From NCBI GenBank assembly GCA_900128585.1, contig LT642147.1, positions 1-64,000 on the forward strand: a DNA stretch of 64,000 nucleotides, read 5' to 3'. This DNA is from Stramenopiles sp. TOSAG23-3. Its lineage: Eukaryota > Sar. The position numbers and the translations under genes were made by a program. Positions within the stretch are counted from its first letter, which is position 1. Each line of letters begins with the position of its first letter. Positions 1-64,000 of this stretch are shown piece by piece. Under the pieces are notes generated by a model. It made no database searches. It was not told the origin of the DNA and worked only from the letters and a program-made list of their open reading frames with translations.

Positions 1-299
1 GAGGAGAGGGTGGTGGTTGTGTTGTGGGTGGCGCATGGGACTGACTTTTTTTGAATTTGGAATTAGCATTAGTAGCTTCTTATAGGACTTAGAGACTTAG
101 AGTGACAATGACAGCAGTGACTGTGGGGATAGTCGTCTATCAATTTAATTACAAATTATTTTTTATCTTGTACTTTTGTTTGAAAATGGAGAACCATTTA
201 TTGAGTTGGAAAAGGATAAGAGGAAGAAAAGAACGAGTGCAACTTGTATTTACTATTAGATAGGTACGACGGTATGACTGCACGGTGAAGAATATCAGG
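1..299. other. Left-edge non-coding stretch
   Basis: No coding signal is visible. The sequence is AT-rich after an initial GT-rich start and serves as the upstream region of the pseudouridine synthase gene. No clear promoter element was recognised. Confidence 0.5.
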
Positions 300-1478
300 A
301 TGTTGAAAACGAAAGAGGTGGGGGCCTCTCGGGAGGGAGCATTCTCGTGCTGCCCGGCAAACTTACCGCGAAGTGTCTACAAACACCTGCTGCTGGCACA
401 GGGTGTAACCGTTGGGGGTGTTTCCATCGGCCATGTCTCTAGACGGCATCGTTACAACGCTCAAATTAAAGAGGAGAAAGTAGCGTCTTTTGACGACTGG
501 TTCTTTCCAGCGGAAGAAACACTGTACGTCAACGGAAAAGCAGTGGTAGTCGCAAACGAGACTTACGACGTGTCCAGCGCCAGGATATTTGCCTATCACA
601 AGCCGGAGAATGTGGTCGCAGACGCTAACAGAGGGTCGAAACTGTACGACATTGGCAGTGAGATCATGACGCGATATGGTGTGGAGAACCGACCATTTCC
701 CATCGGACAATTGGACAAAAACACCACCGGTCTCCTTCTTTTCACAACCAACGGCCACGTCGCCAACTTTATAAACTTGCCAGGGCGCGTTCGGAAGACG
801 TACTTGTCAACTTACAATGCACCGGCGGGCAACGAGCCTACAGATGTTCAGATGGCCATGCTTGTTGGGCCCGGGGTAGACGTGAGTAGAAAGGGGGAGA
901 AAAGAATCGTAAAGCTGGAAAGCTGCAAACTGCTGGCGGTTCGGCCTGCAACAAACTCAAAAAAGCGGAAAGCGCCAATGTCGTTGGAGGAGCAATCCCA
1001 CCAGGTGCACCGAAGAAAATTCAAATACGATCTTGAAATGACGATAAAGTCGGGAGCAAACCATATTATTAAGCGTGTTATGAACGCCGCCAAGCTTCCA
1101 CCATGCGCGAAACTGCAAAGGCAGGCAATTGGCGATCTTTGTCTTAACCCTGGCGGCAAAGGAGGCGCAGAAGCACTAGCATTGGGTGTCGGAGAGACTG
1201 CAGAGTTGACGATGCGGCAAAAGAAACTCATTGGCCTTCCATCGGAAAAGGATCTGCTTCAGCTGAGAATGTGCCAATTGCTGTGCCAATTCCGGGCGAT
1301 GCGTAACGACAATAGGGGAGAATCGAGCGATAGGAGTCTCCAAGCATCCCGACTTGAAGGTTTCTTAAAAGAAAATTTTCGGATTGATGGGTCTTGCTTT
1401 ATGGAATTTCCTGGGTTGGGTTGCAGGTGGTGCAATCGCAAGAAAGTATCTTTGAACCCTAACTATAACTCTAAATAA
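300..1478 (+). CDS. RsuA/RluB-family pseudouridine synthase
   Basis: Predicted 392-residue enzyme that isomerises uridine to pseudouridine in RNA, probably rRNA. The catalytic motif is visible as GQLDKNTTGLLLFT with the aspartate near residue 139, matching the G-R-L-D-x-x-T-x-G-L-L-L signature of the RsuA/RluB/E/F group. Upstream, LYVNGKAV resembles the last strand of an S4 RNA-binding domain, though the rest of that domain is divergent. The downstream part (KSGANHIIKRVMNAAKLP, then LQRQAIGDLCL) matches the family's RNA-contact and closing strands. A Lys/Arg-rich insertion lies near residues 215-245. The open frame extends a few codons 5' through a GTG, but position 300 is the first ATG. No clear organelle transit peptide is visible, so location (plastid, mitochondrion or nucleolus) is open. 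Family assignment is secure; the target RNA is not. Confidence 0.85.
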   Translation: MLKTKEVGASREGAFSCCPANLPRSVYKHLLLAQGVTVGGVSIGHVSRRHRYNAQIKEEKVASFDDWFFPAEETLYVNGKAVVVANETYDVSSARIFAYHKPENVVADANRGSKLYDIGSEIMTRYGVENRPFPIGQLDKNTTGLLLFTTNGHVANFINLPGRVRKTYLSTYNAPAGNEPTDVQMAMLVGPGVDVSRKGEKRIVKLESCKLLAVRPATNSKKRKAPMSLEEQSHQVHRRKFKYDLEMTIKSGANHIIKRVMNAAKLPPCAKLQRQAIGDLCLNPGGKGGAEALALGVGETAELTMRQKKLIGLPSEKDLLQLRMCQLLCQFRAMRNDNRGESSDRSLQASRLEGFLKENFRIDGSCFMEFPGLGCRWCNRKKVSLNPNYNSK

Positions 1479-1962
1479 TATATAATTTTAAAATCCGTTA
1501 TATTTAAAGCTTTTCTGAAAAATAATGAATTGAATCTGCGTGCGTAATTAAATATAAAAATTTACAACAAAAATATCGTCTAAAAAAAGAATAAATAATT
1601 AAAGATTTAATATCTTCTTCTCTCTCTCTCTGATGGTGGGCTGTTGTGGGTTGAAGAATATATTTTAATTTTTACTATTTTCCTCACTTTCGGTGCAGGG
1701 TACGTAGTGTAATAGAGATGATGTTTTTTTATTTCAGGATATATTATGCATCAAGTGTGTACGACAAAACGAAGTCATCTTATTAATTCATTGAAGAAGG
1801 TGTCAGTTATTACGATTCCTTGTGGTTTGTTTCTGTTGTTAGAATTTACTTGCGGTTGTCTAAGAAAAAGTTAGGGTACGAGCGACAGAGCGATACAAAG
1901 AGTTGTTAAAACATCCCATTCAGAGCAGGGTGAATTGGAATGTTAATCGGTTGATGTAGAAC
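1479..1962. other. AT-rich spacer, promoter side of the IQ/TPR/ankyrin gene
   Basis: A non-coding spacer with a short pyrimidine tract (TCTTCTTC followed by a CT run, about 1611-1632). It probably holds the 3' end of the pseudouridine synthase gene and the promoter and 5' UTR of the next gene. Nothing else is recognisable. Confidence 0.5.
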
Positions 1963-4900
1963 ATGGGCTCGGGCTTGTCAAAAGCGCAGCGCGATTGTTA
2001 CCAAAAATATGGTGGCCCCGGCAGCGAGCAGCACGCCGTTGTCGTGCAGAAGTACACCCGTCGGCGATTGGCGCAATTACGGGTGGCACGGATCAGATTT
2101 AAACTAGAAAAGGAAAAGGTGATGCAGAAGTTAAACATGTGGAAGACGAAAAGGCAAACCGAAAATGCGGCAGCTGCAAAGCTGCAGGCTATTCTTCGCG
2201 GCCATCGAGTCCGGAAAAGAGCGAAAAAGAAAATGGATAAATTAAGAATAGAAAAGGAGAAAAGAGACAAATTAGCAGAAGAGAAGCGTTTGCGGGAAGA
2301 GGAAGAGAGGAGAAACAGGGAAGAGGAACGGCTCGCAGAGTTGAAGCGCAAGGAAGAAGAGCGACTGCGATTAGAACAAGAGGAAGCCAGGAGAATAGAA
2401 GCTCGTAAACGACGCAAATCATGGGGCCTGTTTGAGCCGGAGGAAATCGAAGATATTTACAAGGATGCCGCAGACCAGCGCGCAGCGAAGAATCTCGACG
2501 CTGCCGTGGACTTGTACGAGCAGCTATCGTCGTGTGCACGGAAGACCAAGAACATCCAATTGGAAATGGACGCATACTTCGAAATTGGTTGCACGCACGA
2601 GGCGATCAACCGGGATTACCAGGAGGCCATAGTACACTACAACAAGAGCATGATGAAAGCCGTGCACTTGAAGCACGACGAGGGCGAGTTGCGCAGTTTA
2701 ATGCACATAGGTCACTGCTACGTGTCGAAGAACGAGAGAGAGGAAGCCATAAAAAATTACAAGTTGGCCCTTCGGATCACGTCCAATCGCACGAAGGAAC
2801 CCCCCCCAACCAAACGCACTAACGATGGAGCGTCCGTGCCTGAAGAGGCAAGTTTACTATGCACGTGTGCCTTCTTGGACGCGTCGGCGGCGTGCTGGTG
2901 CCAGTGCTCCGATGTGTCCTTTGGATGTCGCAAACGAGCGGAAGGGTGCTTTCATGGAACATTACCAAACGATGGGAGAAATGGTCGAAGCAAGCGGTTA
3001 ATGAGGAATGAAAGTGTGATTAATGGAAAATTAGGCCGACTTCACGATTTGCAGGGCAGCATTCCGGACGCGCTGCTGTGTTACGAGAAGGAGCTGGAGA
3101 TTGCAACAGAGCTGGGGGACCACGAACGGGAAATTAAAAGCGCCACAAATATAGGGATCATACGGGCAGGATACTTAGAGTACGATACCGCCTTGGAGCA
3201 CTTTGACCTCGCGCTTGACCGTGCTTTACAACACAGCACTTGGCACGCGTACCAAGCGCGGGCGCACGGCAACGTCGGCAACATGCTTGCGAAGCGTTTG
3301 AAGTTCCAGAAAGCGCTAGAAAACCACAAAAAAGACTTACGCATTACTCTGCAGCACATTCCAGAGGATAAGATAGGGACCAGCGTGGCATACTCTAACG
3401 TTGGGTCCTGCCTTTGCGTTCTTGGCAGGCACGAAGAATCATTGGAGTTTCACTTTAAAGACTTGAAATTGTTAGAAGAGTTTTTGGAAGAGGGGGAGGG
3501 GACGGAGAAGAGAATTGTTATTTACAATAACATTGCTGACGTTTACCGAGAAATGGGAACGCACGAAAAGGCATTGGAGTTTCACGAGAAATCATTAGCC
3601 CTTGCCATTCAATGCGGGAGTCGTAGACACGAAGCTTTGGCGTACGAACATTTTGCCAATACATACTTGCGCATTGGCGGTAAATCCGAGGATGCGCTGG
3701 ATTATGCGCATATGTTTTCCGAAATAGTGACGACGATAGATGATAAAGAAGGCGAAGGGAGGGCATTTGGACTTGTGGCATCGGTGTACCAAGCAAGGGG
3801 GAAATATTCTAGGGCGACAGAGCACTTTAACAAAGCCATAGAATCATGCCATGAGACTAACCAGTTCGGTGCGGCGCGGGAAAATTTGAACAAGCTTGAC
3901 GCTATGACAAAGGATATTGAAGACATTGGAGAGGGGGACTCGGAGAGAGATGACAAAATAGCGACAACTTCGCCAGCAATATCGCAGGAGTCCATACTAC
4001 TCTTCGCGGCCGAAAATGGTTTTATTCAATACATACAGCAAGTGCTGAACAGAGGGGTGGACCCGAACATAAACATCACAAACAGAGAAACCAAAACGAT
4101 TCACGTTGCTGCTGAAAATGGACACTTGGACATTGTCCAGCTTTTGGTGGCCAGCGGAGCCGACCCGAACGCCGAAACATATCTGTTTGAGAAAGCGATA
4201 GACCTCGCAAATGTAAATGGCCACCAACACGTTGTGGACTTTTTTGTGGACGAGTGCGGCAATGCAAATTCGTACCAATATTCTAGGCGGACAGTTCAGG
4301 AGCGCCAGAGAAAAAGGTTGGTGATGCGATGGGGAAGCGATGTATCCCGGCCAGCTCGAGAAAGTGTTATTTCGGCCAACCGAACAATTGACGAATTCGA
4401 CATCGATCAAAGAAAAGACATTTACCGACGCACGCCATTCATGTTTGCGTGCATTAGCCAGCATTTTGACTGGATCAACCAGATATTAACGAACCAGCTC
4501 GACGAGGACAACGCAATGCTTGAGCAGCGGGATAATTTTGAAAGATGGACCGTCCTGTTTTATTTAGCATTTTGCAGGGACGAACATGTTGCGTGTAGAA
4601 TTGCGGAGTTGATACTGAAGCACAAACCTGAATTGCAAAAATTAAAGGATCGCTTCGGGAAAATGGCGTATGAATACGCTGAGTCGCAAAACAAATTGCA
4701 TTTGAAGAAGATTCTGGCTCAAAACACTTCTAGACAAATCATCCAAACTGCACTGAGAAAAATTGAATTTGCATGCCGCGCATTTTTTATTGGGTTTATT
4801 ACGCCAACGATGCTTCTCGCCAGCTTTATGAAGAGGCGAACACTATCAAGGCCATCAATAGTGTTGTTTGAAGACAACATAGAGACATCTATGTTGTCAA

Positions 4901-5949
4901 GCGTGTGGAGAAAGGTGCCAGGTAGATCGTGCTGCGACATTTGGTTCAACGTTGCCGCAATTATCATCATTCTCGCCATTGCCATTGTTTTGTTTGTCGC
5001 GTACTTTGCCACCAATGTCGTTGGATTAGCCATAGACGCCCTTTATTTATCCATAGCAAAGCACGTTCTTGTGTTTGCATTCTGTGTGCTCCTACCGTTT
5101 TTGCTGGCAAAGCAAGCGGCAAAGGACCCGTCCCTGATGACAACGAAACATCCAAGAGGTTGCTTGAAGTTGACGCTGTTAAATGTTCTTTCATTAGGCG
5201 AAAATGTGATCAAGTTTATCATTAGTGTAGGGGTAGTGTGCACAGAAAATGTAGGCTCAAGGTCATCTGTTTCCAACATAATCCCTCCGAATTTCTGGTC
5301 AATGCTTCCAAGTGCATTGCTGAGCAAAGTTGATTTTGTGCACGTGTTCTTTGCTGCTGTTTTTGCAGTTTTCTGCTGGTGCAGTGTATTTTCTTGGATG
5401 GCCGCAAATACATTTGCACTGGAACGCAAATTATGGAGGGAAAAGTTTGTTTTTGTCAACGCCGATTTTCTGCAGGATTCAATTGCAGCAAGATGCACTG
5501 TTAGCATTTGTACCGACGTGGGCTTTCTGTTGTTGTTGCAGCAATTGATGGGGGTCTTTGAATGCGATGGTAGCAAAAGCACAATGGCAGCAAGTGCTAC
5601 CGTGGAATGCTGGGGCATTCTTCATCAGATAATGGCTTATACGGCGCTTTTCGTGCTGTATCTGTTCCTGCCTACGACTTTGCTCATGGGTAGCTTGATG
5701 CGTGAAAAGCAGACCCATGACAGCCAACTTGAGTTTTTGCCAGCGTACAAATTGCTTAGGCGCTCGAGTGATATCGCGATTGGGTCCGTCTGCGTTCTTT
5801 TTGCCTCAGATTCAATTTTTCGTCTGATTGTTGTCCTTGTAGTATGTTGCACAGCAGCGGAGTGTTCTCACAAATGGCAAGCCTGTCGGCACATCTGGTC
5901 AGTGAACCACTGGATGAGAGCATCACACTTTATGGGATCGACCTTGTGA
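1963..5949 (+). CDS. IQ-, TPR- and ankyrin-repeat multi-pass membrane protein (frame breaks suspected)
   Basis: A 1,328-residue reading frame with no family name that I recognise. It starts MGSGLSK, which fits an N-myristoylation signal. One or two IQ-like calmodulin-binding helices follow (residues about 25-90), then a Glu/Arg/Lys-rich single helix (90-150). At least eight TPR units run to about residue 650, with two or three ankyrin repeats at about 670-770. From about residue 925 to the end there are some seven or eight hydrophobic segments, so the C-terminal third is multi-pass membrane. The TPR array is disturbed between residues about 280 and 350, just after a run of eight C at 2800-2807, where the +1 frame looks more TPR-like for about 70 codons. 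A second probable break lies near the 3' end, because the following frame (to 6257) supplies another membrane helix and a basic tail. Role could be a calcium- or scaffold-linked channel or receptor; this is inference only. Confidence 0.75.
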   Translation: MGSGLSKAQRDCYQKYGGPGSEQHAVVVQKYTRRRLAQLRVARIRFKLEKEKVMQKLNMWKTKRQTENAAAAKLQAILRGHRVRKRAKKKMDKLRIEKEKRDKLAEEKRLREEEERRNREEERLAELKRKEEERLRLEQEEARRIEARKRRKSWGLFEPEEIEDIYKDAADQRAAKNLDAAVDLYEQLSSCARKTKNIQLEMDAYFEIGCTHEAINRDYQEAIVHYNKSMMKAVHLKHDEGELRSLMHIGHCYVSKNEREEAIKNYKLALRITSNRTKEPPPTKRTNDGASVPEEASLLCTCAFLDASAACWCQCSDVSFGCRKRAEGCFHGTLPNDGRNGRSKRLMRNESVINGKLGRLHDLQGSIPDALLCYEKELEIATELGDHEREIKSATNIGIIRAGYLEYDTALEHFDLALDRALQHSTWHAYQARAHGNVGNMLAKRLKFQKALENHKKDLRITLQHIPEDKIGTSVAYSNVGSCLCVLGRHEESLEFHFKDLKLLEEFLEEGEGTEKRIVIYNNIADVYREMGTHEKALEFHEKSLALAIQCGSRRHEALAYEHFANTYLRIGGKSEDALDYAHMFSEIVTTIDDKEGEGRAFGLVASVYQARGKYSRATEHFNKAIESCHETNQFGAARENLNKLDAMTKDIEDIGEGDSERDDKIATTSPAISQESILLFAAENGFIQYIQQVLNRGVDPNINITNRETKTIHVAAENGHLDIVQLLVASGADPNAETYLFEKAIDLANVNGHQHVVDFFVDECGNANSYQYSRRTVQERQRKRLVMRWGSDVSRPARESVISANRTIDEFDIDQRKDIYRRTPFMFACISQHFDWINQILTNQLDEDNAMLEQRDNFERWTVLFYLAFCRDEHVACRIAELILKHKPELQKLKDRFGKMAYEYAESQNKLHLKKILAQNTSRQIIQTALRKIEFACRAFFIGFITPTMLLASFMKRRTLSRPSIVLFEDNIETSMLSSVWRKVPGRSCCDIWFNVAAIIIILAIAIVLFVAYFATNVVGLAIDALYLSIAKHVLVFAFCVLLPFLLAKQAAKDPSLMTTKHPRGCLKLTLLNVLSLGENVIKFIISVGVVCTENVGSRSSVSNIIPPNFWSMLPSALLSKVDFVHVFFAAVFAVFCWCSVFSWMAANTFALERKLWREKFVFVNADFLQDSIAARCTVSICTDVGFLLLLQQLMGVFECDGSKSTMAASATVECWGILHQIMAYTALFVLYLFLPTTLLMGSLMREKQTHDSQLEFLPAYKLLRRSSDIAIGSVCVLFASDSIFRLIVVLVVCCTAAECSHKWQACRHIWSVNHWMRASHFMGSTL

Positions 5950-6257
5950 CAGATGCGCAAGCGAGACAACTGGTTCGGTACTCATGGGCTGCGATTTGGG
6001 GCCTTATCATAATTTTCTTTCTAGTAAAACATTGCCAGCATGATGTAGACCGTAGGCGTAGAATCATTCCCTCCAAACTTCGTTACGCCGTCACTTCGCA
6101 TGGCACTCGAAATGCATACGTACGTACTTACAAACGCCGAAAAGGCGAACGGGAAGGTGGAGATATTCATGACAAAACATGGGAACCAAAAGCAGCTATT
6201 GAAATCAAATTCAAAGATGATAATGATTTTGATTTCTCTCGTGAACTTGGGAAATAA
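5844..6257 (+). other. Probable displaced C-terminus of the preceding membrane protein
   Basis: This open frame overlaps the end of the IQ/TPR/ankyrin ORF in another phase. It encodes a membrane helix (SWAAIWGLIIIFFLVKHC) followed by a basic, hydrophilic tail that ends at TAA 6255-6257. The composition is coding-like, and the overlapping main frame ends in an unremarkable Trp/His-rich stretch. I read it as the true C-terminus, reached by a frameshift or an unrecognised small intron between about 5830 and 5949. It could instead be a separate small membrane protein. Confidence 0.45.
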
Positions 6258-6260
6258 TGA

Positions 6261-6599
6261 GTTAAGAGCTTATTGACGGTGGAAAGTACCCTTTTGACAG
6301 GTCCGAGTGCAAATGGCAAGACAACTATTATGGAAACTCTTTTGGTAGGGGAGAAACAAAAGCAATACTTTTAAGACGAGGACACCGCCAACATCGATGT
6401 GGAGGACAGCCTTCGGTCCGCGATCGACAATGCCTTTCACCTTGCCGACACCCTGAAGAATCTCCCCCAGGACAAAAAGTCAATCCAATATTACAAGTAC
6501 GCATCGTACATTCTTCCCTTAAATTATTATAGCTACGTAGCTCTATTACTGTTGGAATTAAATATTATAATACATAAACACAGCATCAGGAAGAGTTAG
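6261..6599 (+). pseudogene. P-loop-like coding remnant with internal stop
   Basis: Immediately after the two stops at 6255-6260, the same frame reads a stretch with a Walker-A-like motif, GPSANGKTT, at about residues 13-21. It stops at TAA 6372-6374, then stays open to 6599. The part up to about 6510 has GC-richer, codon-like composition, while the last 90 bp is AT-rich. It may be the relic of a P-loop ATPase, or a chance motif in the 3' end of the previous gene. No larger domain can be recognised. Confidence 0.3.
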
Positions 6600-6897
6600 A
6601 GATTATTTTATTTTTTGTTGTTGTACTTTTTTTAATAGGGGCTTAGTAGTAGGTGGTGTGGATATTTTTTTGATTATTGGATCACCGGTGATCGGTGACC
6701 AGGTATAGTTGAATATTATCTATTTAAATGTAAGGTTGTTTCACGACGGTTATTTATAAAGGACCAATAACAAAATAAGTCTAGAAGCGTTTGAATCTTT
6801 GCGTTTTCAATTCACATTTACTTGTAGCCATAGATAGGTACACGAAAGTCATTTGATTGAGTGGTAAGCAAATAGAATTGGTACGAGTTAAAGCATT
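6600..6897. other. Spacer upstream of the AP-5-like gene
   Basis: An AT-rich promoter region. A small inverted repeat around ATCACCGGTGATCGGTGA lies near 6681-6698. There is no GAA/TTC tract here, unlike most spacers in the window. Confidence 0.4.
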
Positions 6898-9771
6898 ATG
6901 GCAACAAGCCACCTTGCGGACGCGATCGTGCGTTTGGTGAGTGCTGACGAGGCAAGGTTTGGTGGGGCTTATAACGAGGCATTGCCCCCTGATTTTAATA
7001 GGGGTGATAATGGCGTATCCAATAATAGAAAAATAGAAACAGAGTCCGACAAAGCTGCGCCGTCCAACAAGGAAGACATCGCAACTGGTGACTCAGACAC
7101 TGGTGCTTCCTCCAGTGCAGTTGATACAGAGGGAACGGACAAGCTGACAAAACCTTCGGTCCGTACAACCTTGTCGCAGTCCAGGATCGTCGCTGGCAAG
7201 AAGAAGAGAGAAACAATTGCGTCCCTCCTTCAAGCATCGAAGCCAAACTCCAAGAGCGTAATGCAGCTGGTGTACAGTATTCTGAACAACGAGTGGGCAA
7301 ATGCCCAAACTCGCATGGTAATTGTAGAATACATAATTCAGGTATCGAAGGGGAAGCTTCCGGTTTTCTTTAGTGCCAATTTCAATGGTGATTTTGCTAT
7401 GTACTACAAAGAAGACCACGTCGTCTTTTTCTTGGAGCTGCTTGTACGTCTAGAGTGTGGCGAAGTATTAGCTCGGAATAAATTGAATTTTTTGAACTGG
7501 CTTGACAGCCCGTCTGTACGAATGCGCATCTTGTCGTTCTCCAGCTTAGTCCGGCTGGCTGAAACCGAACCAAGTGTATTGTACTCGTTGGATGGTTTGC
7601 TTGAGTCAATCGAATCAAAATTTTGTGCAATGATAACAAATGCGCCGCTCGTCGGGTCGGAGAAACAGTCCGGCTCCAGCCTTGGTGGCTTTTTTGGGCG
7701 GCTTGGGTATGGTATACTTAGCAGTAGCGTGGGGCCGTCACTGCTTGAGCCAAGCGGAGACCCGGCACGGGAGTTCTTTACAGTACTGAATACCGTCCCT
7801 TCTTTGAATCATGATTATCAGGCAGCTCACGTGGCCCATATAAATTTAATATCTATGGTGCACTCGTGGTTTATGGCGCTGTACCATCCCAACAATGACA
7901 ACGCTATGAACGACAAACATTTACCTCTGGTTTTAGGGAAAGAGCTGGAAGAAACGATCGTGCGGTATTGCGTACGGTTGTTGGACCAGGTCGCAATGCC
8001 GAAACCTGCGGCCTACGCGTCCGGCACAGGGCTGCTAGATCCTAGATTGCAAGACGATTTGCACGAATCAGTGACGGTGGAAGCCTTGCGCCTCCTTGAC
8101 CTTCTGTGCCAGCAAAATTCTTCCCTTGTAACGCGGTTGTTTCCAATTGTAAAGAGGTTTGCAATCGACAAGTTCAATGCACACATAAAGCGCACGGAGA
8201 GCCGGCACGGACCAGTGGTGTTTCTTACGGCTATTCAATTTTTCGTAAACCACAACGAAGTCACCACTATGTTTGACGTTGAACCGGTGTTCCGGTCCTT
8301 CTTTCACGATTATCTTAGGCGACATTACCGGAACAGCCTTCTTGCGTTCGAGACAATTCGCTTTTGCATATTTAACAAGCGCAAGCTGTTGACTCACACC
8401 AGCATGCTTTTCTTATACTTTCCTGCCATTCTGAAGTTAATCGCGTGGCACCCTCACTCCTTTAAGAATGAGCTAATCGAGCTCTTGCCTGCACTAATTA
8501 GCCCACCTTCGTGCATGGAGTTGTTTCACTCCATCCTGGATCTTCCCCTGCTTGCATCAATTATGGAATCGTCCGCAGAAAACCCCCGTGCTCTGATGAG
8601 AAGCCACAGTGTAAACTTTGATACCACGGGACCGTTGAAGCATAGGGCACCAAATACACCGTTGGGGAGCGGGCAAAGTGTGGACGAGCCTGATGGCAAC
8701 GGTGGTGACAACAGTTACAGAAGTGGCGCAGCCGGGTCGGAAGCTAGGCTTTCCCAGCTAATTGATTACATGCTTCGTGATGAGTCTGCGAGTTACGGGT
8801 CATCTGGTCCACAGAAGCTTAGTCGAAAAGGTGCATTCGACTCGCTGAATGGCATGGACGGTTGTATTTGGAGCGTTCCTGGGATGAGGGCAACAGTTCA
8901 GAAATTATGCCACTCCTCGAACGTTACTGTGCGCGTCCATGAAGTTTGCCTTCTCGTCCCTGCATTATTGAACACTTATTTTGATGTAATGCTCGTCGAT
9001 GCTCCACAGGAATGTGTGTGTGCTATGCTGACCATTATCTACGAAAGGTTTGGCGTTTTGTTCGGACCAAAACTTTTCCAAGGTCGCGTTAGGCGAGTTC
9101 TGATGGATAGACTGTTGGCTTCGTTTGCTAAGTTTCCAAACTTTTTAATGCCAATGAAGAAAAATATCGGCAAAGTTGTATCCGCTGCCCAGACAGAGGG
9201 AGATAACGCAGAACTTGCCCTGCACTCGTGCTGGATCGTTGGGGAATATGCCCACGTAAATAAAAACCAACCTGCGATGATAAGTGATTTTTTTCAAGCC
9301 ATTGAGACGATCGTCTACGAACGGCTTTTTGTGAGCACAATGTCTACGCAGGTCGGACATTCAAACCGTTCTAAAAACTTGTCTGGCCATTATTTTGAAA
9401 GTCAGGCGTCCTGGAGCAGAAGCAACGATGATGCTAGAAGCAAACTGTACGGGATCCGCATCATGCACGTCCTTATCAGCACGCTGACCAAGCTTGGTGC
9501 TTGCTCCTCAGACTTGGCCCCAAGAGCCCAACTTTGCTTGGCAAAGATAATTAGCAGCCACGACAAATTCCACGAAAGCGTCATTTCCCGGGCAAAAGAG
9601 TCCGTCCGTTTGTTGAAACTTTCTAGCGTAGCTTCTAATGTTTTTGGCCTTGGAAGTGCATCTGGAAACAACCGAAACAACATAGATGAGTTGACATCAT
9701 CTTTAACATTTTTACTGCAGCCCAGCGCTACATTTCTTCCTGGAAATAAGTTGCACGATTTTTCGTTGTAA
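6898..9771 (+). CDS. AP-5 adaptor complex zeta-subunit-like HEAT protein
   Basis: A 957-residue, mostly helical protein. The N-terminal 90 residues are acidic and Ser/Thr-rich. The rest is HEAT/ARM-like alpha-solenoid interrupted by a low-complexity loop at about residues 560-650 (Ser/Gly/Asn-rich). The C-terminal third contains a pattern I associate with AP5Z1: a cluster around HSCWIVGEYAHVNKNQ followed by FFQAIETIVYERLF. AP-5 zeta forms a late-endosomal coat with SPG11/SPG15 and acts in retrieval from endosomes and lysosomes; human AP5Z1 is about 800 residues. The assignment rests on remembered family motifs and not on a search, so another large adaptin or a generic ARM protein remains possible. 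The ATG at 6898 is the first in frame and follows an AT-rich leader. Confidence 0.5.
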   Translation: MATSHLADAIVRLVSADEARFGGAYNEALPPDFNRGDNGVSNNRKIETESDKAAPSNKEDIATGDSDTGASSSAVDTEGTDKLTKPSVRTTLSQSRIVAGKKKRETIASLLQASKPNSKSVMQLVYSILNNEWANAQTRMVIVEYIIQVSKGKLPVFFSANFNGDFAMYYKEDHVVFFLELLVRLECGEVLARNKLNFLNWLDSPSVRMRILSFSSLVRLAETEPSVLYSLDGLLESIESKFCAMITNAPLVGSEKQSGSSLGGFFGRLGYGILSSSVGPSLLEPSGDPAREFFTVLNTVPSLNHDYQAAHVAHINLISMVHSWFMALYHPNNDNAMNDKHLPLVLGKELEETIVRYCVRLLDQVAMPKPAAYASGTGLLDPRLQDDLHESVTVEALRLLDLLCQQNSSLVTRLFPIVKRFAIDKFNAHIKRTESRHGPVVFLTAIQFFVNHNEVTTMFDVEPVFRSFFHDYLRRHYRNSLLAFETIRFCIFNKRKLLTHTSMLFLYFPAILKLIAWHPHSFKNELIELLPALISPPSCMELFHSILDLPLLASIMESSAENPRALMRSHSVNFDTTGPLKHRAPNTPLGSGQSVDEPDGNGGDNSYRSGAAGSEARLSQLIDYMLRDESASYGSSGPQKLSRKGAFDSLNGMDGCIWSVPGMRATVQKLCHSSNVTVRVHEVCLLVPALLNTYFDVMLVDAPQECVCAMLTIIYERFGVLFGPKLFQGRVRRVLMDRLLASFAKFPNFLMPMKKNIGKVVSAAQTEGDNAELALHSCWIVGEYAHVNKNQPAMISDFFQAIETIVYERLFVSTMSTQVGHSNRSKNLSGHYFESQASWSRSNDDARSKLYGIRIMHVLISTLTKLGACSSDLAPRAQLCLAKIISSHDKFHESVISRAKESVRLLKLSSVASNVFGLGSASGNNRNNIDELTSSLTFLLQPSATFLPGNKLHDFSL

Positions 9772-10084
9772 ACGATCGTAACGAAGTGAATGCATGAACA
9801 GTACATTTTCTGAGAGCGTTTTAGTACGACAACAAATTCCAGTGTAAGAAAACCAAATATATGTGTCAACAAAGTTTAAAGTTGTGATTTAATGCATAAA
9901 AAGCAAAAAGAAGGTGTCAGTTCATACTCTTTTTTCTTGCTTAAAAAAGTAATTCTTATTTAGACAGACAATTAACACAATATCTCTTTAAGTTTACAAT
10001 TTTGAGATGAAAAAAACGAAGTTTGCGGCGAAGATTATTTTTTAGCATTCACGAAAAATGTATACTTTGTTGACTCTGTAAACA
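9772..10084. other. Convergent 3' spacer
   Basis: About 310 bp between the AP-5-like gene and the coiled-coil gene, which converge here. It is AT-rich with no coding potential and presumably holds both polyadenylation regions. Confidence 0.5.
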
Positions 10085-13063
10085 TTACTGTTGCTGGGCC
10101 TTGTTTTTTCGCTCCAACGCTTCCTTTTTACGTTTTGCAAGTTCTAACTTTTTGCGCAAAAGGAAAGCCTTTTTGGCAGCTAAATTTTTTTCTTTTTGCA
10201 GCCGTTCAGCCAACTCTGCTTTGCTTGGACCAGCACGACTTACAGAATCGCTTTGGTTTGGTTTGGTAGGGACTGCTTTGGGTGCACTGTTGCTCTTGGA
10301 ATGTGAGGCGATTTTTGTTTGCAGCAACTCAATTTTCTTCATTGCTGCTGAATGCATGGAAGTGTTTTTGTCGCGCTCATCCTGTACCCTTTTCAACTCT
10401 TCTTTCACCTCTCCCAACTCTTTGTTACACTTCCCATACTTTGCCTCTATTTCCCCGACTTGTTTTGAAACGGACGCCTTCATTGTTGTCGATTGTTTTT
10501 CTGACAAAGATTTTAACGCTGTGTACGACTCTTCTTTCTTGGAAAGTAACCCATTTAACTCCCTAATTTTCTGTTCCAGCCTATCGGTTTTCTTTGAATG
10601 ATTCGCGCTGATCGCGGATAGTTTTTGTTTGCTATTTTCTAGTTTTTCCCGCATTTCCTGGAGCTTACCGTCCTTTGATTTTAAATCTGCCTCCATGGTT
10701 GTGATTTGGCGCTTGCTCTCCGCGATCGTATTGCCGTGTTTTGATGAATCCGATTTACTCTGTTGAATCGAATTTTGCATTTCTGCAATGCGACTCTGCA
10801 AAGCTGCGTTTTCCTCGATTGCAGCCTTTTCTGCTGCAGTAATTTCTATCAGCTTCTTAATGGCACCGTCTTTCTCTGCTCTGGTTTCCTGAAGCTCGGC
10901 TTTCAGTGATGTTCCCCGGTCTTCACTACTGCTGTATTTTTTTCTCTCCTGCGAGAGTTTTATTTCAAGCGATTTGACATTCTGCTGCAATTCTTTTTCA
11001 CGGGACGAAAGCTTCTGCAAAAGGTTTTCGTGCTCGCTGTCAAGCGATTCCTTTGACGACGATATTGTCTGCAATTGGTTTCGCACCGCGGCCAGTTCTT
11101 TTTCGCTATCCGACAATTTTCCGTTCGTTCTTTTCAATGCAAGCTTTACATTCGTAAGCTCGACATTTAGACCAGATATGGTGCTGTTTTGGGAACTGGT
11201 TGCACTGGAAGCTTGGCTCTCGAATGCCTTCAATTGCCTTTCCAGCGATTTCGTTTCTTCGCTTAAGTCTTTCACGCGTGCTTTCAGAGTTTGTGTTTCC
11301 GCTTCTTTCTTGCTCGACACATCCTGCAATGTTTGGTGTGCCACGGCTGCCGCTTTTTCGCTTGCTGAAAATTTCCCGTTCATTTTCTTCAGCTCAAGTT
11401 TTGCATTTTTCAGCTCGTCTTTTAAGCCGGAGATGGCGCTGCTTCGCGAATCGGCTGAGTTGGCAGCTTGGTTTTCAAACGCCTTCAATTGCTTTTCCAG
11501 CGATTTCGTCTGTTCGTTAAAATCTTTCACGCGCTTTTTTAAGCCTGTAATTGCTTCGTTTCCCGAAGTCTTGGACGCTCTCATCTCCGATAGGAGTTTG
11601 TTTCTCTCTTTGTTGGATTCATTCGTAAGTGCTTGGTATTTTGATTCGAGTTCGGAGAGCAGAGTTTGTGCTTGAGCCGCTTTCTGTTTCATCTGGTCGT
11701 TTGCTTCGATAAGTTCCCTTTCTTTCTTCTTTGATGCTGTATGCCCGTCTTTCAGTTTCGCCTCCAGGGTGCGAACTTGCTCTTTCAGTCCAGCGGCAGC
11801 AGATGCCCCCTTTGCCTTGGACGCTTTCGCCTTCAGTGCCTTTTTGAGCGCTTGGATCTCGGCTTTGAATTTCTTTGAAGATTCTTTCGATTTGGCCTTC
11901 TCTTCGTTCAGTTGGCCTTGCAAATCTTGCAGCAGCTCTGCAGCGGTCTCCTCCGCCGCCGAAATCGATTGGACGTTTGCTTCTTTCAACCCAATAATTT
12001 CTTCGTCTTTTGCGCTCATTTCCGTTTTCAGTTTAGCGACAGCATCCTTTCTTGAGTTTGCAGATAGTGCCAACGACTTTGTCATAGTTCCTAGTTGTTT
12101 TTCGAGTTTGTTGCATGCCTTCTTCAAAGTTTTGTTCGTTTCCTGAGAGTTCTGCAATTGCTTCTTCACCGAACCGAACTCTGTTTTCGAAACGGTTTTG
12201 GATTTGGCAGACGTCATTTTTTTCACCTCGCCACTTGCCTTGGTTAATTTCTTTTCGGCTTCCTTCAATTTCTTCTGCAAATCGGACGCTTTCTTCTCCG
12301 CTGTAACCTTTGCACTCTTGACTTTGCCAAATTTGGCGGCCAATTGTTTCGCGTCATTCTCTCGTTTCTTCAACACCTTTTCCAACTCTCTGCGTTGCTG
12401 TTTTGCTTCCGCGAGATCTTCTATTGCTTTCGAAGCCTTCTTTTCCATAGCGTCTACTTTGTGGAACAGGTTAACCTGCGTCCTCTCTGTGCTTGCCAAA
12501 TCCTTTCGCACTTTTGCCAGCTCTTCCATGAGCTGCTCCTTTTGCATCTGACCGTCCCGAAAAATTCGCAGCTTTTCGATGCGGTGGGACCGTCGTTCTT
12601 TGGCTTCAAACGCCACAACATTGTCAACGCCTAAGCGACGGAGCAACGCGTTGGATCTTTGTGGCGTCTCAGTTTCCTCCTTTCTTGCAACCTTTTTCCT
12701 CGGTTGTTGGACTGGACTTTCGTCGCTTCCATCGACGCGAGAGCCGCTCTCCCCTCCAGCCCCAGCTTGCTCTGGCGTCGAGGAAATCGTTTCTAGGGAT
12801 CGTTTCTTGGACGTGGACGCTGCAGATGTTTTCTTCGCCGGGGGAGATAAGGCAGACACGGTTACCTCGTTCTTGACGACACTGACAGGGGTTGTGCTGG
12901 AGCCTTCATTAGCACCACCGTCAACGATATCGATTGGACTATTATCAAAAACAAAACTATCATCGAGCAAGTCAACGACTACCGCCTCTGGTTGAAGCTG
13001 TGGAAGGAACACAACATCGTCGCCAAGGTTCGTCTCGCTGTGCCCTGAAGTAGTAGAGTCCAT
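10085..13063 (-). CDS. Long coiled-coil protein with SUMO-interaction-like motifs
   Basis: A 992-residue protein of unknown family. Residues 1-150 are low-complexity and acidic, with two short hydrophobic-acidic patches, VVVDLLDD and PIDIVDGG, that look like SUMO-interacting motifs. They are followed by a basic KKTSAASTSKKR stretch and a PRKKVARK motif, both possible nuclear localisation signals. From about residue 150 to 970 it is almost pure heptad-repeat coiled coil, rich in Lys, Glu, Ala, Ser and Gln, with no motor or ATPase domain. The C-terminus is a basic helix. An internal near-repeat of about 84 residues occurs twice (see findings). A filamentous nuclear scaffold, for example a chromosome-axis, pore-basket or matrix protein, would fit, but this is inference; coiled coils resemble each other by composition. 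Confidence 0.8.
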   Translation of the reverse strand: MDSTTSGHSETNLGDDVVFLPQLQPEAVVVDLLDDSFVFDNSPIDIVDGGANEGSSTTPVSVVKNEVTVSALSPPAKKTSAASTSKKRSLETISSTPEQAGAGGESGSRVDGSDESPVQQPRKKVARKEETETPQRSNALLRRLGVDNVVAFEAKERRSHRIEKLRIFRDGQMQKEQLMEELAKVRKDLASTERTQVNLFHKVDAMEKKASKAIEDLAEAKQQRRELEKVLKKRENDAKQLAAKFGKVKSAKVTAEKKASDLQKKLKEAEKKLTKASGEVKKMTSAKSKTVSKTEFGSVKKQLQNSQETNKTLKKACNKLEKQLGTMTKSLALSANSRKDAVAKLKTEMSAKDEEIIGLKEANVQSISAAEETAAELLQDLQGQLNEEKAKSKESSKKFKAEIQALKKALKAKASKAKGASAAAGLKEQVRTLEAKLKDGHTASKKKERELIEANDQMKQKAAQAQTLLSELESKYQALTNESNKERNKLLSEMRASKTSGNEAITGLKKRVKDFNEQTKSLEKQLKAFENQAANSADSRSSAISGLKDELKNAKLELKKMNGKFSASEKAAAVAHQTLQDVSSKKEAETQTLKARVKDLSEETKSLERQLKAFESQASSATSSQNSTISGLNVELTNVKLALKRTNGKLSDSEKELAAVRNQLQTISSSKESLDSEHENLLQKLSSREKELQQNVKSLEIKLSQERKKYSSSEDRGTSLKAELQETRAEKDGAIKKLIEITAAEKAAIEENAALQSRIAEMQNSIQQSKSDSSKHGNTIAESKRQITTMEADLKSKDGKLQEMREKLENSKQKLSAISANHSKKTDRLEQKIRELNGLLSKKEESYTALKSLSEKQSTTMKASVSKQVGEIEAKYGKCNKELGEVKEELKRVQDERDKNTSMHSAAMKKIELLQTKIASHSKSNSAPKAVPTKPNQSDSVSRAGPSKAELAERLQKEKNLAAKKAFLLRKKLELAKRKKEALERKNKAQQQ

Positions 13064-14199
13064 ATGGACAGGAAAAAGGTAAACGCCTGATCGTCGATTA
13101 ATACGAAATGGCCAATTTCTATTTCGGGATTCCGTTTGTTTCTAATTTCAACCGTTTCTTTCTTTTCTAAAAATACAATCATAATTGAAAATTTAAGTGG
13201 GTTATCATTTCGTGTTTGCAAAAATTCTGCTGATGATGATGATATAATATACCAGATATAATGGAATATATTTATTAAATAATAAAAAAAGAAAAAAAAG
13301 TAACGATTAAAATTCAAAGTGGTCTGCCGCCATACTCGTAGGTCTATCTAAATTATAAGGTAAATAACAAAATTAATGATTTCAATTGAATATAAATAAA
13401 TAGTGATAAAATATGTAAATATTTTTTAATAATTAATATGAATTATGTATAATAAATATAAATGCAATTAGAATAATAAAAAAAAAGAAGAAGAAGAAGA
13501 AGAGTTTAAATAAAATAGGATATGATATCAGCACTATTATTATATTTGTGGTACTTGTAATTATATATAATTAAAGGCCATTTTTTATAGTAATAAATAT
13601 ACAAAGAGAGAGTGCAGAGGTTCGTGATTTTAGCATTACGTTTAATAGAAGACGACTATATACACAGTAGGGTATATACGTCCTCGTAAATACTCAAATA
13701 AAGAATATTAATTACGCGTATCTCCTCACCTTTTTTTTTTCGTTCTTCTTTCTTCTTTCTTCTTCTTCTTCTTTCTTCTTTCTTCTTTCTTCTTTCTTCT
13801 TCTTCTTCTTCTTCTTCTTTCTTCTTTCTTCTTTCTTCTTTCTTCTTCTTCTTCTTTCTTCTTTCTTCTTCTTCTTTCTTCTTTCTTCTTCTTCTTTCTT
13901 CTTTCTTCTTTCTTCTTCTTCTTCAACTCATTTTCTCTTCATCTATTGTACGTACAGGTACCGTACCGTAGTACTGTCGTACCATTTAATTTTTTATTAG
14001 TTGTCCATCCTTCCATAACAAAACAAAAAGATATTTCAATCCCGTAGTTACTATTTACAAAACATTTAAAAATCACCACTGGTTACTTAAAACAAACCCG
14101 ACCTGCCCCGATCGTAGACCAACCTGTTCCTGTTACGCTCTGTCTCATTTTTTGTAATATTTGGAGTTGTTTGCGTGTTTTGTTTTACGCTTGTTTACG
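13064..14199. other. Divergent promoter region with two microsatellites
   Basis: The intergenic stretch between divergent genes (coiled-coil protein on minus, S1P lyase on plus). It is strongly AT-rich. A short AAG run lies at 13483-13504 and a long TTC/TTTC tract at 13729-13925. An inverted stretch GTACGTACAGGTACCGTACC lies at about 13949-13968. No gene is visible. Confidence 0.6.
13729..13925. repeat. TTC/TTTC microsatellite, about 200 bp
   Basis: A nearly pure pyrimidine tract on the plus strand made of mixed TTC and TTTC units. It is the longest such tract in the window and lies about 275 bp upstream of the S1P lyase start. Its complement is open as a Lys/Glu/Arg-only frame, which is not a gene. 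Confidence 0.95.
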
Positions 14200-15897
14200 A
14201 TGGGGCGAACGTTGTCCAAGTACGCTGACCAAGGAGTGAACTTGTACCCCTTCTACATCCTACTGGCCCAAGGCCGCACCTCGCTGTTTTCGTCGAGCAA
14301 ATGGTACCGTGCGTTCACGTTTTGGGCGCAGTACGCCCTTTTTAAAGTGTGGACTCGCGCCATGCGTGACGTCCTGGACCTAGGGATAGCAGGGTCTGCA
14401 ATGGCGTTGGTTGCGAGCGTCATTCGCGTCGCGAAGAAGCTTCCGTTTATTTCCCAAATCCTTGCCGGGGAACAGGCAAGCACGCTGGAAAGCATAGAGA
14501 AGCACGTCCTTGGCAGCGCCCCCGACTGCGGCAAGGTCTTTCTCAAGCTGCCGGACGTCGGCCTGACAAAAGGCGAAACAATGGAGATGGTACGAAAATC
14601 CCGAGGCGTTCAGAAAAAGTACGACGACGGCGTGGCGGCCGGTGGGATATACCACTACGAGAAGGAAGAGCTGACGGTGCTGCAAGGCGAGGCAATGTCG
14701 ACATTTTCCTGCACAAACGCGTTGTACCCGGGCACGTTCCCCGGGATTCGAAAGATGGAGTCGGAAATAGTCAGCATGGTGCTCCACATGATGAACGGTG
14801 ACCCATCGAAGGGCCATTGCGGCTGCCTGACTTCGGGGGGAACAGAGTCGGTCCTGATGGCCATGCTCGCGCACCGGGAGTACTTTCGGGACGTTCATGG
14901 GATTCACCAGCCCGAAATCGTTGCTTGCACGACTGCGCACGCCGCCCTGGACAAAGCCTGCCATTACTTCGGCATCAAGCTGGTGCACACGCAACCAGAT
15001 CCGCTCACCATGCGCGCGAGTGTCTCCGCGTTCCGGAAAGCTATTACCAACAACACCATCTGCCTGTACGTCAGCGCCCCGTCGTTCCCGCACGGGACCA
15101 TAGACCCCGTCGTGGAAGTCGCCGCCCTTGCGAAGCAGTACGGCGTCGGATGCCATGTGGACAACTGCCTGGGGGGCTTTCTTCTCTCCCATATGAAGTT
15201 GAAAGGCTACTTGCAGAACGACCAGAATTTTGATCTGACCGTTCCTGGTGTAACTTCAATTTCGGTCGACGTCCACAAATACGGCAATTCTTCGAAGGGC
15301 ACGAGCGTGGTGCTTTACAGCGACCCAGAGATTCGACGAGGGCAGTATACAACCGTCACGGACTGGCTCGGTGGACTTTACTGCACGACCGGGGCGGGGG
15401 GAAGCCGGGGCGGAGGCCCCATCGCGTCCGCCTGGGTCACGTTGGTGTACAATGGGATCCGCAGCTACACCGACAGCGCGGAGTTGGTCCACGAGACGTT
15501 CATGAAGCTTAGGGAAGAGATCCCGAAGATCAAAGGCTTGCGACTTCAGGGCTCTCCAGCCGCCGCCATAATCGCGTACACCAGCGATGATTTTGACATT
15601 TACAAGGTTGCAGACGAGATGTCTGCTTCTGGCGGCTGGGAAATTCCGAGAATGCAGCGACCGCCCTGTTTGCACATTTGTGTGTCCGTAAAGACGCCGT
15701 CTGTCGTAGCCAAGTATTTGGCCGACTTGAGGGCAGCAGTTGCCAAGTGCCGGGACACTCCCGCCTTGGTAAAAGACGGCCTTGCTGGGATATACGGCCA
15801 AGCGTCGATCGTCCCCGATCGCAGCGTTGTCGGCGACATTTTGAAAGGATACCTCGACGTGCTGTACAAGCCGCAATCGGCACCAAGCAAGCCCTAA
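14200..15897 (+). CDS. Sphingosine-1-phosphate lyase
   Basis: A 565-residue PLP enzyme that cleaves sphingosine-1-phosphate to a long-chain aldehyde and phosphoethanolamine, the exit step of sphingolipid catabolism, normally on the ER membrane. The PLP fold is clear: TSGGTESVLMA (cofactor phosphate binding), the acidic HVDNCLGGF strand (Asp contacting the pyridine nitrogen), and SVDVHKYGNSSKGTS with the Schiff-base lysine at about residue 360. The block DWLGGLYCTTGAGGSRGG is typical of Dpl1/SGPL1. The N-terminal 100 residues hold a moderately hydrophobic stretch (LGIAGSAMALVASVI), the likely membrane segment. The ORF can be extended upstream only through a TTG; ATG at 14200 gives the expected length. 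Glutamate decarboxylase and other group II decarboxylases are close relatives, but the active-site blocks favour S1P lyase. Confidence 0.9.
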   Translation: MGRTLSKYADQGVNLYPFYILLAQGRTSLFSSSKWYRAFTFWAQYALFKVWTRAMRDVLDLGIAGSAMALVASVIRVAKKLPFISQILAGEQASTLESIEKHVLGSAPDCGKVFLKLPDVGLTKGETMEMVRKSRGVQKKYDDGVAAGGIYHYEKEELTVLQGEAMSTFSCTNALYPGTFPGIRKMESEIVSMVLHMMNGDPSKGHCGCLTSGGTESVLMAMLAHREYFRDVHGIHQPEIVACTTAHAALDKACHYFGIKLVHTQPDPLTMRASVSAFRKAITNNTICLYVSAPSFPHGTIDPVVEVAALAKQYGVGCHVDNCLGGFLLSHMKLKGYLQNDQNFDLTVPGVTSISVDVHKYGNSSKGTSVVLYSDPEIRRGQYTTVTDWLGGLYCTTGAGGSRGGGPIASAWVTLVYNGIRSYTDSAELVHETFMKLREEIPKIKGLRLQGSPAAAIIAYTSDDFDIYKVADEMSASGGWEIPRMQRPPCLHICVSVKTPSVVAKYLADLRAAVAKCRDTPALVKDGLAGIYGQASIVPDRSVVGDILKGYLDVLYKPQSAPSKP

Positions 15898-16226
15898 CTT
15901 ACGATTCGAAGTGGGGAGGGTGCATCATTCGGTATGCTCTCAAAAACAAACCCAAGAAAAGGAAATAAAAGATACAGCTATTTTAAACATTTTAAAAGAT
16001 ACCATGGTAAATGCCATAAGAAGTACGTATCTTATTCGTACTTAACATATCATATCATACCATAAAAATAAAATGTTTTTGTGTAAAGTTTGTATCTTAT
16101 TTATATCATCTACTAGTACGTATTCTTATATGATATACGAAGTGCTTCGCGCGTCTTACACGGCCTGAGTGAGCGGCACTTTGTTTATCGAATCGTAACC
16201 TCGCACATACTCCCGCGCACAGCTTT
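15898..16226. other. Convergent 3' spacer with possible frameshifted coding tail
   Basis: From 15898 to about 16150 it is AT-rich and non-coding. From 16156 to 16226 it is GC-richer, and on the minus strand it continues as an open frame that could be a displaced C-terminal tail of the BIN4-like gene (see findings). Confidence 0.4.
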
Positions 16227-16892
16227 TTACTTCTTCCCAGAACTCTTCCGTCGTTTCTTCTTTTTCTTGGACGCCGCCGCCGCTTTTCGCTTCCTCTGCT
16301 TCCTTTCGTCTTCTTCTACGTTTTCCAAGTCCAACGTCCCGCGCACAAGTTTCCCTTGCACGGCGTTGAGAAGGTTCATATCGTAGGCGAGGGGGCAAAA
16401 GTCCGAAACCAAAGTGGACACTCTCCCCGCATCCTTCTGCATGGTCACAACCATGCACGACACGGTCGGGCACAGCGGCCCACTGTAACGCACGCCACCA
16501 ATGTCAAGCGTCAGCTGGTTCTTCTCTACCAGCATACGACCCAGCGCGCCGCTATGGTGGCTTAAATTTTCCACCGGCGCCCCGGCAAGTTGTGCCAGAA
16601 CGGTCGCTTGGTTTTTCCACGACTTGGGGAGGAGCAGGGGTAGTCCCTCGTGAGAGTGCATGTTACTCACGACGGCCTCCTTGACTTTCTTTTTCTTGGC
16701 CGCCTCCGGCTCGGGAAGACTGCTCGAGCTCCCGGCGCCTCCACCTTTCGGCGGCTTTTCAACCACTTCTGTTTTCGCGTCCCTTACAAAAGGAACAAAC
16801 TCTTGCGACGATGGGACTGCTCCTGCCTCTTCGGGCTTTACGTCCTCGTCATCTGATATGAGACATACTATTTCCTCTTCCTGTTTCGACAT
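16227..16892 (-). CDS. BIN4-like topoisomerase VI cofactor candidate
   Basis: A 221-residue basic protein. Residues 1-90 are disordered and begin with a SUMO-interacting-type motif (IVCLISDDED) followed directly by VKPE, a fit to the sumoylation consensus. The conserved-looking core, about residues 90-190, runs from LPLLLPKSWKNQATVLAQL through LDIGGVRYSGPLCPTVSCMV to STLVSDFCPL. Its strand order resembles plant BIN4/MID, a partner of topoisomerase VI in endoreduplication, where a short beta core with a closing DFIQL-type strand is known. The tail is Lys/Arg-rich and could bind DNA. The first ATG is 16892; the frame extends only through a TTG. The family assignment is from memory of the motif layout and is tentative. 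A frame-shifted C-terminal extension to 16156 is possible. Confidence 0.4.
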   Translation of the reverse strand: MSKQEEEIVCLISDDEDVKPEEAGAVPSSQEFVPFVRDAKTEVVEKPPKGGGAGSSSSLPEPEAAKKKKVKEAVVSNMHSHEGLPLLLPKSWKNQATVLAQLAGAPVENLSHHSGALGRMLVEKNQLTLDIGGVRYSGPLCPTVSCMVVTMQKDAGRVSTLVSDFCPLAYDMNLLNAVQGKLVRGTLDLENVEEDERKQRKRKAAAASKKKKKRRKSSGKK

Positions 16893-17784
16893 GTTTCGAC
16901 CCAAGCCAACCAGCCTTCTTTCGTAGCTCTATTTATATACTATATTTGCGTATATCCTTCTCTTGGATGCTGCACGCACACGCCAAAAACCGTTTTGGTT
17001 TTAGACCGTTTGAAAATCTGCTTGACTGCGTACGTAACAAAACAATATGGTAAGAAATAATCCACTAATCGCTTGTTTTAATTCCTTATCGCTACACCCT
17101 TCTCCCTCTTACAACTTCTCTCTCCACTCTCTCTCATTCGTTGTTTCCTTCCTTCCTTCCTTCATTTTTATTATTTTTTATTATTATTTATTGAGAGTGT
17201 TTTGGATGATGTTTATCCATCTTCTTCTAATTCATCATCATTCAATTCAATTAATAATAATATAGTTTTTTTATAATATCCACATCATCTCTTCTTCTTC
17301 TTTCTTCTTCTTTCTTTTTCTTTCTTCTTCTTTCTTCTTCTTTCTTCTTCTTCTTCTTTCTTCTTCTTTCTTCTTCTTCTTTCTTCTTCTTTCTTCTTCT
17401 TCTTCTTTCTTCTTCTTCTTCTCTTCTTCTTTCTTCTTCTTCTTTTTCTTCAAAATTGAATAGGGTATTATCGTACTTGTATTATAAATTAATATAAAGT
17501 ATCTTTCACTCATCATCACTCGCAACAATTTGAATTTAATATAATAATTCTTCTTGATTTGATCATCATCAAGAAGAAGAAGAGTGAGTATATATACCTT
17601 GCACTAAAAAATCTTAGACGACGAACGAATGAATATAATAGTAGTACTAATTATATATAAATGCTCCCAAACAACTGCACGCTTTAGGTTATAACTTATT
17701 GAACATCGGTTCGTTTTGAAGATAGATAGTTCGTTAGAGAGAGAGATAATATACCCAGGAACGTCTCAGTGGTTTGACCTTGGG
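16893..17784. other. Divergent promoter region with TTC microsatellite
   Basis: An AT-rich spacer between the BIN4-like gene (minus) and the Tudor-HMG oxygenase gene (plus). It contains the TTC tract at 17289-17452 and a short AAG run at 17571-17583. The open frame upstream of ATG 17785 looks like 5' UTR by composition. Confidence 0.5.
17289..17452. repeat. TTC/TTTC microsatellite, about 165 bp
   Basis: A pyrimidine tract on the plus strand of TTC and TTTC units, about 330 bp upstream of the Tudor-HMG oxygenase start. It has the same make-up as the tract at 13.7 kb. Confidence 0.95.
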
Positions 17785-19890
17785 ATGGACGACGGAGCGG
17801 TTGAGGTGAGTCGCCCGGCACGGCCGGAAAAATACGATGCGTTAGGAAGAAGCATACGGACGTGGTGGGAAGACGGGAACGGTGGCGGTGGATTTTTTGA
17901 GGCGATCGTGTACAACTATGATTCAACTAGCAACAAGCACATGGCCCGTTACCTTGCGGATGGAGCGCTGGAGTCAATTAATGTTCTTGACCAAGACGTG
18001 ACCTTTTTGGACGAAGGTTTTAACGCGAACAGAAATAGCTACCTTTGGAAACTGTTTTTGGCGGAAGCGGAAGCGGGGGCGCCTCTCCCGCCATCGAACC
18101 CGCTTGAGATTTACATAAAACACACGAAGAAGTCACTGCTTTCACCAACGCCCACGGGCGAACAGGAGCGCAAGCTGACCCAGTACGCTTGTGAAAACTT
18201 TTCCAAGATAAGCTCGCAGGAGCGCGAAGCGTATGAAACCCAAGCAGCACACGACCACCAGCGTTTTTCAAAGGAGTTTGATGCGTACTTCAAAGCGGTT
18301 CACGGGAGGCTCCCCCCGAACAATTTGTTGCGGAAGGAAAAAGTGGAGAAGAAGAAATTGAAATTGAAACTTGTCGTGAAGAGGACGAAGCCTAAGCCGC
18401 CGAAGTCTTCTGGAGAGCCATCCCGCAAGCGCCGAAAGCCGAGCCAGCCGACTGGGGTGAAAAAGGAACCGGCAAAGAAAATGCCGAGCGTTCTTCTTCA
18501 CCCCCCGCGCCCAGAGGGACCGTACGCTTTGGGCCACCGAGTGGAGGTTTACTGGGCAGGCGACAAAAGGTTCTACCCCGGAAAAATTGTAAAGTTTAAT
18601 GCGGAAACAAGTATGCACACGGTCCGCTACGAAGAGGACGGCAACAAAGAAGAGATCGATTTGGAGGACACCAAAATCAACTTTTTTGTCAAAAGCCAAG
18701 AGGAGGAAGATGAACTTCAGTGGCAGCGCTACTTTGCAAAGTTGCACAGCAAACGGGTCCCATTCGAGCGGCCTAGGAATGCTTTCCAACTGTACTGCAG
18801 AAAAAACACGGAGTTTTTGAAGCAGACGTACCCGGCGTTGCCTTTGCAGAAGGCCGCTGGGAAGCATTGGAAACAAGTATCGGCGGACGCCAGGCTTCCT
18901 TTAGAGGAGGAGGCCCGGGCTAACATGGTGGTGTACAACCAAAAGCTGGAGGCCTACTTGAAAGCAATGCCGCGAGGGGGTTACCCCCCGTTGCCACCAA
19001 AAGAAATCCCGCTGAAGGTGTGGCACACGGAGAGACTGAAACACGCTAGACCAGAATGGAGGGGACCGATGACGTCGCTGTTTAAGCGGGGGTTTGCGGT
19101 CTTTGAAAATGTTCTTTCCCATGCTGTCATGGACCTCCTTCTGGACGGCCCGAAAGAGAAAGAAACGACGCCCGATACCCATTCTAACAGCGAGGAGGAG
19201 CAGGAAAACCGGTGCAACGGGCGGAGGGTTTTGCGAAAGCGGAGTGCCATGCAGACGTGGCATGGGGCAAAGGCTACGATCGCAGCGCATATTGACAGAC
19301 GGTCTAGCGGGCAAATAACGATAAAAGCGCCGTTGTGCACACGGAGCAGTGGTAGGTATGACATGCCTCTAAGCAACGACGTAGCATCGCCAATTTTCAT
19401 GTCTCTTCAGAAGGCCGGGCTGATAGACTTTGTCCAATTTTTGTTGAGCAATCGGGGCACAATCCGTACACAAAACATCATGCTGTCCGAGCCGGGATCT
19501 CAGCGGCAACCCATTCACACCGACAGCAACTGGGACCGCCACTGCAAGCGCGATCCCAAACCCCATTACTATACAATATTAATCCCGTTTGTGGACCAAA
19601 ACAAATTCACGGGAGGAACCATGCTCTATCCAGAAACCCATCGTACCACAAAACTCGCTGCTGTCGAAGACGGTGGCAGCGTGAAAGGGATTGAGCCACC
19701 TCAGAAAGCAGGGAACGCGTTGGTGTTTGATGGGCTGCTACAGCATCGTGGCACAGAGAACGTGAGTGGCGAGGAGGGAAAGGGGGACCCCGTCGATCGC
19801 TACTTTTATTACATGGCGATATGCATCGGGAAAGACCCAAACACGTACGTCACTGGGTATGGCGGTAAGCGCCAACAAAGCCGCCGCTAG
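17785..19890 (+). CDS. Tudor-HMG-Tudor-HMG-2OG/Fe(II) oxygenase fusion
   Basis: About 701 residues. First Tudor-like barrel at about 17-78 (ALGRSIRTWWEDG through MARYLADG), then an HMG-box-like helical block (90-170). A very basic Lys/Arg/Pro linker (about 180-240) follows, then a second Tudor-like barrel at about 247-305 (LGHRVEVYWAGDKRFYPGKI through VRYEEDGNKEEIDL). A clearer HMG box lies at about 320-400 (RPRNAFQLYCRKN). The C-terminal 300 residues resemble phytanoyl-CoA-dioxygenase-type 2OG oxygenases: iron ligands H578 and D580 in HTD, distal H654 in LLQHRGTEN, and R672 in DRYFYYM for 2-oxoglutarate. A chromatin-directed hydroxylase or demethylase is the natural guess, but the substrate is unknown. 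The open frame begins at 17716; I prefer ATG 17785 because the preceding bases look like UTR. No interruption is seen. Confidence 0.75.
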   Translation: MDDGAVEVSRPARPEKYDALGRSIRTWWEDGNGGGGFFEAIVYNYDSTSNKHMARYLADGALESINVLDQDVTFLDEGFNANRNSYLWKLFLAEAEAGAPLPPSNPLEIYIKHTKKSLLSPTPTGEQERKLTQYACENFSKISSQEREAYETQAAHDHQRFSKEFDAYFKAVHGRLPPNNLLRKEKVEKKKLKLKLVVKRTKPKPPKSSGEPSRKRRKPSQPTGVKKEPAKKMPSVLLHPPRPEGPYALGHRVEVYWAGDKRFYPGKIVKFNAETSMHTVRYEEDGNKEEIDLEDTKINFFVKSQEEEDELQWQRYFAKLHSKRVPFERPRNAFQLYCRKNTEFLKQTYPALPLQKAAGKHWKQVSADARLPLEEEARANMVVYNQKLEAYLKAMPRGGYPPLPPKEIPLKVWHTERLKHARPEWRGPMTSLFKRGFAVFENVLSHAVMDLLLDGPKEKETTPDTHSNSEEEQENRCNGRRVLRKRSAMQTWHGAKATIAAHIDRRSSGQITIKAPLCTRSSGRYDMPLSNDVASPIFMSLQKAGLIDFVQFLLSNRGTIRTQNIMLSEPGSQRQPIHTDSNWDRHCKRDPKPHYYTILIPFVDQNKFTGGTMLYPETHRTTKLAAVEDGGSVKGIEPPQKAGNALVFDGLLQHRGTENVSGEEGKGDPVDRYFYYMAICIGKDPNTYVTGYGGKRQQSRR

Positions 19891-20155
19891 AAAATCCACA
19901 AATCGCGAAACTCCAACCGGCAACGAATTCAATTTCAGGTAAATTTCATTTCTAGGAAGACGTAAAGCATATTATGTACAGAAATATTGGGCGTAAACAA
20001 TTTCTCGGAAATACTTTTTTTAAAGATCTTTAGTTATAATAATATTTAAAAAGCGACAAGACTATAAGCGCACGTCGGTGCACCGTTTGCAAAAATACTC
20101 CTCGGGCCTCTAGTCACCGGGTCCGTGCGTAACCCTGGCTCTGTGCTCGTCTCCT

Positions 20156-21780
20156 CTAATAGCACTGGGACTCTACAAAGTCTTTGAAAGTGGAAGATGG
20201 GGCGCTGAATTTTCTTCTCGAGTGTCTTTTTGAGTCGTTCAACAACATCTTGTTTGCATTAGAATTAATTCTCTCTGCCAATTTACGTTTGGGAACTGGG
20301 CGAGTAACGATGCGCTCTTGGACCTTTGCCGAGAGGGTTGAGCGCCTCTTTATCTTTATCTTCTTTTTCGGTGTGACACGGAGTTGTTGCTTCATATTTT
20401 CGTTATCCTCTACTTCAGTGTCTGCGTCATCGTCTGAACTATTCTTCTTGATGCTTTCGCAGCGATTCAGAAACTTGCGGGCGTCTTCCGTTTTTGATTT
20501 TTTAACGTCATATGTGGCGCTATTGTGTTTCCCTTTCTTAATCAAATAGGCGTGAAATTCTAAATGGGTTAGCACCGCATCGACGACGTCCTTAGGGTAT
20601 TTCTTCATTTTTCCTCGAAGCACAGTTGCAGATATTTGTTTCCTCCTTTTACCCCCGAAAAATATATGACGTAAACTATCTTCCAGAGCGGACTGTTCTT
20701 GGGCATCTTCCATTTCGAAACCATTCTTGAACGAGTCCATCATATCATCGACCGGATTCACAGGAGTGGCAAAAGGTTGACTACTTGGAGCTTTGAATTC
20801 GGAAGTAGGAAGGATTCCAACTGGGGTTTCAGGGACTACTTGGGCCCGGCGTTCTTGTGCAACTATTTTTTTCATATCCTCGTCTGCAAGGGTGTCATCC
20901 AACAGTCGAATGTTTAGCTCTACGGAGCAATGAGGCGTTGAAAGCGTTCCAGTGGGAAACTTTACATGGTTTCCAAAGGTGGCAGAAATACCAGTCTCCT
21001 CATCAAAAAATGCTTCCGTGAACAGGGGGGCTTGGTAGCCTGAAGGCGAGTTTAAAACATTTGTTAGTAGCGCTCTCATCATTCGAACGTGAAGGGCGAA
21101 CAAAAAAGATACTTACCTGGCGGCGCCTTCTCGTTAAAATCCACTTCAAGCCTGACTGCGACAGAGTTTGGCAATGGCGAAGCAGTGTACGTCAGCGCGC
21201 TCACAGCTCGTATGACAGACGCAGTTTGTTTTTGCAAGCTTGTGTTCCAATTGATAGGGTGAACGTTTTGCTGTTCTCCCCCGCTGTTGCGGCCGTGCAT
21301 GGTAAAACGCCCGTCTTTGTCGTAGTCATACGTCATCGTGTACGATTCGAAAGTCTTCCACTCGCCGGCTTCTTTCCGATCGGTTCCACCGGCGTTTGGG
21401 CTAGTTGATTCGCCAGTGTTTTGGGCAAGCGATAGGGTTACCTCTTTGAGAAACTGCTTATCGATCATATCGTACAAACCTTTTTCAACCCACTGCAAAA
21501 ATTTGTCAGGGGGATCAATAATCTTCTTTGCAGATGCCATCGACAGCTTCGAGTGCCTGTGTCTCTCCGGGTTTGGGGTGCTTAGGACAGTGATATCGAG
21601 ATCTCCGTACTTAGTTGACCGAAAGTGTTTCGTCTCAAACAATCCTCGGTAGAAACAAATAGACGATAGAAACGCTTTTGTTCCATTTTTGACGACTTGA
21701 AGACTTTGACTGATCGTCAGAGATTCCGTGCGTTGCTGTTGCCGCGTCCGTTGCTTCTGCTTCATGCTGCTGCGTGGCAT
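20156..21780 (-). CDS. HORMA-domain meiotic chromosome axis protein (Hop1/ASY1/HORMAD-like), two exons
   Basis: Exon 1 is 21780-21117 and exon 2 is 21039-20156, joined in phase 1 to give 515 residues with ...KAPPG-YQAPLF at the joint. Residues about 15-235 form a HORMA domain: QSLQVVKNGTKAFLSSICFYRG, then KIIDPPDKFLQWVEKGLYDM, then the beta-rich half across the splice site. A basic, acidic-patched linker follows. Residues about 330-400 look like a winged helix (ISATVLRGKMKKYPKDVVDAVL), as in the chromatin-binding region of Hop1-type proteins. The C-terminal tail is basic with Ser/Thr and could hold a closure motif. In meiosis these proteins load on the chromosome axis, promote double-strand breaks and interhomolog repair, and support checkpoint signalling. 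Mad2 and Rev7 are HORMA-only and too short, so Hop1-like is favoured. Confidence 0.8.
21040..21116 (-). other. Spliceosomal intron in the HORMA gene
   Basis: A 77-bp phase-1 intron. The minus-strand donor is CCAG|GTAAGT and the acceptor is CCTTCAG|GCTAC. Removing it joins two frames that are otherwise out of register and keeps the HORMA fold continuous. A CTAAC branch-like stretch (GCGCTACTAACAAA) lies about 25 bp upstream of the acceptor. Confidence 0.85.
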
Positions 21781-22617
21781 TTTGGAACGGTTGATGCGTT
21801 TCGGTGATGTATTCGCGAAGGATCTTCTGGGAAGGTTTTTAAGGGAAGTAAATAAGTGGGGTAATCGCTTGCGGTTCTTTCTTGTTGGAATCGATTTTAA
21901 TTTTTCAATTGCTTTCAGTTTCCTTTCTGTGATTTTGTATCGGGTAATAAAATGAAAACAGAAAAACTGGACTCCTCCGAATGATTCCTTCGAACTAAAG
22001 AAAGAAAGAAAACTATGCGCACAACAGTAATGCTATAATAATAATATATTTTAATTTTATCATCGACGAAGAAGAAAGAAGAAAAGAAGAAAGAAAAGAA
22101 GAAAAATTATATTTTTTTTTGATTTTTTGTGTTGTTGATGTTGTGTTGTTTGTTGTTGTATTCTTCTTCTTCTTTTTATTATAATATAATAATAATACTA
22201 GTAATATAAATAGCAGAACACAACAAGAAGCAGCAGCAGAATGAAGGAATGAATGATGATTCTTCTTTCTTTTCTTCTTCTTCTATTTATTTTATATTTC
22301 AAACTATCATCGGCATAGCAAAGGAAGTGGCTATTATTATTCTGCTAGTGGTACCGGTACCGTAGTCGAAGTAGTATTTTTGTATTACCTTGTGGTGGTC
22401 TAAAAACAACAAATTATATATAGTTTGCATGGTGTGGTCTAATAAAATACCCCCCGATAAATAGGAAACACGCCGTTCGCTTAATTCGATGTATACACTT
22501 GAATTTACTACTAAACTACCCTTGGTAAAAGGAAAAAGGTTAAAAAATAAAGTGGTGAACAAAGAACAAATTGCCAAAACAATTTTCGTGGTTCAACTAA
22601 ATTACTACAGCTTCTTT
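21781..22617. other. Promoter region of the HORMA gene and 3' flank of the next gene
   Basis: AT-rich. A GAA-type purine tract on the plus strand (22067-22105) lies about 290 bp upstream of the HORMA start, which makes it TTC on the sense strand. A TTCTTCTTC run lies at 22160-22177 and again near 22261-22283. No gene is visible; the small open frames at 22299-22577 (minus) and 22489-22785 (plus) are unsupported. Confidence 0.5.
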
Positions 22618-24432
22618 TTACCTTTTCCCAATCCGAGTGTAATGCTTGACCATGCGCTCTCGCAATTGGGAGGGAGTTATCCTGGCTCTATTGAGATCGG
22701 TCTTGAAAATCCAGCGTCTGGCAATAAATTCATCGAAGGATTTTATCGTCCACGAATATTTCAAAGAACTAGGTTTGGCGTTTGATATGACACGTTTGAT
22801 ATCGTTTATCTTTTCTTCTTCTTTCCAGCTGCCAATGCGCGACTTCAGGCGCGCAATTCCGCCGATTTCCGGCAGCCATCTCTGAACAGCATCGTAAGAC
22901 CATTCGGGATTTCTGTACGGCAAAGAATGTTGTTGATAGTCTTCCGAGTACCTGTTTGTTAAAGCGTGATGCAATAACTCAACAAGCGACCGCAAACGCT
23001 TGTGCTCGTAGTAACGGCCTGCATAATGCATCTCCTTCGTGAGACCATCGCTCAGACGACCTTCCCCCAGCCAACTTGAATTGCCCGCTTTCGGCTCTGC
23101 TGTGCGAATCCAGTACAGTTCGTACACGCTCTCAATCCCCCATTTTACTAATCGCTCTGCCATGTGACCTATACCATGGTAGAAAAGGAGCTTACGGAGA
23201 TCCATCTGATCCCTTAGTTTCTTCATGGCAGCATATGTACCACACCCCCATTTGCATTTCAATAGCTCTTTTGGGAAAATTTGAAACTTGTTTCCCGTGA
23301 CTACCCGGGTAACCTTTGGGTCGGGAACAACGCCAAGGGGGTTCTTCGTCGAGTGGTCTTCAAACCACGCGGAAACTTCACCAACGACGAGGCGAAAATA
23401 TTGCCGACGTTCTCCGTTCAAAACGGGCAACGATTCATGGGGCGTCTTGTCAGTCATCCAAATCATTTCACCAGCTTCCAGTAAGCGGGTTGGGGGGCCC
23501 AAGAGGCCACGACATCTTTCGATATCCCCGTGAGGACCAATGACATTTCCTGACGGATCGTTCACGTGCATGTTCCACACAGCGGTCGTATTGGCGACGT
23601 TCGATACCATAAATATACCTCCATCGATGACTTCATGTCGCATCATAAGTCCCCCACCCCAGTGATGCTCTGCCCCCGGCACAAACGTGCCCCCCCGCAC
23701 CGTTCGATGGTGTCGGCCCCAGTCGTACGCGGTGTCGGCCGACGACGCTTTATTCGGGCTTATTGGAACAGGCAGGACACCGGGCGATTCCGTGTGCAGC
23801 CCGCCGCGTCTCTGCGAGCTACCTAGAGAGCTGACTGGGCGTTCGTCTATAGTCAAGTATCCAATATGCGATGCGGGCAATTTTAGATAATCAAAACATG
23901 CCATAACAATCTCGTAGTATTGCCGGCAGCCTTCTGGTAACTCTTCTGGACCTTTCCGGACAAGATCCATGTCAATTGGCATCATATTCACGTACAAATG
24001 CTTCCCATCTCCATTTTCAGAAAAAAGCTCCTTGGCATAACTTGCACCCCCAAACTGGTAAAGGCCAGGGAATACAATCCCCTTTTTTACGATGGCGCAC
24101 GGGCAACCTGCGCACCCTGTTCTTTCTCGGGGGTAGTTAGCATTTCTGTCAAAAGTTCCAAGGAGCTGGGGAATATTTTCACCGTAAAACCGTTCGATAT
24201 GCGCTTCCCACCATTCTTCACACACAAACATCCATATGCTTCGAAGTACATCGGTATGACCTCGAAGCAACGATACGGGAGAATTTACCAAATCGATTGT
24301 TCCAAGCAGGAACGTCGTAAGGGATCGGCTCTGGTCCTCGTTGGCCATGGCGTTTTCCTCGCGTGGTGTCTTCTCATCGCTCGTCCCGAGGGCCTCCATT
24401 TTAAACAGTAGTGCTTCAAGTATCGATGCCAT
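22618..24432 (-). CDS. Uncharacterised protein with 2OG-oxygenase-like residues
   Basis: A 604-residue intronless protein whose family I do not recognise. The middle shows an HTE motif (H213, E215), then beta-strand-like blocks (GGIFMVSNVANTTAVWNMHV), a second histidine in TPHESLP (H332) and an arginine in RRQYFRLVVG (R347). That order (H-x-D/E, distal H, R) is that of the double-stranded beta-helix 2-oxoglutarate/Fe(II) oxygenases, so a divergent oxygenase is plausible, but a cupin-like or non-catalytic fold is possible too. A Cys cluster (CAGCPC, about residues 107-112) lies upstream. The last 250 residues are helical and basic with several Trp and Tyr. No signal peptide or membrane segment is seen. 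The first ATG is 24432. Confidence 0.7.
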   Translation of the reverse strand: MASILEALLFKMEALGTSDEKTPREENAMANEDQSRSLTTFLLGTIDLVNSPVSLLRGHTDVLRSIWMFVCEEWWEAHIERFYGENIPQLLGTFDRNANYPRERTGCAGCPCAIVKKGIVFPGLYQFGGASYAKELFSENGDGKHLYVNMMPIDMDLVRKGPEELPEGCRQYYEIVMACFDYLKLPASHIGYLTIDERPVSSLGSSQRRGGLHTESPGVLPVPISPNKASSADTAYDWGRHHRTVRGGTFVPGAEHHWGGGLMMRHEVIDGGIFMVSNVANTTAVWNMHVNDPSGNVIGPHGDIERCRGLLGPPTRLLEAGEMIWMTDKTPHESLPVLNGERRQYFRLVVGEVSAWFEDHSTKNPLGVVPDPKVTRVVTGNKFQIFPKELLKCKWGCGTYAAMKKLRDQMDLRKLLFYHGIGHMAERLVKWGIESVYELYWIRTAEPKAGNSSWLGEGRLSDGLTKEMHYAGRYYEHKRLRSLVELLHHALTNRYSEDYQQHSLPYRNPEWSYDAVQRWLPEIGGIARLKSRIGSWKEEEKINDIKRVISNAKPSSLKYSWTIKSFDEFIARRWIFKTDLNRARITPSQLRERMVKHYTRIGKR

Positions 24433-24666
24433 TGTATTCCTGTCGCTACATATACTATACGTCTCAGACTTGGTGAGCTAGGTTTCAATCCCTGTCTATT
24501 ATAATTAATACGACACACATTCGTACAAATTTTTGATCACGTTGGACAACATTTCGATTTAAATACCATAATATAGTAAAAGTTATTAATCATTTTTATT
24601 TAATATAATAATTATTATTATTATATCATCACAACAAAAAATAAATAAAAAAACAACACTTCAACA

Positions 24667-24722
24667 AGAAAGAAGAAAAGAAGGAAGAAGAAAAAAAAGA
24701 AAAAGAAGAAGAAGAAAAAAGA
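24667..24722. repeat. GAA-type purine tract
   Basis: A plus-strand AAG/AAAG-type run of about 55 bp, some 235 bp upstream of the 604-residue gene on the minus strand. Confidence 0.85.
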
Positions 24723-25285
24723 CAAGCACTCATCTCTCCTCTTTCTTCTTCTTTTGGTCTTTTGGCTGCTATTATTTATTACTTAAATTACTTAAATATT
24801 ATTTAGAGTAAAAGAAATAAAAGAAGAAGACAAAAAAAAAAACAGAGGAGAATAGCCACACAGCACACGACCATCCTCGTATTACGTAAATATTAATACA
24901 CGCACGCACACACGCACACCAAAATATAAAAAGAAGAAGAAGAATCCGAATCAAAATCTTATTTTTCAGTTTTTAGAAAGCAGCTGCATATCGAATCTCG
25001 AAAAGAAGAAGAAGCGAATTTATTTATATTAAAAAAAAGCAACAAAAAAGAAAAAAACAAACCAACAACTACATATTAAGGACATTATAAGTAAATAGAA
25101 TAAATGATAGTTATTTATATGTAATATATATACAATATTGGATATTTAAATTATATACCTTAATTAAAGAAGTGTTCATCTCTTTCTGTAGTATCGTAGT
25201 CATCTCTACCATATTTTATTATTACAACAGAATAAATATATATGTATAAATATAACAACAACATGACATCATCGTATAATTATTA

Positions 25286-25317
25286 TTTCTTTTTCTTTCT
25301 TTCGTTCTTTCTTTCGT

Positions 25318-25350
<33 letters not shown>

Positions 25351-25395
25351 TTTCTTCTTCTTCTTTTTCTTCTTCTTTCTTCTCTCTTCTTCACT
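25286..25395. repeat. TTTC/TTC microsatellite
   Basis: A plus-strand pyrimidine tract of about 110 bp. The first half is mostly CTTT/TTTC units with two TTCG interruptions, the second half TTC units. It lies about 205 bp upstream of the LRR gene start. Confidence 0.95.
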
Positions 25396-25600
25396 CCCCT
25401 CTTCTATTATATTTTAATAATACGCACGACGAACGATGCGAGAAAGTGTGTCTCTCTTTCCAATAATTATTGTAGAAGGTGCACTTCTTCTTCAAATGTA
25501 TTCATGCGCTTTGAACAATTGCAAGCACAGCAGCTTTTGATCTTCGAACTGCCGCGAGAAATATTACAACGTACATTCAGAAACCGAAACGAAAGAACAG

Positions 25601-26323
25601 ATGAATCGATTCACAATATTTTGCGTAGTACTCTTGGCCATCACGCAAGTGGATGATGCCCTTGGCCAAGAAAATTGCTACATGGCGCAGGTGTTCTCCG
25701 GGCGTTACTACGGGACGGATGCAGAATTAAATGACATTTCCACGTGCATAAAGATTGATTTGGAGGACAACCGAATAACATTTGAGATGGTGAAGACCTT
25801 GGCAGATGCGTTGTCTCAAACAGCACCGAAACTGAAGACGTTGAACATGAAAGACACGACCCTGACCGATGAAGGAGTAAAGTTACTTTTGGCAGCGTTA
25901 GAACATCGGCCGAACCTGAAAACGATCGATTTTTCAAACAACGACATTACCGCAACAGGGGCTGTCGAAATCTCCTCATTTCTGCGAAAGAAGGGCGTTT
26001 CCGTCGAAAACATACAGTTAGCTGTAAACTCGATAGGGGACGAAGGAGCCGTAGCGTTGGCGCAAGCATTGCAGGAGACGCCCGCAAACGCCGTGACGAC
26101 GCTCGTGCTGCGATCGAACAAGATCGGTGCCGATGGTATGAAGGCTTTTGCAGCTTACGTGCTGGAGCAGGACAACAAGAAGTTGGTGGAGTTGAATCTG
26201 AAGTACAATAAGTTTGAGAAATCTTCACTGACCTTCATTAACATGCAAAACCACATCCACGCAAATAAAGCGGCGGCGGCAGAGAAAGGCCCTTTAAAAA
26301 TAAAAAACAGCGACAGTTTATAA
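25601..26323 (+). CDS. Secreted leucine-rich-repeat protein (ribonuclease-inhibitor type)
   Basis: 240 residues. The first 22 residues (hydrophobic core FCVVLLAITQV, then small residues before GQ) form a signal peptide. From about residue 45 there are five ribonuclease-inhibitor-type LRR units of about 28-30 residues, visible in LKTLNMKDTTLTDEGVKLLL, LKTIDFSNNDITATGAVEIS, IQLAVNSIGDEGAVALAQAL and LVELNLKYNKF. There is no membrane segment and no ER-retention signal at the end (KIKNSDSL), so the protein is probably secreted or luminal. Proteins of this kind bind other proteins; the partner is unknown. The start codon is the first ATG and sits just before the signal peptide. Confidence 0.8.
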   Translation: MNRFTIFCVVLLAITQVDDALGQENCYMAQVFSGRYYGTDAELNDISTCIKIDLEDNRITFEMVKTLADALSQTAPKLKTLNMKDTTLTDEGVKLLLAALEHRPNLKTIDFSNNDITATGAVEISSFLRKKGVSVENIQLAVNSIGDEGAVALAQALQETPANAVTTLVLRSNKIGADGMKAFAAYVLEQDNKKLVELNLKYNKFEKSSLTFINMQNHIHANKAAAAEKGPLKIKNSDSL

Positions 26324-27083
26324 TCTGCGTTCAACGATGCTAACGCGCAGGAGGGAAATGGGCTTAGAAATCTGCAAAGAATGGCAATGCACAATTAGCA
26401 TCACAAAAAATTGCATAGAGAGTATAAAGTATAAAAAAATATGAAAAATCCTTTTTTTCTTTGGCAATCAATATATATTATTATATATTTACTTCCCATC
26501 ACCACCACACACTGTACCTTCATATTCTTTTCCTTTGTTTTCTTTCTCTTCTTCTTTGTTATTCCCTCTATATTACTTTTTTATAATGGTGTTGACCTAT
26601 AATATTAATATTAATAATACTACGTACACCAGACACCAGGCGGCGAAAAATAGTAAGGAATAATAGTAAATTATATAATTATAAAAGCAGAAGAAGAAGA
26701 AGAAAAAATCCAAAATCCAAAATCCAAAAAAGAAGAAAAAAAAAAGAGAAAGAAATATTATAACAAACAAAATAGTAGACAGACGACGACTACTAATTTT
26801 TATTTTTTTTAAATAATTTATTATAATTATTTAATAAACAACGTCATAGTAGTAAGTGTATAATAATATTAATATAGTATATGTAGAGATTTATTGAATT
26901 ACGAACCACCCTGAATGAGGAGAGGAGGAGTGGTTGATGAAAGTAATTACGCACATAAAATTGGACGAACACTTCTTTAAGACATTCGTATAATGAAACA
27001 GAACATCCATAATTATTTCTTGACACTGTGAAATATTTTACTTGGACAAGAGAGAGAGAGAGAGTTGTTTAACATTGAGTAGG
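26324..27083. other. AT-rich spacer upstream of the DHHC-like gene
   Basis: Non-coding with short GAA runs (about 26690-26707 and 26728-26752), a triple CCAAAAT repeat at about 26708-26728, and an AG dinucleotide run (27050-27064) just before the start. No gene is visible. Confidence 0.5.
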
Positions 27084-27884
27084 ATGGAACCTGTTGACTC
27101 CGATGAGGACACCTCTATTCTGCTTGAAGAAGGTGCTGGGTTGGGGGATATTGAGGCTAGGCTGGAGGAAATCGACCCCGACGATGATGGCATGGACGAT
27201 AATATGTCCGAAGATGATAGTTTGATACAGGATGCTGTGAACACGAAGAATATTTCAGGGTCGTTCAAGTATCCACGGCACACACCAACGGAAGAGTTGT
27301 CCTGTATTCCGGATATGCCAGGGGGGCTTCCCCGGGTTGGACAACTGTACGTCTGTTGCACGGGCGAGGCCCGCGATGATGATGGTGGCTTGCAGCGGGA
27401 CCAAATCGGTTGGACAGTCGGCCCCTGCTGGCCTATGCTGTGCGTCACGTACTCGCTAATTATTGGCATATCTGGAATGGTCTACATTAACTATTGCCCC
27501 AATTTGCCCATTATTTTTTGGTTCGCTGGGATAGCATTGACAACCACCGTTGTAGTCGCGCTGACCAAAACTGCTTGTAGCAACCCAGGGGTTCTGCCGA
27601 GAGTAACAGAGGCGCCGGATGATACATGGCGGTGGAGTGAGAACGCGCAGTCATACTACCCGCCAGGTGCCACTTACTGCAGAGAAAGTCAGGTCATCGT
27701 TACCGATTACGACCATTTTTGTCCGTGGACTGGTACAACTATCGCGGGAGGAAACATTGGTTGGTTCGGCTGTTTTGTGTCAAGCCTGGGCGTTCTCTGT
27801 GTCTTCGTTATGTTTGTTGCCATAGGAGGCAGCGCTGTTGCGGCATCAGAATACGGAAAAACAATGACAAGCGCAAAACCGTAG
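27084..27884 (+). CDS. Divergent DHHC-type palmitoyltransferase (DHFC)
   Basis: 266 residues. The acidic N-terminal 50 residues are followed by two membrane helices (about 128-180). A cytosolic segment with TACSNPGVLPRV precedes the short Cys-rich core (PPGATYCRES ... DYDHFCPWTGT, D210-C213), and two more hydrophobic stretches lie at about 218-255. The order matches the four-helix DHHC S-acyltransferases, which attach palmitate to cysteines on Golgi, ER or plasma-membrane proteins. The core is unusual: DHHC reads DHFC, the cysteine-rich zinc ribbon is shortened, and the position after CRE is Ser where a Cys would be expected. The nucleophilic Cys (C213) is present, so activity is possible. 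The open frame extends upstream only through a TTG; the first ATG is 27084. Confidence 0.7.
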   Translation: MEPVDSDEDTSILLEEGAGLGDIEARLEEIDPDDDGMDDNMSEDDSLIQDAVNTKNISGSFKYPRHTPTEELSCIPDMPGGLPRVGQLYVCCTGEARDDDGGLQRDQIGWTVGPCWPMLCVTYSLIIGISGMVYINYCPNLPIIFWFAGIALTTTVVVALTKTACSNPGVLPRVTEAPDDTWRWSENAQSYYPPGATYCRESQVIVTDYDHFCPWTGTTIAGGNIGWFGCFVSSLGVLCVFVMFVAIGGSAVAASEYGKTMTSAKP

Positions 27885-28350
27885 TACGAAGACACTGCAA
27901 GATAAATACCGAAGCTCGCCAGTAGTGAATATTTTGCACGTCGGTGAATAAAACACTTATAACGACCATTGCACGCTCGCGTCATATCATATCTTAAAAA
28001 CTATTTTTTAAAACAAAAAACTGGCTGTCATTATATTATTTTTTAAAAACAAAAAAATGGCTGTTATTTAAAGGATAATTAAAATTAGCTTTCTCATATA
28101 CCGCGAAAATGAATCTACTCAACATTTGTCCATTAGAGGTTTACATATTTATATTTTTTTAAACATTGAAAACTTTATGGCCTCGTTTTAAACTTTGTTA
28201 AAAAATTCTTAATACAAAAACTACGCGGGTAAAAACAAAATTTCTTAGGAAGATTTTTATATAAAAATATTTAAAAAGTACAAAGTACCTACATGATCCC
28301 TTTCCGATTGTCAAGTCATACTCGATTAATTTATTTTTTTGTGTCTGACT
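27885..28350. other. Convergent 3' spacer with dispersed repeat
   Basis: AT-rich with poly-A and poly-T runs. It contains one copy of a short repeat also found downstream of the kinesin gene (28055-28150). Confidence 0.5.
28055..28150. repeat. Short dispersed repeat, copy 1
   Basis: A segment with GGCTGTTATTTAA, an AATTAAA, ACCGCGAA with a following AATCT, and GGTTTACAT in that order. The same elements recur in the same order at 46300-46375, and part of them at 46218-46262. Both locations are convergent 3' spacers. Confidence 0.5.
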
Positions 28351-31300
28351 CTAGAGATTCTGCCCCAGAAGCAACCCGGCTTCATCCTCAGTGTCCACGA
28401 TCTTGCTTTTACCAGAGGTACCAATAAACAGGTTCTTTCCAGCTGACTTGAGTAGAGAGTTTATAACATGCCACTGCAGCTCTTTCAAAAAATTCTGCCA
28501 CGTCAAAAGTGCAGCACTTTTGGAAAACGGGGAAACTTTCAATCTCCACGCGTTGAGATTAAGCCCTTTTGCAAACCCTTGTGCACTTACCTTGACCTGA
28601 ATTTCCCCAACTCGTGCCCGTTTAAAGTAGACAAACTGGTCTTTCGTGCCTTGCGCATCTTCCTCGTCGTCAGCTTCATTTTCATCATCGGAATTGCCTT
28701 CACTTTGGTCCTCTTCGGAGTCTTCCTCCCTCGACACCAGGGTCCCAAGCAATATTTCTTCCGCGCATAGCTCCGTCTCCTCTTCAAAGACGGCATTTGT
28801 CGCTTCTTCGCCAAAAAAAAACTGAGACAAGGCTTTGGCCACCGTGTCTGTCAATTGGACCGAGAGGAAATAATTGGTCCCAGGAAACAGCACGATCTCA
28901 ATACGATCGTATATACTCACTTCATTATTGCGGACATCTATCTGGGGCGATATGTGTGCACGAACTTCAATCAAGTTTTCAGTGGATTGCTTGCGATCTT
29001 CCAGTACGGAGCGCAGCACCATGCTCGAGTCCTCGAAGTGGATAGCGGCCAATGCACCAGGCTTCATGTCCACGATGCAAAGATTTGACACGTCAATTTT
29101 AACCTCAGTAGAAGTGTCCTCATAAAACAAATGTTCCCCGTGTACGCCTCTGATCCCTAAATCTATTGGTGGTCCGTCGTTCATGGACTGCAGCGTCCAG
29201 ACCAGCCCTTCCAACTCATAGGACAAGACAGACAACAAATTGGACTCCCCGTTTGCAGATTGCTGGTTTTCAAGTATATCTTCTACCTCGTCCACGGATA
29301 AAGCGTCCGTCGCAGCATCCTTTTCCTCATTAACTTCTGCATTTGCAGACGACGTTTTGTCGCCACCGCTGCTATTTGCCGCTTTCGGTGGTGCAAGCAG
29401 CACGTTTCGAACCACGTCTAGTATTTGATAAAACTCCGGAGATATTGTCTTCGCCTTTATGGTTTCAATTCGCAGGCGGACCCATGGCGCATAATTAGTG
29501 AATGATTGGTTTGCCAGTTGTATCTTTGGGGAAGACAATGCAAGCCGGTAAATATTTTGATCTTCACTCGATACAGCATTGGGCGCTAAGGCCCCAAGCA
29601 AGTCCCCTTCTATCGTATACGACGCTTTCTTTTCTATCGGCGTCTCCTTTGATTTCCCAGAAAGAGGGTCAGGCGAAGATTGACTTGGCGACTCCTGATT
29701 TTGGCCAAGCCATGGGTCCCGGCGCATTTCTACGTCGCCAGGGGCAACGTAAATTTCTACATTAGAGGTCTCAACGTACAGCTCGTCCATCCTCTCCTTG
29801 CCCATCAATGAACTCACTCCGTCTTCAAATTTATGGCGACCCGCCACTTCTACGCTGGGGGTCGAGAGCAACATCCCGGAGTGAGTAATGGTACTCAAAA
29901 AGTACACCTGAAGCTCGAACACCATCACTTTGTAATCATACGTAAAGTCGATGTCTTCCCACCATTTTGCTGCGACTTTGCTTCCTGCTCTACTCTTTCG
30001 TGCAACCGGGGACGGTCCCGCACTTTCAGAACTCTTGCGCCGGCGATGGAGGTTTGATGGACGGGGACCACCGAATTCCCGATGAACCGATCGTGGTGTA
30101 TTTGGCTCTGAGGTGTCATAGCTATCCTCCCTAGTCCGTCTCGTCTCTATTGAAAGAGCAGATGGCGAGTCGCTCTCTTCTTGGAATTGCCGCTTGGTCA
30201 ACAGATTTAGGAGCGACATCTCATCATGTTCAGGCTCCGTCGATAATGTTCGCTGGTGCAACATTCGATTCGTAAGCGGGGTTGACTGGGAGACCTCCAG
30301 GCGTTTTCCTTCCCCCAAAGCAAGGCCAGCATCTTCGGAGGAGGATACAGAAACCTTCTCCAAAATGGGCGATGTGGGGTCCGCATCGGCGCCACTTTCG
30401 CTGTGGCTCTCCGCAAGGCCGGTGGAGTTTCTACTGTCGCCTTGAGTACCACCATTGTTAAGGTGGTGCTCTTCCGTGACTTTTTCAAGCCCTGCGTCGT
30501 CATCGATATCACCTGGGGAGGTCCAGAGCAGATTGATCAGGTCCACAACAAGATCACGGGCGTCGACTGTCCAACGAAGGCGCCCACTTCTAATAGTTGT
30601 AATATTTGCGATATTCTCGTTGTGGTTCAAAGTCCAATACAAGGACTTTGAATCAAACACGGGTGGGTCAGTAATTGCATCGATGCGCCGGACACCAGTT
30701 GGGGTGAAGTATAGATGGGCACCCGTTAGGTCAACGTATACTTGGTTCATTTCCCCTGGCTCAAAAGAAGACATTTTATAACGCGCCGAATAAAATACCC
30801 GGAGAACGTCTGATGTTATAATCGCGTCTTGCTTTTCACCAATTGAGTCATCATCGATGGCCAAAAACACATTGCCCAGCTTCATGTCAAAACTGTAGCT
30901 CGACATGATGTACCCAATGGTAGGGATAGTTCTCGGGGGTGTTGTCCAATACGCTTCTAAAGGATCCATAAACGAATTGTAAACGTCTGTGAACCACGAA
31001 ATATGACGATGCCATTCGACCACAGCAGTCGCCGATTCCGCGCCCAAGAAAATGTCAATTTCCATTCCTTTGGCACGAAACGCGGCAAAAACATCCCTTA
31101 GTTGCTTTCCTTTCCTCAATACCTTTACCCTATGCTCATGGAGCTGCACGTAGTGGTCGAATCCCTCGGCGTCTGGGACGTGCCATACGTACCCTATGGC
31201 CAGCGCCAAGCTTTTCATCTCCACCAAGCATTGGCCAACGTCAGCTGCAGCACTGCTCGGTACAATCTTTTTCCTCTGGATGGAACCCTTTGCACTTTTG

Positions 31301-33996
31301 CATTCCACGCGCCCCTGTTTATGCAAAAAACAATCTAAATCTTCCAGCACCAGGCATGCGTAATCGTCGATGTGGCTGTTCACCCCAGGTCCGTACGCAA
31401 TGTAGTGAAAAACGGCGGAGGAAAACCTGAACGGTCCGTGGAACATGTACCGATAAAGGTCCCAGAACTTCATCGGAGCGCTGGGATCGATAGATTTAGG
31501 GAGGCATCTTCCCAGAGTACGACTCCAGGCATTCAATGCAAAGTTCAAGCACGGGCCCCAGGCAGCAGTTGCAAATTCCGAATGTGCCGTGAGATCGAAG
31601 TAAGGCTTCATCGGGGTGGAGGCCGTCACAATTTCAAACACTTTGTAGTCCGTGCTTCCTGCCAGCATAACGTCGCGTTTCCAAGTGCACCACGGTGTCG
31701 AGTTCAACACGGCCAAGACAACCCCTCCACGGACACGGAGCTTGTCTGCACGAAAAAGGCTGTGGTAAAAATTGCGAACTGTAATATCGATGGCACCTAT
31801 GTCAATGCACGCATCACCGGCATACACATCGACGAACCCGTGCTCTACGGGCGGATCTGTGCAAGAGTCCCAGCTGATTAGTTTTTGGATAGCAACGTGC
31901 CGTGGGTAATCGTGTGTAGAAACGTCGATACCGATATTCGTCGCGTCTATGTTGAACAAGGCCTTGCGCTTTTTGGTTTGACTATCTATCTTGTCACTTT
32001 CGTCCTGGTACTCGTTCGGCAATTGGGTTTCTTCATCCTCAAACCTGAGGGACAGGTGTTTGACCACAATTTTGAACCACTTCCCTTTGTGGGACAAGGT
32101 CGCCGCCAACGCTTCGTCCTCGCTCAGCACAGATTTCTTCCGCTTTATTTTTATGCTCAGTAAAGAAAAGACGCGGGCCTTTATCCCTTTGAGTTGCAAC
32201 AAGAAAATTGAGATTAAATTCCCGAGAGGCACTCGATTGTCCACGTATGCATGTGCACTATCCACCGAAACCTTTCCGAACATTCCCACCTTCCCCGACG
32301 GTTCGTGCGTAACGGAGGGTTCGAACGTGACGATCAGGCCCCCTAATTTGGCCAGGTCGAAATGTTTGGTGTGTTGAAAGGCGGAGAGATGAAAAATTGG
32401 AAGGGCGTGAACCTTCACCTCCCCTCTCGTCGTTTTTGCGCTGCTGATGACTAAACGATCGGCTTCTCCAGAGAACCCGGTGTCCTTCGCCACATAATAT
32501 TTCAAAAGGAACTGCAAGAATTCTATATTAGTATCACACAGTATCGTTTTCCTCCGTTTTCTGGCGTCTCGTTTCCCTTCATCGGCACCCCCGACTGCTC
32601 CCCCAGGCGGGACCGCAACCGTCGACTCCCTAAATGCAAAAAGTCGTTTCAGCAACAGGGCATCCGAAATCAACGTCTCCACGAGTGCCGGAAATATAAC
32701 AACTTGGCAGTCTTTCGCGTTCGCTCTGAACTTGCATGCGATCTCTGAAGACTCGCCCTGGATCTCGGGGAGCGTCGGGCCCTCTAACTTTGCTGTCAGA
32801 TCTTCTATCCTAATGTTCGAGTAGTAGGTTGAATTCGCGTACTGTCGCACGTCTTTGAAGTTCAGGCGTTCTACTTCGACGGCAGCCTCTGTCGAGTTGC
32901 CGTCTGACAGCACGACAGAAGCATTGTCTACGACAAGCTCTAACGAACTTGGGGATTCAATCTTAAACTCAATTACGTTTAGCTCCAGCCGTCTCTGTTT
33001 CGGCGTGTGGCCCTCCGGGACAATTGTAAACGCCGACTTAAACATGGACTCAATGCGGAGAAGGGTCCGGTTTGCCCCCCGACTACTGTCGCTGCCCCCA
33101 ACAAGAAGAAATTCTACGGATCGGACATCAACAGAGCCCGCTCTTAAGGTTATAGCAGGCGTTTTGGTCCCCACTGACGTTTTCTTCCCCATCCTTTTCG
33201 GGGGGCTTTGGGGCAGCATTTTAAGAACGTGCTGGTTAATCATCACAGAAATATTTTTAGGAAAAGCTATGCCGACGGACTCCAAGACTATCCCGCCCTG
33301 GTTTGCTGTACGAAACGAGATGTTGGCACTGCACGACGGCAGCACAAGGGGGGAAAACCCAGGGTCCTCCGTTAGAATATTGCACCCGACGACGGACAAC
33401 GCATTGGCGCAGATTCCCGCAAGCTCATCGTCGGCGCCGTGCTGCCAACTTATACATTTTAGCGAGAACGACACGTGGTCCGCGCTGTCCACGCTGTCTG
33501 CGTGCACGACTACATGCACGTCTTCCACGCGAAAGCAAATGGCCGCAAATAGTGCAGCGAGGCGCCCGCCTGGTGATTTTGGCTTTGCCCCATGCCCTTT
33601 TACGGTCTCTGCGTTCCCTGGCTTGCCCTGTCTCCCAGCAAAACTTTTCCGCGTGAATTTTGCACTAACGCCGCTCACTTTAATACTTATGGGACTCTTG
33701 CGCTCAAAGTCCCCAAAAATTATACGCCTGACTTCGCATTCTATCTTGATCAATTTTATGGACAGCACTTCATCGTCCCTCCCACAAAAATCGATGCCGT
33801 GCACTTCCTTTTTTAAAACATCGATGGACTTGACCGTGACCCGCTTCGCAATAAACCCCGGCGGACGCGTCGAGATTACGTACGCAATCAAATGGTTTAC
33901 TGCGGCAGCAAGCAGGTCTGGCGACAGCAAAAGCAAGATAAGCCCGCCTATTAAGGTTGCAGACAAGACGCTAAGAATGATTGTGCTCCACCACAT
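28351..33996 (-). CDS. Bridge-like lipid-transfer protein (BLTP/Hobbit/FMP27/SABRE-like)
   Basis: An 1,881-residue intronless protein. It starts with a membrane anchor (SVLSATLIGGLILLLLS and following) and then an amphipathic beta-rich segment (SIDVLKKEVHGIDFCGRDD, then KLIKIECEVRRIIF), the start expected of the repeating-beta-groove family. Long alternating beta patterns run through the protein. The central blocks PMKFWDLYRYMFHGPFRFSS and DDYACLVLEDLDCFLHKQ and the later block FELQVYFLSTITHSGMLLS resemble the conserved regions of the Hobbit/FMP27/SABRE members. Acidic, Ser-rich loops lie at about 1210-1360 and near 1770-1800. Such proteins bridge ER and other membranes and carry phospholipids through a hydrophobic groove. 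It is shorter than most members (2,200-2,900). A Csf1/tweek-type assignment cannot be excluded. Confidence 0.65.
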   Translation of the reverse strand: MWWSTIILSVLSATLIGGLILLLLSPDLLAAAVNHLIAYVISTRPPGFIAKRVTVKSIDVLKKEVHGIDFCGRDDEVLSIKLIKIECEVRRIIFGDFERKSPISIKVSGVSAKFTRKSFAGRQGKPGNAETVKGHGAKPKSPGGRLAALFAAICFRVEDVHVVVHADSVDSADHVSFSLKCISWQHGADDELAGICANALSVVGCNILTEDPGFSPLVLPSCSANISFRTANQGGIVLESVGIAFPKNISVMINQHVLKMLPQSPPKRMGKKTSVGTKTPAITLRAGSVDVRSVEFLLVGGSDSSRGANRTLLRIESMFKSAFTIVPEGHTPKQRRLELNVIEFKIESPSSLELVVDNASVVLSDGNSTEAAVEVERLNFKDVRQYANSTYYSNIRIEDLTAKLEGPTLPEIQGESSEIACKFRANAKDCQVVIFPALVETLISDALLLKRLFAFRESTVAVPPGGAVGGADEGKRDARKRRKTILCDTNIEFLQFLLKYYVAKDTGFSGEADRLVISSAKTTRGEVKVHALPIFHLSAFQHTKHFDLAKLGGLIVTFEPSVTHEPSGKVGMFGKVSVDSAHAYVDNRVPLGNLISIFLLQLKGIKARVFSLLSIKIKRKKSVLSEDEALAATLSHKGKWFKIVVKHLSLRFEDEETQLPNEYQDESDKIDSQTKKRKALFNIDATNIGIDVSTHDYPRHVAIQKLISWDSCTDPPVEHGFVDVYAGDACIDIGAIDITVRNFYHSLFRADKLRVRGGVVLAVLNSTPWCTWKRDVMLAGSTDYKVFEIVTASTPMKPYFDLTAHSEFATAAWGPCLNFALNAWSRTLGRCLPKSIDPSAPMKFWDLYRYMFHGPFRFSSAVFHYIAYGPGVNSHIDDYACLVLEDLDCFLHKQGRVECKSAKGSIQRKKIVPSSAAADVGQCLVEMKSLALAIGYVWHVPDAEGFDHYVQLHEHRVKVLRKGKQLRDVFAAFRAKGMEIDIFLGAESATAVVEWHRHISWFTDVYNSFMDPLEAYWTTPPRTIPTIGYIMSSYSFDMKLGNVFLAIDDDSIGEKQDAIITSDVLRVFYSARYKMSSFEPGEMNQVYVDLTGAHLYFTPTGVRRIDAITDPPVFDSKSLYWTLNHNENIANITTIRSGRLRWTVDARDLVVDLINLLWTSPGDIDDDAGLEKVTEEHHLNNGGTQGDSRNSTGLAESHSESGADADPTSPILEKVSVSSSEDAGLALGEGKRLEVSQSTPLTNRMLHQRTLSTEPEHDEMSLLNLLTKRQFQEESDSPSALSIETRRTREDSYDTSEPNTPRSVHREFGGPRPSNLHRRRKSSESAGPSPVARKSRAGSKVAAKWWEDIDFTYDYKVMVFELQVYFLSTITHSGMLLSTPSVEVAGRHKFEDGVSSLMGKERMDELYVETSNVEIYVAPGDVEMRRDPWLGQNQESPSQSSPDPLSGKSKETPIEKKASYTIEGDLLGALAPNAVSSEDQNIYRLALSSPKIQLANQSFTNYAPWVRLRIETIKAKTISPEFYQILDVVRNVLLAPPKAANSSGGDKTSSANAEVNEEKDAATDALSVDEVEDILENQQSANGESNLLSVLSYELEGLVWTLQSMNDGPPIDLGIRGVHGEHLFYEDTSTEVKIDVSNLCIVDMKPGALAAIHFEDSSMVLRSVLEDRKQSTENLIEVRAHISPQIDVRNNEVSIYDRIEIVLFPGTNYFLSVQLTDTVAKALSQFFFGEEATNAVFEEETELCAEEILLGTLVSREEDSEEDQSEGNSDDENEADDEEDAQGTKDQFVYFKRARVGEIQVKVSAQGFAKGLNLNAWRLKVSPFSKSAALLTWQNFLKELQWHVINSLLKSAGKNLFIGTSGKSKIVDTEDEAGLLLGQNL

Positions 33997-35343
33997 ATTG
34001 AGCAGCAGGGCCCTAAGAGTGTTCTCCCTCTTCGAAACTCAATACGTACCGCACGTGCTTGGCGTTGGTTTCGTGGAACAAGGAAGAGTAGTATGTTTAT
34101 AGATCATCTCTCCTAAAAAAATCTTTAATCGTGTAAAATGTTAGCTCTGATGAATTGTTTTCTTTCCAATAAAATGTCGACAGGTGGTTGGTTATAATAA
34201 TTTTCAAATTTTCTTTTCTCTTCCTTTCTTCTTTTTTTTGTATTTTAATAATATTAATAATATTTTATTATTATATTATTTTTTTATTCACACACCACCA
34301 CCATCATCTTTTTCTTCTTCTTCTGTCGTCTTCCTTCTTTTTTTCTTCTTTTCTTTCTTCTTCTTCTTCTTCTTCTTCTTCTCGGCTCGGTCGGACTGTG
34401 TGCATTAAAGCTTTAAGGAAGAAAGTAAACAAAAGAATAAATCCTACAATGATAATACTATATTTTGTATTATTCATACACCGTGTTCTTTCCTATAATT
34501 AATATAACAATTACATAGTAGACCTATTTGATTCTATTCTAAATATATTTAAGGGTTAATTTCCTTCCTTTATATCGATCTGTCATCTGTCATTTTGAAA
34601 CTACTTTTTTGGTTCATTCATTCATTCTTCTCGAAGCATTTATATTTATACTCTTCTTCTATTTTTTCCCTTCTATTTCCATATTAGTAATTAATTTAAA
34701 AAAAAAACGATTTTTTGAAAATTATACCAATGCTCTCTTCTAGTTATGGAATTAATAATAAAAGGGGAGGGTTTTTTTCAATAAAAATATTTTATTTTTT
34801 TAATTATGTTTACTATTCCTAAAAAAGGGATATTGATAATGATTCAATATGTATAGAACATTTATATTAAATAAATATAACATTATGATAATTATTAATT
34901 TTATAAATATTGTTAGATATATAATAATGACAAATTATTATTTTATTTTTGTATTGAAATGTCCACCATCCATCATCGAAGAGAACAATGAAAATAATAG
35001 TAATAATTATTTTTATTATTATTATTAACTTTTAATTTATAACGACCCTTCCTTCCCTGTGCTGCTGCTTCATCCCTCATCAAGTTTTCATTTTTTTTAT
35101 ATTATTTGCTTGCTTGCTTTTTTTTAACTTTTCTTTCTTCCATATAAGTAACTGAAGAGAGAAGCGTCGTGTGAAACGGTTCAATGGGAATAGATAGTTG
35201 GAATAAGAAATAGATAGTTGGAAAACGAAGTAGGAACGGACTAACGATTGCACATTCAAAAAGATACTGCACAAACGAATTAAAATTACACTTTGTAATA
35301 CACAACCGTTTGAATAAGTAAACACACAGAACAACGTAGCACT
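33997..35343. other. Long divergent spacer with pyrimidine tract
   Basis: A 1.3-kb AT-rich region between the lipid-transfer protein gene (minus) and the TBCB gene (plus). It contains TTC-rich stretches (34213-34239 and 34306-34382). No gene is visible; the minus-strand frame at 35080-35730 is an antisense shadow of the TBCB start region. Confidence 0.55.
34306..34382. repeat. TTC-rich pyrimidine tract
   Basis: A plus-strand pyrimidine-rich tract of TTC units with interruptions. It lies about 310 bp upstream of the lipid-transfer gene, where it is GAA on the sense strand, and about 960 bp upstream of TBCB. Confidence 0.85.
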
Positions 35344-36270
35344 ATGGATATGCGAAGCAGAGCCAGGCGGATGGCGGACGAGCAAGAGAAGGCCAGGCCG
35401 ACGTACAGACCAACTGCGGGGGGGGCAACCGACGTGGACGGGTTGAAAACTTTTGTGAAGATGGGGGATGATTATCACTACGGAAGACTGGCAGAAAACA
35501 CCATTATGGTAACGTGTACCCACTCCAACTTGAATCAAAAGCATGTCGACCTTCGCTTCGACCTTCATACAACTGTGTTCGACGTGAAGAAACGCCTCGC
35601 CCTTCACAACGGGACGCCCCCAGGGGACCAAAAGTTGTACATCAAGGATGGCGACATGATCATCGGGGAGCTGGACGACGACTCCCGCATGATGGGATTC
35701 TACTCGATACAGAACGGTCAGGTCTTGCACGTTGTCGACACGAACCCGTTTTCCATGTCTGCGAACGGGGGATTGGAGGACACTAGCCTGGTCAAGAAGT
35801 ACGAAATGAGCGACGAAGAATACAACAAACGCAAGAACACGCTGCGCTCCTACAAGCGCGAGATGTTAAAAAAAGACCCAAACTTCAAGTTCGATTGGAG
35901 TCAGGCAGGGAAAGACGGCCTTAAGGGCGTCAAAGGCAAAGAGAACAAAGCGGAGAAGGTGTACCCAGGCCCCGAATCGGTAGCGAGCATGGCCGTCGGG
36001 AACCGCTGCGAGGTGAACCCGGGCGGTCGACGTGGAGAAGTCATGTACCTTGGCACCGTTTCTGAAATTGCCCCGGGCCACTGGGTTGGGGTAAAGTTTG
36101 ACGAGCCTTTGGGAAAGAACGACGGGTCCGTGAAGGGCAAGCGTTACTTTCAATGCCCCAACCGATACGGTGGCTTCGTCCGCCCCATGAACCTGCACGT
36201 TGGCGATTTTCCGGAAAAAGATTTGTTCGACGATAGTGATCTAGATAGCTCCGACGAAGATGAAATTTAA
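35344..36270 (+). CDS. TBCB: Tubulin-folding cofactor B
   Basis: 308 residues. Residues about 52-135 form a ubiquitin-like domain (DLRFDLHTTVFDVKKRLAL through GFYSIQNGQVLHVVDTNP). A linker helix follows (EMSDEEYNKRKNTLRSYKRE), and a CAP-Gly domain covers about 215-285 with the diagnostic GKNDG near residue 258 and KRYFQCPNRYGGFVRP. The acidic tail ends DEDEI; the C-terminal Glu-Ile is the feature cofactor B uses to bind cofactor E. It works with TBCE in handling alpha-tubulin during heterodimer assembly and disassembly in the cytosol. A basic, Ala/Arg-rich N-terminal extension of about 50 residues is longer than in most family members. The domain order UBL then CAP-Gly at this length is specific for TBCB. 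Confidence 0.92.
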   Translation: MDMRSRARRMADEQEKARPTYRPTAGGATDVDGLKTFVKMGDDYHYGRLAENTIMVTCTHSNLNQKHVDLRFDLHTTVFDVKKRLALHNGTPPGDQKLYIKDGDMIIGELDDDSRMMGFYSIQNGQVLHVVDTNPFSMSANGGLEDTSLVKKYEMSDEEYNKRKNTLRSYKREMLKKDPNFKFDWSQAGKDGLKGVKGKENKAEKVYPGPESVASMAVGNRCEVNPGGRRGEVMYLGTVSEIAPGHWVGVKFDEPLGKNDGSVKGKRYFQCPNRYGGFVRPMNLHVGDFPEKDLFDDSDLDSSDEDEI

Positions 36271-37058
36271 ATTCGACCGAGGGTGTATTTTTCGGCGTAT
36301 ATTTTTGAGTGTGCGTGCGTGTGTGTGTTTGTATGAAATGGGCAAGATCCTAGTGTTCTGTGTTCGATCGATGCTGGTGCTGGTTCGACTGGGAGCCATC
36401 AAATAAATATAAATTTAAGAACTCTTAAGATTTTACTTTCATATAGACCATAGCTAAAAAATTTATATTCATCTTTTTTTTATCACACGCACCCGTACGA
36501 GCAGAAGGAATGCTCCTCCTGTTTAGTATTTTACATAGCAATATATATGATAAACTATACATATATATTGTATTACATTATATTATAATAGAGCAATAAA
36601 CAGTATTATATTATATTTCAAGTATACAATATAAACAAATCAAATAGGAAATAATAATTCAATGAAGAAATAATAAAATAGAAGGGACACAACATTAGGT
36701 TCATATATTATTAGAGAGAGCTATCTATATTATAATAAGAAATATTGAATCAATAAAGAAGAAGAAAAAAAAGGAAAGAAAGAAAGAAAGAAAGACGGAG
36801 GAAGACGGAGGAAGAGGAAGATATAAATGGTGGATGTGGATGTGGATGATATGATGGGGCTGTGGTGAGCTCCTCCTCAAAATATAATATGGTGGGTGGA
36901 AAATAAAAACAAAGCAATAATCATATTCTTCGTAAATAATTCCCGTTTGATTGAATTATAATATAGAAGCAAAGAAACCTAGTGACTAGCAGAGAGAGAG
37001 AGAGAGAGAAACAGTGTAACCAAGGTAAAAATTACCGTGTTATTTACGAGAAGAAACC
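36271..37058. other. AT-rich spacer upstream of the NSE2 gene
   Basis: Non-coding. It carries a purine tract at 36758-36822 (AAG units then GAAA units, then GGAAGA units) and an AG run (36992-37008) just before the gene. Confidence 0.5.
36758..36822. repeat. GAA/GAAA purine tract
   Basis: A plus-strand purine tract about 240 bp upstream of the NSE2 gene. It is purine on the sense strand, unlike most other promoter tracts in the window. Confidence 0.85.
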
Positions 37059-37871
37059 ATGTCACTTCTACTTTTTCAAAAGCAAAAGGCTGACCATGCG
37101 CAGCTCCGGGAGCAGTTTGAAGGTGAGTTCGAGGAACTTTTTGAATCCGTGGCGCAAAACTGCCAACAAATTGGCGTGCTGGACGAACATCGAGAGACCC
37201 TGAAGAAATTGGTGGACAAGGCCATCTTGATAGACATGCGCGCAAAGACGTTTTCCGATGCAATAGATTCTGGGAAAAGTCAATACAATGACTACCTTAT
37301 GAGGAAGCAGGAGGCGGCGGCCGGCCGTGCCTCGGAAAGCATCAACGAAAACGACGACGGTGCAGGGAGCAGTAGCGGCGCTTCCTCGAGGAAGCGCTCG
37401 GCCCCGTCGCCGTCCCCGGACTCCAGCGCTGGGGGGGAGCCGGTAGCGCCCTGTTTGTCGAAAGTCGTGGAACAATACATGGCAGAAAACGCAGCGGAAG
37501 AGCTGTCCGAGGAAGACGCAAAGTCCCATCGATTCAGCGCCTCTTGCGGATCCAAATTGGGGGCGAACGAAGAATTGGGGGATGACGAAGAGCTGCGCAT
37601 CGAAGAGGAAACGATAAGCCTTAGGTGCCCCATTACTCGGCAAAAGATGGTGGAGCCGATGAAGTCGAAAGTTTGCGGACACGTTTACTCGAAAATAGGC
37701 ATATTCTCCCTTCTCAAAGGGAAGAGAAACGTAAAGTGCCCGATAGCTGGGTGCAACAAGCAGATTTCGAAAGGGAGCCTGGTGCTCGACAAGGAACGGG
37801 AAAAGTTTATAATTAGGGAGAGCAACAAGCGTGCAAGGCACGCTTCGCAAGCGTCCTCGTCTCAGTATTAG
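37059..37871 (+). CDS. NSE2: NSE2/MMS21-type SUMO E3 ligase
   Basis: 270 residues. The N-terminal half is a long helical region (residues about 5-90), as expected for the arm that docks on SMC5. A low-complexity Ser/Ala linker follows (about 95-130). The SP-RING domain begins near C190: LRCPITRQKM, then KVCGHVY, then KCPIAGCNKQISKG. This C-P-I-T ... C-G-H ... C-P-x-x-G-C order is that of SIZ/PIAS and NSE2 ligases. The short overall length, the lack of SAP and PINIT domains and the position of the RING near the C-terminus favour NSE2. As part of the SMC5/6 complex it sumoylates targets in DNA repair and chromosome disjunction. The first ATG (37059) follows a short AT-rich leader. Confidence 0.85.
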   Translation: MSLLLFQKQKADHAQLREQFEGEFEELFESVAQNCQQIGVLDEHRETLKKLVDKAILIDMRAKTFSDAIDSGKSQYNDYLMRKQEAAAGRASESINENDDGAGSSSGASSRKRSAPSPSPDSSAGGEPVAPCLSKVVEQYMAENAAEELSEEDAKSHRFSASCGSKLGANEELGDDEELRIEEETISLRCPITRQKMVEPMKSKVCGHVYSKIGIFSLLKGKRNVKCPIAGCNKQISKGSLVLDKEREKFIIRESNKRARHASQASSSQY

Positions 37872-38607
37872 CATTGAAACACCCCCCCGTGTACATACAT
37901 ACCATACCTGTGTGAGATGTTACAATTTCATTTCATATCTCTAATCTTGCTAATTTGAACAAAGATCTCTTATACTTAATATTTTAATAAATAAAATAAA
38001 AAAATTTACTAATAATAATAATTCGTACTATTTCGTATACTCTACCGTTTTTAAATATACTATACATATAGGCAATACGTTAAGTAAGAATATGAAACAA
38101 ATATAAGAATAATAATAGCTATAGTAACCGGTATGAATCAACCACAACAATAGGAAGTATTTTTATGTAGAAGTACTACTATACTAGTCTATAATACAGT
38201 ATCAGCCCTTTAATTGTTAAATTATTTTAAAAATCCAATTTCAAAAGCAAACATACTAATGTTTGATACATTTTATAACATTTATATGTATATTATTAAT
38301 CTATATTATATTATATATAAACTATGTAATTACATTATATTATTTTTTTAGTTTGTTCTTAAAACATTTTCCCTCCTCCTCCTCTGTTGGTTGTGGCTGC
38401 TTAATCTATCTCATTTTAATTAATTTTTTTGTGTATTACCAAACGAAAGAAGAATGAATGAAACGTACGAGGATTGAAGGGTTCATGAAAGAAAAAAGAT
38501 CCCATCGGTGCCTTGCTGAAAGAAACGTTGCCCGAGATAGTTTAATCGTGTCCACAATAGCCAGATTATCAAAACAGTTCCCTCCCTTCCTACAAGGTGC
38601 AAAAACC
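37872..38607. other. AT-rich spacer
   Basis: Largely AT-rich. The last 150 bp before 38608 are open in frame with the small gene that follows and have an ATG at 38458, so an N-terminal extension is possible. No other content was recognised. Confidence 0.5.
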
Positions 38608-38850
38608 ATGTCGAACGACCGGAAGAGTGCGTCAGAACACGCTGCAATAAATTACGGCGGGTCCACTAGTGACTCCAGCCTTAGCGCGAGTGAACTTCGG
38701 AGGCGTCATGGAGTCAGGGACAACAAACGACAGTGGGCCAGTACCGCTGCGCCAGGAGTTAGTACTGGCGATGGGGATGGGGGCGTGGTTATGGTTGCGA
38801 TCGTCGCGGTTGTATTTGTTATCGCTATAGTCGCCTACTTCATGCGGTAA
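38608..38850 (+). CDS. Small tail-anchored membrane protein
   Basis: 80 residues from ATG 38608 (130 if ATG 38458 is used). A Ser/Ala-rich N-terminal part and a basic stretch (ELRRRHGVRDNKRQW) are followed by a Gly/Asp loop and one C-terminal hydrophobic segment (VVMVAIVAVVFVIAIVAYF) ending FMR. The layout is that of tail-anchored proteins such as Sec61-beta or RAMP4, but the diagnostic motifs of those families are not visible, so I do not assign one. The stop TAA (38848-38850) lies inside GGTAAGT, and the same frame is open for 70 more codons afterwards (see findings). Confidence 0.55.
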   Translation: MSNDRKSASEHAAINYGGSTSDSSLSASELRRRHGVRDNKRQWASTAAPGVSTGDGDGGVVMVAIVAVVFVIAIVAYFMR

Positions 38851-39344
38851 GTTTGTATGGGCATGAAAGTAGTTGGGCCATTGAAACCAGTGAGAAGACA
38901 CTGCCCAGCTCGAAACGACCTCTTGCCCCTGGTGAAACGGGTGGGCGTGCAGTGCCAGAGGCTTAACGACACAATTTACTGGAAAGACGAGATTTACTTC
39001 AGAGGTAATATTCTATACGAACGAGTACACCTGTGTATTTTAAATACAGACTCTATTTTTTAATCATTTTAAGCCATTATTTTTTCCCCCTTCTCTTCTG
39101 AAAACCACTCCGTGGCTATGGTCCACAACAAACACCTCGGTTGGTTCAAGGGTGTGGCATCACGTCTTCGTGGCGACTCCCTTTCTTCTTATGGAGAATG
39201 GGTCTTCCGCTCGAAAAGTGCCCAATAACTCCCTGTCCCCGTTTCCGTGGTCCGAAAATCCTCTCTCTAGCAGTGCACAGCGTGTGTGCGTTTACTCGTT
39301 TCGCTCGAGCCAAACGCTGCCCGGAGGGACGCCTCCCCGATCAT
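38851..39344. other. Spacer with in-frame open extension
   Basis: The first 200 bp remain open in frame with the preceding small gene and have coding-like composition. From about 39060 on nothing is recognisable on the plus strand, and 39345 is the end of the minus-strand Cys-rich gene. Confidence 0.35.
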
Positions 39345-40034
39345 CTATGCCAGTAAATTTCGTAGAAACATGGCAACCACAAAAAATATACACATGGAAT
39401 GGGTGGCCAAGACATTGCCAATGCCGCAATCTAGCTCATCATAAAAGTTCTCCGGCTCGGCCTGCGCGGCGCCACAGCTTGCGCACCAGTGGGGCTGGTA
39501 TTGCTCGTTGTAATCGAGATCGTTTGACCCCAGGCACTCCCACAAAATTTTGCACAGCCAAAACATGGAGGACTTGTAGCACGTGTTCGTCTCCTCGCAG
39601 TTGCACTTGGCATTGCGCTTCCCCTTAAACACGAGGTTGTCGTACGAGGCGCACATCCCATCGCAACTTGCGGACCGCTTCTCAAACCTTCCTGGTGGGC
39701 CAAATCTTTCCCTTTTCAGCGCATCTAAATTATCTTTACAGCATTTCTCCATCTCGTAAACGTGACGTTCGCGACTGAGGACCAACTTTCTAGGCTTGCA
39801 CTCCGAGCCCGGGGGGCAATCCGCTTTTGTATCGCAAATCTTTAAAGGGTTTTGTATGTAGTCGTCGCACCGTTTGAAACACGACCGTCCAGTGGCCTCA
39901 GTAGCCATGTAATCTTGATACACGACAATGTTGCATTTCGACGCTGTCCCCGCCCCCCCCTGGCCTTTTGCAAACGAAAACAAGCCGGCCAATAGGACAA
40001 GTAAGTTGGCGAGGAACCGTTTGGACCCTGTCAT
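39345..40034 (-). CDS. Secreted or GPI/membrane-anchored cysteine-rich protein
   Basis: About 229 residues from ATG 40034. The signal peptide is clear (hydrophobic LLVLLAGLFSFA, then KGQGGAG). Some two dozen cysteines follow in a dense pattern, for example SCFKRCDD, CDTKADCPPGSECK, SCDGMCASYDN and KCNCEETNTC, so a disulfide-rich extracellular domain is likely. The last 20 residues are hydrophobic (MCIFFVVAMFLRNLLA), either a GPI-attachment signal or a C-terminal membrane anchor. I do not recognise the family. The frame is open further upstream to 40199, but the signal peptide fixes the likely start. It differs from the C-x-C-C repeats of the giant gene nearby. Function unknown. Confidence 0.6.
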   Translation of the reverse strand: MTGSKRFLANLLVLLAGLFSFAKGQGGAGTASKCNIVVYQDYMATEATGRSCFKRCDDYIQNPLKICDTKADCPPGSECKPRKLVLSRERHVYEMEKCCKDNLDALKRERFGPPGRFEKRSASCDGMCASYDNLVFKGKRNAKCNCEETNTCYKSSMFWLCKILWECLGSNDLDYNEQYQPHWCASCGAAQAEPENFYDELDCGIGNVLATHSMCIFFVVAMFLRNLLA

Positions 40035-41044
40035 TGCGCTGCGACTGAGAACAAACAAAATGGTCACTGCGCACACTTTCCCCCGCGCCTGTGTGTAAGG
40101 TTGGTGATAGAAGTTGCCTTTCTTTCGGTTTGCCTTCTTGCAATGGTAACGGTGGTTGTCAACGCTTTTGGCACTATCGTGTTTTATGCATTCACACACT
40201 TGTTTCTTTCAAGTCATCAGTCTATTTATCTGCTGTGTATTATTAATTTAAAAACATTTATTATTAATAATATTATTATTATTATTATAAAAGAAGAAGA
40301 AGTCGAGAGTTGATTCTCTTCTTCTTCTTCCTTCGTTGTTGTTGTTGTTTGATGCTATTTTTTTAATTATATAATTTATTATTATTATTTATTATGGCTT
40401 CTCTGTGCTGGCACAACAAAACAGAACAAAACAAATATAAGAAAACAAACACCATCATCCACATTTTCTTCTATCCAATTATCGTTCTTTAATTAATTTG
40501 CTCTTTGCTGTGTGGTACGTACGAGGTCCTGGCATTTTGAAGTTTCCTCTTCTACTCGTAGCGGTCAGAATTATTTATTATTTGCAATAAGTAAAGTAAC
40601 TAGGACAATATTAATAACTATAGACGAAGACGACTATTAATTAACACTCTCTTCTCGAATCAGATTTTCCCTTTGCTGTTTTGTTGCTATAATACCGTAC
40701 TTCGTTTAATATTTTATTGAATTTATTATATATTTGTTCTGGTTTTGCTTTTACAAAATTGCAAGACACACTATATTCATATAGTCTATCTAATATACGC
40801 AAGTTATTTGTATTGTTGTAACAAAGTAAATATTCTATTACGGTCGGTTTGGTGTATTACTCTAAAGTATAATATTAACTTTTTAATGCTAAATAACTTG
40901 ACGTTAAATTATTTAACCCCTCTATAATTCTAATACTCTCTCTGTCAACAACAACGAATGAACAAAAACTGGAACACAATGCATGTGCAAGGAGGCGCAA
41001 AAGAGCAGGCGGGGAATTCCAGACGAACTCCCCATACAACCTCT
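40035..41044. other. AT-rich spacer, about 1 kb
   Basis: Lies upstream of the Cys-rich gene and downstream of the PhyH-like gene (both minus). A short AAG run (40290-40301) faces a TTC run (40316-40330). Small open frames here have AT-rich composition and no support. Confidence 0.5.
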
Positions 41045-41974
41045 CTACAGCCCGACCCCTGCCCCTTGGGGGAAAAAATCTCTCAACGTCGCGTTTGCAC
41101 CTTCGACTTCGGGGTCAATGTGGTACGTAAACCCAGGAACCTTCGGATCCGTCGCCCTTTGAAACGCAAAGCAAAGTACTGCCCGGGCCCTCTCGCTTTT
41201 GTTTCCCCCGCCCAGATGGGCACAGCGCGAATCCATGACGTAAACATCGCCCCCTTTGCACTCGATCGCAGCGTCCCTGATTATTTCGTCCGTGAACACG
41301 ACCCGCTTCGATGGCGTCGATCCCTCCCCGCCGTCGTTGTCTCCCACGATCATGTCCTCCAGCTCCCCCTCGCTGTTGTACGTCTCTTTTTTCACTACGA
41401 CAGTTTCGTGGAAGGACGGTAGGTGAGTCTTTTCGAGCACGTGGGTCGGCCCCATATTCAGGTTAATATCATGGAGCGCCACGAACACGCTGGCGAGCCC
41501 CGGCAGCCCCGTCGCAGGGTCGTCGTCCAGCTTGCCGAAGGGAATATCGGAATGCAATCCCTGGGGCGCGGCGCCGGGGAAGGTGAGCAAGACGCTTAGC
41601 TCGACCAACGGTCCGTCATCCCCGCAAAGGCTTTGAAACATCGCTTTCGCACTCCTGTCCGCCCCGCAAACATGGTCCAGGATGGGTTTGATTTCAGGGG
41701 ACAAAGGAACGGGGAAGGAGTGCCTGTTTTTCGGGGAGTCCACAATATCAAATATTCTCCCGAGCTTGTACCGAAGCGATGAACTTTTTTCCTCCTGAAG
41801 CCGCAAAACAAAGTCCAGCGCCCGCGAAGTAACATCTTCTGGCAAACTGTGCCGAAAAACAGTGAACCCGCGCCGAACCAATTCGTCAGTGTATACATTG
41901 GACGAGGCGCCCGTTCCCTCCCGTGCGAGGGACCCGAAACACCTCGCCGCTGCCAAGAACGGACGCAGAAGCAT
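41045..41974 (-). CDS. Phytanoyl-CoA dioxygenase (PhyH)-like 2OG/Fe(II) oxygenase
   Basis: 309 residues. The N-terminal 25 residues are Arg/Ala/Leu-rich without acidic residues until later, which would suit an organelle presequence. The PhyH-type core shows HSD (H141, D143), the helix-strand block LNMGPTHVLEKTH, the distal histidine in DSRCAHLGGG (H253) and a basic residue (R262 or R264) in ERARAVLCFAF for 2-oxoglutarate. The fold and spacing match the PhyH family, which hydroxylates lipids or small molecules with Fe(II) and 2-oxoglutarate. An acidic loop lies at about 200-225. The substrate cannot be told. The first ATG is 41974. Confidence 0.8.
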   Translation of the reverse strand: MLLRPFLAAARCFGSLAREGTGASSNVYTDELVRRGFTVFRHSLPEDVTSRALDFVLRLQEEKSSSLRYKLGRIFDIVDSPKNRHSFPVPLSPEIKPILDHVCGADRSAKAMFQSLCGDDGPLVELSVLLTFPGAAPQGLHSDIPFGKLDDDPATGLPGLASVFVALHDINLNMGPTHVLEKTHLPSFHETVVVKKETYNSEGELEDMIVGDNDGGEGSTPSKRVVFTDEIIRDAAIECKGGDVYVMDSRCAHLGGGNKSERARAVLCFAFQRATDPKVPGFTYHIDPEVEGANATLRDFFPQGAGVGL

Positions 41975-43380
41975 GGTCTGGGTGGCAACCGGCTGTGTTA
42001 CAGAACATCCAACGCTGCCGTTCTAAACTCGCCAAACGAAGTGTGTAGTGTGTATTGTTCTAAGTTTATGTGGGTTTTAATTGTTTGAACAACAGTGGCG
42101 TGTGCGTTTAAGTGATCGTTTGTATTTATGGTGGTGGTTTATTATTATTAGATTATGCAGTAGTATATATAAGAAGAAGTAATGTAATATATTTGTTGAT
42201 GATTATTGAGAATTGAGAAGCATTGTTCTTCTAGTAGTAGTGCTATACCAAAAATAATTTTAAAAAAAAGAAGAGGAGAAGACTAATAAAAAATAATAAT
42301 TGATTTAATAGCTAGACTATACAGTGTAATAAGAAGAGAAGAAGAAGACAACATCCTTTTTTTTTCTTCTTCTTCTTCCTTTCTTATAAAAAGAAGGTAT
42401 AAAATAACAAAACATCTTCTTCTTTCTAAAAAAATAAAAAATAATAATTAAAAAATATCAATCCCACCACCGTGTAATAATATATATAAATAATAATAGC
42501 GAATCTATATAATAAAATAATAAAAGAAGAAAAGCAAATTAATTATATATATTATGCTATGGCTATATAATATAATAAAATAATAAAAGAGAAGAAGAAG
42601 AGAGAATTCAATAAATAAATAAAAAATAAAAGAGAAGAAGAAAAAAGAAGATGATGAACTACGAATAACTTATATTAGATTAAACTAAACGTAGTCATTT
42701 ATACTATTCTCCCTATTTAATTAATAGAATAGAAATTGTAATAATAGACATATGCTGTGTCTATTTAATATATATATATAGGTGCTACAATAGTATTAGA
42801 CTATGGAATAATAAATTGGAAGAATGAATATTTACTTTTTTTTAAACTTTTTTTTTTTTTTAATTTTTTTTTTTTCATCTCTTCTTTTTTTTTTTTGTTT
42901 CTTCTTCTTCTCCTCCTCTCTGTTGTGTGGTGTGGTGGTGATAAAAAAATAAAATATTATTATAATAATTTTTATTATTATTATTATTTTATTAAAAAAC
43001 ACAAAGTATCTTTTCAACCGATAGTATAAATTACGAAGATTGTACTTTTAAAAGAAACAAACAACAATATTGAATATCTTTTTACTATTTTCTCTTCTCT
43101 CAATGAATAAATAATAGTCATCTATGTGTGTGTACGTTGTACATTAAAAAGATACGGAAGAACTGTTCCATTGTTTCCTGGAGAAGGGCCAGGCGTATAC
43201 AACCTACCTACCGTACTACCCTCCCTGCCTACCCCCGTTACACGCGCCAACCACCGTTTGCTTTGCGTATCTTTCCTATACAATCGTCGAACCTTTTCTA
43301 GCCGATAGCGAACGCCAAGGGACGAGACCGCGGGCACGGGCGGGCGAGGGGGAAAGGGGGGGATAGTAGGACTAGGACAT
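41975..43380. other. Divergent promoter region, very AT-rich, with GAA and TTC runs
   Basis: A 1.4-kb spacer between the PhyH-like gene (minus) and the kinesin gene (plus). GAA-type runs lie near the minus gene (42172-42350) and TTC/poly-T runs near the plus gene (42837-42917), so each reads pyrimidine on the sense strand of its nearer gene. The final 240 bp become abruptly GC-richer toward the kinesin start. No other gene is seen. Confidence 0.55.
42837..42917. repeat. Poly-T / TTC tract
   Basis: Plus-strand homopolymeric T runs followed by TTC and TCC units. It lies about 465 bp upstream of the kinesin gene. Confidence 0.85.
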
Positions 43381-46092
43381 ATGGAGGCCGAGCTTCAGGC
43401 GGCCGTGCTGGAGCACGCAAAGTACCTCGGGCTGGACCCCGCCGTCGACGGCAAGTACATGCACTTGGCGAAAGAGGCCCTGTTGGCCCAGGTCCCGGCA
43501 CCGTGGGTCCAGTACGAGAGCGAGGAAGGCATCCCGTACTACTGCAACGAGGAAACCGGCGAATCCAGCTGGGAAAACCCCATGGACAACGTCTACTTTG
43601 AAAAGATAAGGGCGCTCAAGGAGCGGGACGGCGGGGTGCAGCCCCCGGCGAGCGCCCCCGTGGCCCCGCCCGCCGTGCCGCCCCCGGCGCTCCCGCTGCC
43701 GCCGCTGTCGCCGCCCGCGGCCGCCGCCCCCGACCCCGCGCCGGGGACGGGCAAAGCCGAGCCCAAGGCAGAGCCCGAAGGCGAGGACGACATAGAAAGT
43801 ATAGTGGGCAAGCGAGTCCTTGGGGGGGGCGTGGTCGAGTACAAAGTTCACTGGAGAGGGACCGGCCCGTCCGAGGACGAGTGGTTCGGCCGGGACGACC
43901 TGTTCGCGGAGTTCCCCCAGCACGTCCGCGATTACGAGGCCGCCCGCGACGCGCACGGGGCCTCGAAGCGCCGCCCCCCTCCCCCCCTCGCTGCCGCGTC
44001 CCCCGCCGGCAGCAACGCCGCCGCCGCCGCCGCCATGGAGTCCATGGAGCGCACGATCGACGAGCTGGAGGAGGAGGTGGTGCAGGCGAGGAAGCAGCTC
44101 ATGCGCGCCAAGGAAGAAGGGGACCGGGCGGCGCGCGGGAAGCGCCGGGCCGAGAGGGAGCTGAAGGACGTCTCGGACTCCTTGGAACGGCTGCGGGAAG
44201 AACTGGAGAGGGAGGCGGAAGAGAACGACGCCATGCGCTCGAACGTTCGCCGGATGGAGGCAGAGATCAAGCGGCACGAGCGGGCCTCGCAGGTGGCCTC
44301 GGGCGCCGGGCCGGGGCCCGCGGAGGCCGCGAACGCGGAGGAGGTGCTGGCCCTGCAGAAAGAGCTGAGCGGGGCACGGGGCGAGGTCAGCACGCTGAAA
44401 GCCGAGGGCGCCGCGGCCCGCAGGGAGGCCAGGGCGCTCCAAGAGGAGGCCTCGGCCCTGTCGGAGTCCCTCGAAAAGCGCAAGGCCGAGCTCGAGCAAG
44501 AGATGCACGCGTCCGCGGAGCTGCGGAAACGGCTCTTGGCCGCGGAGGCCACGGTCCCGGACGAGGGCAAGGGCCCGGACCCGGAGGCCGCGAAGGAGCT
44601 GGAAGAGCTTCGGGGCCGGTGCGAAGCGTCGGAGAACAGGATCAGCGACCTGAAGGGCGAGCGGCGCGCGCAGAAGGAGCAGCTTGGGGTGATGCGCAGC
44701 CTCCTTCTGCAAGCGCAGTCCGAGCTGAAGACCCGGGCCGCGGAGTCGGCCGAGCTCCAGGCGACGATCGAGACCGTCCGGGCGTCCGCCGCGGCCAACC
44801 TGGACCAGGCGGAGAAGGAGAAGGCCGCGGAGATCGAGCGGGTGGTGCAGGGCCGCCTCGCCGCGGCGCGGAGCGTCGCCGACGCGGAGATCGCCGCCGT
44901 CCGGGGACAGCTCGAAGCGGCCGAGGCGAAGCTGGTCGAGGAAATGACGAAGCGGCGGCGGCTGCACAACCGGGTCATGGAGCTGCAGGGCAACATACGC
45001 GTGTACTGCCGGGCCCGCCCGGTCAGCGCGACCGAGGAGGGGTTCGGGGACGAGAAGGCGGCCGTCGTGGTGCGCATGCCCGCGAACGACGACGGGTCCG
45101 TCCTGGTCCGCGCGTCCCTGGAGCAGCGAGAAATACGGTCCGACTTTGACTTTGACGCGGGGTTCTGGACCGGGTCGACGCAGGCGGGCGTGTTCGAACG
45201 GGTCCACCCGTTTGTGGTGAGCGCGATGGACGGGTACAACTGCTGCATATTCGCCTACGGCCAGACGGGGAGCGGGAAGACGTACACCATGGAGGGCCGG
45301 GCGGCCGACCGGGGCGTGAACGTGCGCGCGCTGGACGCCATGTTCGAGGAGGCCGGGAGCCGGGCGAAGAATTTGGGAATGCAGTACACGTTTGCGGTGA
45401 CCATGTGCGAAATATACCAGGAAGAGGTGTACGACCTTCTCCCGGAGACGAAGGTCGCCACGAGGACGAAGATCCAGCTTCGCCAAGGGAAGGGCGGGGC
45501 CGTGTACGCGGAGGGGCTGAACTCGGTCCCCGTCGCCACCACGGAAGACGTAGAACGCCTCGTCAAGCGCGGGCACAAGAACCGCTCCGTGGGGGCCCAC
45601 AACTTCAACGAGCACTCGTCCCGGTCCCACCTGGTGGTCGCCGTGGAGATACGGCGAGAAATCGTTCGGGACGACGGCCGAACGATGGTCCGGGTCTGCA
45701 CGCTCAACTTGGTCGATTTGGCGGGGAGCGAAAGGATCAGCAAGACCGACGCCAAGGGGGTGCGGCTGAAGGAGGCCCAGAGCATCAACAAAAGCCTGTC
45801 CGCGCTGGGCGACGTGATCGGGGCGCTGGGGGGCGCGAGCAAGCACGTCCCGTACCGGAACTCCAAGCTGACCTGGCTGCTGAGCGGGTCCCTCAGCGGC
45901 AACTCGAAAGTCCTGATGTTCGTGTGCATTTCGCCGACGAAAATGTGCGTGTCCGAGACCATGTGCTCGCTCAATTTTGCGCAGCGCTGCCGGTCGACCG
46001 AGCTCGGCCGGGCCAGCAAAGTTGGGGAGAGCTCGGGGGGGGGCGCGGGAGGCGCAAGGGGGCACCTGAGGCGCGGCAGCGGGAGGCGGTGA
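43381..46092 (+). CDS. Kinesin-14 with N-terminal WW domain and chromodomain
   Basis: 903 residues, intronless. A WW domain at about 40-65 (WVQYESEEGIPYYCN then SSWENP) is followed by a Pro/Ala linker. A chromodomain-like block at about 136-185 reads IESIVGKRVLGGGVVEYKVH, then WRGTGPSEDEWFGRDDL. An Ala/Glu-rich coiled coil runs from about 215 to 535. The C-terminal motor (about 538-880) has the P-loop GQTGSGKT near residue 627, switch I NEHSSRSH near 743 and switch II VDLAGSER near 780. A motor at the C-terminus after the neck motif GNIRVYCRARP marks a minus-end-directed kinesin-14. The WW and chromodomain would recruit Pro-rich partners and methylated histones, so a microtubule-chromatin link is inferred. 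The gene is strikingly GC-rich against its AT-rich neighbours, and its codons end mostly in G or C. Confidence 0.85.
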   Translation: MEAELQAAVLEHAKYLGLDPAVDGKYMHLAKEALLAQVPAPWVQYESEEGIPYYCNEETGESSWENPMDNVYFEKIRALKERDGGVQPPASAPVAPPAVPPPALPLPPLSPPAAAAPDPAPGTGKAEPKAEPEGEDDIESIVGKRVLGGGVVEYKVHWRGTGPSEDEWFGRDDLFAEFPQHVRDYEAARDAHGASKRRPPPPLAAASPAGSNAAAAAAMESMERTIDELEEEVVQARKQLMRAKEEGDRAARGKRRAERELKDVSDSLERLREELEREAEENDAMRSNVRRMEAEIKRHERASQVASGAGPGPAEAANAEEVLALQKELSGARGEVSTLKAEGAAARREARALQEEASALSESLEKRKAELEQEMHASAELRKRLLAAEATVPDEGKGPDPEAAKELEELRGRCEASENRISDLKGERRAQKEQLGVMRSLLLQAQSELKTRAAESAELQATIETVRASAAANLDQAEKEKAAEIERVVQGRLAAARSVADAEIAAVRGQLEAAEAKLVEEMTKRRRLHNRVMELQGNIRVYCRARPVSATEEGFGDEKAAVVVRMPANDDGSVLVRASLEQREIRSDFDFDAGFWTGSTQAGVFERVHPFVVSAMDGYNCCIFAYGQTGSGKTYTMEGRAADRGVNVRALDAMFEEAGSRAKNLGMQYTFAVTMCEIYQEEVYDLLPETKVATRTKIQLRQGKGGAVYAEGLNSVPVATTEDVERLVKRGHKNRSVGAHNFNEHSSRSHLVVAVEIRREIVRDDGRTMVRVCTLNLVDLAGSERISKTDAKGVRLKEAQSINKSLSALGDVIGALGGASKHVPYRNSKLTWLLSGSLSGNSKVLMFVCISPTKMCVSETMCSLNFAQRCRSTELGRASKVGESSGGGAGGARGHLRRGSGRR

Positions 46093-46730
46093 TGCGAGGG
46101 GGAGGGGGGAGGGAGGGGGCCAACGTAACGTATTAAAACAAAAAAATACATACGAAGTAAGGTAAGCGAATGTAACAACGTAATGCCTGCAATTTAGGTA
46201 CGTTATTTAAAATTTATCGTCTTCATGCACCGCGAATGTAAATCTGCTCCTTCGGTCCAGGAAAAAATAAAAATGAAATATATACTTTTGATACAAGAAA
46301 ATTGGCTGTTATTTAAGTAATTAAATTAATGTACTGCGAACTGAAATCTAGATTTAGACATTCTAGGTTTACATTCCTTCATGACTAATCGATATACCCT
46401 TGCCACTTAGTCTTGACTATCATTCTCAGATGAACTCCCTTCATAATCTGAACCAGTAGATGGATTAGCATTGTATACTTTTCGTATCCTCTTTATTCCC
46501 GTGTGGTGGGACCAAGTTATATAAGAAATACCAGTTTAATAAACACGACATGGAAAAAATTGAAGATCAAGATTTTTACAGGTACTCTTGTATTATAAAA
46601 TCTTAAAGTTTAATATCGTACGAAATAAGCCCTAAGTATATTTTAGTATGGAGGCGTTCTCGAGGTTTGGTTTGCCCGCACCGCCACGAAAAGGCTCCTC
46701 GTGCGCACGATACACGCCCGCCGCCCGGCC
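46093..46730. other. Convergent 3' spacer with dispersed repeats
   Basis: AT-rich after the first 60 bp. It holds two partial copies of the short repeat also seen at 28.05 kb (46218-46262 and 46300-46375). A minus-strand stretch at about 46407-46510 reads as the end of an acidic, Ser-rich protein and then stops; it has no start and may be a relic or chance. Confidence 0.45.
46218..46375. repeat. Short dispersed repeat, copies 2 and 3
   Basis: Two partial tandem units. The first has ATGCACCGCGAATGTAAATC. The second has GGCTGTTATTTAA, ACTGCGAA with an ATCTAG, and GGTTTACAT. Order and spacing match 28055-28150 loosely. Confidence 0.45.
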
Positions 46731-49700
46731 TTAAATCTGTTGGGTTTTTGGCTCGGGAGACGAGGGCAGCTGAAAGCTGGACGCCTTTGCCCCTGCGGAC
46801 GCTTTCACGGATTTCTTCTTCGTCTTCTTCTTCTGCCCGGCCGAGGACTTCTTCTGGCCCGCGCTTTTCGTCTTGGACTTCCTCGCCCCCTTCTTCTCCG
46901 GGCCCTTCTCCGCGTCTGGCCCGTCCCCGCCTTCCAGGTCCACCATGGCAATCTCTTTCTCCCCGTCGGATTTTTTGGCCGGCTTGGGCTTGCTGGCGAC
47001 CTTCTTCAACGCCAACTCCTTCGCCTCGATGCGGGCAAGCACCTCCGTCTGCTCCGTCTCCAGCTCCCCGATGCTCTCCTCGATGGAGTCCCCCTCGTCG
47101 CCTTCGTCCAGGGCCTTCTTCTTTTCCCGCAGCGCCTTCATTTCCGCGTCGATCTCCACCAAGCGCTCCACGTCCGGGTCGCTCGAGGCAAGCGGGCCCT
47201 TGTACACGGGGTCGTCGCCCTTCCTGCCCAGCATGAAGAACAACCCAAAGCACACCAGCCCGATCAAGATGACAATCGCGACGATGATCAGCCAGGTCAA
47301 GTCGAAGGCCCCGGTCCCGGCGGCGGCGGCGGCGTCGTCCGTGGCGGGCGACGGTTTGGGGGTGCACACGTCACCGGTATCGCAGTACGTGGCAACGCTG
47401 CCCATGGCGCTCCCGCAAAAGCACGCCTGCGAGGCTTCCTCGCCTTGGGTGCAGGGGCGGCGCTGCGGCACGGCTCCCCCGTTCGCGTCGTACTTGCACA
47501 CTTGCCCGGGTGCCAACAGGTCGGGGATGGCCGAGCTGGTGCCACACTTGCACGCCACGGAAACGATCACGTCTGCGGGGCAGTCCACAACGTTGGCAAG
47601 GCGAGCCACGGTGCTTTCGTCGCTGCTGGAAGTCCCAAAGCCCGGGACGAGGCACGTCTGCAGCGGCCCTTGGGCCACCTTGCACTTGAGACCCTGCTCG
47701 TTGCAGCAGGCGCACGGGAGCCCGGTCAACGCGTTGCCGTCGGTGGAGCACCGTCCCAGGGCCGTGTCTTTCAGGACCGTGTGCGCGCACACCTGCCCAC
47801 TGGCGATCATGGCACTCCCGCACCTGCAGGGGAGCGAGGCAACTGCAGACCCATCGCTGGAGCTGCATGGCGCGACTTCGGACGTGGCGCCGCCCGCGCA
47901 AGCCTGCCCTGCCTGGGCGATGGTGCATTGGGTGCCGTCCGTGTTGCAGCATGCGCACTCGGACGTTGTTACTGCTCCGTCGATGCACTTGGTAAGGGTG
48001 CCGTCGGTTTTGATGGAGTGGTAGCACACGCCGCCGGGCACAATCGTCTTTGCGCCGCACGTGCACGTGACTTTGGTAGCCGCCGTGCCGTCTTGGTTCG
48101 CGCAGTCCGTGAACGCGCTCACGGCCGCCGTTGACGCGCCCGTCAGGCACGTATCTGTCGTGGTGGCCAGTTTGCAGGCTCCCCCGTCGGTGCTGCAGCA
48201 GAAGCACTCTGCGGTCGGCCGGTTCCCGTCGGTGGTTGTGCACTTTGCAATCTTGTACGAGTCCTCGGCGTTTTTCAGGTTGCAAACGTCTCCGCTCACG
48301 GCGTTGGGCGCCGTGGGCACCCCGCACGTGCACGACTTCGTTGTGGCGCTGATGCCGTCCCTGGGGCTGCATGTGCTCAACAGGGACACGGCGCTGTTCA
48401 GGCACACCCTTCCCGATTCCGCTTGGTTGCACGCCTGCCAGGCGTTGCAGCACGCGCAAAACCCGGTGTTGACGCTGCCGTCGCTCTTCGCACACTTCGA
48501 CAGGACTTTCTTCGAGTACCGGTTGTGGATGCACAGATCCCCGCTCGCAATCGCCGGCGTTTTTCCGCCGCACTTGCAGGCTCGAGGGGCGGCGTGGTAC
48601 CCGTGCTGGAATCTTTCGTTGTTTTGCATGTCGATCTGAACGTCGTCGCAGTTTTGGACGTTGTCCACCCGGGAGGAACCGCCGACGAGCTTGTCCTCTC
48701 GGTCTGTGCCAGACTGACCAGTAAACCCGGTCCTCAACCCTGCATTTGCAGTATTGCACGCCCCGGTCGCTAACAATGCGTGCAACCGGAAAGTACTCCC
48801 TTCTGCGTTTATGTTTTGAACACAGTACGTTGTTCCATCGCGCAGCCCGTTGGGGATATTTGAAGATGCAAGGTGTGTATCAGCCTCGTTTCCGAGGGCG
48901 TAGGTCACATTTTGGCCATCGGAAAACCCGTGATTTTCGATGGTGAACGTGTCGCCGTTAAATGCTTTGAGAAAGTAGTACGTCAGCCCGCACGTCTGCC
49001 CGACCTTGGCGTAGTTGCACTGGCGAGGGTAGGTGCCTGCGACTGGGCAGCACGCTTGGGCCGTAGTGGCGACGATCCCCCCGCCCCCTGCGAATATGGT
49101 CATCGATTGCATCGCTTTCGTCTCGCACACCTCGCCCCTTCCCATCGGCGATCCCCTGGTAGTTGGCACGCCCGTGTTGAGGCAGTAGCACTCCGTGGCC
49201 GTCTGCCGGATGTTGTCCCCGGCGGTCTTGGGCGTGCTGGTTAGGAAACACTGCAAGCCCCCTTTCCATGCGTCAGTGGATGATATTGCAGTACTAGTGA
49301 ACAGCCCCCCAGCCGCGTTTGGCGAGGTAAGGGTGATTGGAGAGCCCGTGGAAGCAATAGCGTCTCGGTGCCAAAATGTCAATGTTCCTTTGGTCGGTGA
49401 AAGCTTTGCCTTGGCGTTGTTGTTCAAGACGAACGTGGACCCCGCCGACGTTGTGTACGCCAAGGTACCGGTGGGCGCCAAGGACTCCGTGACACTCATG
49501 TAAATGGGGTCTCCGTTAGCAATAGTAGTGTCTGTTGGAGTTCCCCTGGTTACCGTGACTGTAGTTGAACCACCAGTTGACGTAACTGTCATGATTTCGC
49601 TTTTGATTTTGATCAGTAAACGTAGTCCCAGTTCCCGAGAGCGTATTAGTAACGACTGTCGTCTTTGCAGTGGTGAGCAAAATAGGGTCGGTGTCGGCGT

Positions 49701-52700
49701 CAAGTATAGTTGCCGGAGAACTATGCCTCACAACCGTGACCTCGTCTGGGTCGCCACTATTATCAACTGAAGCAACTCTCATGATTTCGCCGTCGATTTG
49801 GATTACATCTCCTGCGCTGAACCTAGTTCCTTCGCCATCAGCGACATTAAACGTAGTCCCACTGGAGAGCGTACTCGAAACAACAGAAGCGAGCGCCACG
49901 GTAGCGATAGCCTCGTCTATCCTGGTCACCGCTAAGTTGTACGTCACTGCCGTGTTCGCTCGCGCGTTTGGTTGAAAGATATCGGGGGACGATTGCGTGT
50001 CCGTGCACACAATTGTCACTTCAGTGTTTGCGGCGATGGCGGTCATGGTGTTGCCGTTAGCATCCGTGCGCCCCGGAATTACCGTTAAAACTTTTCCTGT
50101 TGATCCTGAAACTGCAAATGTTGTTGAAGTCCCAAATACGGTCCCTCCTGCCGAGCTTGATTGACAGTACTGGGCGAGTGTGGTACTCGCATGGTCATCA
50201 CGAAACACTTGCGTGGCAAAGGTCGCCACAATAGAATCTTCGCCCACGGTGAATGGCCTTGCCGTTGTAAACGTAAGGGTAAGCTGCGTGGGGCGCAAGT
50301 GCTCCTTCAGGCTGCTCGTGCCCAGTTGCACCGTCGGTACCCCTGTCGTTTGGTATGCGAACGTTCCCATCGGGGAAAACACGGTGGCCTTGCTGGCAGT
50401 ATCCTGGTAATATGGTTTGCCAATGTTGGCAGTAGTCCCTGCGCGCGCACGGTACGTCACGACTGTGTTTGCCGCGGGGTTGGCGTTGTACATGGTAGCA
50501 GCTTCGCAAGCGATGGTGACGGTTGAATGTTTTGCGATTGCGCCGGCGGTGACTACTTCAAGCACCGATCCTTTCTGGTAGGCGTAAATGGGGTCTCCGG
50601 CAGCAATAGCGTCACTCGCGGTACTCCCCCTGGTTACCATTACTTGGTCTGCACTAGTAGAACTAGTACCATCAACCGCGTCAGTCGCTTGAACGACCGT
50701 CATGATTTCGCCGCGAATTTGGATGCGCATACCGGGTTGAAAAAGTGTTGCTTTGCCATTAGGAATGGAAAACGTAATATCAGTGGCAGCTGGGGTAAAA
50801 GCAGTTGTGACTGTGGTTAGCTGGGCCTGAAAGTAAATGGGGTCTCCGTTAGCAATAGTAGAGTCTTTTGGAGTTCCCCTGGTTACCGTGACTGTAGTTG
50901 AACCACCAGTTGACGTAACTGTCATGATTTCGCTTTTGATTTTGATACAGTAAACGAAGTCCCAGCTCCGGAGAGCGCATTAGTAACGACTGTCGTCTTT
51001 GCAGTGGTGAGGTAAATAGGGTCGGTGGCACCGGCGGCAAAACTTCCTGGCGTTGAATGCCGAGCTACCGCGACGGTTGTCACGGTACCATCTGACGTAA
51101 CTCTCATGAATTCGGTGCCGATTTTGATAACCCTACCTTCTGGGAAAAGCGCCACATCACCATTAGCAACATAGATCGAGGTCCCTGTATTACCACTGTC
51201 TGCGAAGTTATTACTGGCGGCCCCACCCCCATCCGCATTAGTTGTGGTTAGGGTAAAAAGCGCCACGGTAGCGATAGCCTCGTCTATCCGGTCCAACTTC
51301 ATCCCGCTCGACGTAAAGATGGACCCCGACGCAAAATTGGTGGTTCCACCAATTTTGCTGAGCGTGCTGCACCTGGTCGTTTCGACCTCCTCGTTCGCAA
51401 AGATCCCGTGGCTAAACTCGAACCGTATCCTGTCGTCCACGGCAAGTGCCGCCGGCGCAGTGAATTGCATCGTCAGCCTCGTCGGTTGCATTCTTTCGCC
51501 CGTCTTATCGATGCTTACGGTGGATAGTGCGGTGGACGTGAAGCCAGGCGTGGAAGGAGCGGACACGGCATAGTCAGCCCCTGCGTTGTTATCGGTATCG
51601 ATTCCAATCCCGAAAGTGAGCGAATTGTTAGCAGCAGGGTTCTTGGTGAATATGCCGTAGTGCTGGACCGTATCGCCGGAACTATGTGCGGCGAAGGCTC
51701 CAACTCCAAATAAGCTCGTCCTTGAAGCAACGGTCAATGTGTTGCCAGCCACGGTTGTGACCCGCATCACTTCATTGTTAATTCTGATGTATTTATTCAC
51801 AAGGCCGCTTCCCCCAAGGATACTAGCATCCGCTACTGGCACGGACACGTCCGTGGCGGCGTTGTTGTTGGCCACATTGGCCGTCAGGGTGGTAGTGGCG
51901 CTCCGGCGAAGATCGACGCAACGTATGAGGACTGTTGCGCCCTTGGCAATATTGTTCACCTTTGGCGTCACGGTCAAAACATTCCCGTTTCCGTTCACAC
52001 TGAAAATGGACGTGGCAGCCATCGTACTTCCTGCAGCCATGCTCTGTCTGCACATCGTGGAAATGTCGACAGTGGCGGTGGTATCGAATATTTTGCGAGA
52101 GAATGTGATGATTATGTCATGATTGGTGTGTGTTATTGCTTGAGGGGCTTTAAAGGTCACTTGCAAGTCCATCGGTGTCATTTCTTCCCTAGAATCATCA
52201 ATGGTAAGCTCGGACGCCGACAACGTCGTGTATGCTGGCATCGTCACGTCCCCAATTGCAGTCCCAGTTCCACCCGAAACAGTATCACCTGCTGCTCTTA
52301 ATTGGTATTTCACCAGGGTATTTGCCGCGGCATTCGGTTGGAAAATATTGCTTGACGCTCTGGTGTCCGTGCAAACAATCGTTACGTCAGAGTTCTTAGG
52401 AATGTCATCGGGAGTGGTCTTCGGAGTTATTGTCAATATTTGTCCCACACCAAAATTAGTAACCCCATTCCCAGTCACTTCAAACGTTGACGCGGCGTCA
52501 ATGGTGACCGTGCCCCCTGTCGCGGTTCTTATTGTGCTGCTTGCTTTACAGTACGTGTTGAGAACAGTATCGGCGTGGTCGAGGGAAAAAATTTTTGTGT
52601 TAAATTTTAGAACAATAGTGTGCGGGGCCGATTCATCGATAAGGGCCGGCGCGGTGAACGCAAGGGTCAGGGTTGTGGGGTTGAACCCCTCCCTCAATTC

Positions 52701-55700
52701 ATTCACTGTGACGGTCGACACCCGCGACACGTCGTACGTAGAAGGGTAGTTGGTGCTCGACGGGAGCCCGAGCGTGTAAGTCGGCAGCTTGGCAAAGTAC
52801 TGGTCTTTCGTGCCCATGTTGGCTTTGTCGAACTGGATGTTTGCACCACCAGTGTGGTACTTGCTAAGTTTGAACGTGTCAGCAGTTATCTCTTTCAAGT
52901 AGTACTTGCCAAGGTGTTCCAGCCCGCCGACTGGAGCACGGGACAGGGTGGTACCCGATGCCGACGTTTGCGTTTGCCCATCGTTTCCAGCATAGTATTG
53001 GACCACATCATTATTGTTATTGTTTGTCCAGCCATGACTTGCGCTGTAAAATATAACGTCGTTTGTCGGTATCACGGACGCCCCGACAGGCGGCGCGGTC
53101 GTTGGAAAACCCTCCGATGCGAGGTACGTCACGAGGCCCGCATTCGATTTCCCTGGTACAGTAGATGTAGAATCAGCAATGGTGTAAATTTTGTTTTCAA
53201 TTCGAACCTTTGAGCCGGCGCCGCCAATCTGGGAAGCGTCGGCAACTCTGAAAGCTTTGGTTGTTGCAGTCGGTGGAGGGACGACGACGGTGGTCCCTTT
53301 TCTGGGCAAAAACGTGACCCTCGAACCTAGAGCATGGTTGATTATCTCCTGCGTTCTCCCCGCAGTAATTCCATTTCTCACACACGTCAGGGCATTTGCA
53401 CTCACTGAAGTAACTAATATGATCTCAGATCCAATTTGAATGTATGCGTTCTTAGTGCTACTTGTAAAACCCAAAGCAGCCGCACTTTGGACATTGATGA
53501 CTCCATTTGAAGTACCCGACCCGCTGTTCGACCCGCCGCTGGCAGTTGTTACAGTCCCCACAATGGCAGGCTTCAAAGCCAATTCGGCCGGACGAAAATG
53601 CGTCGTCGGTGTCGTGTCGGTGCACACCATTTGAACCTTGGACCCTGCTGTCGACTGCTGGGAAGGGGTTGTAGTTAGCACAACGTTGGTAGAGACGACT
53701 GCTTTTACTTTCATGGCTGCCATGCTGTCGCACGTTTGAATCGGGGCAACACCGTTCCTATCTACGCCTAGGTTGTCGCACGTTTGCGTGTTCGACGCGA
53801 CAGTGCAGCTTGCTGCGGAGATTGGATTGCTCAACGGACTCCCCGCGGCATCGAACTGGTTTTGGCAGCACGCGCAATTCGCGGGGGTGGCAGAAGAAGA
53901 GGTAGTAGAACGGCTCTGGAGCCCCTTTCCGTCGCACTTTTCAAGTATATCGTTGTTGTAGCACACCTCGCCGGGCTTCAGGTCGGTCCCGATATTGGTT
54001 CGTGTCGTCGTACGCCCCGGGCACGTGCACTGCACGGCAGTGGTCGAGGTCCCCGTTATGGACGAGCAGGTCGTGAAATCGGCCACGTTGTACGCTGGCG
54101 ACACAAAATTGTCGCACGTCTGTGCGGTGGGCGAGCTTACGGCGAGCTTGCAGTTTCTCGGGTGGCCGCTGGTGGCCGTGGTCTTCTGGCAGCACGCGCA
54201 CGTTCCGCTGGTAACCTTCGCCCCGTCCCCGGCGCACTTGGCTATGAGCCCAGTCGCACCGCATACTTGGCCGGGCTGGATAGTGACACTTGTGGAGGTG
54301 CCTTGTACGGTGCACGTGCACGCGACTTCCGTCGTTTTCGTACCAATCGTGTTGACGCAGGCGGCCAGGTTCGCGGCCGTCCCAGGGTTCGTGCCCGTGC
54401 CGGTCGTTATGCACGTCTGGCCCGATTGTGCTATCGTGCAGAATGGAGAGTCGTAGTAGTTCGTGTCGGTAGAGCAGCACGCACACTTCGACGAAACCAC
54501 TTGCCCGCTCACGAACGTCCCGGCGTTGCACTTTTGCAGTCTCGTCGGCGTGGCTCCCACGGAGGCCGTGTGGCACACTTGGCCGGGAAGGAGCGTCGTG
54601 TCGCCGCACTTGCACTCGACCGGCGTCTCCTTCGACCCATCGACGGCCTCGCAAGTGGTGAACGCGTCCTTCTTTCCCTTGGTGGTGCACGTATCGTCCT
54701 TCGTCGCGGGCTGGCAGGCCGTCTTGTCCTTGTTGCAGCACGCGCAGTCCGTGTTCCACCGGCGTCCCGCGCCGTCCCACGAAGCCGGAGGGCCGGCCGT
54801 GTACCCGCAAGGGGGAAGCTTGGTGAGGTCGCCGTTGTCCAAGTTGCACACGGACCCCGAGGACACCTCCACGGTCCCGCACTGGCAATCTTTGGTCGAT
54901 TCTCTCTGTCCGTTGGTTGACTCGCACGCCGCGTAGTCCGACACCTGGCCGTTCAGGCACACCTGGCTGTTGCTCGTGAGTTCGCAGACCTGTCCGCTCG
55001 CATCGCAGCAGCTGCAGCCTTTCCCCTCGGGGCCACGCTCTCCGTTTCCGGCGCACTTGGCTATGCTGAAGACTTGCTGCGCGGGGGTCAAATTGCAGAC
55101 TTGGCCCGCGTTGATCTGCTTGGGCCCGCACTGGCAGGCGCTGGTCTCCTTCTGTACGCCGGCGGTATCGGCGCACGCGTTCACCGATTGGCTCGACGGG
55201 GTATTCGCCGGGCTATCGGTGCTGGCACTGACCACGCACGTCCTCCCTGCCAGAACGTCCGTGCACACCCCCGCGGTGCTGCTTGAAAGGTCCGAACAGC
55301 ACGCGCAAAACTGCGTTGCAACCGACCCTGCGGTGCATCGCGGAAGGTTCGTGTTGGAGCGACGACGATGGTTGCAGACCTCGCCCGGACCGATTTCAAG
55401 GGTTCCGCACAAGCACGATTTCGTGGTCCGTTGCTGCCCGTTTTCGCTGCCGCACGTAGCAATGGTGGACACTGGCGTTGATGACGTCGTGATGTCCGAT
55501 GCGAGGGTGTTGACGCCAGTTACGTAGCAGATTTGCCCCACCTGCGCTACGGCGCACTGGTTGGCCTGGGAGGCAGTGCTGGGCAGGCAGCAGGCGCACC
55601 TTTCCGACGTCCTGGTACCGTCGGGGCTCCCGCGGACTCCGTTCGCATTCTTGCACTCCGGGTATACCGTTCCCGATATGCACACGTCGCCCGGGGATAT

Positions 55701-58700
55701 CCCGGTCGCACCGCACGAGCAGGCAACTGCGGCCTTGTGAGGGGTGGAAGCGCACGCCGCGTACGGGGCTGTCTGGCCATTGTTTCGGCACGTCATCAGG
55801 TTTTGGGCAAAGTTGCAGGCACCTGTGGAAGCGGCGCAAACGCCGTTGACAAGCGCAGAATCACAAGCGCAGCACGCACAAGTCCCCTGGACTTGTTTCC
55901 CACCGCCGTTACCGGGCATGTTCCCGCAAACGAACTGCACCTCGTTGTTTATGCATACCCTCCCAGACGTCATTTCCACGCCGTTGCATGTGCACGCGCG
56001 TAGCTGCACAGCAGTCAAAGAGCACGAAGCAGAGGCTAAGGTCGGAGTATTGTGCTGGGTCCCCGATTCTGAGGTAAGACACGTTTCGCCCGGTTTCAGC
56101 GCGCGGCAGAGCCCGTTGTTTCGAGTTTGGCAGCACGCACACCTGTGGGTGACTTTCTTGCCCCCCTCGACACACTTTTCAAGCTTCTGCGTGTCGCCAT
56201 CTACAGTCGCGCACACGCTTCCGGGGTTGATGATCGAAATCCCGCATTGGCAGGCTGTGAAAGTGAGGACATTGTACGGTTAGTGTGTGGAGTGTTGGGA
56301 GGCATTTGGGCAATGATAAAAAAAATACTTACCCTCCGTGACCTTTCTACCAGGTAGCCAATTGGCTGAATTGGAATCCAACCCAGTGATTTCTATCCGA
56401 TCGCGTGGATTTGTTGTACCAGATGGGCATGCGGCAACTGTTTTTTTAATCAACACAGTACCAGATGCTTCGGCGCTGGTACAGACATCCCCGGGCACGG
56501 CGATCCTGCACAACAGTCTGTCTCTTCCGCCTGAGACTGCAGCGTTTAGACTCGTCGCCAAAATGCCAGGTAGCTCGCAGCAAGCGCAAGCCTTGTTTTC
56601 CACCTTCTTCCCCTTCCCCCACCCCGGGTAGTGCTGGCAGATGTCGATGATTTTGTTCGGGTCGTTGTCGTGGTTGCACACTTGCCCCGCTTTGATCAAT
56701 GTGTTCCCGCAATTGCAATCCACCGCCGCCCGGCCCGTTCCGTCCGTGACAACGCACGTTGTCACTGCTGCTACCGCCGGGGTCCCGGACGCGCTAAACG
56801 TACACGTCTTTGTGCTGTCGGCGTACGAGCAGGTCGTCCCGCCGTCCCTGCAGCACGCGCACCCTTCGGGCGGCGCCTGGGCCCCCGTGAGCCACAAGTA
56901 CGGGTGGGCCCCGGCGGTGGCTGAGGATGTTGCTCGACAGTCCGTCAGACTCCCCTTGTTGCTCGTGACGTCCACAAGCGTGCTCCCTGCCGTCGCTTGG
57001 TTGTAGCATCGCCCTTTGCATTGATCAAGGACCAAGTACCCCAATTGGTTGTTGTAGTTGCACACTTGGCCCGGGACCAGGGCAACGTCTCCGCACAAAC
57101 ACTGCACTTTGGTGGCCGCGGTACCCACCATGTTAAGGCACTGGGCCAACGGCGTTACGACCCCGTCGCGGCACATCTGAAGGTTGGTTGCGAGCGTGCA
57201 CGCGCCCGTGCCGGCCTTGCAGCAGCTGCATTGTTCGGTCGAGCTCATAACGGTTGGTTGGCCGTTTGGGGCCTGCTTGAATCCCCTGTACCCTTGGCCA
57301 AAGCAGTGCTCCACTGTTTGCGATGCGGTCATCGAGTTGCAGTACTCCCCGGGCTGAAGCGGTACCCCGCCGCAAAGGCAGGCGATCATGGAGGGCGACG
57401 CCCCGTTGGTTATGCCGCACACTCCGTAATCGGCCACGGCGCCGCTACTTGCGCAAGTTTGTCCCTTAGAAGCCACTTTGCAGGTCCTAGTGGCGGCGTT
57501 GCAGCACGCCTGGTGTGGTGTTGGGTCGGTGAAGTGTTAGGCGAAGCGAACGAAAAATGGGGTGAAGAAGAGAGAAGTTGAAGAAAACTTACGCATTTGC
57601 TTGTCGTCTGCAGGCCGGCGCCGTAGCATATGTTTATCGGTTTGTTCGGCGTCAGGCCGTCGTAGCAGACTTCGCCGGCAGATATTGTTGTCGCCGTGCC
57701 GCAGAGGCACGGGACGGCGGTCGCCTTTGTCCCGTCGGAGGCCTCGCACGCTGCAAGAGGGACGGCTGTCCCCTCCACGTTGCACGTGTCTCCCGCGTTC
57801 GCGACCATGCACACGCCGGATACGGAGCAGCACGCGCACTTGGCGGAGACTGCCCCTGTGGTGCTGACCGCGCACTGTTGGATGGCCTTGTCCGGCCAGA
57901 CGGAGTGGTAGCATATTTTCCCTGCTTTCATCGGCAAAGTGCCGCACTTGCAGTCGACGGTCGAAATCTTCGTCCCAGTCGTGTCCTGGCAGACTCCGTA
58001 AGTCGCCTTGGAACCGCTGCTTAGGCATGTATCGTCGTTGGAGGCTACCGCGCAGGCCGTCCCTTGAGGGTTGCAACATGCACAGCGGGCACTAGTCTTT
58101 GCCCCGCCCCCTTGGCACTCCGACAGGACCTTGTTCGGATTGTTGCCGTTGTCGCAGATGTCCCCGGTGTTTATCGCCAGCTGCCCGCACATGCAATCCC
58201 TGGTGGTCTTGGAAGTGCCGGAAGAGCTCGCGCAGTTCCCGTACGCCTGCAGTTTCGAATTGCTATTCAGCATTGGCAAACAGGTCTGGGCGTCGGTACT
58301 AGAACTGGAACTAGTGGAAATCTCGCACGGCTGCCCCCCTGTCCACGTGTTTCCACCACTCTCGCATTCTGCGCGGGTCGTCTTGGATGGGTCCGAGCAC
58401 GCGGGGGCGCAGCAAGCGCATCTGGCAGTGATTCGTTTCCCCCCTCCCGCGCACTTTGACATTTTCTTCGGGGCCACCTCGGTAGGTGGTCCGGAGTTAT
58501 AGTTTTCCACGTAGCAGACATCGTCAACGGAGATGCTCACGGGAGATCCCGAGGCAGGGTTTGCCGCCGCGCACTGGCACTCGATCGTAGACATGGGGCC
58601 CGAGACCTGGGGGCAGGCCACAGTCTTGATCCGTTTGTAGTTGTACGCGTACACGTTGGTCCCCGGGGAGGCCGTTTCACAGGTCTCCCCGGCCGCGGTG

Positions 58701-59540
58701 GTGGCACAGTCGTTGCCATCACTAAGGCAACAGGCGCAACGGCTCGACTCTGCCAGTCCGTAACGGGTGCACTTGGCAATTCTGCTGTTTGGCGAGTAGT
58801 CGTGGTTGCAGACTTCGCCCGGTGCGATTTCGGTGGTTCCACACAGGCACGAAACGGTGGTCTGCGCAGAAGCCATGGTGTTGACGCAGGCAGTCAGCGC
58901 AGTGACGGTGCCATCGTTACTGCAAACCTGATTTCGCTTTGCAGGCGTGCAGGATCCGCTTCCAGAGGACGGGCAGCACTACAAGTCGAGGAAGGGAGAC
59001 GATCGATCGTGTTAGTCGCGGAGCAGAGGGGGAGAGAAAGACAACGTTGATCGGGAGTACTTACGGTACAGTCCTGGGAGGCTTTTTTGCCCCCGCCCGC
59101 GCACGGCTTGAGGACTATATCGCTCAGCTGGCAGACCTCGCCAATGCCAACGATTGAATCGGCGCACCGGCCTAAGTAGAAGAAAGGGTAATTTTGTTGT
59201 CGCGAAGGGACGATGAAAATTGTTAGCACAAGGGCAAAAGGTTGGTCGGCAAAAGAAGGGTGCGAGGGGCGGGCGGCTGGCTCTACTTACAGGGCTGCGA
59301 AGCGGCGCGCGTGCCGTCCACGTTCGTGCAGGCGCTGGGGTCCAAGCACATGGTCGCGGATGCAACGGCAAGGGCCCGTTCTTTATGTTCCATTTTTGCC
59401 AGAAAATCCACCCCACGGAGTTGCCGGAAACTGTGGGGGTACGCTGGCGACCTTTGCAGGCCGTGGAGCTGCTGCGCCTTCTGCGCGCTAGCGCACACGA
59501 GAAGGGCGCACGCCAGCAGCGTGCGCAGCGTTTGGGACAT
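46731..59540 (-). CDS. Giant cysteine-rich type I membrane protein (C-x-C-C repeats), five exons
   Basis: Exons: 59540-59291, 59171-59065, 58978-57593, 57509-56333 and 56254-46731, about 4,150 residues if two frame breaks are bridged. A signal peptide (LLACALLVCASAQ) starts it. At least 18 modules of about 60-75 residues follow, each reading roughly C-x-C-G ... G-x-V-C ... C-A-C-C ... T-C ... C. Then come about 1,100 residues of beta-rich repeats of two kinds, one more degenerate and four clear C-x-C-C modules, one membrane helix (WLIIVAIVILIGLVCFGLFF) and a cytosolic tail of about 155 residues with a short coiled coil and a Lys-rich end. It is probably a cell-surface or cell-cover adhesin; partner unknown. 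Frame changes near 50945 and 49615 cancel each other. If real, the first would end the protein after about 2,750 residues without its anchor. Confidence 0.8.
49500..51030 (-). repeat. About 1.33-kb tandem duplication inside the giant gene
   Basis: A stretch of roughly 195 bp at 49501-49695 recurs nearly identically at 50834-51030, about 1,333 bp apart. The flanking beta-rich modules correspond at protein level (RIDEAIATVAL ... DPI(Y/L)LTTAKTTVVTN). The junction copies are far more alike than the rest of the units, which points to recent duplication or gene conversion. Confidence 0.75.
56255..56332 (-). other. Intron 4 of the giant gene
   Basis: A 78-bp phase-1 intron with donor GGAGG|GTAAGT and acceptor TTTCACAG|CCTGCC. 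Removal restores the regular C-x-C-G start of the next module (EACQCGISII). Confidence 0.88.
57510..57592 (-). other. Intron 3 of the giant gene
   Basis: An 83-bp phase-0 intron with donor AAATGC|GTAAGT and acceptor CACACCAG|GCGTGC. Removal restores SKC-ACC, a regular C-A-C-C core. Confidence 0.88.
58979..59064 (-). other. Intron 2 of the giant gene
   Basis: An 86-bp phase-0 intron with donor GTACC|GTAAGT and acceptor TTGTAG|TGCTGCCC. Removal restores the C-T-C-C core of the first module. Confidence 0.85.
59172..59290 (-). other. Intron 1 of the giant gene
   Basis: A 119-bp phase-1 intron with minus-strand donor CCCT|GTAAGT and acceptor CTTAG|GCCGG. Removal restores the module reading SQPC-RCADSIVGIGEVC. 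Confidence 0.85.
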
Positions 59541-61625
59541 TGGTCTTTGTCTTGCTTTGTTGTTCTTTCTTTTGCAGTATTGTTTGAATAGTGCAAATTA
59601 TGCAAATTTAGTGTGCAGTCGGCAGGATTTGCTCTTTAAAATAACGCGCCGTTTCATTCACGAAAGTAACAGCGTGGGAACGCAGCAACATCATGGTTGC
59701 GGAAGCTGCCCAAAAAGCTCGGCTTACGTGCAGCATATCATCGGTACCGGGCACTTTGTTGTTGTTCTTCTTCTTTGTGAGCAGCTGCTGGTGCCGGCAC
59801 AATAAAAAAATAATTAAACCACCACCATCCTGTTGTCCTGCTATCGGTAGTTTACTCGTTGGTTCTACTTCCATATCTATAGCTCCTGTTCTGTGGGTGT
59901 TGTTTGGGTGGTGAGTGGGCGGCGTGAGCTCGAGAAAGTTTCCTGTTACAGGCGCATAGGCAGAACATTAACGTGTAAAAAGATTATCCAAAACCGACGG
60001 ACCGCAACAACAAAAAGATCGAAATTTTGGATTCGAGAACCATTATTTTGTACCTTAACATGGAGAAGCAACCGGGAGAGCTCTTCTGAGAATATAGTAA
60101 TTGTAAATAAACTAGACGAGCGACGACACCAATGTATCATTAAGGATAATTGTTCAAATAGGAGAGAATCACTGGACGAACCATTTCGAACGGATTAAAA
60201 AAAACTCAGCAGAGACTCCTCTCCCTCCCCTTTCCTATTTTCTTGCAGTTTTAGTTTTCTTCAATGGTATGGAAGCAGCAGCCGGGACAACTCCTCGCTT
60301 GGGTTCCGAGAGATTTGACATATTTCCCAACACTGTTCCGATGTATATAACCAACTGGTTCGTTTGGGTTCGAAGGTTCAAAAGTTTGGTTTTGCAGAAG
60401 TATACACAGTTGCATAGTTGTCTTGCGATGCCCCCCTATGGAGCAAAAATCGACGAAAATTTTGCCAGTCATTTGTTTTTTTTTTGTGGAGAGGAAACGC
60501 ACGCAAAAGAAAGGATGATTCTGCTTCGAGCTTCGAGGAACAATAATAAGTAGGAGGAACACTGAACAAAACGCTTGCCGGTAAACTTACACGCCACTTC
60601 TTTGATTCTTTTGATGCATAAGAAGAAATACCGTCCCCTCACCATTAAATTGTTTTTCTGATTAGTCTAACATTAACATGGAAGGGGGAATCGTATATAG
60701 TTTATTTACTCCGGAGACCACGCACAGCAATGGTGTAATTTACAAAGACATAACAGCTGCGCTAGAGTCCATATCACAATAGTATACATTGAACAGTATG
60801 GGATATATAGATAGGTTACAGAATGGCACTTTTACCTGCCAAAAAGTGGTGTTATTTTTTAAATAAATAAAAAACATTGAAGTAAGAAATAATTGTATAC
60901 TCGATGACATAATCGTCCTATAATATAATTAAATTTGAATTATTCTATAGTCTGTCTACCTTTTATGAAACAAAGCAGTACACAAGTTGAATAATTATTC
61001 AGACAAACAACATAGAGGAAGGAGGGCAGAGAGAGAGAGAGCAGGATACCATTTGTTTTTAGAGGTCCTTAATATAAATTAATATGTCACTATAATATGT
61101 ACGACGTAAGGGAAATAGGTCTTCTCTAATACCCTACTTTCTGTAATCCTCACCTTCACCTATCTAAAGACAATGACATTATGTATTAATAAAGAAAGAG
61201 AAAACCTTAAAATCAAAATAAAGAAGAAGAAGAATTGTACAATGGTGTGATACCGTATCTCTCAACAACAAAAAAATCCGCGAAGAAGAAGAAGAAGAAG
61301 AAGAAAGAAGAAGAAGAAAGAAGAAGAAGAAGAAAGAAGAAGAAAGAAGAAGAAGAAAGAAAGAAGAAGTTTAAGTTTAAGTTTATATAGTATTAATAAT
61401 TAAAATCAGGAAGTGGTGTGTGTGCAACCTTCATGCAATGTTCTTCTCTATTTTTTGGGTACCCATATATAATTTTGTTCGATAGGATACTACTCGGCAG
61501 CCCTATCCGTGTTCGTCTGACATCATCATCGGCGATTTTGTTTGTTGTGGGGGCTTCGTATTTTCTTTCCACGATTGATTAAAAAAGAAAAGAACGAGGG
61601 CAGAACTATTCGATACAAGCTGGCC
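59541..61625. other. Long divergent spacer, about 2 kb
   Basis: Lies between the giant gene (minus) and the GST gene (plus). It is mostly AT-rich with a purine microsatellite at 61281-61370. Small open frames (for example 60269-60553) show no domain or coding bias. No RNA gene was recognised. Confidence 0.5.
61281..61370. repeat. GAA/GAAA microsatellite
   Basis: A plus-strand purine tract of about 90 bp made of AAG and AAAG units, about 255 bp upstream of the GST start. Confidence 0.93.
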
Positions 61626-62484
61626 ATGTCGCACTTGAACCTTGCAAACTCGACCAAACGATGCAACGACTCGTCTTGGAACCCCTTGCAGAATTGGAGT
61701 AAGACTCGACCGCTGCAGATCGCCGTTGCGACAGGCGGTGCGCTAGGGTACTACCTTGGCGAGGCTAGTAAGGTGCAGGGGGGGGGCGGCCACCTTGACC
61801 TACTTCTGTGGCCGTGGAAAGGCCGAGACAACGCGGTGGATGCTGGCGGCAACGGGCGTGAAATTTTGCAACTCCGGTCTGCGGACGCACAAAGAGTTCG
61901 TTGACCTGAAGGAGAAGCAAGGGAAGCTTCTGTTTGGTCAGCTGCCTATTTTGGAACTGGACAATCATGTCTTCACCCAAAGCGCGTCCATGGTAGAGTA
62001 CCTTGCCAAGCGCGCCAACCTCTGCGGCAAAGACTTGTTCGAGGAGACCCGGTGCTCAGAGATTGCGGGCGCCGTGAGGGACTGGGCGCAAGGGCCGATG
62101 GCAGTGGCCTTCCAGGAGGACAAAGGCGCGTACAAACAGGGGCACTGCACCACGCTGTTCAAGAAGTTCGGGGATTACATGGAGAAAATTTTAAAAGAAA
62201 ACCCGAGTGGTTTCATGGTGGGGGAAAACGTCACGTACGCAGACATTTTGGTGGCCGAGTGCCTGACAAGCTACGAGGAGATGATCCCGGGAATCATCGA
62301 TTCGTTCCAGTACGAGCGGTTGAAGATGCTAAAGAACGTCGTGTGCAGCCTGCCGAGCTTAAAGGAGTACTTGAACTCCCCGCTGCGGTATGATTTTCCA
62401 GACGACACGTACGTCACCAATGTCCGAACGGTCCTAGGGCAACCGCTGCCTCCGCACCTGAAGCGTAATGGCGAGAACCCGTAA
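61626..62484 (+). CDS. Glutathione S-transferase (sigma-like) with N-terminal hydrophobic leader; frame break at a G run
   Basis: ATG 61626 opens a frame with a hydrophobic or amphipathic leader (LQIAVATGGALGYYLGEASK) that runs into a nine-G run (61778-61786). The GST proper continues in the +1 frame: ATLTYFCGRGKAETTRWMLA (N-terminal thioredoxin-like fold with the active-site Tyr in LTYF), then LFGQLPILELDNHVFTQSASM (cis-Pro and the Q-S glutathione-binding pair), then a helical C-terminal domain with GFMVGENVTYADILVAE, the conserved GST capping motif. There is no ATG for the second frame before its core, so one G fewer in the run is needed for a full-length protein of about 285 residues. It would conjugate glutathione or act as a prostaglandin-synthase-like isomerase. 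The leader suggests membrane association or targeting. Confidence 0.75.
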
Positions 62485-62736
62485 GCTGCGCGCGGGCTCC
62501 CAGCGGAACGTCTGCCGCCGGGCGATGCCGAAACCGACGAATGCGTCAGCGCAGGGAGTGCGTCGTTTACAAAGTGCTCGTAGTGGGTGTACGGGCTCGT
62601 CTGCGAGCCTTGCTTTCAATTGCACTTTTATGTATAATTCTTAATATTTTGATACTTATAATAACGCTGCTTGGTTTTAAATATTTACCCTTCGCTCCGA
62701 CGACGTCGTAAAAATAAATAACTAAGAACCGTCCCG
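62485..62736. other. Convergent 3' spacer
   Basis: The first 150 bp are GC-richer 3' UTR of the GST gene; the rest is AT-rich. No further feature was recognised. Confidence 0.45.
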
Positions 62737-63405
62737 TTAACCCACCGCAAAATAATCAGAAAACTCTGGGACGGTCATGCACATTCCATAGGGCATCCCT
62801 CCGTCGATTGCCCCTTTCACGGCGTGTCTCCACTCCTTCTCCCCCCCCATCGAAGGGCATTCCGACCCCGCCGTGGTCCAAAATTTATCCAAGTTGTTGC
62901 CCGGTGCCCCAATCGGCGCATACGACGGTGGCGCGCTCTGGTACTTCCCGTTATCGCCAATCATGTGCGACCGGTCGGACGCGAACGTCTCCAGAAAATG
63001 CCGCGCCGACACCACACGGACCATTTGCCTCAGTTTGTCCGGGATTCTCATGTTGGGGGGTGATAGTGCCGCTTCAACGTATTGCTGCAGCGAGCAAGGA
63101 AAGTCTAGCCTCGTGTCGAGATCGAACACAAGGGCGTCGGACGCTTTGCTTGCGACGACGTAGATCACATGGTAGTCCCAGACTACCAACCCGTCGCCTG
63201 GTCGCCCACTCTTTTGCTGAAACACGGGGCACGTTCTTGGAGGGTTTGATATGAAAACGGCAAAAGCGTCCTGGGTTTCCGCGTCGCTTATGCCAACACC
63301 TTGCTGGCACAGAAAGTACACGTTCTCCTCACAATAACAGGAGGTGTAAACACACTCGTCCCGAGCGGGAACCCGGACGGGTGCAGCACCAGCGGCCAAC
63401 TCCAT
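62737..63405 (-). CDS. NTAQ1: Protein N-terminal glutamine amidohydrolase
   Basis: 222 residues, the usual length of the family. It deamidates N-terminal glutamine to glutamate, feeding proteins into the Arg/N-degron route. The catalytic triad is visible: the cysteine of YTSCYCEENVYFLC (C25 by alignment with the family pattern), the histidine of the signature WDYHV (H79), and the aspartate of VFDLDTRLDFPC (D95 or D97). The block AVFISN is also typical. No targeting signal is seen, so the enzyme is cytosolic or nuclear. The first ATG is 63405, 21 residues or so before the catalytic Cys as in relatives. The assignment is firm because the WDYHV motif is diagnostic. Confidence 0.93.
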   Translation of the reverse strand: MELAAGAAPVRVPARDECVYTSCYCEENVYFLCQQGVGISDAETQDAFAVFISNPPRTCPVFQQKSGRPGDGLVVWDYHVIYVVASKASDALVFDLDTRLDFPCSLQQYVEAALSPPNMRIPDKLRQMVRVVSARHFLETFASDRSHMIGDNGKYQSAPPSYAPIGAPGNNLDKFWTTAGSECPSMGGEKEWRHAVKGAIDGGMPYGMCMTVPEFSDYFAVG

Positions 63406-64000
63406 CCTTGCCTGGTTGGTATAGTATGTGGTTTGGTTGGTACTTTATGCTCGCATGTTGTTTCACGCACATGCGTACCCCTCCACTTTTTCTCCAACCA
63501 CCGTTTGTTATTCGGTTTCACTAAAAAAACTAATAGCCCCAAAGGAATTTTCTCTTTCTTCCTTAATATATATATACATACTTGGTACAGTTTTTAAATT
63601 GTAATCGAATATAATATTTATATAATACTTGGTACTTTAATAATTATTATTGTTGAGCTCGCTCGACGACGATATTATATATAATAAAAAAATATTATAT
63701 TTTTTTTATTAGTAGAGGAGAGAAGAAGAAGAAGAAGAAGAAGAAAGAAGAACGAAGAACAACGAACGAAAAGAAGAAAAAAAGATAAGAAGAAAAGAAG
63801 TGTATTTATTATTTTATGATGAGAAGAAAGATGAAAAAAAAGTATTAAAAAATAATTTATTATATTTAAAATTAAGAAGAAGGAAGAAGAAGACCTATTA
63901 TTACTGATATTTACTTTATTTATATTATTCCTCTGTTAAAATTGTTTTCAAATAATAATAATTTTATTCTTACAGTAGTATTAATAGTCCTTCTTGGAAG
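63406..64000. other. Promoter side of NTAQ1 and right edge
   Basis: AT-rich. A purine tract (63717-63785 and again to about 63862) lies some 310 bp upstream of the NTAQ1 start, which is TTC-type on the sense strand. No gene is visible to the end of the window. Confidence 0.5.
63717..63862. repeat. GAA-rich purine tract
   Basis: A plus-strand AAG-type tract with interruptions, upstream of the minus-strand NTAQ1 gene. Confidence 0.85.

Follow-up and report, generated by a model that had tools for sequence, protein, structure and literature searches.

Does the minus strand between positions 59540 and 46731 of a 64,000-nucleotide contig stretch of Stramenopiles sp. TOSAG23-3 (the window) encode one giant surface protein, and what could such a protein do for the cell? 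The first-pass annotation had described five exons that spell a single protein of about 4,150 residues, built from cysteine-rich modules and two families of beta-rich repeats. The coding region runs from a start codon at 59540 to a stop codon at 46731-46733, and all features described below are located on this strand. Five coding segments are joined by four strong introns of 119, 86, 83 and 78 nt, every one of them with a GTAAGT donor, CTAAC and AG. Exon 1 (59291-59540) opens with the start codon and a signal-peptide-like hydrophobic N terminus (residues 1-20, 59481-59540), the stretch MSQTLRTLLACALLVCASAQ, as judged by eye. It is followed by intron 1 (59172-59290; GTAAGT...CTAAC...TTAG), exon 2 (59065-59171), where a CTCC motif is restored by the splice, intron 2 (58979-59064), exon 3 (57593-58978), intron 3 (57510-57592), exon 4 (56333-57509) and intron 4 (56255-56332). 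Exons 3 and 4 both carry CxCC modules.

While the four introns, the start and the stop agree with the earlier description, the last coding segment (46731-56254) is broken twice, at about 50947 and 49614. It splits into three open frames: the N frame reaches about 50949 (residue 2742), M covers 50946-49615 (444 aa) and C covers 49613-46731 (960 aa). Because of these two breaks, "five exons, one protein" is not upheld as stated, and the length of 4,146 residues is valid only with both breaks bridged. M is offset by 2 bases from N, and C by 1 base from M, which is the frame of N again. Both breaks fall in a duplicate with 95% identity, at corresponding points of its two copies: the first is in copy 1 (50833-51027), within the short beta repeat s4, and the second in copy 2 (49500-49693), within s7. 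Introns that bridge the breaks were considered and rejected: a scan limited to 30-500 nt gave 132 and 108 formal frame-keeping candidates, the best donor of which matched 4 of 6 bases, compared to 6 of 6 in the four real introns. The breaks may reflect faults of sequencing or assembly in the duplicate, or this allele may carry true lesions. If both were real in the cell, the gene would be decaying, and its product would stop after residue 2750 and be secreted unanchored or degraded. In agreement with decay, the two breaks shift the frame by different amounts and lie at the same point of the duplicate, and other long genes are unbroken. Six of the 12 dynein heavy-chain matches in the genome fall within unbroken frames of 3840-4616 aa, indicating that the assembly is not generally indel-rich (the remaining six frames measure 619-3355 aa, which may also be due to introns or contig ends). 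Moreover, no relative spans or supports the frames past the breaks, and none came up when proteins were searched with the M piece. On the other hand, a near-identical duplicate is the likeliest place for assembly faults, and the cysteines of the modules downstream of the breaks are intact. Furthermore, the frames past the breaks are open over their full 487 and 998 codons, whereas the alternative frames contain 20 and 25 stops in the first case and 33 and 6 in the second. We consider decay unlikely and treat the pieces as one joined protein in the following.

Toward the C terminus, a single strong hydrophobic segment (residues 3961-3979, 47235-47291) stands out with a mean hydropathy of 3.27, compared to 1.52 for the next best window. 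This predicted membrane helix precedes a Lys-rich, presumably cytoplasmic tail of 166 residues (3981-4146, 46734-47231). The signal-peptide-like start, the predicted membrane helix and the Lys-rich tail agree with those proposed before. The joined pieces contain 260 cysteines. Neither a paralogue nor a second allele was found in the assembly, where matches at E <= 1e-3 fall only inside this gene. A match of a long beta repeat to another contig (C26, E 0.03) was taken as chance, since its frame has a stop and a different frame at this place is open for 1,108 codons with repeats that we take to be GCC2/GCC3-like.

The claim of at least 22 C-A-C-C-type modules was confirmed by 22 CxCC motifs in the joined pieces, far above the 1000 shuffles (mean 1.03, maximum 5). 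A profile built from 14 modules matched 23 stretches of the joined pieces at i-E <= 2.7e-5 among the 28 listed. With this profile, a first array was located at residues 118-1826 (53697-59070, introns included), the last module of which is cut after its first half, and a second array of four modules plus a weak half at residues 3572-3942 (47346-48458). We subsequently asked if the module is known. No family reached its curated cut-off in Pfam or NCBIfam when exons 3 and 4 and the N, M and C frames were scanned, and ligand-binding families were likewise not found at cut-off. At these cut-offs, the module falls into no known Pfam family in the five pieces. The best family below its cut-off was EFP_N in the M piece (18.6 bits of 23, E 0.0019), and for the N frame neither collection gave a match at E <= 1. 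Searched against proteins as single sequences, exon 3 and the M piece gave nothing at E <= 1e-3 (7993 and 7991 candidates scored). A profile of five four-module segments recovered four relatives at E <= 0.01 among 7989 scored candidates, namely two orthologue fragments of exon 4 (P0001, 92% identical, and P0002, 55%), which keep the module pattern and cover exon 4 only, and two MERC proteins (P0003, 656 aa, and P0004, 626 aa). Relatives may have been missed, since the protein searches scored only candidates sharing most words.

The MERC proteins consist of tandem units of ~43 residues (C..(T)DGT......CxCG...G..C) that match the second half of the module. This half (C6-C10) aligns with the 43-residue repeat of P0003 (hhalign probability 94.1, P 1.3e-7), whereas the first, CxCC half does not match this repeat (hhalign P 0.067), nor was any other relative matched to it. 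Homology of the two module halves to each other, tempting by eye, was unsupported (P 0.061 and 0.029). Unlike the protein studied here, P0003 and P0004 have no CxCC half, no beta block and no evident membrane helix (by eye). In single-sequence searches, no relative was confirmed in plasmids (425 of the 444 residues of the M piece), viral contigs or prokaryote genomes, and phages gave no match for P0003 or long beta repeat 1. At the level of curated families the module is unrecognised in the five pieces scanned, but its second half has a MERC counterpart and two orthologue fragments exist. No description of this protein was found in the literature as judged from titles and abstract openings, which is not proof of absence from print. 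Structure prediction succeeded in part: in the best AlphaFold2 model, two modules fold entirely into beta structure (pLDDT 80.8, pTM 0.61), but only two of the five models were good and the other three were poor (pLDDT 42-47). The two-module model has no PDB match; the best Foldseek row, 4-1BB (E 3.5), is not significant. This row points to TNF-receptor Cys-rich domains, which are elongated Cys-rich modules.

How are the beta-rich repeats placed relative to the modules? A beta part of about 1,490 residues is inserted into one CxCC module and another beta domain into the module after it, an arrangement first seen in this analysis. The flanks of the beta block (residues about 1827-3318, 49218-53696) match module positions 1-43 and 36-69, the latter as a weak match to the second half of the split module at residues 3319-3359 (49095-49217). 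The flanks of the second insert match positions 2-21 and 34-78. Fourfold-site GC is 0.563 in the beta block compared to 0.737 and 0.816 in its flanks, and 0.60 in the second insert compared to 0.80 and 0.83; the best-fitting low-GC block covers residues 1737-3311 (0.56 versus 0.77 outside). Composition shifts at about residues 1737 and 3311, together with the breaks near 50947 and 49614, would be expected if two or three separate genes were present, e.g. one for a secreted protein rich in Cys and, downstream of it, one for a membrane protein. But these shifts do not coincide with the breaks (residues 2742 and 3186), the module halves on both sides of the beta block are complementary, and neither the M nor the C piece begins with a signal-peptide start (by eye). 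Separate genes are very improbable in our judgement, and we retain a single gene.

Four long beta repeats had been announced, and four were found (52284-52721, 51861-52220, 51252-51524, which is truncated, and 49912-50337), together with two partial ones by eye. Among the short repeats, given as about eight, seven could be aligned, including s1 (53310-53513), s2 (51660-51863), s3 (51003-51191), s5 (50584-50796) and s6 (49672-49866), and an eighth was seen by eye. A structure model of long and short repeats was poor (pLDDT 59). The beta block also contains an HGF-type domain 1 (residues about 2035-2125, 52800-53072), and HGF-type domain 2 (residues about 3396-3480, 48732-48986) is situated inside the next CxCC module.

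In its sequence, the short beta repeat is similar to domains from the tail sheaths and tail fibres of marine cyanophages. Of six pieces, repeat s2 alone fell below 1e-3, with a match to phrog_11439 (tail fibre, E 5.5e-05). A profile of five short repeats, from which s4 and s7 were left out as carriers of the frame breaks, gave best domains of 23.1-33.0 bits in six phage proteins, which were those chosen through tblastn matches, whereas 300 shuffles did not exceed 6.5 bits and six reversed sequences did not exceed 1.2. These relatives are tail sheath or tail fibre proteins of the marine cyanophages P-TIM40, S-SZBM1, S-WAM1, S-SKS1 and Sf-CH8, and a hypothetical protein of pelagiphage HTVC027P. 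The phage domains share a length of about 60 residues and the same motif order around I.I..EI(M/L).(V/I)......TV.RG, although single sequences show a distant likeness only (tblastn E 4e-3 to 0.5). In contrast to the phage proteins, the domain occurs here within Cys modules of a eukaryotic-type gene with introns. Profile A1 of the short beta domain had no PDB sequence match. For the HGF-type insert domain, there is a weak likeness to baseplate proteins of cyanophages: around HGF-type domain 1, the motif GGL.....YY....I....(F/I).L is shared by baseplate wedge proteins of MED4-213 and B23 (tblastn E 0.4-0.5), and HGF-type domain 2 alone is unconvincing, its score being reached by 40 of 2000 shuffles.

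The anatomy fits a disulfide-rich, membrane-anchored surface protein, and the proposed class of disulfide-rich adhesin or cell-cover protein is consistent with it in this respect, although the choice between adhesin and cell cover is still inference. We favour, as an even call, one gene for a giant single-pass membrane protein with an adhesin or glycocalyx role similar to that of FMG-1B. The 12 dynein heavy-chain matches in the assembly suggest cilia, and no chlorophyll-binding family was found in this possibly incomplete assembly. The host is probably a flagellate and not photosynthetic, judging from its gene content. According to PMC7759384, FMG-1B, a flagellar membrane glycoprotein of Chlamydomonas, has 4389 residues, 4340 of them outside, and one helix. 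The likeness is one of anatomy: more than 4,000 residues, nearly all extracellular, one membrane helix, a cytoplasmic tail and a flagellated cell (PMC7759384). This type of size and anatomy, with ectodomain and single helix, is found in our protein if the frame breaks are bridged. The cytoplasmic part of FMG-1B is called short in the same text, whereas the tail here has 166 residues.

In such a protein, the signal peptide would direct the chain into the secretory route, and 22-24 CxCC modules of about 80-120 residues each, presumably tied by disulfides, could form an elongated stalk. The two beta-rich inserts within modules may form a more globular binding part, with short repeats of cyanophage-tail type. 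The helix near the C terminus would anchor the protein in the membrane, and the Lys-rich tail may contact the cytoskeleton or acidic lipids. The protein might then act in gliding, attachment or prey contact, as an adhesin or as a component of the glycocalyx, much like FMG-1B in Chlamydomonas.

A cell-cover or hair protein would share much the same anatomy. The protein could be structural (lorica, scale, flagellar hair or theca) and membrane-held only during assembly, with cross-linked Cys modules that stiffen the cover and bind no specific ligand. The very high Cys content and the repeated modules agree with such a function, as do the near-identical MERC relatives P0003 and P0004, which look secreted by eye, with a signal-peptide-like start, tandem units and no membrane helix. 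Cell covers often need several parts. The assembly without a paralogue, the predicted membrane helix with its 166-residue charged tail, and the beta inserts, which suggest a head, argue against a cover, and we regard it as possible but doubtful. A membrane-anchored adhesin or glycocalyx protein is still our preferred reading. A bolder version of it, quite improbable in our view, is that a phagotrophic flagellate displays captured cyanophage tail domains (sheath, fibre and perhaps baseplate), set into a disulfide-module stalk, to hold cyanobacteria or other bacteria as prey, as phages do.

The split modules suggest how such a giant protein could grow, by gaining new domains inside a module while the Cys scaffold is kept. 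Should the phage link reflect descent, tail domains would have been transferred between marine phages and the protist surface, or both would draw on a shared marine pool of beta domains. Which molecules let heterotrophic flagellates of the sea recognise and hold prey or surfaces is largely an open question. A concrete, testable candidate is the giant surface protein studied here, with its undescribed Cys module and its inserts of phage-tail type.

The giant CxCC-module protein gene was read from the sequence at 59540 to 46731 on the minus strand. It contains four introns of 119, 86, 83, and 78 nt, each with a GTAAGT donor, an internal CTAAC and an AG end, and splicing rebuilds module motifs, e.g. 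the CTCC spanning intron 2. After exon joining, the first open frame (N) comprises 2742 residues up to a break and 2750 up to the stop at 50922. Two more open frames follow downstream, M (444 residues; offset by two bases against N) and C (960 residues; offset by one base against M). The first-pass annotation had described one protein of about 4,150 residues: the length agrees with the joined frames (4146 residues), but the continuity does not, since two breaks separate three open frames. Some 195 bases are present twice in the gene (51027-50833 and 49693-49500, minus strand; 95% identical), and each copy contains one break, at the same place and with unequal size of the shift. The short beta repeat in the duplicate is also shortened, directly ahead of its I.I..EI motif. 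No intron resembling the four real ones fits across the breaks, and 6 of 12 dynein heavy-chain matches in the same assembly lie in unbroken frames of 3840-4616 aa. Therefore, either the near-identical duplicate contains local faults at these points or the breaks are true lesions.

As judged from its sequence, the gene is coding. The M frame runs for 487 codons without a stop (20 and 25 stops in the alternative frames) and the C frame for 998 codons (33 and 6 stops). The 22 CxCC motifs found, against a shuffle mean of 1.03, bear out the earlier count of at least 22 C-A-C-C-type modules. Two orthologue fragments align with exon 4, P0001 at 92% and P0002 at 55% identity, and both stop short of the frames beyond the breaks. 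P0001 continues past exon 4 into the intron 4 sequence and stops at the same point as the window's frame, so it looks like a genomic frame, either from this species or from a sister species. Over 398 aligned positions it differs at 30, unevenly spread: 13 lie within the first 40 residues of the exon 4 alignment and 0-4 in each later block of 38-40; this crowding (57509-56333, minus strand) possibly reflects gene conversion between modules or alleles.

The module follows the consensus CxCC-x6-C-x8-C-x11-C-x12-CxCG-x6-GxxC-x12-C with variable loops, and 17 of 22 stretches cut at CxCC contain ten cysteines. A 14-module profile detected 23 of the 28 listed stretches in the joined pieces at i-E <= 2.7e-5, self-matches included. 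No family reached the Pfam cut-off in the window pieces (exons 3 and 4; N, M, and C frames), in line with the first-pass reading of the module as an unrecognised one, or in four relatives from the profile search (P0001, P0002, and the MERC proteins P0003 and P0004). Profile comparison matched the second half of the module (C6-C10) to a 43-residue repeat of P0003 (P 1.3e-7), but not the CxCC half. We read 'merc', the source label of the MERC relatives, as the marine eukaryotic reference catalogue, which is named in PMC10864179. AlphaFold2 modeling of two modules, with sister modules only in the input alignment, gave a best of five models with pLDDT 80.8 and pTM 0.61 (second 77.8, remaining 42-47). 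The model lacks helices and matched nothing in PDB or BFVD at E <= 1e-3. A second Cys-rich frame lies on genome contig C26 (L031); it spans at least 1,108 residues, runs off its locus on either side and carries repeats presumably of the GCC2/GCC3 type.

Two modules are split. At the end of the first Cys array, residues 1767-1826 cover profile positions 1-43 (weak; i-E 0.029 in the joined protein, 5.7e-5 alone), and the missing positions 36-69 follow ∼1,490 residues further, at 3319-3359 (0.18 and 3.3e-4). The following module consists of residues 3373-3395 (positions 2-21; 0.024 and 6.6e-5) and 3522-3568 (positions 34-78; 1.5e-7 in the joined protein), with an HGF-type domain in between. Fourfold-site GC is 0.737 for residues 1-1800, 0.563 for 1811-3300, and 0.816 for 3301-4146. 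The best-fitting low-GC block, residues 1737-3311, begins ∼90 residues ahead of the module split (log-likelihood gain 52 vs <=27 in 100 block shuffles on a coarser grid). The HGF-type insert has 0.60 (60 sites) and its flanks 0.80 and 0.83. Because 13 other frames of the window span 0.48 to 0.94, composition does not mark the inserts as foreign; the GC-rich part is the Cys arrays. A modest reading is one gene with two histories. Elsewhere, the window contains long TTC or GAA-type tracts (13735-13924, 17290-17451, 61282-61369) and two long intact frames, which by eye we take to be a sphingosine-phosphate lyase (14158-15894, plus strand) and a very long lipid-transfer-like protein (28354-34038, minus strand).

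Short beta repeat s2 matched the tail fibre family phrog_11439 at 5.5e-05 and s1 at 0.047; the four remaining pieces found no PHROG family below 0.02. In tblastn against 50,697 phage records, s2 matched 10 records (tail sheath 6, tail fibre 1, structural protein 1, hypothetical 2) at E 4e-3 to 0.5. These come from six phages, each of which infects picocyanobacteria or Pelagibacter. For the M piece, of which 425 of the 444 residues were searched, the matches were four records from three phages of Synechococcus (best E 0.03); long beta repeat 1 matched no phage. A profile of five short repeats gave best domains of 23.1-33.0 bits in all six phage proteins, which had been picked via the tblastn matches, and a second copy in both sheaths, compared to <=6.5 bits among 300 shuffled sequences and <=1.2 bits among six reversed ones. 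This likeness may stem from transfer in either direction or from convergence. HGF-type domain 1 (52800-53072) weakly matched three records from two cyanophages (E 0.4-0.5; two labelled baseplate wedge), and domain 2 (48732-48986) had no phage match. A profile of both copies scored 18.6 and 12.7 bits on the two baseplate-labelled stretches (6.7 in the best of 1000 shuffles), which is no independent proof because domain 1 had selected these stretches. Shuffles reached the score on one phage stretch in 0/2000 cases for domain 1 alone (29 aligned residues) and 40/2000 for domain 2, and that of copy 1 against copy 2 in 2/2000.

The adjoining kinesin gene (43372-46089, plus strand) encodes a C-terminal motor preceded by a WW and a chromo domain, all three above the Pfam cut-off, and has the highest fourfold-site GC (0.94) among the 13 other frames. 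It gives no hint on the function of the CxCC protein. The main rival to a role in adhesion, a structural part of the cell cover, appears rather improbable. FMG-1B, as described in PMC7759384, has 4389 residues, 4340 of them outside, and serves surface contact and gliding in Chlamydomonas. The CxCC protein shares its plan (signal-like start, long ectodomain, here of Cys modules, predicted membrane helix, charged tail, and a dynein-rich owner). We give about even chances that it would act as an adhesin or glycocalyx protein.
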